Part shown: positions 1 through 64,000 of the stretch, piece by piece
How the letters are laid out: every line of letters starts with the position of its first letter
Position numbering within the stretch: the stretch's first letter is position 1
Assembly (NCBI RefSeq): GCF_020085105.1
Contig: NC_058051.1
Coordinates: forward strand, 25,453,455-25,517,454
Source of the DNA: Siniperca chuatsi
Lineage: Eukaryota > Chordata > Actinopteri > Centrarchiformes > Sinipercidae
Reading direction: 5' to 3'
DNA length: 64,000 nucleotides
Notes under the pieces: model-generated
The model's input: the letters and a program-made list of their open reading frames with translations, nothing else
Told to the model about the DNA's origin: nothing
Databases searched by the model: none
Translations under genes and position numbers: made by a program

Positions 1-3000
1 GTTCTCATCTGGCCTTAAACCATACCAACCCTTATTCCCTTTATCCACACGAACCTGCATGATGCTGCTTAGTCACCCGTCACTTCAAGTCTCCATCGCT
101 ACATAGATGTCTCCTGAAGTTGTTAGACATCCAACTCTTCCAGCCTCAACAAATTCTTGCTTATCTCCTCCTCTTTGTGTCAAGTTTGTCCACTTTCTGT
201 CTACCTCCACTTAAGGGATTCTTGTATTGCAGAAGGAACCCACCATTGCTCTTGCTCCATGGCAGTTACAAGCTGTATTTATGTAAACAAAACAGTAAAT
301 CATTGCAACATCATCACCAATTGTAGAGAGTCGACTATTATTTTAAATGAAAAACACAGTGACACTGAACAAAACACCCTTTTTATTTTATTTTTCATGA
401 AAGGCACAGACTTTTGCTCTTAACAAGGGGTCAAGTCTTATAGTTCACTCAGTGGATCAGCTGATTATACTGTGTTAAGAAAGTGTATTCTTTGCCTTTA
501 CCAGTTTTTTCAAATTGAAGTTTTAATATATTGTTTGACATATAGAACTTGGTGCAAAATGACAAATAATTTAATCCTTTTTAATTTATCCATCAATGGT
601 TATATGCACATTTTTACTGTTTTAAATTTGGGATAAAATTAAATGTGCCATGTTTGACGTTGAGTGTTGTCACTGTGTTGCGACAGTGTCAATGAAGTGC
701 AACATTTTGCAAAGGGAAACGTGTTTTTTTTTTTTTTTTTTCATTAGTTAGCTGTGCCCTCAATTGACTTTGAGTTTTGGGAAATGTATCTTTAGCTTTG
801 TTGTTGTGCTGTGAGAAATGTGTTTTTGGACATTGAGACTTGGCCTGCCAATTTTATTAATGCCTTATTTTACAGCCCAGCATTAGCATCTATCACAAGA
901 TTAACAGAGGTGGGGGAATCTAACTTTGCACAAACAAGCACTTGAATGAATCCATGGACAGGCTGGAGAGTACTGTGAAATACTGTAACTGGGATTACAA
1001 CAAAAATGGCATATAGGATAACTACAACTTTTATATTTGATAAATACATAGTCTGATTTTATAGACAGTAATAGTAATCTGAATAGGTCACAGTTATAGT
1101 AATCCAATTGATTATTTAAGTGATAACAATACATTTTTACAGATTATGTCAAAGTTTTCCTACTCTGCTTTTTTTATTTTATGGTCCATCTTCTGGAGGT
1201 CTGGAGGCTGATACTCCTCTGTCATGTATATTGTGAGTATAAAATATACTGGTGGGCTGTAGAATAAATCATTTATCATTGTCAATGGGTTTCATCCTTA
1301 TTTTTCTGGATGTTTTAGCTTTTATTTATATACATTTTGATGCATGGGTGTAACTAACAAAGAGGCAAATATAGTTACATTTCAATTACATTTCTAGTGT
1401 TTACGTGTTGCATCGTTAGGGCATGACTACATTTAGTTGGAATTTATATTTCACATCGAAGTAGCCCATGGCTTTATTCCATGTTAAAGGGCTCATCCAG
1501 TTAATTGATTGATCACTTTTAGAGGTGGCTGATGTGTTCAAGATGCCAAAGGTCAATGGAAGAAGTCAGTGTGACGTTCCTCATAATAGGCAGTTCATTA
1601 TGTCCAAATGCCCCAAGTCTCATACTCGAATAAAGCTCGAGTATTTTTAAAGCTGGATTTTGGCTTTGAAGTTGATGTGGTTTATTTTCTCCGTCGGTAA
1701 GGTGATTGGAAATAAAGTGATAGTTAATCGTCAATGCATAAAGAATGTTAATCAAAATGGGTCTGTGAATCACTCATAAAAAAAACATTAAACTGACTTA
1801 TTTAAAGATTGTTAAATGCCACTCTTTTGAGTGTTATATCCTTAGGAAATAACATAGATTAAGTATTTTATACCATATTAGAATTTTATTTAGGCATGGT
1901 GTTCATGTTGTCAGTAATGTTGCATCATGTAAGAATGCACCTTCACCCCAAGTTTTTTTGTTTCACCTGAGATGTTTTATTTTCAGTATTTTGTGTACAT
2001 ATTTAATTTCGTGCCGAGTTTTATTATTGTACCAATGCCAATACTCAGTCAGAAACAATGAAAAATTTTAAAAGACAACAGTATAAACCTGAGAAGTATT
2101 ATATGACCATGTATGAATGACCCTTGGTCTAACAGTGTTAGCCTAGTATGGAGACTACTATTACCATCACTGACTGAAGAGTTGCTACAATAGAATATAT
2201 TGCCACATCATTTTTGCAGTTCATTGGTTGTGTTGCAAGCTAAAATGTATCTTTGTAAATACTGTGGGTGTATTTCAGAGCTTTATTTAAATAAAAAAAC
2301 AGGTGGAATTTATTTCTTTGTGTGCAGTTTTCAAGTCATTTGCAAATTGCTCAGAAGAGTCTGATTCCTTGTACATGTTTTCAGTGATTTGATTGCAAAC
2401 AATTTTCCCCCCCCAACAGCAAACTTTAAGGTTATAGTCAAATACATTTAGAGGACGCTTTGTCACCACAAATGCACACAGACAGGAGACAGTCAGTATG
2501 GGTACAGTGACGGAGGGTGGGAACAGTTCTCCAAAAGGCAGCTGACCGGCAAGAAACCAGAGTGGGGTGATGGTATGTGGGCCAGTTATTAATAACAGCA
2601 CGGAGGAGAGGTGGGTATCTTCTTTCTTGATCATGTCAATTGCATTTATTACTTAAGTCAGGCCTCATCAAACTTATCTGGTCACAGAGGGAGACACAGA
2701 ACTGAGTGACATTTAAATTTAAGCTCTGCAACCAGGGCCTTGGAAAGCAATGGTATTACCAGAAATACCAAGTCTCTGGGTATTGCAATCCAAAACTTCC
2801 ACAATTAAATTGTCTGATGCTGTATGTCAAAACAAAAGTGATTCAAGGTTTACGGAGTGAGAATTGGCTCATTAACAGAGCGTTTAATGGGTGTTTTTTC
2901 TAGGTTGTAATGTCATCCTCACATTACAGACATGACAGGAATTCTCATAAAAGCCAGAGAGGAAGAAATAATCCATCAACCGGGTGGACATGACGCTGAC

Positions 3001-3059
3001 CTCGCTCTTCAGTGGTTGTGTTTTACAAGCACTTTTCTATACCATTAACAAAATGAGAC
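1..3059 (+). other. Non-coding left flank, possibly the 3' UTR of an upstream plus-strand gene
   Basis: I find no convincing exon here. The stretch is AT-rich, with polyadenylation signals AATAAA on the plus strand at 1263-1268 and 2290-2295. The second is followed within 30 bases by a GT/T-rich stretch (about 2308-2335), as at a real cleavage site. One short frame open from the window edge stops at the TGA at 60-62, which could be the last codons of a gene, but nothing in it is recognisable. In human, COQ10A lies tail to tail with CS, so a plus-strand neighbour ending here would be expected. The identity is not supported by sequence. A T tract lies at 724-741. Confidence 0.25.
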
Positions 3060-4895
3060 CAAGAAAGTTAATAAAAACCTTTATTGTTTTTCATTTTTGT
3101 TAGGTTTTCCAATATTCGCTCTTCAAGCTTTTCTTGCCCGTATGACCCATCCAGCCCCATCCCCCAAGTGTTTCTCTGATGAATCCATCTGCAATGAATT
3201 CTCCCAGTTAGCATGTACGACCCTTTATGCTCCTCTACGATCAAAATAACCACGTCTCTTGAACAACTCACCACATAGAAGAACACTACAATAAAACACA
3301 AACATGCCTGATAAAGCCAGAAGATAGATATCAGCTTGTAGCAGAGCAGAGATTAAAACATCTGAGTGAACTACGGACTAACACGGCAACTGTAGTTTTG
3401 AAAAAGAAGACGTAATACCTTAACTACACAAAAATGGAGTGTTGACAAACCCACAACTTAAGAGCAAGCTTGAAACATTCAAGTGAAACACCTGAAAAAC
3501 AGCACCGGCTAAGCCCACAGAGCCAGGCAAGAAATCATGTATATACAAGATAGCTGCGTTTTTTTTCTCTTTTTGTTCGTTGTCAGAATTTCACAGTGAC
3601 CAGTGAGACTGGACACTACTACAATGTTGGTAAACTACGGTAATCATTGTGGTTATTACAAGCAAGTGATCGCACAGAGCTCATACATTCAAGCTATACA
3701 TATATATACCTATGTACACAAAGTATAAATAAAACCACAAAATGAGAACCCAAAGATATTCAACACCAAAAAAAATCAACACAATCAACCTGGGGGGGTT
3801 GGGGTTACTAATTAGGAAATCCAATCAAACAAGTGCTCATTTTGGAGTAGTTGATTTAAAGCGCTCTCTTCTGGGGATAAAGTAACAAAAAACACTCAAA
3901 TAAGACAGGACCTTAACAAATACAAAGCCCCCTTTATCCCACTTTTTATTCAAGCTTGCTCTTAAGGATTTACTACAGGCTGCCAATTACAACACCCTTT
4001 GCTCAAATCTTTATTATTACTGTACATTATTCTTGATTCTCTACCATTCAGAAGACCCTCTGAGCAGAGAGACCCATTAAAAATAGGAAAGCATGTTAAC
4101 GAAAAAGGGCAGAAGAAAATAATTTCTATATGGACCAGACAGTTATTTTGATCATAGAGCGAATACAGGTCATCATTAAAAAGAAAAAAAAAGAAAAAAA
4201 TCTACAAGTTGGGGAAAAAGGGGAGACCAAAGATTTAAAGGGGCAGTATCTTTTAACAAATTTTCATGTTTTTAATGCATATCTTGAACAGCTTGTTAAG
4301 TGTACTTGTGAGGACCTTTTTTCTAAACTGGAGTGTTCATAAATGGGAGTGAAACGCATGGATAGACTGGGTGGGATGACATCTGGCAACATCTTAATTG
4401 GGAAAAAGGTCTTTTGCTTGGGTTGAGTCAGGTATTTTACTTTAGATCTTTAAACAAATACAAAGTGTAATTCACTCCCACAATTCCCTTTGAATGCCAC
4501 TGCCTATTCATAGTTCAGACCCAGCGCCCAATGACAAACACGCAGGCACTGCACAGGGGAAAATCTTAGCGATGCTAGAAGACTTCTAACGGTACACTCA
4601 ACGGCTTACTATGGGTTACATGCATGTGTGTCTGTGTGTTAGTTGTCACCTCATGTTCCAAATATGGACACATGATGGGAAAACTTGCCAGTGGTTAACT
4701 AAAACACACTTTAACACTAATGGTGATTTAAAAGGCCCTTCTTTTGTGAAATGACATTAAAAGTGTACTGTCTCTTTGAATCCCATTGAATCCCTGGGGT
4801 TGGAAATGACAGAGGGTCAACTTCAGTCTGCCTTTTGATATTTCCACCTCCTCCCACCCTTCACACTAACCCCCCAGCTCCTTTCAGGTGGTTCT
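3060..4895 (-). other. cs: 3' UTR of cs
   Basis: About 1.8 kb follows the cs stop codon with no open frame of note. A minus-strand AATAAA (plus-strand TTTATT at 3080-3085) is the last good polyadenylation signal, so the transcript probably ends near 3060. A further minus-strand signal near 3945 could give a shorter transcript. The region is AT-rich with short A runs and has no recognisable repeat. The ends are inferred from the signals only. Confidence 0.55.
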
Positions 4896-7730
4896 TCAGC
4901 CTGACTTGGCTCCCACCAGTTTCATCAGTCCATCTGTGCTCATGGACTTGGGGCGCTCCAATGGGAAGCCCAGGGCTCTACTCCACACCAGCTGAGCCAG
5001 CACACCAAGGGCTCGGGATACACCAAACAGCACAGTGTAGTAATTCATCTCTGTCATTCCATAGTACTGCACAGACAGAGGGAAGAGACAGGCACGTCAG
5101 GGTCTGTATCTGCTACCATAGGATGACAAATGTGCGATTAAAAGCCACCACATGTGTCTTACCTGTAGCAGCACTCCACTGTGGGCGTCCACATTGGGCC
5201 AGGGGTTCTTGGCCTTACCCTGCTCCAGGAGCACGTTGGGAACAATCTTGTAAAGCTGGGCAACCATCTTGAACATGGGGTCGTTGGGCAGGTGCTTCAG
5301 GGCGAACTCACGCTGGCAGGTGTAACGTGGGTCAGTCTTCCTCAGGACAGCATGGCCATAGCCTGGCACAACCTACGAAGAGAGAGGACACATTTTCCTC
5401 TACTTTTGAACTGTGCCAAGATCTTGCTACTCCTACTACTTGTAATCGTTGCGTGGCATTTTTAGAACAGTTATTGAGTGTTAGTAAGAACAGACAGAAG
5501 TCTATGAAATTTGTTTTGAGTTTTAAATAGTGTAATCTCAGGCAGGGAGCCCTTGTGACTAAGGCCCAATCGCCTTTGGTTTTAAAAAATGCTTTATAAA
5601 CAATACCAGTATGGCAGATATGACCTCTGACATCTCCACCAGCTAAATGTGAGTGCGAAAACTAGTTCATAATGATGACTAGAATTGGTTGTAGAAGTGT
5701 GTCTATACCCTTCCAGACTTAAGTGTGTTCCAGATGTAATCCCTCATCCTCTCATCAGACACCTCTCCGCCCAACTCCTTCTGCAAGGCAGTCAGCCACA
5801 CCAGCACCTCCTGTGAGATGCAGAAGAAAATACACATTGATGAGTTATAACTGAATTTCAAACTGTGTGTACAGTCATTATACACAATTATCATTCATTT
5901 CAAATAACACAAAAGTACACGATTATGACAATTTCCCTTTAAATTGAGCTTCTGCTGTTTAACAGTACACAGCAGGGGAGTGTAGCAGAAACTAGTACAC
6001 CTGTTCACGCACGCACTCTCCTGATCTGAGAATTTTAAATGTCATCATTATGTTTGAAAGAAGCCCCAAGTCATTTTACTATAAAACTCTGGCAATATGT
6101 CAAAATCATCAGTATGTGAGCAAGCTAGGAATTAAATGAGAGCCAAAACTGTCATCTTGAACGCTTAATGGGAGTGGCTTGAGCGCTGTCAGACTGTAAA
6201 ATAGCTGAATCATACAACTGCAACTAATTAGCTGACAATTGATGGCAAAATGTAGTCAAGGTGGTACAGGGGACTTGCTGAAGCAAAGGTGAGCTTCCCC
6301 TAAACTCTGGCAAACAAGCTGTGGTCATTCAACAGTCACTCAACTCCAAAATAAGTTTTACAATTCAACACTAACGCAGCCTGTGTGAGAACTGAAAACT
6401 CTTCCTTTGTGTCACTATTTTCGTCCTCAGTGCTGTTCACCTGCCTGCTGACATGTGCCACAACAGTGAGAAGGCCAAAAAAAAACCCTCAATCATGAAA
6501 TTGTTCCAATAGGCATTTTTATCAGCAGACATTTTGACTTGTAAGAAAAGCGCAGGTGTTACTAATGACATTAACAATGGCTTTGTTCTGTTAAAGTGTC
6601 CCAGTTAGCCATGACAGTGTGACATGCACAATACCAGGACCATGTTAAAATGTGTTCTTTGAAAAAGGCCCACTGTCTTACACCAACATTTGAAGCCAGC
6701 AAAATTGCATCTTCCATATGTGAAAATGGAGTGAAAGTAATGATGTACAAACCTGATTGGCCAGGCCATGCAGAGGACCAGCCAGACCATTCATGGCAGC
6801 GCTGAAGGACAGGTAGGGGTCAGACAGGGCACTACCCACCAAGTGGCTGGTGTGGGCACTGACATTGCCTCCTTCATGGTCACTGTAACATTGCAAAAAA
6901 AATAAATAACTACAAACATGTCATCTCAGCAATTTTCAAAACAAAAGTGACATTACTAAAGCAGCCTGAAATTAAAATTTTGTCTGGAATTATACTGGCA
7001 TTCACTGCATTTCAATAATGTTTGTTGGACACTGCTATCCAATCACTGATGGAAACGGGAAGAGTGGCCATTCACCAACCCTCTGTGTCTGAACAGCATA
7101 TGTGTGCACTTCAATAGCACAATGTGCAGTTTAAATGTGAACTATATTCACCAGTGAGGACTTAGAACACTCTTGTGCCTTTATTCTGATAATGGGTCAC
7201 TCTGTTTGCACGTGTTCTGCTTGGTGCACAGTTTGATGCCTAAACAAACTACAGGTTGTAGTCAGGATAGCAGGACTGTTGTCAGTGTAGAAGTTGCAGC
7301 AAGCAAATGACTGCATTAGGGAGGATGCTCCTGTGAACTTTGACTGACTTGGCTAAACAATCAAGACCAATGTACCTTCATGTAAGGTGCCTAGAGTTAA
7401 TAATGCACATTGAACAATCTCACATTAAATGTTTAATGGTCTAAATCCAGATGGTTTTTACACATTAGGTCTGAGCTCATCTTTGGGGCTCTAGAGATGA
7501 AAGACAGTAAGGTTTCTTGAGTCACATTACACTCATTTTAGTATCACGTGTTATATAAGCCTAATATTGGACAATAATTTCAATTAAAAAGATTAGACAA
7601 AGTGTTCTGATCGGCCGATATTTGTTCTAAATAGATTGATCGGTGGTCTCTATAAAGACCGATCAGATGGTGGGCAATGTCGCCTAGGTATATTGACGGC
7701 CAGCGACCCATTTTAGCATTTTGCAGAGAA

Positions 7731-7824
<94 letters not shown>

Positions 7825-10800
7825 GTTATATGGTATTATACGTTACAAGATGCAGAGGATATTTTACAAGCTCTAAGTTGCTCCCAATAACCAAGCGTAA
7901 GCTGCTATGGTTTAAGTTGTGTCTCTAAGAGAGACAGTGGAATGTGTTGCACATGTTGCCCGCCAATAAATAAGCAGTTGTCAATTCATGATACTCTCAT
8001 CTCTTAATTTTTATACTTAATATACAATGTTGTTGGGAATAGTTAAATAAATAAAGCTACACAATAAATAGAAGGCTTCAAATAGATCCTGTGACTGGTA
8101 TCGGTAGATAGTGCATCCAGCAATCGTGACCGGCCCCAACAATCGTGATCGGAGCACCCTTACTTTTGTTCTTTTTCCTTGTGAAATTCTGGATATTATA
8201 TGCCGTTATCAATGTTTTAATATCTTAGGACCGTGTTAAAAATAAGTGTTCTCATTTCAACATGTTATCCCTTAGATTCTTTTTTATGTTAAAAATCATG
8301 AATAAAATCAATAGTGTCTTAGTCCTTGGGCACAGAAAAAGATCCACTGTTTGAAGCAGTATCCAATTCTTCCAGCACTTCATCTGAATTCTGCTTCAAG
8401 CTTGACATTTAATTTACATTAAAACTGCATGACTTTGATCAAAACAGAAGTGGAGCATACATCCTCAGAAAATATGAAGAAACCCATTTTAAAAATCAAA
8501 ACAAGTTTATAATCTTATACTTATGATTCAAGTTGTACCTGTGGATAGTGAGGTAGAGCCTCATTAGCTCAGTGAACTGGGCATCACTGTAGCCCAGCAT
8601 GTTGGTGAAGTTGTGGGACCAGTCCAGGTTGGAGTCGATGGCTCCGATACTGCTACCTTCGCGATACAGGTTGCGGTAGATCTTGGCAGCAATGCAGGGC
8701 AGCTTGGCAATCAAGTCCATGGAGTCTTCATAGACAAACTAAGGGAACCGATTTGAAAAGAGTACATGAAACCAGACCAAAAGACTACAGCCATGCTAGC
8801 AGCTCTGTGAGGTTGTAATGCTCATTACACAACAGAAAACAACATTTGGATTGATGTAAAAATGGATTCATCATCTTAATGGCAAACCATCTAATAGTCA
8901 AGATATTTCACTTTGGACAAACATTTCCATCCATAGTGCCAAGCCACCAGCCTGGTTTAAGATGAGATAGGTTTTCTGTTTGCAGATGTAAACTCACCTC
9001 CCAGTACTTGGACTTGTGGACACCCTCAGAGTAGGCCCGTGCAAAGCTGCTCTCGCTGTTCAGAGCTGTGATGGCAGCACTGAACTGAGACATGGGATGT
9101 AGGTTTGTGGGGAAGTTATCCAACATAGTGACAACGTGAGAGGGAAGTGCTGCTCTCTTTGCCCACTCTTTGGACACCCAGTTCACCTGGAGGAACAGGA
9201 CCACGCAATATAAGTGGTGTGACCTTAAATACTTGCTTTTCTGCTCTTTCTACAGCAGGTGACAAATTGTTGACAATGCATGCTACAGACACATGTACAC
9301 AGATTAAGTCGTAAGCATACCTTCCTTTCCAAATACTATGTACAACCACAGTGCCAAGGAAAGGCCTAAGTTGTTCATTTTACAAGTACAACAAACATTT
9401 TTTGATAGGGAGAAAAAAGATTGATCTAATTTATCCTCCTTAGATGACTTCTTTGAGTCAACAGACGCATTAAAATTCATAATATCAAAAAGCAAAGGGT
9501 GAAGAGGTGAAAGCTATTCTTTCAGTGAAAAGTTGCAGTCAGGCTGTCCTCATTTCACTCTTCAAGGAAATAGCTGGCAGCAATAAATGCCTATCTAAGG
9601 CACAGACTGCATCTTGTTTCCCAGTTATAAAAAAATCTCTAGTTTATACAAGACAGTTTTCTGGAGTCATACATAATTGACAGTCATAGCCAATACTTCT
9701 GCTGCCAAACATCTTGTGATCCTCATTCCCATGCTCATAACTAGGCAACAGTAACACATATTATCGAGTTCCTCTTTGAACTGATCAGAAGCAAATATTG
9801 GACCTTCATCTACTTTTATTATTCTGCAGGAATATTTAATTTCAAAAATGCTGTGTGGGGACATTCTGTACACATCTAACAAGCAGTCTCTGAGATACCA
9901 GCACTGACAGATGGATGGAGAGAATGAACAGCTGCACAGCCCTCCCTCATTATAACCCTATTGTACAATAATCTTTGCAGCTTCAGCGCTGCCACTCACC
10001 TGCTCCTCAGTAGGCACCTGTCCTGTGACCAGCAGCCAGAAGAGGCCCTCAGGCAGCGGCTCCTCACCTCCTGGAGCTTTAGGCAGCAACTTTTGACACT
10101 CTGGAATGCTGTAGCCCCGGAAACGGATGCCCTGTGTAACGATGGAGAGAGGGGGAAGGGACGCAAAAGTGAATATACATAAGTTATCCTGAAATGCACC
10201 ATCAAGCTGCCAACATGAGCTCTACCAATGAATTTGGATGATTCAATACCTCATTTCATGTGGTGAACTGCCAACAAGATATATTACAATAATGCTACTC
10301 TGCCACTGAAATTTATGAGCTTCAGTAAGAAAGCAATCAAGGTAAGTGCCTATGAGGCAGGCTAATATCCAAAAAAAATCTCCATTATAAAACCACTATA
10401 AGATTCAGAAAGCTTTGTGCCACTTTTGAGGCATACTGACCTCGTCAGGATCCAACACAGAGGTCTCATACACCAGACCCTTCATTCCCCTCATACCTCC
10501 ATAAACCTGTGGATGAAAAAACAACATAGAGAGACATTACATATTGAAAACGGTCTTGTTAACACTATATATACACACAGTTGTGTGTTTGCAGTAACAA
10601 CAGTCATGTAACACTGGACCTTTAAAGCCAAAATCTACTGATTGCTCTGACTGAAGCGCAACAATTGTCAATTTTGGTTACTAATGGCTGCCAAGTCTTT
10701 TACAAAAGACAGGAAGAAATAGCCTAAATTCTATTTAACTTTAAGTATGTAATACCATGCACTAGATACTACTAATAACACCCAATAAATTCTTCTAAAA

Positions 10801-13800
10801 TCCTCATGGCAACTAGTCAGAGGTTAGAGGTGTAGTGAGTGATAAACAGAAGAGGACGCAGTTGTTGCACTGTTGTGTGCGAGCGTATATGGGAACAGTG
10901 CGAGTTGGCAGTGTACAGTAGAGTTTTGAGTGACTCAGCTAAAATGTCTCTGTTGGCAGGAAGCAGTGCAGCTTCATATTGTGACCTCTGAGGAAGATGA
11001 CCCAACAGTGGTACCTGACACAGTAAATAAGGCTGGGCAGGCCTAGACAGATTAGGTGAAGCCAATATGTTACGTCTAATCTACATCATGGCAGATGGCT
11101 GAAATGCTCTTTCCTAAATGAATATAGAGGATCAGAAGAATCTGGCTTTGTTTCTCATTGGTTTGTGGTTCTCATTTTATTCTGACCCCTTGACACATGT
11201 AACAATCCTGTTTATTTTGTCCAACATCTCAAGAGTCACTCACCATGTCAACAGTAACCTGTCCTATGTTGGTTTTGCCATGCTGTTGTTTAAAGTTCTT
11301 GATCCTGGTCTGTTCTTTAGGGATAAGGTCTGCCAGAACATCCTTCAGATTCTGTAAAAACCAACATTCAAATCAGTCATGCCCATGATCAAATATCTAG
11401 TCTTAAAATAAAACACATTCCTCCAGTGTGAACTAATCAAACAGACCATGTAAACATTTCAGGACAAAATTGATCTGTAGCTAGTAGCTCCATAAAAGGT
11501 CAGCATGTTCTATTAATACTCAAGAGAACACAGAGCTAAAACCAGTGCCTTTTCCAAATGCTGCACACAGATTAGCACTTAAACTACAGAACAACAACAT
11601 GGTAACATTTTAAGCAAGCAGGCAACTTTGGAGTGAACAGAGTGTACTTACTGTTGTAGATATGCTGGCATTTCTGGCAGCCACAAGGAAGTAGGTGGCA
11701 TTCTGTGGAATAGACAAAGAAATAATAAGATTTTGAATATTAGTAGCACAACAATGCACCCAAATAAAAATGTAGAGGGCACAGCAGCATTTCTAGGCTG
11801 CTAAAGCGCCTTACATATGAACTGAGACAACCATACAGCAGCTCAAAATATTTTGGACATTAACAGACTTCCTATTAGCAAAAAGGTTTCGGACCACATC
11901 ATACATACAGAACTAAAGTTAATGTTGTGGATGGTCCTCCAGTTAACATCTATGAACTGAGTAAACCAAGACAGACTTTAAATCAATCATCCTTAAGTAG
12001 TTTATGAGTAGTCAGGAACTCAGAAACATCTACAGAACAATACATTGTCCTGTTCATCACATTTTAAATACAGGTTCTTTCTGACCATTTTACATTGAGC
12101 TGTGACTGCGACCGTGTACCCTGCAGTACTTGACTGGCGTTAACACCAGCAATTACTCAAGGATCAAAATTATTAATCCTTCCTTCCTTATATGGACAAG
12201 CACTTTATTTCTCCCCTCTGTATAGCCTCAATTCCTCTGGTCATCCTCTAACAAAGTGTTCAAAGATGAGGTGGCTGAGCAGATCACCACGAACTGCTGC
12301 AACAACTACCTATTGGTGAGGACTATTCCTAGATATTCCTCACCTGACGCACAGAGGATTACACTGCCAAAGAAATCTATTCACAAACTCAACTGTAACT
12401 GATTACCAATGATGTGAAAACAAGTCATACAAATATTGCTCCACTTCTATCAAACAGCACAGTGTGTGCCATAAAAAAACAAACAAAAAAAAACACACAC
12501 ATGCCACACAATCACCAGTCCACAATGTCAATATGTATGATTGATTTATGTGCTCATGTGGTTTCCAGTTTTCACTAATATTGATGCTGGTGTCAAACAA
12601 TCACAAACAGGATTTGTTAAGCCAGGGAATGTTTTTCTGTCATTCCTTAGGCAAAGCGACCCCAGATTCTTTTTGCTACAATATAAATATCTGCCATTGC
12701 AGGACACAGCGATAAATACAGTTATAAGCCTTACTATTTTATTCTTTCTGACTGAACTCTAGGTAAAGCATAAGCCTACCAATTCAGGGATCCCAGCTTA
12801 AAATCCAGGGTGAGTCAGCCTAACTAGTCACAACTTATTAAGAATTTCATGCTAGGTGATTAAAAATGTGATATTGTGAAATGTTGTCTGCTGCTTAACT
12901 CCATTTCAGGACATGCTTTTGTATTGTAATTGGAAGGCCTTGTAATGGACACCTAGTATTAACATGCTGCAATGTGACTCACCAAAAAATAAATTAAAAA
13001 AAAGGGGCATTTTTTAAAGCTGATTTTTGAATGATAAGTCTGGAAATATACAGGTGATTTTCATTGTTTCTCATTTAGCTTGGCATTCATGAAAGGTTGG
13101 CAGGTATTTGTCCAGATGAGCTATGTGATGGAAAAGAAAATAAATAAATACAAAAATCACATTACACTGAGAATTTAAAATTTCTCTATAATTAATGGTG
13201 CTTGGGTACTTAAGCCTTGGACTGTTGCTGGTTCTGGGACAAGACTAAGGGATGTAGGAGAGATTAAAAACTACTGGCCCTGGTTATGAAAGTGTTTGGA
13301 GGCTAGTAATCTTGTTTGAAGCTCAGTGACAGTAACGAGAGGTTGAGCCTGCTGCTGGTCACCACTGAAACAGGACTCTGTCAGCTTATTAAAATTATCA
13401 ATGGGAGAGGGAGGAGTCTGGGGGACAGCTGGCTCTGCTCCAAATGGGATCCCCTACCCGTAACCACAACTGGTGAGAGTGGATAAAGGACCGACAAGGC
13501 TCACCGAAACAAAAAATAGGATCTCGCGTCACCACACACACTCTACACAGCTGAGAGAGAGATTATGTAACAGATCAGGGTCTTAAATATAGAGCTCCAG
13601 TTTCACTCAGTCACTTCCTGCCTGGGAGAAAGGTTGGAGCAACTACATTGCACAGAAGGGTATAGAAGTCAACCCAGAGGATGTGATTAAAAGAAACACA
13701 CGAAAAAAATGTATTTAATAGGGGCCAAACGTTCTCTCAGGGTAAAGGAAACTAAACATACAACCTGGCTTGAGGAAGAAACTTTATTGATAGCAAACAC

Positions 13801-15331
13801 ACCCTGGCTTGAGGAAGAAACTTTGTTGACAGCAAACACACGTTTTGTGTCTGTTAGTGACAGCTTAATTGCTACGTGTAAGAAACTATGCATTTATTAA
13901 AAATCAATCGTTAAACTCTCAGAAAAATACTGCACTTTTAAGAAGCAAGTTTTGGCCACAAAAATCTAAAAGATACATGAAAGTCAACTTTCTCTTCTTA
14001 AAAACTGAAATTATCTGAAGCAAGAAGCTATTATAAGACCACCACATGTAAACTGTCCTTGCTCTCAATCCTGCGAATCACATATTTTCAGTCATAGTTC
14101 AGAGACAAAAGATTTTATGGTCAAAGCATGATATGTAACTACAAAAAACAGCTTACTAATAACTCTCCTGAGCAAAGATTACAACTGATAAGAGAGAAAG
14201 CGTGAGTCTGACGCACGTTATCTCTACATATTCCTAATTACAAGACTGATAACAGGGGACACGATACCCTGCAGTCTGTACACAGTTCAAGGAAGGAAGC
14301 CATTTAGTCATTGATTACTTGTTTGAGAGGAAAAACATCTTGTAAGTTACTAGAAATTCTTCAGGAGTTGATGACACAAGTTGAAATGAGGGTCAAGCGG
14401 AGAGGTCAGTGGAGTAAGACAGTAGGTTACAGTCACTGGAAGGTTACAGTCAGCATGAAAGGCAAATTACTTCATCACTGGCAGTGTTTCAGCAGGGTGG
14501 CCAAAGCATATTAAGCCTTCAGGTGGTATAATTATGACATACTCAGTTAACTATTAAAGCAATTCCAATATCCTAACCACATGCTAAAATGATAACATCT
14601 GTCAAATGAGATTACATATTGTAAACTGATGTTAGATGTCGGAATCCAATCCACTAAAGTCCTGAGTTATGTAATTTTTACATTTTGGAGAACATACAAC
14701 ATTTTCTAAGGACCTCATAAGATGATGTGACGTTAGACCATTGGCTGAAATCTTAACGTGAAGGTCAATGGGGGTAGTGAAGAAACACACACACACAAGT
14801 TGAAGCTGAGTTTAAAAGCAATCACTGGGTCTGTAACCGGTCAGAATTAAATAATATAACATAGAAACGGGACATGCGAAGTCGTACCGTAATAGCAAGT
14901 GAACACAGCCTAGTCACTATAACTTACTGGTTAAAAAAATGTCCGGCGGTGACAATACCAGGCCAGCATAGAGAGGTCCCGTTGCCACCGTTATTTAACA
15001 AGACACAAGTTCACAAGCAGTACAGCTCAAACGTTTTAGCATCCATATATAAGACAGCAAGAAATAATGGTTACTCTTAAAATCCTTTACACTATTCTAG
15101 CCATTATTAGCCACGCTCTGTGTAAACAGCATTTCACAATGTGGTTAACAAGGCTAAGCTAGCTAACGTTAACTAGCTTGCCATTACGTCGTTTGCCGGC
15201 TAACCTAACGTTAGCTTCCAAGGTAACGTCCACAACTTTGACTGATAAAGTGGCACTGAGGCCGTTTCTAGTCATCTTACCTTTGAATTGAGGAGTTTAG
15301 GTGCTAGCCTGCTGATAGTAAGAAAGGACAT
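4896..15331 (-). CDS. cs: Citrate synthase, mitochondrial
   Basis: Condenses acetyl-CoA and oxaloacetate to citrate, the entry step of the TCA cycle in the mitochondrial matrix. Eleven coding exons in transcript order: 15331-15281, 11702-11652, 11351-11244, 10506-10441, 10131-10000, 9186-8998, 8738-8539, 6882-6753, 5810-5709, 5372-5163, 5066-4896. Joined, they give 469 residues against 466 in human, and the match runs end to end. The active-site residues are all present: His304 (in GPLHGLANQ), His350 (in PGYGHAVL) and Asp405 (in NVDAHSG), equivalent to His274, His320 and Asp375 of the mature pig enzyme. The first about 30 residues, spread over exons 1 and 2, are rich in Ser, Leu, Arg and Ala and fit a mitochondrial presequence. 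The ATG at 15331 is the first in the exon. The introns at 5373-5708, 5811-6752, 9187-9999, 10132-10440 and 10507-11243 hold nothing I recognise. Confidence 0.98.
7597..8161. mobile_element. hAT-like non-autonomous element carrying a long AG microsatellite
   Basis: Lies in the cs intron 6883-8538. The right end, read on the minus strand, starts GGGTGCTCCGATCACGATTG. The left end near 7600 reads GTGTTCTGATCGGCCGATA, a diverged copy of the same terminal sequence. This GTGCTCCGATC...CGGCCGAT family is a common dispersed repeat in fish genomes. No transposase frame remains. The left boundary is approximate. Confidence 0.6.
7735..7822. repeat. (AG)n microsatellite, about 44 units
   Basis: An essentially perfect AG dinucleotide run inside the element at 7597-8161. 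It creates a spurious plus-strand open frame of alternating Arg-Glu codons. Likely to vary in length between individuals. Confidence 0.95.
11703..15280 (-). other. cs: cs intron 1 (3.6 kb)
   Basis: Separates the two exons that encode the targeting sequence. It contains a 38-bp tandem duplication (13764-13841) and, close to the first exon, a cluster of GCTAAC/GTTAGC/AACGTTA words (15153-15217). Otherwise it is AT-rich sequence in which I recognise no exon or mobile element. Confidence 0.7.
13764..13841. repeat. Two-copy tandem repeat of about 38 bp
   Basis: The unit beginning GGCTTGAGGAAGAAACTTT occurs twice in a row, the second copy differing at a few positions (TTATTGATAGC versus TTGTTGACAGC). 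Function unknown; probably a local duplication. Confidence 0.85.
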
Positions 15332-15560
15332 AATGTCTGTGTAAAAGTGTTATTTCCACTTGTTCTTTACAACTAAGGAAGCCGCTGCCAGTGCACCGCG
15401 GAGCTGGTTGAAGGTGCCCCTCCAGAAAGCAGAAGGTTGAAGAGGGATTCAGGCCCGCAAGTAGCAGCATTGCTGATTGGACGAGGGGCTGAATCGTACA
15501 ACAGCTTCTATGGATTTGATTGGCTAGAATGCCATTAGGTGTACGCTGATTGGCTAGAGG
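15332..15560 (-). promoter_or_regulatory. cs: cs promoter with three CCAAT boxes
   Basis: Upstream of the cs start codon on the minus strand there are three CCAAT boxes (plus-strand ATTGG at 15476-15480, 15519-15523 and 15549-15553), two within the same GATTGGCTAGA context. The 15390-15420 stretch is locally GC-rich and no TATA box is evident. Spaced CCAAT boxes of this kind are usual NF-Y sites in TATA-less housekeeping promoters. The transcription start, probably near 15400, is not determinable from the sequence. Confidence 0.5.
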
Positions 15561-15734
15561 CCCTCCCTATGTCTATGACGACACCTGACATCAGGGTCTG
15601 TTCAAGAACAAGCTTTATAAAGTCTTTTTCTCTCTTTAGTTGAGGCAAAACTACTGTGATACTGATCACAGTTGATGAAGCATCCGTTCCAACGAATCTT
15701 GTCTGGATAATCTAATAAGGATTCTCCTCAACAC

Positions 15735-17428
15735 TATACTCTACACATCTTTATTTATCAGGTTTACGTACAAATGCTCCCTCTGCACAGGTGCAGTAAA
15801 GGGCATCTTGCATGTGGCTCCAGTACAATGGACTCTGAGGTTTACCCCTGAAAAGTGAAAAAAATTCCACAATATCAAACTGTGGTATCAAGATCAATGA
15901 GGAACATTAAAATGAAGACATGGCGACTTGATTAACTGAATGTAATTACAGCTTCAACTCCGATGGAAAAATAATGTTAAGCCTACAATGTTTTGCAAAT
16001 TATCCTAGGCCACATCTATGTATGATTTCATAGTGTGATATTTTTGGCATTCAGTATGATCAGCATATGTTACTCACAATCAATCAGTGTTGACAGATAC
16101 TATAAAAGGATCCCATTCAGACCTGGTTTGAAAAACCTAATTATTAACCTGACCTATTTATAATTGTTTACATTATAGGTACTTTTTTTCAGAATCACAA
16201 CTATCCCTCCAAATGGCTCTGTTAGACTACAGCGATGATTATTAGTGAAGGAACCAAAGTAGATTTTTGCTGTAAAACAAGAAGTTCAAACTTTATTGTC
16301 AAGGATTGCTGGAAAAAAGGAGTAGCCGGTTGTCTAGAGTTACGGGCATTCGTTTTGACACCAACTGCATGCAGTTTACCAGTATGGTTTGGTTGATAGT
16401 TTGGTGGTCAGGCCCACTGTCCACTACCTTTGTGGACTGAATGGCTCAACAGTTTGTCCAAAGAAGTAATTTAATTCTGCAATACACAAGAAATGATTAA
16501 AATGCCAAGATGTATCAAAACAAAAACATACTGTACTTCCAAATATAGTACATAGACAGACCTACATAGACGTTCTTGCAATCATTCTTGAATCAGAGCT
16601 TGTGGTGCAATTGCAAGTAATGCTAAAAAAAACAGTGGATAAAGTCCACAAAATGTATTTGGCACATTTAGAATGATCCATATGCTTCATTTCACTTTAT
16701 TTAAGCCAGAAACACACTGTACAAAATACCTAAAATAACTCAGATTTTACAATGACATCTTGAAGATCGTGGAGAGTCTGCCCTGGTCAGTGACCAGTAG
16801 GGCCAGTTTGCATGTTATCTTAGAGTCTATGATTAAAATCTCTTGTATCAGAGCTATCCCAATTGTTTGGTTTTGTATGACTGCAATCTGCATTAATATA
16901 AATGTGATCCTGTAGTCTGAGCTGGTTTATTCAGAAATCTGTATGGAAATCCTCAGACATTTTATGCAGTCATTAAATCTGTAAGGCAGAGTCTTTTAGG
17001 ATTTTCAAAGTCTTCTAGTGTGTTCCTGGCTGTTGGCAGATTTTGCACTTTTAACCCTGATGGGTGAGATTTAGACCTGCAAAACACAGAAAATGTAATG
17101 TAAATCAATCCACATCATGCAGCCATTACGACATGCATGTTTTAAAATCTTTGTAAACTTTTGGCAGAATCAGTAGCCATCTAGTCCACATTATCTCAAG
17201 TGAATTTTGTAAACAAACAACGCCTCAAACATACAGTATAACAGCAGAAATAATTGTGTGCAACAAGATATACAGTACATAAATTTTTCCAGAAGTTGTA
17301 GGAGGTGATCTGATGTGCTTGGTCCCCACTCCTGTGCTCTTGTGCCTGGTAATCCGACCCAAGTTAATGCATAAGATGGCGTACAGTCCTAAGAGAGTCC
17401 TTCCAGAAGAAGGAAAGGGGCTCTGAGC
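15735..17428 (-). other. 3' UTR of the DPP6/DPP10-like gene
   Basis: Runs from the stop codon at 17431-17429 to a minus-strand AATAAA (plus-strand TTTATT at 15750-15755). An earlier minus-strand signal lies near 16293. No coding exon is seen. The predicted end falls only about 300 bases from the cs start region, so the two genes lie in close tandem. Confidence 0.5.
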
Positions 17429-20400
17429 TCAGTCATCTTCTTCCTCTTCATCCTCTACGGGATCTAGGAGGACGCTGTGCTTCAAGCAGGTTTGGAGGTA
17501 GTTCACCACTGTCCGCTGGAAGTGCTGGATGCTGCGCGGCTCTCTCAGGATGTGGCCCTCGTCTGGGTACAGCTGCAGTGAGTAGTTGGCTTCCACCTTC
17601 ACCAGTTGGCTCAGGAGCTCAGCGCTGTGCTGGAAGTGTACCCTTGCTTTGGCCAAACACACACATACATTGAAATTAGAGGTGAAAAAATAAAGAATTA
17701 ACTCTAAAACATAGCATAAAATTTAACAAAATTTCACCATCTGCAGTTCCATGTAGAATAAGGAAATTCTCATCTTTCAGCTTATTAACCTCCTCCAGCA
17801 AAGAGGCAGTCTGAAAAGATATACCATCAAAATATGAGTGATTTATCAGGTTCAACTACCTAGCTGAAACTAATGCAGTCTAACATAACAGCCCTGCAAT
17901 AAATTCCACCTTCATAAAAGTTTAAATGTTAGTCATTTGGTTTGATGACCTGATTGTTTGTGTATATATATACATATATAAAACAATACAATACTATGAT
18001 ATATATATATAAAACAATACAATACTATTAAAAGTTTTAGTAAGTAAGTAAGTAAAGTTTATTTAGTATAACACCTTTCACAGAGCAAAGGTCACAAAGT
18101 GCTTCACAAGAGTAAAATTATTAAAAAATAAAAAGATAAAAAACAATAAAAAGAATCAAACAATAAAACATAAGCAATGACAGACCTTAAAAACACACAC
18201 GATTACAAACACTAGACAGTACGAGGCGAGACAAAGGCCCGTTTGAAGAGTCTTCAGCCGCTTTTTAAAGGCGTCAACAGAGACCGGAGAACGCAAGTCT
18301 ATAGGAAGAGTGTTCCACAGTGTCGGAGCCACTTCCAAAGGCACGATCACCTTTTGTTTTCAGTCGAGCACGAGGGACAACCAGTAAGCCCTGTTTCAGA
18401 GAGCTGTTGATTAAACTTTATGGTCATCTTGGAGGCTGTAGATTATGCGTCATACTGAGTGGTGTTTCTGTAATTTTGTCTGCCCTCACTCATATAAATG
18501 GGGTGGACAAAATATTAGAAACACCTCTCAGTATAACGCAATACAATTCAATTGCACCACCAACTAAACCTGCCAAAATGACCATAAAGTTGAATCAACA
18601 CCTCTTTAAAACAGTTTCAACAAAAACGGAACATTATATCCATCATGAAGACTGGATTTATTGGAGGACTGTTGTATTGGACTGCATTAGTTTTGGGTAA
18701 TAAACTTGCAACTGAGTGTATATCCACACCCTTTAACATTGTTAACTTAGCAAAACCAGTTCCACCTGAATAGTTGAGTTCAGAGCATTAGCTTTAGAGC
18801 CTCACCGAGTAAGCGTGCTCCTCCTTTGCTGGAAGGCCTAAATATCTCTCTGAGAATGCAGCGCCTGAAAAAAGGTGGAATAACATTTACTCTAATACAT
18901 GAACTGTTTCATCACTATTTCCGTGGCCTCAATGTTTGAATAGTTAATGACATGATCTTAACTCACTATAAAGCCTGAAGTCAGTTATCGGCGCCACAAC
19001 AGCCGTGCATTGAAAGAGCTTATCTGTTGCAGCTAACATCTTGAGAGTTAAATAACCACCAAATGCCTGTAGTGAGAAACAGACAAATGCTGAAACAAAC
19101 AAAGCATGTGGTATTTTTGATGGCTTCAATAGGAGTATTGAGTTTCCAAGTATAAAAATGCTGTAACCTTGCCATAGAGGACCATCCGACGATCATCAAT
19201 GTAAGGCAGTTGCATCAACAACCTGTGGAAATATCACAAAATCCTGTTAGTTTAGCAATTCACAGGCATTATTCTCACGTGTCAGTTACCCTTATGTTGT
19301 TGCATAACTGTACTGACTCTACAACTCCCAGATAATCTTTGACTCTAAGTGAGCCAAGCTTGCGTGGATCCACAGCGGTGGTCTTCTGTCCACGGCCAAC
19401 CCCACTCCTGCCGTCCACCCAGGCCAACGCCACATTGTGTGTGCCAGAGAGGACCTGAGGCCAGTCGAGGGCAAATTCCTCTGTCACCGACTGACTGCCA
19501 GGAACGCCATCTCTGAGCGACAAGACGAACAGGATCAGCTATACAGTGACAGCTGTTAGGCGTAGAAGAATGAAGAAAAGGCTAGGGATCATAGGCCGCA
19601 AAACAGGTCACAATAAACAGCCCTTAGCTGTCTTTTAGTGCGCTTGTTCAGTGACGCTTACACAATGATGAGGAGAGGGTGCAGGTTGGCCTCGTAACCC
19701 TGAGGTAGAGATAGTTTCAGGTGTAGATCTAAGGAAAGCAAACGGGTTGAACAAGGTCAGCTGTACATATACATGTTGTATTACTACTATATTTAGAGCC
19801 TCTGCCTGAAATACATCTGAACTGCTGAAGCACATGAAAAGGATCTTAAAAGAGTTCATCCTTAATCTAAACAAAACATAAACACACCTTCACAACCACA
19901 CTCTGAAAGAATACTTGGCGCTGGTCCTTGAGGGCAGGCATTGATTCACACTAATTACCTAATGACCAAATACAAGAAATAACTGCTTTGGTTGGTACTT
20001 AACTATATTTGTCCCTTCCAGGCTGAGATACTGGCAGCCAGTGCTCCATTTTTACTGCTTAATTTAGTGTGACTGCTTGAGAAATGCAGTGAAGGTGATC
20101 TGTGGGTGCTTTGTGACTGTATTTGTGTGGCCAGTATCCTAAATGTCAAACCACAAATATAGCCAATTGTTTCTTTGTTGTACCATGGTTGTCTGCTGGG
20201 AGTGTCCTGAACAGGGTCTCAGGGAGCCTCTTGTCCTCCAGGGCTTTAGCTAGAGGGTTGTTATCCTCCAAGACGACATATCCTACTGGAGATAAAACAG
20301 CGGTGTGTTAGATTTTTAATGCTAAACATCAAGACGCACACAGTATCAGGTTGAGAGGCCAAATCCTCATTACCTCCGAGGAACCAGCTCTAACTGTGAG

Positions 20401-23400
20401 CCACAGACAGAGGGCAGTGTTCACAAGCATGAAATTAATGAATCTACACTGTAGTGTGCTTGAATATACCGTGCTCTGCAGGCTGTCGCGGGTAACTGCA
20501 GACAGCCTCTGTGTGCGTGTGTTTGTGTGTGATTATACCATTAGTCAGACAAGCAGATGTAACACTCACTGGAGGGGTCCTTTGTACTGTGAACTGTCAC
20601 TTTAGGGATTCCTGGGCCTGGGGAAGTTTTCAAAAGACAACATTATAAAACCAACTGTCTGAGCAGCATGAAGCTTTCATATTTCTTGCAAGTGTGTATG
20701 TGTGTGTGTGTGTGTGTGTGTGTCTCTGATTTACCTAAGCAGTAGAGGGTGAAGTGGGTTTGATTGGGGCTGAATTCAGCTTTAAAGAAGCGACATCCAT
20801 CTATGAGGTTACAGGAGATGCACCGGCGCTGAAACACTCCATCCAGGTCCACACTTGGAAATAAGAGAGAAGGGTTATTGACCAGACTTTAAAAGAATAG
20901 AACAGTCTAAAGCGGTTTGATTTGCTCCAGGGGAGGGTCAATTGATTGCTAAGATATTAAGGAAAAGTGTCAGTGTCTTGAGACAAGCTATTCAGGCAGC
21001 TGACTTTTCAGAAACAAATGGGGTTCAATAAGGCTAGACATAAAAGCCGTTACACAGATTGCTCTGTTAGGCGGTGTCGAGTCTCTAAATGCCCGACTCC
21101 ACTCCACTGCTTACAAACTTCATACAGGATTAATCACAGACTTCTGAAGTTCAAACAAGCCATTGTTCCTCCTCCATAATATTGCACTATCTCCTGAAGC
21201 CCAAAGCTACAGTATGTAAGTTAATAAAAAGATATGAAACGTAGGAGGTTGATGAGGGAACAGGCAAGTGTGTTTATCACAGGGGGGACCATAAGTCTCA
21301 GTGACTCGGGCCTCAGCAGCAGAGAGTCCTCGTCCATTGAGTGGGTTTTTTCTGTTATAAATGTGTCAATTCAGCTGTTGGTCTGGTGCATCTGCACCAC
21401 ACAAGGATACATTTTCACATATAAACACATTAGTGTGCAGTTACTCTTCCGATTGCTATTTCAGGCACGCTAGCGGCTTGTCTCTGGGGATGTCCTTCAG
21501 TTGCAGTGTCTGTTGGCCGGTATGTCAATCCACCACTTTGGTACAGGCTTATCAGCTATTGGATGGATTGTCATGGAATTTTGTACAGATTTTGTATTAT
21601 TGTCCCCAGAGGATAAATCCTACTGACTTCAGTGATCCCCTGACTTTTCATCTAGCGCCACCATGAGGTTCACATTTTTGGATGGATAACTATGAAATTT
21701 GATTCAGACATTCATGCCCCCCCCCGGATAAATTGTAGTCATTTTTGTGATCCTCTGACTTTTTGTCTAGTGCCATCATCAGTTCAAATGTTTTAATTTG
21801 TCCTATACTTTAGTTTATATTGGTTTACCTATAAAACTAAGAACATTCTGTTGTGGAAATTAATCAGACTCAGCTGTACTTGTTGCAAATGTTAGCATGC
21901 TAACACTCTAAATTAAGATGGTGAACATGGTAAACATTATACCTGCACCACTGTGCCTTGCCTTTAGACTCCTGTAGTCTTGTTTTAGGTTAAAACAAGA
22001 CATGCTAGCATAGCTACATACTATCTTAGCTACAGTACATGCTAGTGATAATGCTGACATTATAAAAGATAATAATAATCCTTAAGATTAAAGTTGGACT
22101 GAATGAAAAAGCAGCTCTGTTTTAGTCCACAAGACATTGTATATTAGGGATAATTTCAATATTGTATCTGTTTGTAGCATTGTAGAATCAGATTGCAAGA
22201 ATCTGTATTTGGTCACGGTTAGGCCGTTTTTCACAAGGAAGCATGCTTACCTGTACAGGTGTCTGCTCTGTCTGGATTCCTCTGTGCTCAGGAAATAGCT
22301 GATGATGAAAAAACAAACCACAGACACAGCAAGATGCTCAACACTATTCAAGAACTGCAGATCACCTTTGGTTATCTTCACATTCATGATTATTCAGAAT
22401 ATTAATTATTCATGACAAGAATACACAGATTTCTGTGGGCTGACTGCAAACAATTGGCCAGATCTACAATTGACTTTCCTTGATTCTCTGTGATGCTCAC
22501 ACCTCAGTCAATCGGTTCATGAGGGGTTTCTGCCCCCAGCAGGATAAAGACAGATTTAAGCAATAATCTGCTCTGGTCAAGTCATCTCAAATTTGTCCTG
22601 AAATGCATTGCCACAAGCATAGTCAGGGTCAAAGCCATTTCCTTAGGCCTTTTAACCAAGATCAATTCTACATGTTAAAATTGCTCTTTTAATTATTTTT
22701 AAATAGACAGTCTTATGTGTACCATTCACCCAGAGTGTGACCTGGTGAATTAATTTGCTCTCCAGTAGCTGACAACACGTCTAGAATTTGCTCTAAGCTT
22801 ACAGCAAGAGATGATCAGTTTAATGATGGCCACTATTCTACTCCCCCCCCCCTATCTTGTACATTCATAGAAATGAGCTGCGAGCTGTTTAAGGCGGCTG
22901 AAGGGTGATTCAACCTGGCCCCACGCACTGTGGCTCTCACATACATTTTTCCAGCCTTCTCGTCTAGGGCGCAGAGCAAGGTGACGTCCCAGCTCCCTGA
23001 TGTCAAGAAGCGAGGAGGGACGGAGGGGATGGCAAGCTGCGTTACACAGAGATGAACAGGAATGTAGAAGCAGGCATATATACAGAATAAAAATAGGTGC
23101 AGTGATACAGAAAGTGTGTGTCAGAGGATTGGGGGGAAAAAATGAAGATAGGTGCATAAAGTTAAACCAAATGAATGCACTGATGGCTAAGGAGAGAATT
23201 CAGAAACAGTACTTTGTAATTATTGTTTATTTTGACATTGGGACTGAAGTCAAAGAGACACAGGAGAGCAAGTATAAAGCACATGCCCTTTTTAATGCCA
23301 AATTCGCTAAATTCTATAATGAGAATTTAGAAAAAAGAAACACAATGTCATTCCCTTCGGTATAGAAGATGTTTCTAAAAAAAAGCATCATTAAACATTT

Positions 23401-26400
23401 GTTTTAATTGCCCCGGTGAGGATGAATAACTTGTTAAATTGAAATGAACTGAAATGAATTCTTTCAATAATATAAAGTATTAATGAGTGAAATGACTCCT
23501 TAGATAAAAGTGGTGTTTAAGTAATTAGGGAGAAAACAAATCCAAACAAATTGCTTCAATAATAAGAGAAGAATAGGAGGACATTGTAAGCAAACCAGAC
23601 TTTAGGGTCTGTGCTGCTGAGATCTATAATCACACTGTTTTATGTGACCCCTGTTGAAATGTTAATGACCAATTTGGTCAGAAATTATACAAGGATGACA
23701 TGAGGGAGTTAACTGCCCTCACACTGACCTGGGCTGAAAGACCGGCGATGTGGTGAAACTCTCCACGAGCGCCCTGTTTTGCTGGCATGATTGTATAAAA
23801 CACAGAACCGTCTGCTGAAAACAATGGCACGTCCTGTTGAAGAAAAGCACTGAGTCAAAAAAAAACAGTTGTGATAAAGAGGTATAATAAGACTTTATGA
23901 AACATGAGCAATACGTACCTGTCGTTGGTTTTGCATTATGCCCATGGCCATTTTCTGTTTCTATTGATTTAGAATCACACAATATAGAGAAATGTGTTAG
24001 TCATTCCATTTACAATGTGCTTAAATCAACATCTAAAGCTGATTTAAGTAGCATTGTATAAATAAAGCTTATTATATTTTATTAATTATTAAATATAGCA
24101 ATAATAAAACATTGGCAATGGGTAACTGAAATCTGTGAGGATTTACAGAAAGGGAATAAGCAATAAAATACTGCAGTACATAAGTGAAAATTCTTCTCAA
24201 GCAGCAAATGACCTTAAATATTAATCCAGTCAGTAGCCATTTGAGAGTTTAAGGAAATCAATCCTAACTTCCACAGTGTAAAAGAAGCAAAAATTCTATT
24301 AAAGCTGTATATTGCAGCGGGGACCATTTGGATTACTAATGTGGAACGACTGATGACCACTCACCTCTGAGCATGCCCCTGTGGTGGCCTCGCACACGCA
24401 GAGCACTGATTGGTTCTGGGCACGATTCAGCCAACGAACCGCGAGGCGGGTGCTGCTGATCCAAGTCACCATGGATATGTAGCTGTCTCTGAAGAGGCGA
24501 TGCAGTAAAAGATAAATGGGGAAAGAATTGGAAAGTGGTGCAAAGGAATAGAAGGAAAAAAAAAGAAGCGGTGAAGGGGAGAGGAATTTGGACACATGTA
24601 ATCATTTCTGACTGGTGGTGTATAAAGTCTTTAGGGTTTATTCTGTTTTTACATTCACAAAGATGTACTACCTGGCCCTGAGGGAGTCAGGAGGCATCAT
24701 CTCCAGAGTGTGAGCTGGACCATACAGATTCACCACAAACAGACTGACTGATGGGATACTTGAGCCAGCCTGTGAGCACAAGAAAAGTAAAATAAAATGA
24801 TCAGATAAACTCGTAAAAATGTTAAGTGTAAGTTATGGCAAATCTTTTTAGCCACACTAGCGGGAATGGCGATGTTGGTCTGCTGGTCCACCACTTTGGG
24901 CCATGTCTCAACAACTGGACTATTTGATGAATTGCGTTGAAATTTGGTACATATATCCATGGTTTCCAGAAAATTAATCCTAATGACTTTGGCGCTCCTT
25001 TGACTTTACCCCTAGCTCCACTAGCAGATCAAAGTTTTCACTTATTGAGAGAAATATCTGAACATCTATTAAATGGATTGCCATGAAATCTTCATGGTGT
25101 CCAGAGGATGAATCCTAGTGACATTTGAGAGCCCCTAAATTTTTATCTAGTGCCACCATGAGGTTGACTTGTAGGTTTGAGTGAAATGTCTCAACAACTA
25201 TTGGATGTATTACCATGACATTTAGTACAGACATTCATGTTCCCCTCAGGATGAATTGTAATAACTTTGGTGATCCCTTAGCTTTTCATGTTGCAACATC
25301 ATCAGGTCAAAATTTTTATTTGTCCAATATCTGCAAAACTAATGACAGCTCCACCAGTCACAGCTGTACTTACAATGTTAGCATTGTCATTGTGAGAATG
25401 TTAGCATGCTGACGTTAGCATTCAGCTCAAAGCACCGCTGTGTCTATGAACAGCCTCACAGAGCCGCTGGCGTGGCTGTAGACTTCAGTCTTGTTTTAAT
25501 CCATTTTTACCTTTGGGTACGGGAAGAAAACATTGGATGGGTAGAGGCCACCTAAGAAGTGAGGTATTTCCATCAGAGGTGTGGCAGAGTTGTTGATGGT
25601 GAGGTACGCCAGCCGGGCCCCGTCCATAGACCACCAGTGGGCAACATATGTCAAGAGCACTTCCTCTGTTTTAAAAGACAATGTAAGTTGTTACTGTCAA
25701 ACTCAAAGCATACACTTGCTATTCATGATTGTTGCTGTCAACTTGGTTTTGCAGCTTTTTCACTCTATGCTCTAAGTGTAAAAAATTTCTGGCGAAGCTG
25801 GAATACATCCTACCTTCATAAGTCCAATCAGAGAGCCCGTTAACCACATTCTGCTCCTGGTCAGTGGTTGTGAGACGGAAGGGTTTGCTGGTCACGCTCG
25901 GCTTGTAGTAGATATCTCCGTCAAACACATAGGCCTGGCATGAGCAGCACAGACAGACAGTGCCAATCCATTATCAAACACAGTACAGGCTTTATCGTCG
26001 GACACCGTCCAAGACTGAATGAATCACCAGCCAGCACACACACAAGTTAGAGCCAATAGCCTACATCTTTACTCGCCAGTTAATATGCTGCAGATGAGCA
26101 ACGACATAGCAGCAAAAGCCAATTACATTACAGGGAAGGTAGATTAATTATATTATGAGTGTAAAACAACGCTATTATAGCAACACAGTCACAGCAGTAA
26201 CCTCTAAGATGGAGTTCATCTCATAATGACAAAGACATGATACCACTGATGTTATCATTATGAAAATTATGTCAAATGGAGGCTCCATTCATACACAGAC
26301 TGTATTATTATAGATTGCAAAGGTTTAGAAAATCTTCTTGTAATATTGGCAGGTATAGTTGATGCAGATGACAGAGACAACACATTGATCAGGTAAATGA

Positions 26401-29400
26401 TAAAGTGCCTGTCTTACCAGCTGGTTCCCCTGAGTGCCCCAGGAAGCATATTGTAGCACTGCCTTCTCCCTCTCCGGAGGGTTAAGCTCCAGCAGATCCC
26501 TGGAACACACACAAAAACTCAGACATAAGCCCTCCATTAGGGACGAGTGTCCTGTTTAAAGCCCTCTGAGGTCCATCCATGCCCTGGTCTTGAAATTTGC
26601 TTGAGAGAGATGCTGTACTTTGAGGACAAAAGAGCAAGATGCAGAGAGGGAAAACAAAACAGAGAATAGGGTTGATTCATGCAAAAGTGCAACATTTCTT
26701 TTTCCATATTTCTAGCCGCACTTATTTTCTTCATCAGGACAGGCAAACATTTTCCTCCAAGGCATACTCAGGCAATGATCAATACTGCAGGTCCTCTTGA
26801 AATTTTCAGAACCATTCCTCAGAAGTTCCAGGAATCATCCACAGCTACCACAGAGTTTTGTCCACTGATTTAATGCGTAATATGAATCTCAGGCAGTGAA
26901 ATCTGAAGTACAGTACAAACCTTACATTGGGATATGGAACCTGGAAAGAACACTGACGAATGAATGCATGTCTGACAGAAACATGAGGTTCTGATTCGAT
27001 GAGACACATTCTGGGGGACGTTTTTCAATCCACAGGTCTGCTTGCATTGGTAACGCTCATGCCCAGTGCAGCCCATGCATTAGCATTCATGAGTCCACCT
27101 ACCCATTAGCCACATTGTAGATAGCATAGGAGGCTGTGAAGGACTGAGAGAACACCTGAAAGAGGTAGAGGATATCATGCACACAGGTGTGCACACACAG
27201 ACATATTTTAGCGCTCACACATGCTCATTCACATGTATAAAGAAAGTTAAATGCAAATGAAACAAAGGTTATGAAGAACACTGCTGAGTCCAACCTTACA
27301 ATTAAGCAATAAACAACAGGAAGCTGTGTTTGTATTCTGTATTTTCTCCTGAAATCACTTCAAAGTAGTGCACCAAGTGGCTTATTGTTTTTTTGTGTTG
27401 GGTTTAATGAACACAGAATTATTTTATTAATAATAGTTTAATAACAATATAATGTTATTCTTTCACCTAAAAAAAGCAGTATTAGCAAAGTGCCTAATAC
27501 TGTAAGTATCTGTATGTGTGGTCATTTGTTACTGAGACAATCACAGCCTAGTACTATACACTTATTACTAATTTATTTGAGTCATTAAACCACTGACAGC
27601 CATTTTATCCATATTACATCAATATTGTGTTCACATCTGAAAAACAGAAATTTGGCTCATGGGGACACTTAAGACTGAGTAAAAGACACAACATAAAAGA
27701 CATGACATATGAAAGGAAATTACACAAACTAAGACAGACATTCTTATTAAATAAGCATCATTACAGCTAACATCCTTCCCACTGCGATCTATTGTGGCTG
27801 GCAAATCTGCCGCAACCCTGACACAAGCATCAGCTGTTCGATCATTAATTAATTCAACATGCTGAAGAAGACTAAGGTTGCAGAATCAATTAATGTGTGC
27901 ATGTCTATGTGTAGGTGTTAACCACAACTGATCATAGCATTACCTGATGAATTCTAGTTAATATATTGATTTGTACCAATATTTCTTTTTTCACGTAAAG
28001 GGTTGGAAGCAGGTTATTTGCCCACTGACCTCTGAAAGCCTGAGTCTACTGGAAAACCAGTCCCTAAAGAAATTAAATGTCACATCCTCTATACAGCACT
28101 CTTAGCTGTGGAATTGGATTTCTCCTCTGTGTTGTTCGTCTGTTGTTAGAAAATGCATGGATGGAGTGAGGCAGGGGTAAAGCCGCAGGGATGAAGGCAG
28201 GGAAATAAATTCTAAGGCTATCTAAATGAAATTGAAATCTGATTGCGGTGTAAAGTCTGAGCATGAGGGGCAACAGGGTGTACAGGAAAAGAGTTGTGTT
28301 ACAACAGAAAATAACTGCAGGAACAGGAAAGGGAAGGAATGAATTGGTCAAACAATAAAGGAAAAAGTGAGGGAGGAGATAGAGAGAGAAAGAAACAAAG
28401 ACAGGAAGGGAGGAAAGGATGCAGAGAGGGCAGAGGCACTGGCTGACACTGCCAGAGTTGACAGATACTCGACACACAACAAGGACCGATCTTGAGTTAG
28501 AGGGAGTATATCTTCAAGACCAAAGGGGGCAGCACTGACATGAGCACCATGTTCAATCGGCTGTTTATGATTAGCTAAGGAACCCAGAGATTGTGCTCAT
28601 GATTTAACATCATAAAGCTGATGGCAGAGGCTGTATGTTATTGTGTGTTGGCGTGATAAACAGACAGAGAGAATGAGAGCATCTGTCTTGGAGAGGCAGA
28701 GTGAATTCTAATGTAGCTGCCAGTAACACATCATAAATCCTCCAGATCGCTCTAGCTCCTCACCCCCCTTCACTACCCACCCCCTCCCCTATCCATGTCG
28801 CCAAAACGGGGGGGTAGGGGCACAACGTACAGATTAAACACTCAGAAGATGGCGTGGGATAGCGTGACAAAGAAACATATAGAGATTTCAACACCCTTAG
28901 CATGAGCACAGATACTGGGATCTATTGCACACCGCAAGATACACAACACAGAGATAATAGCATCATTCCTTCTCAACATTGTCCCTGCCTCACAAGCATT
29001 TCTTAGTAGCCCCACAATGCGCTGCCTTTGATACCAGCACTCATCAGTGTTTGCTGCAGAGTGCAGACACATGGCATTTTGTTTGTCTCTAAACTGCACT
29101 GTCTTGACAGGTTCTGGTCCGACTGCTCCTGCTCATCAATCTCAGAAACCTCCATCTCCTCTAGGTTATCTCGCCATCACTCTTTCAAAAATATGTAGGT
29201 CTTCTCTTTCTCCTGTTCTCCTCTTACACATAAACCTGTTTAACTCAAATAGGCTTTTAGGAAAGACATTTTCCTGTAGGAAATCTGCTTTCTCTTGTTC
29301 CTATGTGACCAAATCCCTAAACTCACTTCCATGTATACCCTCTTATCAAAATCCATTTATTTTCAGCCAGCAGGCATAAAACCCTCCCTAAAGCCTCCAG

Positions 29401-30774
29401 AGCTAATACAAAATCCAGAGAAGCCTTTTAACTTTACCCACAGTCTGCTCATCCATTTCTCTCTACTGCAGCTCTCTCCTTTTAGCATCTCTGTCATTCT
29501 TTGATAACTGGTCTGATTGATTTCAACTGGGCAGTGTATCTAAGGGCAAATGGTGCATAACCCATTTGCACCCCCATTGCAAGTGGCTTTCCCCACTGCT
29601 CTCTCTGTTTTTCTTTCTTGTTCTCTGCCACTCTTAGCAGCGTGCCGCTCCTCTTCCAAACAGCAATGCTGGTGCCTGGCGCAAACCGCTTCAGTCAGCA
29701 TAAAACCCCCCAGAGATAGCCAGGAAAAAGTGAGTGAGGACTATGAAGCGGGAGAGAGAAGGAGGGAGGTAGAAAGAAAGGGAGAATGGAGGAATGGCCC
29801 CCATGCACACAAAATGCCAACCATGCTCACACACATCTATCCATTTCTAAATATACAAATGATTCCAGATGGCATGCCCACTTTCTCTGATTTCTTCGAA
29901 ATACACACTGAGCATAAAAATGAGAACAGACAATTCCTGCTGACATCAAAGGAAGTATGCTAATGACATGACATAAACTAACCAAAGCAACCCACATATT
30001 GGGCAAAGATCTGAGCCCTTTCTCTACGGAGATATCGAAAAAATTATTGAACGTATGTTAACAGCTCAATAATTCAGTTGCAATGGATGCACTGTGTTTG
30101 TCGCGCATACTGTAAGACAGCAACAGGCTCATTCACCCCCCCACAGAAAATATGATACGCAGTGATTAGAGCAAAAGAAGATCTCAAAAAGGAACCCCAG
30201 AGAGATAGAAGAGACTGAACAAATGAGTGTGAGAGAGCAGCAAAATCTGCTTTCATATTTTTAATAGAAATATGGGGAAATATGCTGAGGGCTTTCATTT
30301 GCTCCTAATTCTGTTTTCTTCCCTCACAGTTTACTTGTACATTACACAACTTGCCTGCCCTTTGAGGAGAGACTCAACTATTTATTAATGGTGCGGGTAT
30401 TTACAGAGTGAGATGGCTGGTGGAGGAACTAAGCTATGTGGTGTTAAAGTAAAAGGAGCAAAAGAGATGTGTTTTGTGTCTACCCCAACGCTTGTCTGAA
30501 ACCACCTGCGATTGTGATTCTCGTCAGCTTCTCATTAAAATTCCCCACCAAACTAGTGGGGCAATTTCATTACAGCAGTTCCAACTTTACCGCTTCATCT
30601 CCTTGATCTCCCCTTCCCCCTGCTATCCACTTCACACTGATCACTCACTCTAAGCTTTCCTCAACCCCCTGCACCTTCCACCATCAGCCAGTTTAAATAT
30701 TCAACTCCCCATATGTTATTCCAGTCATTTGGCGAGCAGTGTTATAGAGCTAAAGACTGCTGCAGTAGCAAAAT

Positions 30775-30812
<38 letters not shown>

Positions 30813-33800
30813 CTTCTCCTCAACCTCCTCCTTCATGTTCTTGCTCCTTCTCTCTGCTGTTTCTTCGGGGCTCTGATTAGGATGCATGTCACCATTGTTT
30901 TGCAGCCTCTAGTGGCCTGCCAGACATGTGGAGATGTGTGCGCGGTAACAGATTGTCTTTGATATTCATGGATAATTTATGACTCTGGATGTTTTCTGAG
31001 AGAAAAAAGCTTGACTGTGCTTTCTGGAATAAATCGGAATCAACTTGGCATTCAGAGAAAACTTACCGGTCGAATGTTATATGCCAAGAGGACAAACCTC
31101 TTGTCTGCAGACACTTGGAATTTAGTAGTGGTCAGGTCCTGTAGGAAAAAAGGGAAAAATTAGACAACACATCATCAACAACTTCCATTTGGGGATAAAG
31201 TGGGTTGGGGTATAGCACTTGACATGTGGGGTTCCTCAAGGGTCAATCCTGGGACCTGGCTTATTCTCCCTTTACATGCTCCCTTTAGGGCGCATTACCT
31301 GTCAGTGTTTATAACCTATTTATTCTCAAAAGCATTTTAAGCTTCCTCGCCCTGATTTGTTGTTACTATTTAACAATTTTTGCTTGTCTTTAAATATTTC
31401 TACAGATACTTTTTTATCATTTTTTGTGAAGTACTTTATAACCCTGCTTTTGAAAAGTGCCTCACAAAAAAGTTTTACTTTAGTACTGTGAATTTTAATC
31501 TTCAAGTTTGACACTATATTTAGCTAAAATCTCAGCAATTCGTATATTCAGGGAAACCCCATGTGTGTCTTGGTATTCATACAAGAAAATATATTTTTCT
31601 GGAATTTGCAACAGCAGCAGAGATAACAAACCATATCACAACACCGAGGAGAGACTTTTTCTCAACCTGACAACACAACCCTGCTTTAAGCTCCTCGGCA
31701 TTGACCCATATAAGTCTGTCAGTGTCGCGCAGAGGCGGTGTTCAAAAAGATGCCCTTGCTTGGAAATTCTCTTTGAAGGCATGTTGAGGGCTCACAGAGC
31801 AGCCAGATTTGGGGGCAATGAGCTGATACTGTCACTCTGCCAAATCTTTTTTTGTCTCAAGTGTGGGATATGAAACAGTGGGACACTTCTAGCTTCTCTC
31901 ACTCAATCTGAAAGCATCATCTTTCTATTGGTCAATTTGTCCAGCTGTCTGTGGATACGAGCCAATCAATACTGAAATCTGTCCTCTGTCCTGAGTGTCC
32001 TCATAAGCTGAGTTGCTGTAACTCACCAGGGAGCTGTTGTCCAGCAGAGTCCTGGTGAGATTGCTGTTGAGGCCGAACGACAGGACATGTCCTTCTCTGG
32101 TGCGGAGAGCCACTTCGTTTTCTGACAGGGTTAGAGCGTCCTGTGTTATTAGAGTGACGGCTTAAATCCACAGAGGCAGAGATGGTTGCTAGGTCTGCAA
32201 ACCAGTGGCTCCGTTTCAGGTGAGATCATTTAAGTGGTTTTAAACCGTCATGAGCACTTTGTCAGTCAGGAGTAATTTGTGAGAACAGGAATCCTTACCG
32301 TTTAACCATGCCACACAGGGGTCATGAACTTTGAATTCTTCACTCGCCAGATCCTCCATAGTGAGATGGGAACGGAGTAACAAGTGAGATTCATCTTCAT
32401 AAGCAAAGAGAAGTGTTAATTAGTTCATCAAAAAGTATGCCCCGTTTACAGAAAAGCAAAACCTACATTTCTGCTTCGGTCTTAGATTCATTTTTTCACT
32501 GTTAATATATTCGAAACATTTGCAACAGTTTTAAAAAGCTTGCCCACATTATGCCTCCCTTTAAAGCAAAAGTTTGACATTTTGAGAAATACGCTTGCTG
32601 GAGGAGACTTAAGATGACAAGATGGAATACCGCCTCATATCTGTACATTAAATATTAGGCTACTAGCCTTTTCTGGCTCTGTCCAACGATAACAAAATCC
32701 ACCTACCAGCATCTCCAAAGTTCAGTAATTAACACATTATATCTTGTTTATTTAATCCATACAAAAATCAAAGTGTAAGAACGTCAATTCACCGTTTTGA
32801 GAGACTATTTCATGGCTGGGAGCAGTAACTTCTTGAAATCTCTCATGGTTGCCTGGCAACTGCTCTGAGGCAAGAAATAGTCACGGAGAGATTCTAACTC
32901 TCCATAAAATGGAGATTTGTTGTTTTTTTGGCTGAGGTTTTGGTACAGATAAAACTAACAAAGTTATTTTGAGGGCTTTAGAGGTTCTTATCGTTGGACA
33001 GAGCCAGGCTAGATGTTTCCCCCTGTTTCCAGTCTTTGTGCTAAGCTAAGCTAACCTGCTGCTGGCTGTAGGTTCATATACTGTATAGCCTACAGACATG
33101 ACAGTGGAATCAATCTTCTAACGTAACTCTCCAGAAAGAGAATAAGCGTATTTACCAAAATGCCAAACTACTCCTTTAATTCCCCACATTAGAACTCCTC
33201 TCTACTTTGCTGCTTTTACTCTTCCAAACAGCTCTTCTTACCAGGCGTGAGGAGGATGACAGAGAGAATGACCAGAGACATAACAGCCAGGATCACCACC
33301 ATGGCAATTCCTATGCCCTTCCAGTTCCGCGGAGGACCATCTGAACTCCCCAGGTCCTGATATGAAAAGAACGCACACACACAAACACAGTGATGAATGT
33401 GTGCACAGTCGAGGAGAAGGACATTAGTGCTGCTTCATTTCCACGGTCTCACAGAAAATTCTCCCCGACAGGCATATTAGTACAGTGAGCCTCAGGGGAA
33501 CTGAGTCTCCAGCATCACAGAGTCCTCGCTGAATTACACAAATTTTCCATCTGAGAACTGCATAAAATTGTTGCATATGAAAGATCAGACTTTAATTGCA
33601 GCAGCAATTTTGCCCGCACCATAATTTTTCTTTACCTACGCCTCATTTCACCTGTTACACGACTGATGAGCCATGTGGTTTACTAAAACATCTGCATTGG
33701 TGGACCAGGATTTATTTAACAGCTCTGGATAAAGTTGTCAAAGAGGCAATAAAAATAAGGAGAAGTAGATGAGACTGTATAACTATACAATGGATTAAAA

Positions 33801-36800
33801 CAAAGCTTCAATTACGAAGAGAGCAAAACTTCAAGTTTAAGCTCAAGTCCTTGTACACCCTCTGTATGTGATCAGGGGGAACTGATGGAATAAGCCAGCA
33901 TCAGTATCAGTCACAATTAAACACAATTGCGTGCCGCTCCCAGGCAGCGCTCCACTCCCTCATAATGAGTGGCTGGCGCTGCTGGAGCCACATGGGTGTT
34001 GGAGTGTGAGAATTCAATCACAGAGCAGCTATAAAATTCAACCTTCATTATGACTGCCCAGTCTTTTGGCTTAACCCTCACAGCCTCGCCTCTCCTGATC
34101 ACCTTCCTCCAGGCCTTGGGGAGGTGGGCAGTGGAAAGAGGGCATCTAAGTGGTTCACTGGTCAACAGATTGCTGCTCCTCCGTGCTCCCTGGGTGACAC
34201 CAGCTGTCCCTGAGTCTGTGCTACTGGCAACACAAGCCTTCATTCCCCCACCTAGCACTTCCTCTTCACAAACATACACTCCCTTGAGCATCCAACTTAA
34301 AGTCCCTTGCAGATGTTGTATTAAAGTGCTGAAAACTGATAATGTACTTAAATAACAGGAGTCAAAATGTCTTAAATACCCATTTCAGAAAAGTGAATTC
34401 TGCAGGAACTGAAGAGTAAAGGTCAGTGCAGTTGAACCAAAAGCAGTGGGGTTTTTTTGTTAGGATAAAAATCCTTGATACACATTTTTTTATTGTAAGG
34501 AAGCAGATATATTTAATATCCAAGATGAATGGAAGACATACAAGGTCTGCTCTAGCTCGACTGGTTGCCAGCGCAGAACTCCTGCCAAGGTCTCATCTTT
34601 AATAGATCTCCTTGGCTGCAGTATCATAACATGCTCAAATTAAAAGCACTACCAGTTGCACCTGCAGGGACAACTTTTAAGGGATGTTTGAACTCTCAGT
34701 GCAGGACAGAGCTGAGTGATTGATGTCCAAGGCTGTGTATCTACTGGCCTTTCTAACACTTTTATCTCATTCTCCTGCCCTCTCTGCATGCAAAATCTCA
34801 GTGAACCACCATTATCCTTCCAACAGCTAAAGAAACCTACAGTAGTCTAGGCTTTTATACAGTCAATACTGAATCATACTGCATCTCCATGTTTGACTGA
34901 ACTGTTATAAATTTGAAAAAACTGCACACAACAAACTGGGTATATGTTGTATGAAATTTCAATCCATGAATAGCAATGGTCACATATCTTAAAACATATA
35001 ATGATAGTGATTCCAGGATCTCATAGTAGAAAGGAACATTTTAAATTAAATTCCTCCACCTGACTGATTACATCATATAGTGTATTCATTTCCAAGTCCT
35101 CACTCTAATTACTGTGTGCAATGTGAGCGCTGAAACATCCTCCTAATGGGATGCACAGCTCCTATTATTTCTCTGAGCCCAGACATTAGACCATACTTCC
35201 AATTAAGGTCACATCATTGTTAAGACAGACGGGAGAATCCCACATTTGGGCGAATGAGGAGTTTTGTCACAGAATCCCCAGAGTGAACACCGGCAAAGCT
35301 GCTAGTGCCAACTGGCTGTTGGTCACAATAGATGCGGGAATCTAATGCAGCACAAACTGCTGGCATGGGTGAACAGATGGTGAGCTGCGCTGTATGACGG
35401 ACCGGTCTTATCACAGTCAGCACCCTGATGGACAAGCAAATATATCTCAGAGCAGGTTTTCTGCTGAGCCAAATCAAAAACACACATAGACCTTTCTAAG
35501 TGGGACATCTATTTTATTCAGCCTTTGCGTAATCCCACAGGAGTTGGAGTAGAAGTTTAAATGAGGTGTCAGTCAAACACCAAAGGGTGCAAGAATGCAA
35601 ATCAAAGGTCTTTATGTTTATGGATAACTCCTGAAGGAATCCCCTTGAGAGGATTCTTTCGGCAAACCGTGCAGAACTACATTAGAGAAGAGAGAGCTCT
35701 TACGTTTGTGAGCTAGGGCATTTTCATTCAACCAAATGAAACAATCGATAAGGTGGACAGTTGTACAAGGTCCAGAGGGAAACAATTAATGGTGTGAATA
35801 GAGCCATAAAGGAGACTTTAAGGTCTGTTGAGCACTGTTTCTTCAACACCTCCATGTGGAACACCAAGACCTATTCTGACCTTAAAAACTTAAAAATCAT
35901 ACTTATCGGACTGGAAGTGTTTATTAAACTGCACACAAACAGATTTCAGCTCACTGGATCCTTTTTCACAGAGCACTGTACACAAAATCAACCAATTCCA
36001 ACTGTATTGAGTGAGCTTGCACACTAAAAAAGCAAGCCACACTAAACACAATTACTCACTCTGCACAGCATGCAACACAACTAGGTTGCGCAGAATACAA
36101 GCGGTGCTAAGAATTTATAAATTAGGCTCAGGAGACCTCCTTAATTCCATCTTCTGTGTCTTTGAGGCATGGAGAATCTGACAATAAATCACATGCAGTG
36201 GAATGAGGGAACCAGTGCAGGCTGTTAGGGGATTCTGGTTCTGAATTTGCATACCCCTAAACCCCCTTTTAACATCAGGCAATGATGTTTATTACACACA
36301 TGACATTGGCAGAGGCATCAATGAAATTACCGCCATCATAAAAAGGGTGAGATCTATTGGCAGACACATACAGCATTCAATAGCCTATATGCTCCTGATA
36401 CTAATGATTCACTGTAATTGCTCACAAGGGGAAAGCTGTAGATTAGCAAGTAACCCACGTATGCATTACCTTGTCACTATCTTTCACAGCCTCATTTAAA
36501 ATCAAGATCATCATTAGAGCAGCCTGTATTTGTAGTGTGGTTGGAATAAATGGTAACCAACCAGCTGTGGTAATGAGATACTACAGCTCAGTACTGATTA
36601 ATATCTAGGCTATCTTTCATCATATACAGAGGAATTTCTTCGCTCACTGCGCCACCATTTCTCCCTTTGTGTTTCTTACCTAAAAAAAAAGCCGTAGGTG
36701 GTATAGACACCATATGGGACTAACTGGGCAGATTTCTTGCCCCCGAGGCTATTCCCAGACAATGCAGCACAAGCCTTTGTGAAATGAAAGACCTGCCGCT

Positions 36801-38847
36801 TTAGCCTCTAGTGCTGCAAGGCTGCCCTGCCATCTTTTTCTTTTCATGCTCCCCATCACGTATAAGAAAAGTACTGTACAAAAGGGTCCTGTATGAGGAA
36901 GCTTTCCTCAGCATGTCCAGCCACTCGCAGTGATCGAGTTCAGCCTTAGGAAACAAGCAGCATCACTAAAACACATGTGGGAGAGCTTCAGATGACATGA
37001 TATAGAGTTACAGTAAAATGTGAGAAAGAATATGTTATTTTTCACAGCAAATAATATGCTTATAATGTGCTCACGGCATTCACTATAAGAATTTACTGTG
37101 TCATATTGTCACATTACCAGTGTTGAGGATGAATATTAAAACAATATTACCTTTGAAAAAACTAATTAAATCACTTATTTCCTTCCTTAATGCAAGGGAT
37201 TAACTGAACCAGAACCAAAGCATTATTTTTTTCTGGCATGAAATTGTGATATTGGTGTCTTATTTGGATATGACAGAGAGCGATATCACAAGTAATTTAT
37301 GTCGACTCTGCAATGCTCTTTGCTCCTTCTGTATCATGGTATGTCTAATATTATTCCACACAAACATCCAACCCAGATTATCCCCTATAGCATTGCATCT
37401 TCTCACCAACGGAGACAGACATGACAATCTGTAACCCAGATTTGCCTCATTAATTGCTTAACTATGTAAAGCATATTGATTGGAGACTGTGGCATGACAT
37501 ATTGCGACATTTACAGGTAATGGATTGTCTATAAACCCTGCAGCACTGTGTGGCCCTCCCAAGGAGACAATAACGCTGCAGGATTATCACACAGATGCTT
37601 CAGACAGGTTTCACCATGATTTTATCACATCATCATGTGAGTAAAAGCACTCTAGGTCAATGTCAAACATCACTATGCTCATCCCAGTTAGACATAATTT
37701 AACTAATAATTTAACTCCTCCTCTAGGCTCTCAAACACTTTCTCCACCAGAGACAGCTGGGTATTAATGATCTCATGATTGAAACTCTCTCCCAAGAGGA
37801 GTGACAGTTTGATGAGATCTGTTAATTAGTTGACTTGGCAAGGGTTTCAATTGTTGCACTGCACTGTAGAGAAACAGAAGCACCCGAGTACAATATCTGT
37901 AAAATGACTGATGCAGCTCAAGAAAGTTGTATTCAAAGAAGGAAACAATGCATATTAGCTATGCGTAGATATTAGTCGTATAAATACCAATGAAAGCAAA
38001 GTGTAAAACCAGTGTGATGATTAATCTGAAGCAAGCATTTATCCCCATCAGTTACATTACATTAAACCATTAACAACTAGACCATAATTCTATACACTAT
38101 TGCTGTTAAAATCAATAGTGGATCTTCTGTAAAATCCACCTAGTGTATAATGCATGTTTAATCTCAGAAATTGATTGTTTGCTCACATGTTTCTTCTGAC
38201 ATATAAACAGAAGTGAACTGTCTTTTAAATAAACCCGAAAAAAAGTCCCATTGAATGGGAGAGCTGCATTAAATAATAATTTACAGAGCATTTAGGATAT
38301 GTGTCATCATTAGTAAGGAGTGTTAATGGTGTGAGCAAAAAACAGAGGATGTTGTTCATTGACAATACACCAACACAGCAGAGGGATAATCAATCACACA
38401 GTGCAGGCTGTGTGTTTGAGCGCCTTTGTCACTGTGCAGGTTCAGGCTGGAGGGGACAGACTGCTGGGACAAATTCTATCTGAATATTAGACTGCAGATA
38501 TCATGCTATAAAAGTCTGCATGGGACAGAAAGAAAATAAGAGTGAGAGGCACTGGACGTCGAGTTACAACACCAGCATGCACCGCAGTGCACAGAGTCAA
38601 GCCTGTCCAGGAGACAGATGAATATTGACGGCTGAAACACTAACTGATAGTCACCGTATTGTTTGCATGCACGAGGAATTCCCCGCTGCACATCTGAGAA
38701 TCTCCCCTCACAGACTGGAGACATACATGCACGCACGCACACACACACTGCTCTGAACTAGGGATAAAACAAAAAATAAATAAATAAATAAAACACAAAC
38801 ACACATACCAGCTCCGTGGTCATGTTTTGTTGAGTTGTGGCAATCAT
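17429..38847 (-). CDS. DPP6/DPP10-family inactive dipeptidyl peptidase (third paralogue type)
   Basis: Type II membrane glycoprotein of the S9B family; the relatives DPP6 and DPP10 are auxiliary subunits of Kv4 potassium channels. Twenty-five coding exons: 38847-38809, 33356-33242, 32394-32299, 32121-32027, 31138-31067, 27155-27103, 26499-26418, 25934-25814, 25665-25511, 24769-24672, 24482-24365, 23954-23919, 23833-23729, 23036-22945, 22298-22251, 20853-20735, 20617-20570, 20285-20184, 19728-19662, 19512-19309, 19222-19168, 19066-18967, 18864-18806, 17810-17738, 17646-17429. They total 789 residues (human DPP10 about 796). Short cytosolic tail, NWK-flanked membrane helix (about 27-49), beta-propeller with the E-E pair in DWTYEEEV (224-226), then an alpha/beta-hydrolase domain. 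The catalytic serine is replaced (GKAFGGY, Ala641), while Asp717 and His749 remain. The acidic C-terminus ends in DD. The start ATG at 38847 follows an in-frame stop; a second ATG eight codons on is possible. Propeller stretches resemble DPP10 and others DPP6 (GVPGSQSV), so I leave the symbol blank. Confidence 0.93.
18034..18420 (-). mobile_element. 3' fragment of a LINE retrotransposon
   Basis: On the minus strand the words [16 protein letters not shown] and [14 protein letters not shown] can be read, the C-terminal end of a fish non-LTR reverse transcriptase. They lie in different frames, so the copy carries a frameshift. A (TTAC)n tail at about 18034-18056 marks the 3' end. Just outside, at 17955-18030, a unit of about 22 bp (ATAAAACAATACAATACTAT) occurs twice. 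The fragment is 5'-truncated and lies in the DPP-like gene's intron 17811-18805. Confidence 0.75.
18452..18695. mobile_element. Palindromic MITE fragments, two ends facing each other
   Basis: The arm at 18452-18488 (ATACTGAGTGGTGTTTCTG...) is the inverted complement of 18500-18534 (GGGGTGGACAAAATATTAGA...). This GGTGGACAAAATATTAGAAACACC terminal sequence belongs to a short inverted-repeat element common in fish. The outer ends of two copies face each other across an 11-base gap. The second copy runs on to about 18695 without a clear far end. Confidence 0.6.
20694..20723. repeat. (TG)n microsatellite
   Basis: A short TG run in the intron immediately downstream (in transcript sense) of the exon 20853-20735. 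Confidence 0.9.
21515..21995 (+). repeat. Fish dispersed repeat, copy 1
   Basis: Contains the words CCACTTTGG, ACTATTGGATGGATTG, GACATTCATG, TAGCGCCACCATGAGG and TTAGCATGCTAACA in the order seen in a repeat common in percomorph introns. The same order appears in the copy at 24850-25500. It lies in intron 20854-22250. No coding capacity and no clear terminal repeats. Confidence 0.65.
22299..22944 (-). other. Intron without recognisable content
   Basis: Intron of the DPP-like gene; I see no repeat or exon. The same holds for the introns at 19729-20183, 23037-23728, 23955-24364 (AT-rich), 25935-26417 and 26500-27102. Confidence 0.6.
24850..25500 (+). repeat. Fish dispersed repeat, copy 2
   Basis: Same family and same orientation as 21515-21995, longer and more complete. 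It runs from CTGGTCCACCACTTTGGG through repeated CAACTATTGGATG units to GGCTGTAGACTTCAGTCTTG. Internally it repeats a module of about 90 bp (GGATTGCCATGAAAT...CATG...GGATGAAT), suggesting it grew by internal duplication. It lies in intron 24770-25510. Confidence 0.65.
27156..31066 (-). other. Large intron (3.9 kb) of the DPP-like gene
   Basis: Holds a (CA)n run at 30778-30810 and long purine- or pyrimidine-rich stretches (for example 28320-28440) that give rise to open frames of biased composition. I recognise no exon, RNA gene or mobile element. Confidence 0.6.
30778..30810. repeat. (CA)n microsatellite
   Basis: About 16 CA units in the large intron of the DPP-like gene. Confidence 0.95.
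31215..31320 (+). pseudogene. LINE reverse-transcriptase fragment
   Basis: One plus-strand frame reads [10 protein letters not shown] followed by [10 protein letters not shown]. This is the conserved palm motif (VPQGS.LGP.LF.LY) of non-LTR reverse transcriptases. The frame stops within about 15 codons, and the surrounding sequence is not recognisable, so this is a short relic. It lies antisense in intron 31139-32026 of the DPP-like gene. Confidence 0.8.
32561..33179. mobile_element. Non-autonomous DNA element with about 35-bp inverted ends
   Basis: The left end (AGTTTGACATTTTGAGAAAT...ACGCTT) and the right end read on the other strand (AGTTTGGCATTTTGGTAAAT...ACGCTT) match after one small gap. 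The interior also folds back: GGCTCTGTCCAACGATAA near 32675 against TTATCGTTGGACAGAGCC near 32988. This is a familiar fish MITE with no coding capacity. It fills most of the intron 32395-33241. Confidence 0.75.
33357..38808 (-). other. First intron of the DPP-like gene (5.4 kb), repeat-poor
   Basis: Between the N-terminal exon and the membrane-helix exon. Unlike most larger introns of this gene it shows none of the fish repeats recognised elsewhere in the window. Several blocks (about 36170-36640 and 37240-38060) are rich in homeodomain-type words such as TAATTA, TTAATTG and ATTAAT. In DPP6 and DPP10 this position holds alternative first exons and regulatory sequence. I could not pick out an alternative exon here. 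Confidence 0.45.
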
Positions 38848-39110
38848 TGTAATCCCCAACAAGATGCCTCTGTAGCCTCAAAACCCGTCGAGCAGCTGCA
38901 CTGTTGTCTTGCGGAGCTTTTTCTGCACGCTCTGCTTCTTGCAAGTTTGTCCTCACCGGGCTGGTGGTCTCTCTCTCTCTCTCTCTCTCTCTCCCTCTCT
39001 CTCTCACGGGTGACTCTCGTTCACTCATTCGCCTATTTCCAATCTGCTTATGGCTTTGATTGGCTCAGAAATTAATCATGACAGGAGGTTGGGTGTGTGT
39101 CTATACCAGG
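38848..39110 (-). promoter_or_regulatory. 5' UTR and promoter region of the DPP-like gene
   Basis: Upstream of the start codon on the minus strand lies moderately GC-rich sequence with a TC/GA microsatellite at 38968-39005, probably inside the 5' UTR or core promoter. An in-frame TGA precedes the ATG, so translation does not start further upstream in this frame. No TATA box is obvious, and the transcription start is unknown. Confidence 0.4.
38968..39005. repeat. (TC)n microsatellite
   Basis: About 18 TC units with one interruption, roughly 120 bases upstream of the DPP-like start codon. On the coding strand it reads (GA)n. Confidence 0.95.
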
Positions 39111-39423
39111 CGACTTCAGCTGTTTCAGCATTCCCACAGACAGTCAAAATCGGGGTAATTATTAATAAACCAAATATGTAGTGAAAGATTAACAGCCAAT
39201 TTAATCAATAAATAGGCTATTTATATTTTGGTGCTATGATTGAATACTGATATACAATATTTAATTCCATTAATATAATACTTATAAACCAATCTGTTCC
39301 GGAGCAATGCTGCAGTGACATGCTGGATACATTAAATCATAAGTATATTATTCGCACAGATAAAGTCACGTATAGTTGTAGGGATGGATTGACCTTAACG
39401 TACTCCACAAATATAGCTATATG

Positions 39424-39947
39424 CAGAGGTGGAAAGTGACTAAGTACATTTGGGAAGAACTGTACTTAAGTACAATTTGAAAGTACAATTGTACTTTACT
39501 TTTCTATTTCCATTTGTACTTTAATATTTCCATTTTCTGCTACTTTACACTTCTACTCCACTACCATTCAGGGGCAAATATTGTACTTTTTACTCCACTA
39601 CATTTATTTGATAACTTTAGTTACTTTGCAGATTCAAAGTAATTATACAAAATATAATCAACAAATAAATTATAATGTACAGGTTACGATAAGATAAGAT
39701 AAGATTGGATAAGGGGGAAAATTAACAGGATAACGGTAAAGTAGTTAAAATATGTATAATATTATAATATACATAATAATTCTGAAATGGGCCATTCTGC
39801 ATAATGAGACTTTTGGTACTTATATATATATATATTAGTATATTTTGGTGCTAATACTTTTTGGTGCTAAAATTTTTAATGCACCATGACTTCTACAAAG
39901 TATTTCTACACCGTGCAATTGCAAGTTTTACTTAAGTAAAACCACTG
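39424..39947. mobile_element. hAT-type non-autonomous element with intact 8-bp target duplication
   Basis: Starts CAGAGGTGGAAAGTGACTAA and ends TTAAGTAAAACCACTG. It is flanked on both sides by GCTATATG (39416-39423 and 39948-39955), the 8-bp duplication expected for hAT. The 524-bp interior is AT-rich, with a GATAA/ATAAG run near 39688-39703, and has no transposase. It sits in the intergenic space between the divergent DPP-like gene and racgap1. Confidence 0.85.
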
Positions 39948-40379
39948 GCTATATGGTGCTAGTTAAACAAAAGTTTTTGATGCTCCTTCAGTGCTACAGA
40001 TGCAGTTGCACCTTACCTCCCACAGCACACTGCCATTGACAGCTCCATTTAGTAGCCGTTATTTTCCCACTTACACACCCCAAGAAAAAACCCTTTCATA
40101 GCTGTGGTGTGGAATTTATTTTGAAAGTTGTGACCGGAAGTCTAACGCTTTTCTTCTTCTTGATTCCTGCTTTTTGATTCTCTTCTCTATTTGTTTATTT
40201 CTTTGATTGTTAGCAAATTAATAATTATTAAAATATTTTTAAACTGACATGTAACATTTCAGTTTTGTACTCGTTTTTGTCTGCTTGTGCCCTTGTGGCA
40301 GCACTGATGCCACGAGCGACCGTTACGATGGCTTTATTTTGAAAATACGTGCACGGAAGTCATTGTCTTCACGCTATCG

Positions 40380-40570
40380 CAGTGTTCTTCATTCATTGGC
40401 TAGCGGCGAAATTTGAAATACAACGCGCTTACTGTAGCTGTAGCTGCGCAAGGATGCGGACAAAGATACAAGCTGGTCTCTAAAAAAAACAAAACAACTG
40501 GAAATAAAGCAGTGCGCTAAACATCACCGAAAGGGTTTTGCTGTCCAACAATTCTCTAGTTCCGAAACGG
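40380..40570 (+). promoter_or_regulatory. racgap1: racgap1 promoter and non-coding first exon
   Basis: A CCAAT box in reverse (ATTGG, 40395-40399) is followed 12 bases later by TTTGAAA (40412-40418), the CHR element of G2/M genes, with GCGGCGAAA just before it. A likely non-coding first exon ends at 40570 (ACG before GTAGGT). It joins an acceptor at 41134-41135, 20 bases before the start codon. RACGAP1 is known to be transcribed periodically in G2/M, so these motifs fit. Whether they are used is inference. Confidence 0.5.
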
Positions 40571-41135
40571 TAGGTAACTGTTGCTAGCTAATATTTGCTA
40601 ACATGAGCGCTAAAGCAGAAGTTAACGTTAGACCCATCGTAACCGCCATGTTATTTTTCAATCATACAGTTGAGTTAGCTTAGCTTAAGTGTGTGTAACG
40701 AAGTTCCATTGAGATGTAACTATGTTAGCTAAAACAAAAATAAAATAAGCAGATTTTAGCAGATGAACCAAACGCGGTGGAAAATGAGGAATAACGTTAA
40801 CGTTAGATATTTAAGTGAGCCTGTGGGTACAACGTGGCTAAGTTAATGGATATTTTGAAGCAGTGTTTTCATTGCTATTAAGTTTGGAGATATGAGGATT
40901 TCCTCTTTACGTTTGCCAAATATCTGAATTTAACCCTTTTTATCATACGAATTAAATGGTGTTAATGTATCTCTTTTCGTTGCCATTAGGTTTGAGGATA
41001 ATCCACATTTCCACTTAACATTTGCCAGATGTCTTAATTTAGCTACATAGAAAAGCAGCTATACACCCAATCTACATAGAACCGTAACCCTTGTTGTCCT
41101 AGGAATTAAATGTTGTTAATGTATCTCTTTTAAAG
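40571..41135 (+). other. racgap1: 5' UTR intron of racgap1
   Basis: Begins GTAGGT and ends TTTAAAG. The first 240 bases are studded with GCTAGC, GCTAAC, GTTAGC and AACGTTA words. Nothing else recognisable. Confidence 0.5.
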
Positions 41136-41155
41136 GTCTTCAGTCATAGAACATC

Positions 41156-44100
41156 ATGGAGACGGCTGTGCTGAGCCTCCAGAGCTTATATGATAAGCTG
41201 AGGACGCAAGTTGACCTTCTCAACGAGAACATTGAACCCAGTGAGTAGTTTATGGTTCTTGGTTTATCTTTACTATCTATCATTTGAGACAGATGCCTGC
41301 CACATTACTATGTGCATTCTCTTTCCCAGACTTCATCCAGATGGCACAAAACTTTGATGACTGCCGTCGCAAATGGCTGAGGACAGAGCATGAACTGGGG
41401 TCTTGCAAAGAGACGCTCACCAAAGCAGAGACAGAGAGAGGAGCCTTGGAGGTCAAACTGAAACATGCCCGCAACCAAGTAGATGTGGAGATTCGCCGCA
41501 GACAAAAGGCTGAGGCTGAGTGCGAGAAGTTGGTATGTTGGATCAAATGGCGAACCTTGTTTGTTGATATATGTTGATTTTTCTACTCTGTTATTTGAAA
41601 TGGTTCAAGGAGTTTCTCATCTGTGCTCTGCTTGCATTTCTGTAATACAGGACCGTCAAATTCAGTTGATCCGGGACCTCCTGACCAGTGAAGGATCCAC
41701 TAACAGCATCCAGCTGAGTGCAGAGCAGCGCTCAGCTCTGGCCTTCCTGAACTCAAACTGCCAGGCAGCAGCTAACCTGAATACCAGTCGAAGGTAATAA
41801 GCTCTCACACATAGCAATATATAGTATAAACATGTTTTATAGTTATTTTATAGTTCCTGTCTCTGGCCTGTTTTTGAAACTTGCCTTATCAGTGCTGCGT
41901 CTGCTACATTAGCTGTTGTTGGAGCCATATTGTGCAACACAGAGTACAGTGTTCCTGGTGGTTTGCCTTGTGGGGGGTTTCATTTGCACGTGGGAACATT
42001 TACACTTGAGACTCAGATGCAATACAGAATTGAATTCACAAGCTAACTTTAAACTGGGGAACTCATTTTCCCTGTCCATTCCCATCTATTTATCACATGA
42101 ATGCACCATTCCGACACACTTTCAAACCACTCTAACTTTCAAATGCATTTCCATCTAGATTTTTTTTTAAAGGGTAAAATGACAACAATTTGCAAACATT
42201 TTTTGGATGGAGGCAAATGTAAATAAACTTCCCTCCCTGTATGTGGGAAATACGGTTGACTGGCTTAACACATTTTCTGTTGCTCCTGATAGACTGACAA
42301 CTATAGATGAGTCTGCTTCCATCTTGTCAGATATCAGCTACGACAAAACAGATGACTCTCTTGTAAGTACTTTCCTTTTTGGTATAATGTAGAGTTAAAT
42401 TAATATTATATACAGTAAACTAATCTCCTTTTTAATTTTGAAATCTGATTCTAATGTGCTTGATCTGTGACAGGATTGGGACTCCTCCACTGTGAGGACA
42501 GTGCGACTCAGGAAACGAGAAAAAAGGGTATGTTAAGCACATGTGCACCTTTTCTTTATAAACATTTGTTTTTGGAAGAATGGCTTCATTTTCACTGGAG
42601 ATATAGATGTCATGTCTGCTGTCTTGATTTCAGCGCTCCTCAAGAAATCATATTGATGGTCCTCCAGTTGCCTCCAAACGTTCTCGATCAACAGGCAGAA
42701 CTTCAGAGAGGGTAGGGTTTTAGCTCCAGTCTGGCTATTTTTATCACTTTTTCATTATTGAAATATGTGGTATTATTACTCATACCCACGATCATTCCAA
42801 ATATAGACAATTTAAAATATTGCAACAAAAATAAAATCTTCTGTCAGCTTTGGCAACAAAAGCTGATGGTTTGTTGCTTGCCTGTAACAGCTCTTAAAAC
42901 TCACTGTTGGGTCCTGACATAGTTTGGTTGTATGTGGTTATTCTGACTTTTGTTTGATTTCTGTATCAGGGTAATGAGACCCTTGTGACAAAGACCACAG
43001 TGACTGTACCTGTGAATGGAGGCCCTGTTGAGGCAGTTTCTACCATTGAGAGTGTTCCTTACTGGACTCGCAGCAGGAGAAAGACTGGTAAGATTTTTGT
43101 TATGATGCGGTATGCAGCCTAATCCAGGCTTGTATTATGTTAGCCAGTTTAAATGATCTTGTTAATTCTCATCCAGCTAACTTGATTCTTCAAACACAAG
43201 TTAATTATTATTATTATTTTGAAGTATAGGCAACATTCAAGCCATTTTATAGGAACGATGCAACCAAAATAAAATCAAAACATAGTTTAATTAAAGGAGA
43301 CTGTGCTCATCTGCCTATTATTTACAAACATTTTCTTTGTATGGATGTCTTGAGTATGAATATGCAGCAGCAGTGATTTGACATAACTGCAGAATGGTCA
43401 TGGTATGTAAAACATTGGTATTTATTTTCTATCTCCTGTTCAGCTGCTATGGAATGGGACTCTGATTCTGTCACGTCTCAGGATGTTTTCAAGCAGCCTG
43501 CCAACCCTGGGGGAGAGATAAAGCAGCCCAGCACTCCGCAGAGCCATGGAGGTGTCCGTCTTCACGAGTTTGTCTCCAAAACTGTAAGAATGCCATTTGT
43601 GTGAGATAATTGCTGAGCCAATTAATCTGACAAGAAAAGCACATTTTCTTCTTAGATTTAAGGGCACTTCTGGTTATCTTCAACTATTATTTTTTCTTTA
43701 CTATTTTTGCCATTTGCCACTGAAGTCTACTTCTTTTGTTATCATCTATTATCAGAATTAAATCACAACACTTTTGACTGTTATGGACTTATTTTGGTGT
43801 CTGTGCAGAAACTTATTGGCACCAGTAAACTGGTATATGCAGCCCTATTTATGCAGTAGATTTACTTGAGTGCATTTGCCAAAACAAAGTCTAATTCCTT
43901 GGTTTAGCTGAACATATATGTAGCTGTTGACCCACAATCTTTACCAGCCTCCTAAATCCTGTCGAATATCTTTTTATAGGTCATTAAGCCTGAATCGTGC
44001 GTGCCCTGTGGCAAGAGGATCAAGTTTGGCAAGATTTCACTGAAGTGCCGTGACTGCAGGGTGGTCTCGCACCCCGAGTGTCGCGATCGTTGCCCTCTGC

Positions 44101-47100
44101 CATGCATCCCCAACCTGGGTGGCACACCGGTCAAAATTGGGGAGGTGTGAGAACATTTTTCATAACTGATTTCTCTCCTGATGTGCAGGTACATGCACAA
44201 GTTTATTTCCACTCTGAAATGTTATTACCGTGCTGACAGTCTACCCCATTTCTCATGTTTCCAGGGTGTGCTTGCAGACTACGTCCCTGACACATCGCCC
44301 ATGATTCCTCCTCTTGTTGTCCACTGTATCAGTGAGATCGAGCAAAGGGGCCTGCATGAGGTGAATGGTGTTTTCCTCTCTTAATAATATGGAGAAATGT
44401 GAACAGCCTCAAATACCAGTAGTTATCTTTAATGTCTTTCCCTTAAACTGAGACAGAGAGCTGTAACTAAGATATTACAGTCTGTTCCTGGGAGATTAAA
44501 TCCGTAATTGGACTTGTGGAAGGGCTCCAGATCTATTGATTTCTGCGTGACTGTGCTGCTGTCTTTTCCTTCTGTTGTTTTATGTTTTGCTCCTTTCTGT
44601 CTTTACGTCTTTGGCATTTGTTTTGAGATGGCAATGAAATGTTGGCTTTTTTCCATCTGAAACAAATTTGCCCCTACTTCTGTCTCTTTTGAAGATGATA
44701 CCTTTTATCTTAATGGCCCTAAGCCTAATAGCGTTATGTCAGCTGTTTTGCTGAGAAATTGTTAGTTATTTTTCTTGTTTTTTTCTATTTAGATAGTGGG
44801 AAAGGTCTGACTTAAAACAATTGTCTGACATAAAAAACGCACACATAATGTTTATTCGCTTTGAAAATTAAACAGTAAATGGTGAAACTGTATTTCCTAC
44901 CTCTCAGGCTGGACTTTACCGTCTGTCTGGTGCTGATCGCACAGTAAAGGAGCTGAAGGAGAAGTTTCTGCGCAGCAAAACAGTTCCCGTGCTCAGCAAG
45001 GTGGACGATATCAATGCCATCACTGGCCTCCTGAAGGACTTCCTGAGGAACCTCAAGGAGCCTCTTCTCACCTTCCGCCTCAACCGTCCTTTCATGGAGG
45101 CAGCTGGTGTGTGTGTGTGAGACTGGTGTTAAAAAAGATGCCAGTGTTATTGGTAGCTGTTTCTGATATGGAGGGCTCCATAGAAAAATGTTAATGGCAC
45201 ACTAAATAAAAGCAATTTATGGTAGATATTGAAATAACTGAAACTTTATAACTTTCAGTCTAACTTTATAATGGACAGCAGACATTTACCCAACAGACCC
45301 ATTAAATGCAGGTTTCATGAGTGCTTCTACTTTGTTTTTACAATTGTTCTGAGCAGTGATGGAAACCTCAGGCGGGAAGTTGCCTGCCAAAAAAAAGATT
45401 GATCTTTCAGTTTGTTTGCCTTTTATATAGAATTTGGTTGTTATTGGAGTCAGATACATTTTCTTTCAAGTTGTTAATACATCCTCATACAACCTCCCAT
45501 TTCTTGGTCTCTGCTGACAAAATTGTTTTGTTTGTTCTCCCTCAGAGGTTTCAGACGACGACAACAGCATAGCTCTGATGTACCAAACCATCAGTGACCT
45601 GCCACAGCCCAACAGAGACACACTGGCTTTCTTAGTCCTTCACCTTCAGAGGTTCAGAAATACTTTATTGAATCAGAAATAGCAGCTACTCTCCTCTAAA
45701 TATGATCCTAATAAACCTATTAATGCATATCCCAATGCAGCTGATTAAAAAGCATTCACTCTGCTTTGATGCCTTGCATATTCCTGCTACAAAGTAGTGC
45801 TGGGATTTGCTGATATTCACAGAAGTCTGTAGTCTCTCTGTAACTGACCTTTTTTATTATTATTTTGCTGTATCCTCTAAATTTAATAAGGTTAAATTGC
45901 TGTAGGCAAAAATGTGCTAAGAATTTAGCAGCTCAACTGTATCTCATTTCCTGATTTTAGACAGACAAGAAAATCAGTTTATTTAACCTAAAATACACTT
46001 TAAATGGTGTGTATTGTATTTCATATACATTAAATAGACATAATTGAATCTAATAAAATCTTTCAGAGTTGCTGACAGTTTGGACACCAGGATGGACATC
46101 AGTAACTTGGCTCGAGTGTTTGGTCCAACTATTGTGGGCCATGCAATTCCCAACCCCGACCCTATGACAATCCTACAGGATACCAAACGACAACCTAAGG
46201 TAGGCCTGAACGATCCATCGTGTCTATTGTATATCATGTTTCTTCAGTGGTTAGTCATATAATTCCCATATATAGAAAACTTTAAAGTTCTAGTTGATTT
46301 GACACCCATGGTTACTGGTGGTAACAGTGTGGTTCAATACTACAGGTCCCAGAATTCTGGGGACAGCAAACACAGAAAAGCATCTTGTGTGTCTGCTCAC
46401 AGTGTAGCCAAACAAACTCACGTTGTTTTGATAAAGAAACCAGTCCATAACCCTGCCCTTTTCCATCATGCCATGGGCAACTGCTATCTGATGTCATGCT
46501 GAGCACGGTAAGACGAGTGAATCATCTTCCTGAGAAGTTGTAGGTGCAGCCTGTCGCCTGCAGCTCTTCATCTAACAGTTCACTGTGGTCCCTCCTCCTT
46601 GTTCCTTTACACAGTGCAATATTTAAAACTGATCAAGTGTCCAAAAAAGGCCGTAAATGACCATATCCTGTTTCCTGTGACTGCTTCACAATAAAAACCT
46701 CCTTGTGTTTTGCCAGTTGAATGCTTTTAATGTGAACTAACTAATGTAAACAGTGAGGCAGATATTAATGAGATAAAAATTAAAAGCCAGAACAGTGGAG
46801 TACATAAATGCATCGGTTCCTGTGAATTGTTCATGTGTAAGGAGGCAATTTGAATCCAGCGCAGGAATGGCAGACTCTGCCACTAACAATGAAAACTACT
46901 GTATAGAGAGGTAATTATAGAATGTAAATAAATTGACTAGCCACTGCTGGAAAAAATGCCAATCACAAATACTATCAAAAATGGTGTTTTTATTTCATGA
47001 AATACGATTAAAACTTTCTTTCAAATCAAAATGTTTAACATGAGACAAAACTCAGTCTCAAAGTCCAGATGAGATTTCACTATTTTAAAGTATCAAAGGA

Positions 47101-48074
47101 TTGTTTACACAAATTAAAACTAATTATTGTGATCAACAATCATTATCACACTAGTTAGCAAGAAACAAATTTAATTGTGTAACCCAGCTTAATATAAGAT
47201 AATGACCTACCATTACATATAGACACCACCAAAAAGCTATATACCATATAACACTACACTATAGAACATCATCACCGCTTCCCCCTCTGTCTTGCCTAAA
47301 GCATCTACATAACCAGCTCGGCAGTGTTGGAATAGGATGAGGCAACACACTGAAATAACCTCTATCTTTTGCATTTTTACTTATCACTTTCTGTTCAGGT
47401 TGTGGAGCGTCTGTTGGCTCTGCCGGTGGACTACTGGGGCCAGTTTGTGATGGCAGAAAACGAGCAGCCAAACTTGGATCACCTGATCATCGAGAATGCA
47501 AACTGCTATGCCACCCCTGAGAGAAGTACGAGCTCGCTAAACTTTGTGTGTTGTTCTGCAGTGCTTGTATGTTTTCTGCTGGTTGAAGTTTCATTGTAAC
47601 GCTTGTACTGTTGCAGTGAGCATGCTGGGACCTCTGACCACTCCAGAGCACCAGCTCACTAAAACCCCCTCCTCCAGCTCCTTGTCTCAGCGCATGAAGT
47701 CCACTCTGACACCCAGGTAAACACACAAGCACAGTCCCCTCCTGTCCTGCTTTAACACCATTTTTCTAATCAATGATCTCATGATAAATTTCCTCTGGAA
47801 TGACTGTTGTATACTGCTGATTCAAATATTCAGGAAATAGTATGGGAGTTTTTTTCTTTACAGAAAAGCTGACTCCTTTGAACATCTTTCATAGAAGTTA
47901 ATCTACTGTACAATATCTCATTATCCTTCATTGACTCTGCTTTATTGACTTTGACTCCTAATTCCATTAAATGTCATTATGTGCACTCTTTGTTGCAGAT
48001 TTGGGAGCAAGAGCAAATCAGCAGTTGGATTTTCTCGCCAAGGAAAATTCTTTGCATCTCCACTCCTCAAATAA
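41156..48074 (+). CDS. racgap1: Rac GTPase-activating protein 1 (MgcRacGAP/CYK4)
   Basis: Centralspindlin subunit that pairs with kinesin KIF23 at the central spindle and recruits the RhoGEF ECT2 for cytokinesis. Coding exons: 41156-41240, 41330-41532, 41651-41793, 42293-42362, 42474-42527, 42634-42711, 42970-43087, 43444-43583, 43980-44144, 44265-44360, 44908-45106, 45546-45651, 46067-46199, 47399-47525, 47617-47716, 47999-48074. They join in frame to 630 residues (human 632). N-terminal coiled coil (about 35-115); a C1 zinc finger with all ligands (His291, Cys304, 307, 320, 323, His328, Cys331, 339); then a RhoGAP domain (about 350-540) with arginine finger Arg389 in GLYRLSG. The C-terminus ends FFASPLLK, like human. 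Introns over 300 bases (41794-42292, 43088-43443, 43584-43979, 44361-44907, 45107-45545, 45652-46066, 46200-47398) contain nothing I recognise. Confidence 0.98.
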
Positions 48075-50369
48075 TCCAAAGCAGCTACACTTAACCTTTT
48101 ATTGATACTGCAATAACAACCAATACATTTTTGCATTTATGCATAACACATAACATGGTACTGCTTTGATAATGGCTATAAATGCTATAAATCTTAGTCT
48201 TCTTACTTATAATCATTTTAATATTTCACAATGGTAAGAGTTGTATTTTGAGGATTTTACGTGTTTGTAAAATGATTATTTTTTTTAACCAAATAGTAGG
48301 TTTTCCTATCTATGCACACACGTCTTTAGAGCTGATGGGTTTGCTAAATGTTTAACAATACATTCTCATTTCATCTCGTAACAAATGAGAATGTACTTTT
48401 TATTACTCTTCTTGAATAATGTGCGCATAGGTGAAAATATGTACTGTATATGCACAGTTTTATTGTGACCTTCTTCTAACTTTAATAATTTCGTTTGATA
48501 GTTTTTCAACTCATGTGTTACTCAGAAGTTGAAGAACTGATTTCTTTGGCATTTCATTCTAGTTTGTAGTTGACTGTGTGACTGCTAGTAACATTTTAGT
48601 TTTAATGTTTGTATTTCATTTCTGTTAAGTTTTCATTGTCTTCATCCCCCAGTGAATTGTGCTGTAAATGTTTAGTCGCACATGCCCTATCCTTTTCGTA
48701 CTGTAACTACTAACAGTAGTTCTCAGACCTCAAGGCAGACCTTTCTCATCGGCAAGATCTTCTTGGTCATCATCTTTAAGCTTCACCAGGTGTGATGTTA
48801 TTGGTGATTGGCATTAATCTCTTGAAAAAGGGGATGCGATTTAGAAATCGTCACTGGCATTGTGTTTTCCAGTATATCCTGCACTGCCAGTGATCATCAG
48901 GAACACTGTTCATTGGTTTACGCGATGGGCTGTAAACTTTGTCAGATCATTTTGCTCCTCCAGTGTTTATTGCTCTGTGTTTGTATTGTGGGAGGTTGCT
49001 TATGAGCATGTAAAATTAGCCAGTACACTTACGTGGCATTATTTGATTAACTGTTAGCACAAATTTGTACACAAATACACGCTCTAAAATTGATGTAACT
49101 TATAAAATACATTTCTAACCTTTACAAAAAATGTTTCATGTACCTTCTGTTAAATGTTTAGTGTGGTTCCCTAGCTTTCTGAATCTTAACACTCTGACTT
49201 GGAGGGTGTAAAGGGAGATTTTACAAACCAGGATTACACATACTTAAAAGCCCTGTTGTGGTAGACTCTACTTGGACCTCTGCAAGTCAAAGGTAACTAC
49301 ACTTGCTTAGGCTTCACCTCTCATCTAAAAGGCTTCAGCCCTTATTGGCAGGTGGGGAGTCCTAGGCATTTAATCTCTGTAGGTTAGTTCATACCTTGAG
49401 TGGTTGAGATCACATGGTCGGTTGCCAGTGCACCTAGCTGTTGTGAGAATTGTCACACAAGTCAAGGTCTTAAACTGCCTGGGAAGGGTCGGGTTATGCT
49501 AGAAAATAACTGGTTCGGGATGTGTTGCCCGACCATGTTGGAAAGCAAAAGTAAAGTGTTAGATGTTCTGAACAGTCCACACTCAAAGGAGGGGTGGAAA
49601 GCGGGCCATCACTGAGAGGGGGGAGAAACGATATTGTTTGAATATGGGGATAACGGTGTACATTTTCAGACAGTCTCCTCTGGAAGGTATTTGTAGTGTT
49701 ACAATCGATTGTACACACGAAAAGTGACAAAAAGTCGTGTAGCAAAATGCAGAGATTGAGAGAGAAGTTCAAAACCTGACTTCTTTCTCACCACCACACA
49801 GCTGGCCCATCCCCTGAGTGAAGTGGGTCTAAATGTCGGATTTGGAAAATTACAAAAATTGTCAGACAGGTTCTGATGAAGCATACCGGCAACTTAAGTG
49901 GTGTCTCCTCTGGTGAGTTACAGTTGTTCTGGTTTGACATAGATGGCCTCCCTCACTTTTAAACCACCAGTTTAAGACCCATTCATACCTTGATTTGTGT
50001 GATTCTAACAACTCACATGAGTGACAATCTTAGCATCTTTTTGTAGAGAAGCTCAACCTGTAAATTTAGTGACTAAAAGATGAAAGGTAGCTTTATAGTC
50101 TTGACTACAATGTACTTTACCTCTCAATCATGGCACGCCACAAAGAGACCTTACACAGAAGGCTATTTTGTAAAGGCTGGGTATGATAAACCGTAATTGT
50201 TTTTACAGAACAACAACAAAGTGACAGACAAAGGAAATTACAACTGCACACTCATTTCAATGTATTCTACTCAGAACACTTAATGACTTGAATGTGTATG
50301 CCTTCTTTGTGTGAGGCAATTATTGGTACAACGGTTGAGAAAATGTTCAAACATAACACATATGTAACA
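48075..50369. other. Tail-to-tail region between racgap1 and the DUF1295 gene
   Basis: Contains the 3' UTRs of racgap1 (plus) and of the DUF1295 gene (minus). I find no canonical AATAAA on the plus strand, so the racgap1 transcript end cannot be placed. The part from about 49250 to 49650 differs in texture (more GC, with mid-length open frames) and may be an old repeat, but I cannot assign it. Confidence 0.4.
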
Positions 50370-53300
50370 TCAAAATTTAGGCCATGGCCAGAGAAGAGGA
50401 GTGTTCTTGATGTAGTCCTGGAAGGCAGCGTCAGATCCCCACTTCTTCATGGCCTGCTTCTCCAGGATGGGGATGCCACTGACGTAACGAAGCAGGAACC
50501 AGACAAAGAGAGGTGATGCCACACTCAGGTACTGGGGACCCTGCATCACTGATGAGGCTGAGAGCCAGAGACCCGACCACTGCAGGATCTCTCCAAAATA
50601 GTTTGGATGTCTGCTGTAGGCCCATAGTCCACTCTGGATGAACTTCCCCTGGAGGCACAAAAGCAAATTGGACAATACAGTTGTTAAAGTCAGTGAATGA
50701 GGCATTAATGCAGTTTAGGGTTACGCAACTCAAGGTCTGTTAACTTACAGCATTATCTGGGTCACGCTTGAAAAGCCATTTCTGCTGGTCAGCAATAGCC
50801 TCAGTAGCGAAGCCAAGGCCCCATACAGTCCAGCCAATATAGTCCCTCGTTCCCAGAGGCACATCTCGCTTCTCACTGTTCAGCATGAGGGTGGGCAGGA
50901 GAGTCATAAATACCCACATGGCTGAGAGAAACAGGAAAAAGTGAATCATCTTTAACCAGCCTTGCATTAATACTTCATGAACTAAATGCATTTAACTTAC
51001 TGTAACCAACAGCTCCTACTATTATACAGATGGGTGACAAATTAAAGGAAAAACCAACATGAAGTGTCTTATTATGGAGTCAGGCCACCACGAGCCTCCA
51101 GAACAGCTGTTGGAGGGATGAACACCATTCCTCCACAAAATATTCCCTCATTTATATATACAACCTTTATTTAATCAGGTCATCTCATTGAGAGCAAGAG
51201 AGACCTGAGTACAGCAGATAGAAAGAAAAACAAACATAGCCAGACATAACAAAGGGACATGTAGCATCAGAGACAGCCACAGACATCACTAAATAAACTT
51301 TATATTATATGATTTGGTCTCATGGAGATGGTGGTGGAGAGCATTGTCTTACATGTTAGTTCAAAATCCTCCATAGGTGTTCAACTGGGTTGATATCTGA
51401 TGACTGTAAAGGCCGAAGCATTTTATTCACATAATTTTCAAACTCACCTAACTGTTCGGTGAGCCCTGGTGCACAGAAGCATCTGCATTTGATATGTTTC
51501 TCTACTCTTTTATTCAAGTTTTTCTTTTAATTTGTCCCCCGTCTGTATAAAGAGCTAGAAACACTTATTTATACAAGGCAACCCTCCCTTCAGTTGGGTG
51601 CTGAGTTGGTCAAGGACTATGGCAATAAGAGGAAGGCGTTTACATCACTTCCAAGTACCTTGAATAGTCCAATATACAAAGAAAGTCCCTGGGCTGTCTC
51701 TGACATTGTTGAACCTGCGATCATGACCGTCCTTCAAGATCCGCATGAAGAGGAATGTCCCCAGCCTGCAGAAAGAACATGGTTAACTTCAGTTCACATT
51801 AACCAAGGCATTATTCATTAACCTGACTTAAAGGTTTCACATTCATTAGTTCCTCCTCTGACCCCACCAAAGACCCTCCATAATTTAACTTTAACACAAA
51901 ACTCTGCAGGTTTTAATGCAAGAGGATATAATCTGTATTCCTCTGTGGGAGTTTTATTCAACTGTGCAGGGGTGACACTGGGTGTATATCAATGGGGGTT
52001 AATGCTTCCTTACTGACCTGAGTCCCCATGCTGTCACCAACCCAGTTTGCACCTTCTGACGGACGTGGCTGGCTCCTCCCCAAATATGACTCAGGTGGGC
52101 AAGTAGTATAAATGTGCCAGATCCTGGAAAGAAAAAAAAAGAGAGAGACAAGGTGCAGACTCAGGGTGGTTGGGACATGGGCATGGCAAATGGCTCTACT
52201 TGTTGCAGAGTAAGGCGTGTTCAATAAATCTTTTACCCAAGATACTGCAGACAATTGGTTCCAAAGTTCAAGGGTAAAATATCCAGGAGCACAGCGAAAG
52301 GGAGAGCCAGAAGAGGACAGGGAAGAGAGGAAGTGTCAAGGTGATTCATTTGTGAAATTATAAAGAAATCAGTTGTTGGTGTCGACAGGTAAGCTGCACT
52401 GTTCTACATGTAACAAATGATTTGATCACTGTCTGTACCTAAACCCACAGGCACCTGATAGACTGAATTCATTCTCTAACTTCGTCATTGGTCGTATACT
52501 TAACTTTGTATGTTGAGAACTTGTTACGAGTGTCAGTCCGCTTATTAAAACTCACAGTCTAACTGGGTAAAAAATGAGGATACAAGGGCTGCAACCAAAG
52601 ATGATACTAATGATTATTTTCAGTTAATCTGCCCATCTGCTAAATGAATGGTGACAAATGTTGATCACACTTTCCTAAAGCCAAGGGTGACACATTCCTG
52701 TTGCTGTTTTGTCTATATACTATCACATAAGGAAAAAAAGCAGAAAATCTCCACAGTTGAAAAGCTGGAACTAGGGAATGTTATGTATGTTATGACCGGC
52801 TATTCGATTAATTGTCTAATTGTTTTCGCTCTAGAGACACTAATAAATTAAGAATTGAATCAGTAATTCTTGTTTGATTAATGCTATTAAAATTACTTTA
52901 CTAACCTTTGTTCAGGCAGTTTGAACTGGAGGTTTTTATTAATGAAAAAGTGAGTCCAGGTAGCAGCAATCACTAGTGGGGATATGGGCTGTGTTAATTC
53001 TTGATTGGGGCCCAAAAGAAGCCCTCTTTTCTGATTTAAAAAGAGGGTCCCAGGATTCCTCTCTACGCCCCTGCTGCCACGGGCCCATTAAGTTAAGCTG
53101 ATTGGATGTAAGTGCCGCTTCTTACGATGAAGGAGGAGCATCCTGGCTGTTTCACAACAAAGCTGTTTTAGATAACACGGGTTTTATAACAGTGACAGCT
53201 CAACATCTGAGTGCAGCGCAGAAACTACATTAAATTAAATAATAAGTCCACAGCTGACTTATGGTTAAATAACCTAGTTTACACCAATTAACTGTGCTGA

Positions 53301-53486
53301 TAACAAGCCAGGCTGTAAAACCAGGCAATGCCGCAAATCAACACTCACGAAGGGAAATGTTTTTCGCACATTACCTGCCAAATCATAAAACTTCTCGGTT
53401 TTGAAAGCTGCAGCCAGAGCCCAGCCGGCCCACTGGATGCTCAGGTCGGTGGCGGCACATTTGACCAGAGTGCTCCCCATGATCAT
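50370..53486 (-). CDS. DUF1295 / steroid-reductase-like multi-pass membrane protein
   Basis: Five coding exons in transcript order: 53486-53375, 52123-52018, 51765-51659, 50921-50749, 50648-50370. They join in frame to 258 residues. The sequence is hydrophobic with about six or seven membrane segments. Near the C-terminus it carries YSRHPNYFGEI (177-187), the cofactor-site motif shared by DUF1295 proteins, steroid 5-alpha-reductases and isoprenylcysteine methyltransferases. The linker RDYIGWTVWGLGF and the ending WPWPKF also fit this family. It is probably an NADPH-dependent reductase or a related membrane enzyme of the ER or peroxisome, with unknown substrate. The start was chosen as the first ATG after an in-frame TGA; a second ATG follows two codons later (53480). 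I recall no close mammalian orthologue, but cannot check. Confidence 0.88.
51025..51490. mobile_element. Degraded transposon copy with a nested insertion
   Basis: Opens GGGTGACAAATTAAAGGAAA and continues with CAGGCCACCACGAGCC and GTTGGAGGGATGAACACCA. After an interruption it resumes with GGTGTTCAACTGGGTTGATA and GGTGAGCCCTGGTGCACAG. This word order is that of a widespread fish DNA-transposon family. An unrelated segment (about 51155-51310, beginning TATACAACCTTTATTTAATC) splits it, itself like another dispersed repeat. Many substitutions and no open frame; both copies are old. It lies in intron 50922-51658 of the DUF1295 gene. Confidence 0.65.
52582..52832. mobile_element. hAT-type MITE (GGGCTGCAAC family), degraded
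   Basis: Starts AGGGCTGCAAC and ends GTTTTCGCTCTAG, a mutated copy of the GTTGCAGCTCT end. Between them lie the family words TTTTCAGTTAATCTGCCC, GACAAATGTTGATCAC and CGATTAATTGTCTAATTG. Same family as the nested insertion at 62727-63037. It lies in intron 52124-53374; the rest of that intron is unremarkable. Confidence 0.65.
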
Positions 53487-53723
53487 GTCCTGCAGGTCGG
53501 CGAGCTGCACGGGAATTTGATAAGTCTGTCATATAGCCACTCCTCCGACAACCAAACACACATGAACACTGGTTAAAGTTCACCGCTGCCATTCTACAAC
53601 TGGGAGTGGATTGACCGCAGGGAACTCTGGGTATTGTAGTTATCCGAGGATCAGACAAGTTAGTGTGGGTACCCCAAAATGAAGTGCGGGCAGCCTCCAT
53701 GGGTCACTGAGGCTGAGGTGGGA

Positions 53724-53790
53724 TGTAAGATAAGATAAGATAAGCCTTTATTGATCCCCGGAGGAGAAATTCAGGTGTTGCTGCAGCACA
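53724..53790. repeat. (ATAAG)n run with short retroelement-type tail
   Basis: GATAAGATAAGATAAG is followed by CCTTTATTGATCCCCGGAGG. This combination occurs at the 3' ends of many fish non-LTR retroelement copies. Only the tail is present here. Confidence 0.55.
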
Positions 53791-54004
53791 AGTACAGATA
53801 AATAGAGAATAGTATGTATAATACAAATAGGAATAGAAATAAAAAATAGTGACATAGTGGTGTTGTTAGTAGCAGCAAAGTATAGTACATGTAAGAGTAA
53901 TATGATACCATCTACTTTAACAGTGTACACCAGAATGGTATATAATTTGATTAAGTAATTGTACTCAGTGTTTGTCTGTAATAATATAGAAATATGATGT
54001 AGTA

Positions 54005-54275
54005 CATTATGTAATAAATCAGTATAACATGTTAACACAATATAGTATAATATAGTACAGTATTATATAGGAGTATAGGATACAAAATATAATATAAGGT
54101 GAAATGTAGTAATATAGTATAACATAATATATAGTAAAGTACAGCAATATAGCATAGAATATAAAATATAATAGTATAGTATGAGTATAGTATAGAATAG
54201 TATAGTATAGTATAGTATAATATATAATAAATATAGTATAATATATAATACAATATAATACATATTAAATATTAT
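54005..54275. repeat. TATAG-rich AT minisatellite
   Basis: Irregular tandem repeats of TATAG/TATAA units over about 270 bases. They produce tyrosine- and isoleucine-rich spurious open frames on the minus strand. Confidence 0.85.
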
Positions 54276-54299
54276 ATTAGAAATTCTACTACTTTATAC

Positions 54300-54680
54300 T
54301 TCTACTACTGTGGTGGAAGTATTCGCAGCCTTTACTTAAGTAAAAGTAACAACAGTAAACCACAACCAACCACACGGTAAAAATACTCCATTACAAGTCA
54401 AAGTCCTGCTTAAGTAAAAGTGTGTAAATATTATTAGCAAAATGTACTCAAAAGTAAAAGTACTGCAAAAATTAGCCCCTGTGAGTGTTATAGTATTAAA
54501 TCAAATATTATTGGATTATTATTACTGATGCATTTATGTGTAAATAACATTTTACTGTTGGAGTTGGTCACTAATTTATGTCGTGGAGGCAAAGGTACAA
54601 TATTTCATCCTGATTTGTAGTGGAGTAGAAGTATAAAGTTGCATGCCTTAAATTTGTACTCAAGTACAGTATTAAACAGT
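54300..54680. mobile_element. Partial hAT-type element (CAGTGGTGGAAG family)
   Basis: Begins TGTGGTGGAAGTATTCGCAG and carries the family words TTTACTTAAGTAAAAGT, ATACTCCATTACAAGTCAAA and TAGTGGAGTAGAAGTATAAA. The far end is lost or diverged, so the right boundary is approximate. Related to 39424-39947 and 62278-63163. Confidence 0.65.
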
Positions 54681-55640
54681 ATGGAGGTTAGTCAAACGTA
54701 GCTTCACCTCCACCAGCTACAACAATAAAATGCTTCCATACATATTTATGCATAAATGATTTAATAACAATAATAAAGTAATATAAAATAACTATATAAT
54801 ATAATACAAGTCTGAAAGGGGCCATTCTGCTGTATAATGAGTACTTTGACTTTTAATACCTGAAGTACCCTTATCACATGTTACAGCAGCACAGAGACAG
54901 ACTAAGAGGTAAGAAAACAGATTAAGAACTATCTGAATGAAATAAATAAAAATAAAATGAGAAATTAAGGAAAGTAGAGAGATAGCATTAAAAAAGCTAT
55001 ATATGTACATTATATACAATACCTTGGACTATATTAAATAATTGTGCAAATATTTGCGTGAAAGGAACCCAGTAGTAATACAATATATTAAAGTATATAG
55101 TGTTAGATATAATATATGTGCAGTCTAAGTAACATACACACACACACACAGTACAATAATAATGCAATACTGTGAAATATCTTTAATAGAAATATAAAAG
55201 AATACCATGATATAGCATATAATATAAAAGTACAATAATGATAATATAAGTAGTAATATAGTATTATCATATAGTGATGTGAGTAATATAATGCCATTTA
55301 ATGTAGTGTTAGATATGTTACTACTACTTGTACTATTATAGTATAATCATAGTGATACTAATAATAATTGATATATAATGGAGGACAAGGTGCAGGTGTG
55401 TCGGTTGTTTCAATGTGCAACATTAAAGCCAAATACAGGCCTAAAGGTATTATTGTCCATATGTGAAAGTCACTATAGAGAGGTCTGGAAGTTGTCTTAC
55501 TTTTGTTAAGATCATTAAATATAATCCAAATGTTGAAATTACTTCCAGGAAAAAAATGTAAACTCTTTAGAACTGTACTGTACATGGTGTTATAGTGTGG
55601 CGTAATGTATTCTTTCTTCTCTGTTTCCCTTCATCATCAG
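54680..55640 (+). other. bin2: Upstream region of bin2
   Basis: AT-rich sequence with TA- and CA-rich stretches (for example 55135-55150). A possible acceptor (ATCATCAG at 55633-55640) lies 26 bases upstream of the bin2 ATG, so a non-coding first exon may exist upstream, but I could not locate it. No GC-rich promoter is evident. Confidence 0.35.
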
Positions 55641-55666
55641 GAATAAACACAGTCAGAAGACAAAAT

Positions 55667-56786
55667 ATGGCCGAGAGCACCACACCAAAAGGCAGCTCTG
55701 GTGACTTTGCTAAAAAAGTCCAAAGACGGCTGAGCAGAAGCAAAGAAAAGGCAAGTTTTTGTTTCCCAAATGACAAGAGAAAGAACTTATTATTACCATT
55801 TTGTTGCTGTTGCTTTGAGATATGTGCTTTTTCTGCAGGTACTGCAAAGGCTGGGAAAGACGGTGGAGAGCAGGGATGACCAATTTGAACATTCTCTCCA
55901 ACAGTTTCATGACCAGCAGGTAATCATTCTCCTGAAGTCCCTTTTTTGTGTTTATGTCCGACAGTAAAATAGATTTAAATGTTTGAACAACGACTGAAAA
56001 AATGACTTTCAGTTCAAAACAAATCCACTCCCACTGCTGTCTCACCATTGTTTTACTGTGTATGTAAACACTGGAATGATTTATTGGCTATATGAATCCA
56101 CCATCATATAAGTAAAGTAAATCTAAAGAATGACAATAATGCAAACCTCTTGTCTATTTGCAGAATGATGGGAACCGAATATACAAGGACCTGAGGAACT
56201 ACATTAATGCAGTTAGAGGTGAAAATGCTTTTTGCTCGTAGATGCTGCAGAGCTGTAGATTTGTGTCCTCTGCAGGTCTCATATAGAAGATTCTGCTTTT
56301 TACAGACATGCGTGAAGCTTCAAGACGCCTTTCCCAGTCTTTGTTTGATGCCTATGAAACTGACTGGGCTGGAGAGGAAGATTTAGGAGCCATTGTAGAG
56401 GTCAGTATGGTCATCTGTGATGATATAAAACCCAGAGCAGCTATAGCTCTACCACTGCACATTTTTATTTTACAAGTACAAAAGCAGCAAGATTCATACA
56501 TCGCCAGGGGACCAAAACCCCTTCTTTCTGCCTCTATTTATACATAATTAATGCAATATTTATGCTGCGCCTTTTAATAAGGGGGAGGATCTACTGTGGA
56601 ATGACTACGAGGTGAAGCTATTAGACCAGGCCATACGCACCATGGAGTCCTATGTGAGCCAATTCCCAGATGTCAGGGTAAGACAAGACGAAGCAAGTAT
56701 GTAAGCAAACAGAAGTGAACACACATACAGACAAAAGGCCTCAAAGCAAACACACAAAAACCAACAAAGACACACAAGTAGTTCAC

Positions 56787-56858
<72 letters not shown>

Positions 56859-58724
56859 CATCTGGATATTCTGTCTTTTCCAATCTGTAGGAGAAAGTAG
56901 CCAAGAGGGGGAGAAAACTGGTCGACTACGACTCTTCCCTCCACCACCTGGAGGCACTGCAGACTGCTAAGAAGAGGGATGATGTCAAGCTAAACAAGGT
57001 GATTAATAATGGCCGATATATCTCTTAGTTTTTACTATGTAATTCAGCCTTCATTTGTTCAAAAATACACTTGAACATTAATTACATTTTTCACTCTGTA
57101 GGCAGAAGAAGAGATGAATGCTGCCAAAAGTGTCTATGAAGGCATCAACAATGAGTTAAAAGAAGAGCTGCCTGTGCTGTATCAAAGGTCTGATAAAGTA
57201 TCTTCTATTATCATATGATATGTGAGAGTGTACACATTTTTTACATTATGTTTTTAATATTTTCCCTTTTCAGCCGTATTGGATGCTACGTTTCAGTCTT
57301 CTCAGCTGTATCAAATTTACGAGACATCTTCTTTAAGGAAATGAGCACGGTATGTTTTGCCCTGCGCTGGCTGAGCATCTAAAGTCAGTTGGCGCACAAT
57401 ATTCAGTGTTGCAAAATATATATATATTTTTGACCAGTCCTCTCCTGTTTTAGCTCAACCTTGATCTACACAATGTGATAAAGGAGCTGCAAGCTCAGCA
57501 TCCGGACAAAATGTTTGCTGTGAAGGGAATGCAACGGTAGGTTTTTCTTTTTAGCTTTGAATTTTGAAGACATTTTGTTTTAATGGTCGGCAGTTCAAAG
57601 GAACAGTTCGCAAAATGGAAATGATATCATCTACTCATGGCAGTTGAAGGGTCGATATTCCACATGTTTTGTGGTCAAACAGTTGTACTGTGCATCCAAA
57701 GCTACAATATTTACTATATTATTTGTTATATTTTCCTCACTGACAATGCCTTGGGTGCTGTACATCCCACAGTATTGAGTCCTCTGACAAACTGCTTTAC
57801 AATGAACTTTTATTTTGGAATTAATTATTTTAATAAGTTGATGTCTCTATTTGGGGATAGAAGCAAAATATTCAAATAATTTGCTTGCTTTTTGTCTGAT
57901 ATCACGCTTGAAAAATATTTCAGGTATGGCTCCCTGAAGAGACGGACTCTGATGTCCCCTAAGGCCTGGAAAGCCAGCTTTTCAGAGTTTCACAAGAGCT
58001 ACAATCCTAAATCTAGCCAGAGGTTTAGTTTCAGGTCCCCAGACAAACCTCGCCACGGCACTCTGTCCAGAGAGAGCAGCACCCTTACAGTCTCCCCACA
58101 ATCACCTCTTCTGGAGGGCCCCACCTCCGAGTCCAGGGACCTGGATGCAGGATCGAGCCACAGTGAGATCCACAGTTCTCCTGCGCAAGAAGACGCTGCA
58201 GCGGGGACGGCTGGAAACGAGCTGAAGTCGGGAGAAGACAGCAATCAGGTGGAAGAGGAGAAGGCCATGAAGGAAGAGGAGTCTGAGTCTAAGCGTCCTG
58301 TAGAGTCTGATAATAAGGGAGCTGGTGAGAAAGCTCCACCAAGTGAGAGCAGCTCTGAACTGAACAACTCCTGTGATTCAGAGAGCTTGGAGCTCCAGCT
58401 GTCTGCAGCAGACGACGGCCCGCTGCACATCGAAGAAAGCGAAGACAGCCCGGTAGACCTCCACACTCCTAAACCAAATGGACTGGAGAATGGTGAAGTT
58501 TCTGGGTTCAACTCTGACACTAAGGACCCGAGCATTCCTCACAAGGTTTGTCATTTGATTAGCACACGGCTGAGGAATGGTGATGCAGACCTCCTCTATG
58601 TATTATCTATTGTTTTCTGCCATGACTCACCTGTTTCACCACTTTCCTCTTTTCTTTGTGTCCCATCTAGGATGCCCCAGCAGAAAAACAGGCATCAGTG
58701 GACTTAAAAAGCACAGTGGTTTAA
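55667..58724 (+). CDS. bin2: Bridging integrator 2 (BAR-domain protein)
   Basis: N-BAR protein of the amphiphysin family; human BIN2 bends membranes and is expressed in leukocytes, with roles in podosomes and motility. Exons: 55667-55750, 55839-55919, 56164-56218, 56306-56400, 56582-56677, 56891-56998, 57102-57187, 57274-57349, 57454-57536, 57924-58545, 58671-58724. They total 479 residues. The BAR domain spans about 12-240 ([41 protein letters not shown] match the family). The 207-codon exon 10 codes for a Ser/Glu/Pro-rich disordered tail, and no SH3 domain follows, as expected for BIN2 and unlike BIN1 or amphiphysin. The first intron begins GC instead of GT (AAAAG/GCAAGT at 55750/55751); no nearby GT restores the frame. 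The human gene is longer because its tail is longer. Confidence 0.94.
56789..56857. repeat. (AC)n microsatellite, about 34 units
   Basis: Long pure AC run in the bin2 intron 56678-56890, ending about 30 bases before the next exon's acceptor. Confidence 0.97.
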
Positions 58725-59665
58725 AGTATTCAGACTTTAATACAAGGTTTGTATGTTTTTAATGCACACAATCTGTCACATATTATCAAGCTTCTTGTTC
58801 CCTTCTATCGTGTTTCTGTATTTGACTGAGCTTTCCATAAATCTGTGTCTGCCTTGTGTTGATTTAAACAGAGAAGCACAGAGGAGATTGAAGTGAACAG
58901 CTGCACAAGAGAAAAAATGTGGAGACAGCCGCACTGAAGTGTCCAACTGGTGTCATGAATGATGTACTGTGCATTGACTCGTTGGTGTTAGTTTTCTTAT
59001 TTATCTTTTATTGAAAGCAGTTGTACATACAGTTCACAGTCTGGGTAAAGCTTCATCTGTTGTATTTTTGTAACAGCTTAATTATCCTTTCAAAAGAATT
59101 ACTGCAGGGTGATTTTGTCATTTTTGGACCTGACTTTATCTCACAGATTCCATTATATTCTGCACTAAAATCAGAGCAGTTATTTCATGTATCCAATGTT
59201 AGCAAACATAATGCACTAATAGGTTTACATTGTCACTGTATGCAGATGTACTGTGCTGTGGTCTCAGTGTCGAAAGGAACTGAGCTAAATGCCACTCTCC
59301 ACTGACCAACTGAAACTACTGAAACTACATAGAAGTTTCAATTATTTTCTTTTTTTTTTTAAATCTTTTACTTTTTAACCAGTTTTGTTGGCAGGGATTC
59401 AGCTGGGATTCATTTTTTGAACTTCATTTTCCATTTTAGTTTGAATTAAATGTAAGTATGTTTGATTTTTTAAGTCACAAAACTGCAATCTGTTAATTAG
59501 GTGTGCGCTGTGAAGATAAATCATTGTGTAATTCTGAACAGTGATCTTTTTTGTATCATGTTTATACTAATTTGTATAATTTTAACTATTTGGTGAATGT
59601 GTTAAGATAGATATACAGAAATTATTATGAAATGTGTACACAATAAATCGCAACTGACACACCCT
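58725..59665 (+). other. bin2: 3' UTR of bin2
   Basis: About 0.9 kb from the stop codon to an AATAAA at 59642-59647. A possible extra intron inside the UTR (GTTTGT at 58747, AAACAG before 58872) would not alter the protein. Function beyond that is unknown. Confidence 0.55.
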
Positions 59666-59815
59666 GGACAGGTCGCCAGTCACTCACAGGGTTGACACAT
59701 ACAGACAGACAGTTGTTCACAACTTACATGCAATTTAGAATAGCCAATTAACCTAACTTGCATGTATTTGGGAGAGCATGAAAACTCCACACAGAAAGAT
59801 AATTAATAAAAAATG
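59660..59815. repeat. Fish dispersed repeat fragment
   Basis: The words ACCCTGGACAGGTCGCCAGT, CAATTTAGAATAGCCAATTA and AACTCCACACAGAAAG appear in the order of a repeat very common in fish genomes. It lies just past the bin2 polyadenylation signal. Fragmentary, with no coding capacity. Confidence 0.65.
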
Positions 59816-61440
59816 CAATTAATTTAAAATATTGTGTCAATAGCTTCTCTGCCAATGGAGGTTTAAAATGATAGGGACAAAAAACAACTAGCTCTCACTC
59901 TGCCCAGATTTCTCAGCTAACTTAACCATGAACCCAACATAACTTGCATTAATGGAAAAGCTAAGAGATATGGCTTTCTGCTTTAAGAGTCATTATTTAA
60001 AAGTTTATTTGGATGAAATTCCCCAAAAAATAAAAATAGTTGAATTTCAGAGCTAAAATGTCTGGCTATTAGAGGTCAGTCTTTACCAGATTAGTTCGAT
60101 GATAGAAAATGTGTTTTTGCTTATGCTTCATTCATTATAAGAGGAAGAGATTAGATGTGTGCTTCTGGAACTGTCTCTTACTTCTTGAATTGTAAGAACA
60201 ATGATTTTTATTATGACAGAAACCAGTTGCTGTTTTTTTTTTTTTTATAGGTGACAGTAAAATATCTTCTTCTTTGTGAAATATAAACTAAAATGTGGTA
60301 CTGAGCATGTGACAAATCTGAAGATCAAGAGGAACCACAGACTACAGACATTTTGAATGACAGCATTTAAGCAAATTTTGCAGGTTTAAGCAAATCTGAA
60401 TGTGTGAACCCTTTCAAATCCTTTCTTTTAACTGTCAAGTCATTTGAATGATTATTCCCTTTTGACATGAACTCTGCAGCTGTCACACTGTCAGCTTGAG
60501 AGACAACATACTTGTGCATCAGAGGGGAAGGAGAGCTGCTTTGTGTTATAACTGTGCGATATCAATATACTATATTCATGCATCATTTTATTGTTTTGTT
60601 CATGGATAGTTTTGCATAACTTCCTCCACAATAATGGAAGTGTTGGCTTGTTGTGGCTGAATCCAAATAGAAAAGGTAGTGTATTGTCTCTGCTAACACT
60701 TGTTGTGAGTATCTCCACTACCAGCTGTAGTTTGATTATCAGCTAACAGAGATTCAACGTCATATCTGCTGGCACGGCCACATGGGATGCAGCAAATGAA
60801 AGATGGAAAATTGGAAATGTATGGAAATTGTATGCCTGACCCATACCAGGAACTCAAAGTCAGTATATCTCGGCCTTTGCTGATTTTAACTAATCTTTTT
60901 TAAAAATCTGTCACTCCAAAGTCCTTCAACTTTATGTATGTGCGACACTAAATCGCTTAAATACCTTTAACATTCAGTTCAATTTGAATACAACCTGATC
61001 ATTTTTAGAAAGAAAAGTGCTTATCAAGATATTTACTTTAACCCAAATAATTGGTCAACTATTTTGTTAATCGCTTAATTGTTTTAAGTCATTTTTAATA
61101 TAAAATTCACTGATTTCAGCTTCTCAAATGTGAATATTTCTTAGTCTTCTGTGATATTAAACAAACAATCTTTAATAGTTTGGACTGTTGGTTCGGATTA
61201 AAACAAGCAATTTGGGCTTTGGAAATTAATACCTTTTTTTTTTTTTTTTTTTTTTACTATTTTCTGACATTTTAAAGACCAAACGAGATGAATTAAATTA
61301 AATGATAATGAAAATAATTCATTTGTATCCTTACAATAGAATGGACAGTCAAAATAAGAACATTATCAAAAAGATTTCATAGCAACAGAGTGGGAATATA
61401 CTTGCTCCTAGTGATACATCTCGCTAATAGACGATCTTTG
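59816..61440. other. Intergenic region between bin2 and smagp
   Basis: AT-rich sequence with a T tract at 61234-61255. Part of it (about 61040-61300) is a degraded copy of the GCTGCAAC hAT MITE: GGTCAACTATTTTGTTAATC, TTCAGCTTCTCAAATGTGAA and TATTTTCTGACATTTTAAAG occur in the family order. No exon or RNA gene recognised. Confidence 0.55.
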
Positions 61441-61704
61441 ACGCGGCGCATGGGGGAGAGGGGGGAGGAAAGGGAGGGGCGGAAACCGAGAGTGTGTGCT
61501 GTGCATGACTCACGAGTGCTGGGAGAAAAAGTATAGCTGCTTACAGACGCAGTTTCAGACGCCTCAACAGCCTCTGCCAAAGCTTGAATTTCAAACTTTA
61601 AGTTAGCAGCGTGCGTCCGTTTTGTCCACCTTAGAAGTTAGCTTGGGGGGGGAAAGTCGATTAGCACAGCTAGTGAGGTTTCTGTCACGCTCCGCTTCGC
61701 CCAG
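61440..61704 (+). promoter_or_regulatory. smagp: smagp promoter and non-coding first exon
   Basis: The only clearly GC-rich, CpG-bearing block in this part of the window. A GC box (GGGGCGG, about 61475-61481) sits inside a G-rich tract. A likely non-coding first exon ends at 61704, before GTAAGC. The next exon starts at 62101 after TTCTTACAG. GTTAGC words occur in the exon and just after it. The start point is inferred. Confidence 0.45.
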
Positions 61705-62133
61705 GTAAGCACACACAGCAGATGTGATGAAAGTCTGGTTGTTAAGTGTTTGGGAAACATTAAGAAAATGTAGCTCAAACGTAGTTTCTTTTTTTTTTCT
61801 CCGGGTGACTTTGTGTCGAGCTAGCTTACTTAACGAGGACGGAGAAGACGTTTTGTTTGCCTTTTAACAGGTTTGGTTAGACCAGTTTACTTAGCTAAAA
61901 GACAAAGAGAGTCAGAGTAAAGAAGTATGTCGGTAACAGTTGTGGGGAAACCGGTTAAATGTCCATGTGAGTTAAATAAATCATGTCCAACATTAATGGC
62001 TCACTTGGACATGGGTAGAAAACGTGATTGCGGAAATGTTATATGTGGTTGTTTATTGGTGTTTGTGTGTTTCTTTTATGCAGTCTGTGGTTTCTTACAG
62101 GTACAGTAGCCAGTGAGTTAATCAGCACTAACC

Positions 62134-64000
62134 ATGAATAGTAAGTCCACCTTTTAAGTGCTTATTTGTAGCTTTGCAAATGTCTGTCTTCCTATTTTGG
62201 GGGCTGCTTTGATACATTTGATTCCTGTAGGTATTGTTTTAAATTGGAAAAAAAATAAATCAGTGTGCTGTGTGTTCCAGTGGTGGAAAGTAAAAAATTG
62301 AGGTTCTAATACTTTACCAAAGTATTTTAATCTCATGCTGCTTTATACTTCCACTTGACTACGCTATAGCTGCAACAATTAGTCGATTAGTTGATCGAAA
62401 TAAAATTAATCGGGGACTATTTGTGCCACATTTACACTGTTAAGGTGACTAAAAATGGCAACCAAAAGCTGATGCCTGGTTGCCAGCCTGGCAACCACTT
62501 TTAAAAGTTAGTGTTGAGCCCTATTTTATAAGCTGATCAGTTTATAAAATATGATGTATTGTTATAGATTAACCTATCCAACAACGTAAAGTAGTTAAAA
62601 CTACCATTACCAGACACAACAATATATGCATCAGTAATAATAATCCAATAATGTAACATGACACTCTGACTGGGGCTGTCTAATGAGCACTTTTACTTTT
62701 AATTTTGTTAAGTACATTTTGCTGATCATGGCTGCAACAAAATATTATTATTATCGATTATCTGCAGATTATTTTCTCAATTAATCATTTGGTCTATAAA
62801 ACATCAGAAAACAGTGCACATTGTAATATCCTAGAGACTAAGGTGACCTCATCAAATGTCTTGTTTTGTGGGATTATCAGTCCAAAACCCCAAAATATTC
62901 AATTTACAGTAATGTGTGATCAATAAAAGCAGGAAACTCTCACATTTGAGAGCCTTGAACCAAAGAATGTTTGGCATTTTTGCCGTAAGAGATTAATTTT
63001 CTGTCGATCGATTAATCAACCGATCGTTGCAGCTCTATTGCTAGTAATACTTTTGTACTTTAGTAAAATTTTAAATGCAGGGTTTTCTTGTAATGGAGTG
63101 TTTTATAGTGTGGTATTGCTACTTTTACTCAAGTAAAAGATCTCAGTACTTCTTCTACCTCTGGTGTGTTCTCTGATTAAAACATTGCATCACAGAGGAT
63201 TCAGAAATAAATAAGAGGTTGACAGGTTTTGTTTCAGTCCCATAATCAGATTACTGTGTCACAACACTTTAATATTCCCTCCTCAGCCAGCAGCTATGCA
63301 GTTACACAAGATGCTTCTAGCAGACTGTGAGCTGAAGATAGAGCCCGTTGACATTTTCAACATGCTTTTTTATCTTCCAGATTCAGACATGGTGCCTTCG
63401 ACAACACTCTCCACATATACGAACAAAACGGTGACAGAGGGTGAGTACATCTGTTGTGAATGCACTCACTTGGCTTCAAAAGCTAAGTTGCAGCCAATAA
63501 TTATCCTGATATCATAACCTTATAGTTTGTGCAGCTTTATCAACACATGTCATGCTTGTGTTTTGTTCAGCATCAGATATGGGGCCTTTAACATTACTTC
63601 CCACACAAGCAGACACCACCATGATTCAGGGTAACTCCTACACTTTTTGTCATTTTATTATTTCTATTACTGGCACACAAACCTGTCTCCTCCTGGACCC
63701 ACACAGTTGTGAGACAATTTACTTCCTGTATCCTGTACAGTCAGAACAGTCTCATGACCTTCATGACCAGTGGTTTAAAAACCAATCTACTTGTTTTAAT
63801 TTTTGTCCCTCAGCGGTAACAACTGCAGCTCCCACAAGTCCAGACTCCGCAGTTATTGCAGGTAACTGTTCATCCTGAACTTTTTATTGTTACATTGTGA
63901 AGTCATTATGTCACAAAACAGCATTTTAAAAAGATATTTTGCCTTATTTTTCCAGTGGTTATTGCTCTCATCCTGCTGACATTAGCTGGTTTGGCTTTCC
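62134..64000 (+). CDS. smagp: Small cell adhesion glycoprotein (partial, 3' end outside window)
   Basis: Small type I-like single-pass mucin-type protein of epithelial junctions. Coding parts: 62134-62140 (two codons plus one base), 63381-63440, 63571-63630, 63814-63861, and 63956 to the window end. They give an N-terminal part of about 56 residues rich in Thr and Ser, likely O-glycosylated, with no cleavable signal peptide. It leads into a membrane helix (SAVIAVVIALILLTLAG...) that closely resembles human SMAGP (ALIAVVITVVFLTL). The cytoplasmic tail lies past the window. Exons 63381-63440 and 63571-63630 are both 60 bp in the same phase and encode similar peptides (SDMVPSTTL, SDMGPLTLL), so one is a duplicate of the other. 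SMAGP and BIN2 are also neighbours in human 12q13. Confidence 0.83.
62278..63163. mobile_element. hAT-type element with perfect 8-bp target duplication, itself hit by insertions
   Basis: Starts CAGTGGTGGAAAGTA and ends CTTCTTCTACCTCTG. It is flanked by GTGTGTTC on both sides (62270-62277 and 63164-63171), the hAT signature. Within it a second element (62727-63037) and a partial GCTGCAAC-family piece (about 62370-62430) are inserted. No transposase. It lies in the smagp intron between the start-codon exon and exon 63381-63440. Confidence 0.88.
62727..63037. mobile_element. Nested hAT-type MITE (GCTGCAAC family)
   Basis: A 311-bp element, CATGGCTGCAAC...GTTGCAGCTCTA, with inverted ends. It is flanked by TTGCTGAT (62719-62726) and TTGCTAGT (63038-63045), an 8-bp duplication now matching at 6 of 8 bases. 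It interrupts the host element's words GCTGAT and TAATACTTTTGTAC. Confidence 0.75.

Follow-up and report, generated by a model that had tools for sequence, protein, structure and literature searches.

In human, DPP10 (DPPY) lies at 2q14 and DPP6 (DPPX) at 7q36. Proteins of this kind (DPLPs) have no active serine and are described as changing the trafficking, surface expression and gating of Kv4 channels (PMC3973911). The transmembrane helix of DPP6S is described as packing against S1 and S2 of Kv4.2 and may speed gating (PMC8566240). The MNQTA N-terminus carried by DPP6a and DPP10a is reported to give N-type block (PMC3366920).

Here, we analysed a window of 64,000 nucleotides (G000:C10:25453455-25517454, in an assembly of 719 Mb), by which we mean the whole stretch of DNA under study. 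On its minus strand, at 17429-38847, it holds an intact gene of the DPP6/DPP10 group. We consider it reasonably probable that this gene, whose product would be catalytically dead, is a third early-vertebrate ohnologue on the equivalent of the human 12q13 block, and that it encodes a probable Kv4-type channel subunit. The gene adds one member to a known kind. In the literature searched (titles and the opening parts of abstracts), no third DPP6/DPP10-type gene is named, and the part of PMC8302630 that was covered does not mention DPP or hedgehog. The gene may well be listed already by automatic annotation.

Structure of the gene

The reading frame comprises 25 exons and 2370 nt and encodes 789 residues followed by one terminal stop, with no internal stops. 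All 24 introns start with GT and end with AG. Coding exons were recovered by splice-aware alignment, using human DPP6 and a DPP10 sequence taken from solved structures as guides. This yielded 24 exons, to which we added the first exon proposed in the first-pass annotation. The resulting model reproduces exactly the end points given there (17429 and 38847), and the clean spliced frame bears out the claim of a complete 25-exon, 789-residue gene. DPP6 and DPP10 are described as sharing a core of 25 exons (PMC3973911), to be compared with the 24 exons plus exon 1 found here.

Exon 1 (38809..38847) is the least certain part of the model. It provides an ATG and 13 residues of a predicted cytoplasmic N-terminus and is in frame with exon 2, and has no homology support; its modest GT donor falls outside the six candidates at or above the donor cut-off of 5.5. 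Neither MNQTA nor any of a few related first-exon motifs was found on the minus strand at 33300-64000 of the window. Exon 2 (33242..33356) encodes the transmembrane segment. It is followed by exon 3 (32299..32394), exon 4 (32027..32121) and exon 5 (31067..31138); the last of these follows the DPP6 guide, as the DPP10 guide lacks most of this stretch and gives a shorter exon. Exons 6 to 8 lie at 27103..27155, 26418..26499 and 25814..25934. Exon 9 (25511..25665) is also matched by the DPPIV_N model, and exon 10 (24672..24769) precedes exon 11 (24365..24488), which encodes VRWLNRAQN. Exons 12 to 15 are found at 23919..23960, 23729..23833, 22945..23036 and 22251..22298, and exons 16 to 19 at 20735..20853, 20570..20617, 20184..20282 and 19662..19728. 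Exon 20 (19318..19512) forms an early part of the Peptidase_S9 domain. The nucleophile elbow straddles exons 21 (19168..19222) and 22 (18967..19066), after which come exons 23 (18806..18864) and 24 (17738..17810).

Exon 25 (17429..17646), with an acidic tail and the stop codon, is a fusion. In the dpp6 gene on C13 and the dpp10 gene C12p of the same genome, a 74-nt exon and a separate last exon take its place, so the window gene has one 3' intron fewer. Exon lengths are otherwise nearly equal to those of C12p. The introns rule out a retrocopy, and 25 clean exons without an internal stop, together with the retained cysteines, rule out a pseudogene. A clean frame at the divergence described below points to a gene that is under selection.

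The encoded protein

The protein contains a DPPIV_N domain (308.1 bits) and a Peptidase_S9 domain (132.5 bits), as do DPP4 and FAP. In a phmmer search of the PDB, human DPP10 scores highest (813 bits), followed by seven DPP6 chains (702-755 bits) and, far behind, DPP4 and FAP (at most 417 bits; FAP, compared by score only, reaches ∼395 bits). With this ranking and scores far above chance, the DPP6/DPP10 architecture that had been proposed for the gene holds. The DPP10-like and DPP6-like segments quoted in its favour are likewise present in the frame. The motifs [13 protein letters not shown] and PDEGH are shared with DPP10, and GVPGSQSV and KVTVH resemble DPP6. Structures have been solved for relatives that are about 50% identical.

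At the nucleophile elbow, the window protein reads GKAFGGY where both DPP4 rows have GWSYGGY, so that alanine replaces the catalytic serine. Human DPP10, which also has no serine here, carries glycine, human DPP6 aspartate, and the two dpp6 genes of the same genome alanine (C13, as in the window protein) and valine (C19); from these last two, the position appears to drift in fish. A short insert that follows the elbow in human DPP6 is absent from the window protein and from both of these dpp6 genes. GTAD and DE.H, which we take to mark the places of the catalytic aspartate and histidine, are retained as in DPP4 and FAP. In exon 20, the DGRGSGF loop (DGRGSGF/Y or a near form in the other rows) is altered to DGRSGVG. 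Based on these residues, the product is probably an enzyme-dead S9B protein of the DPP6/DPP10 group.

Cysteines occupy seven columns common to all nine DPP6/DPP10-type rows including the window protein; an eighth column, covered by six rows, is cysteine in each of them. Across the DPP6 and DPP10 rows, seven in number, 164 sites are invariant; of these, the window protein keeps 124 and alters 40. Its transmembrane exon ([28 protein letters not shown]), of the NWKGIAIA type, is identical at 19 of 28 positions to human DPP6 and at 20 of 28 to C12p (19-20/28 when the C13 dpp6 is included), and at 16/28 to both C24 and C12m. Human DPP6, the C13 dpp6 and C12p agree with one another at 24-27/28. The protein thus has the two domains, no catalytic serine, one N-terminal transmembrane helix and a short cytoplasmic end, the latter provided by the predicted exon 1, as in the DPLPs.

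DPP6/DPP10-type genes elsewhere in the genome

A protein search of the genome (E 0.01) gave at least 47 exon matches among the best 58 of 79 candidates, which were the ones scored: 19 on C10, 13 on C12, 6 on C24, 5 on C19 and 4 on C13. These belong to the window gene and to five further genes of the DPP6/DPP10 type. Two are dpp6 genes, on C13 (G000:C13:14.50-14.51 Mb; score 2036 against human DPP6, 1589 against the DPP10 guide) and C19 (G000:C19:21.47-21.48 Mb; 1960 and 1541). Two are dpp10 genes, one on the plus strand of C12 (C12p; 1730 and 2231) and a second on C24 (1287 and 1619). The fifth, C12m, is a diverged DPP10-like gene on the minus strand at G000:C12:3385022-3453002 (1279 and 1596). 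All of these scores include unreliable and partly spurious N-terminal pieces, because recovery of the paralogues' N-terminal exons was not reliable. Separate dpp6 and dpp10 orthologues are therefore present, and the window gene is not the sole copy of either in a new place; it lies on a different chromosome from both dpp10 genes.

C12m stands tail-to-tail with the neighbouring dpp10, with ∼8.6 kb between them. Its identity to the three DPP10 rows is no more than 54-57%, and it has glutamate at the nucleophile position. Like the window protein, it is a diverged DPP6/DPP10-type protein that falls firmly into neither standard clade. In the count of the first-pass annotation, the window gene was a possible third copy of its kind. 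It is indeed separate from the dpp6 and dpp10 genes of its genome, but with C12m as a further diverged gene the number is too simple.

A 205-bp tract that includes a 195-nt exon is 97.6% identical, in inverted orientation, between dpp10 and C12m (L043 1152-1356 against L044 5163-4959). Over the core, the two proteins are just 57% identical even with this tract counted in, and the tract is best read as the product of gene conversion or of local copying in inverted orientation. Prokaryote contigs, searched with one 65-residue exon for stray vertebrate DNA, gave 139 pattern matches, none of which encodes a relative.

Phylogenetic placement

The tree was built from 11 rows and 563 columns under LG+C20+F+G4 (PMSF) and covers the core only, which starts with the IFENNIYY exon and runs through to the C-terminus. 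Human DPP4 and the dpp4 of the same genome (C24:14.85 Mb, with DPP4 as its best solved matches) formed the outgroup. Further DPP6 and DPP4 chains of known structure were omitted, as were FAP, DPP8/9 and the DPPIV_N loci at C12:13.89M, C6 and C13:18.99M. The rows from C24, C19 and C12m stop short of the C-terminus; for the tree and AU tests, C12m had its converted exon masked, whereas the identity figures include it. Over the core, the window protein is 50% identical to human DPP10, 47% to the two dpp10 proteins of its own genome, 43-45% to the four DPP6 rows, 44% to C12m and 30-33% to the two DPP4 rows. Between DPP6 and DPP10 rows, identity is 48-54%.

A branch with 100/100 support groups the window protein with DPP6 and DPP10 against DPP4. 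Within this group, it nests inside neither the teleost dpp6 nor the teleost dpp10 genes: the DPP6 clade (100/100) and the pair of dpp10 proteins from the same genome (100/99) both exclude it. In line with this, AU tests reject a grouping with the two dpp6 genes of the genome (p 6e-7; 1.6e-5 without the outgroup), with C24 alone (p 0.032, the same without the outgroup) and with C12p alone (p 0.026; 0.024 without the outgroup). A relocated dpp6 copy and a sister of a single dpp10 of this genome are thereby rejected. The deeper position is ambiguous and stays so when C12m or the outgroup is dropped. The tree places the window protein with human DPP10 at 48/87, with deep branches below 60% bootstrap, and none of the deep groupings (all DPP10, all DPP6, C12m, teleost dpp10 pair) is rejected (p-AU 0.20-0.49). 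A sister place to all DPP6 rows has p-AU 0.40, grouping with all DPP10 rows 0.24 and grouping with all DPP10 rows plus C12m 0.32. Grouping with C12m gives 0.26 (0.20 without the outgroup), and grouping with the teleost dpp10 pair to the exclusion of human DPP10 is just 2.8 log units worse, with p-AU 0.30 (0.26 without the outgroup). At 18 sites with fixed differences between DPP6 and DPP10, a small number, the window protein agrees with DPP10 at nine, with DPP6 at four and with neither at five. Its end branch measures 0.85 (0.81-0.90 across analyses) against 0.19-0.22 for human DPP10, which makes it about four times as long.

Neighbouring genes and chromosome linkage

The window gene is flanked on one side by part of a citrate synthase (CS) gene (5100..5372, minus strand; PDB match of 150 bits). 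On the other side lie the RhoGAP part of RACGAP1 (44872..45117, plus strand; Pfam and PDB matches), exons of a DUF1295, steroid-reductase-like protein (50373-50991, minus strand) and BAR-domain exons of a BIN2-type gene (55667..57525, plus strand), located with a guide sequence. The BIN2-type gene is 16.8 kb from the DPP gene, with RACGAP1 and the DUF1295 gene between the two. CS and RACGAP1 are thus confirmed among the neighbours named by the first-pass annotation. For the neighbour called BIN2, a BAR gene of the BIN1/BIN2 type is confirmed, but the score does not separate BIN2 from BIN1.

At the scale of the genome, linkage was followed with searches in which the best candidates only were scored. 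Hedgehog exons gave at least 11 matches, on C13, C19, C24, C12 and C10, and these five chromosomes are the same as those on which DPP6/DPP10-type genes were found. Engrailed gave at least four matches, on C24, C12, C19 and C13, and INSIG at least six, on C12 and C19. Neither has a match on C10 among the candidates scored, which makes these absences soft. BIN1, BIN2 and AMPH lie at 2q14, 12q13 and 7p14 in human. In the fish genome, at least 16 BIN/AMPH matches fall on C10 (here the gene in the window itself), C2, C24, C12 and C13, with none scored on C19; those on C24 and C12 are ∼24 kb and ∼20 kb from a hedgehog gene. FYRC matches, which we assign to the KMT2 type as a group, number at least six. 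One lies ∼40 kb from the C10 hedgehog gene; on C13, another is ∼134 kb away from the first dpp6 exon recovered there, and the remainder are on C9, C17 and C7 (two). In human, KMT2D is close to DHH at 12q13 and KMT2C is near DPP6 at 7q36. The proposal that this block is a paralogue of those carrying dpp6 and dpp10 finds support here, with hedgehog and BIN/AMPH genes on C10 as well as on dpp6 and dpp10 chromosomes, and FYRC genes on C10 and C13.

The C10 hedgehog gene lies beyond the window, ∼8.9 Mb from the DPP gene. It scores 284 bits against SHH, 273 against IHH and 247 against DHH, and agrees with DHH at one of nine sites where human DHH differs from the SHH and IHH rows. We assign it to dhh only by exclusion and linkage. 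The description of the surroundings as a DHH/12q13-type block stands in so far as C10 carries a fifth hedgehog gene and a BIN2-type gene; the hedgehog gene is 8.9 Mb away, however, and its sequence is nearer to SHH and IHH.

A second BIN2-like gene is present at G000:C2:29492367-29493329 and is probably the teleost twin of the BIN2-type gene in the window. No DPP match was found on C2 among the candidates scored. Together with the linkage on C10, this is the pattern expected if a third ohnologue has survived and its twin from the teleost duplication has disappeared.

Origin of the gene

The linkage on C10 favours a third ohnologue. As to the early age proposed for the gene, the tree upholds the part that it is neither a teleost dpp6 copy nor the sister of one dpp10, but a branch on the stem of the fish dpp10 genes is not rejected either. 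The window gene could accordingly be a fast-evolving duplicate of dpp10 that arose in ray-finned fish, after the split from tetrapods and before the teleost duplication, and moved to the C10 block. The small penalty for grouping it with the teleost dpp10 pair and its best score, to DPP10, speak for such an origin. Yet its introns exclude a retrocopy, its highest identity is to human and not to fish DPP10, and a random landing would have had to hit the chromosome with the fifth hedgehog gene and the BIN2-type gene, when C10 makes up 31.4 of 719 Mb (∼4%). We regard this origin as unlikely, although the missing engrailed and INSIG matches on C10, together with the softness of such absences, make it slightly stronger and a third ohnologue slightly weaker. 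A teleost-duplication copy of dpp6 or dpp10 that simply relocated is very improbable. Teleost genomes were duplicated once more, which makes additional copies plausible, but dpp6 and dpp10 are each represented by two genes elsewhere in this genome, and the AU tests reject both the dpp6 grouping and sistership to one dpp10.

Descent from an ancient tandem partner, the lineage of C12m (which stands tail-to-tail with dpp10), and not from the DPP6/DPP10 line itself would account for two diverged, DPP10-like proteins whose grouping the AU test does not reject. The two proteins are, however, just 44% identical, an unsystematic look revealed no feature specific to the pair, and their long branches may attract each other. 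We consider this descent distinctly unlikely. Returning to the third ohnologue, a broader scenario can be drawn, to which we give somewhat less than even weight: jawed vertebrates would have begun with at least three DPP-like Kv4 subunits, of which the third, on the cs/racgap1/bin2 (DHH/12q13) block, would still be expressed in fish, where it evolves fast and forms a distinct gating subunit, and would have been lost in mammals. C12m may be another such subunit.

Putative role at Kv4 channels

From family membership and the transmembrane segment, we predict a role at Kv4 channels. We would expect the product to be a membrane glycoprotein of type II, in which a single transmembrane helix joins a short cytoplasmic end to an ectodomain of the DPP4 fold. 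If expressed alongside a Kv4-type channel, it could pack its helix against S1-S2 of that channel, help bring the channel to the surface and speed its gating. The helix is present, the serine absent and the ectodomain kept, which makes work like that of DPP6 and DPP10 the likeliest function; by analogy with these proteins, we think it probable, on balance, that the window protein acts on Kv4 channels as they do. An old ohnologue may also have left Kv4 and taken up different work, for instance in adhesion at the cell surface. The long branch, the altered DGRGSG loop, the changes at sites invariant in the rest of the family and a transmembrane helix less conserved than among human DPP6, the C13 dpp6 and C12p would suit such a change. 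Set against this, the helix still agrees with these three proteins at about two thirds of its positions and the ectodomain cysteines are kept, so that we rate a role away from Kv4 as rather unlikely, if worth keeping in view.

If the third-ohnologue reading holds, fish may possess a further kind of potassium-channel subunit beyond the two known from mammals, and their Kv4 physiology would include a subunit that mammalian work does not cover. The window protein would also offer a natural variant of both ectodomain and transmembrane helix with which the needs of Kv4 modulation could be mapped.

Other features of the window

Neither an Rfam scan at gathering scores nor a tRNA scan gave any match in the window. 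At 7735-7823, on the CS side of the DPP gene, the dinucleotide AG is repeated perfectly for 44.5 copies.
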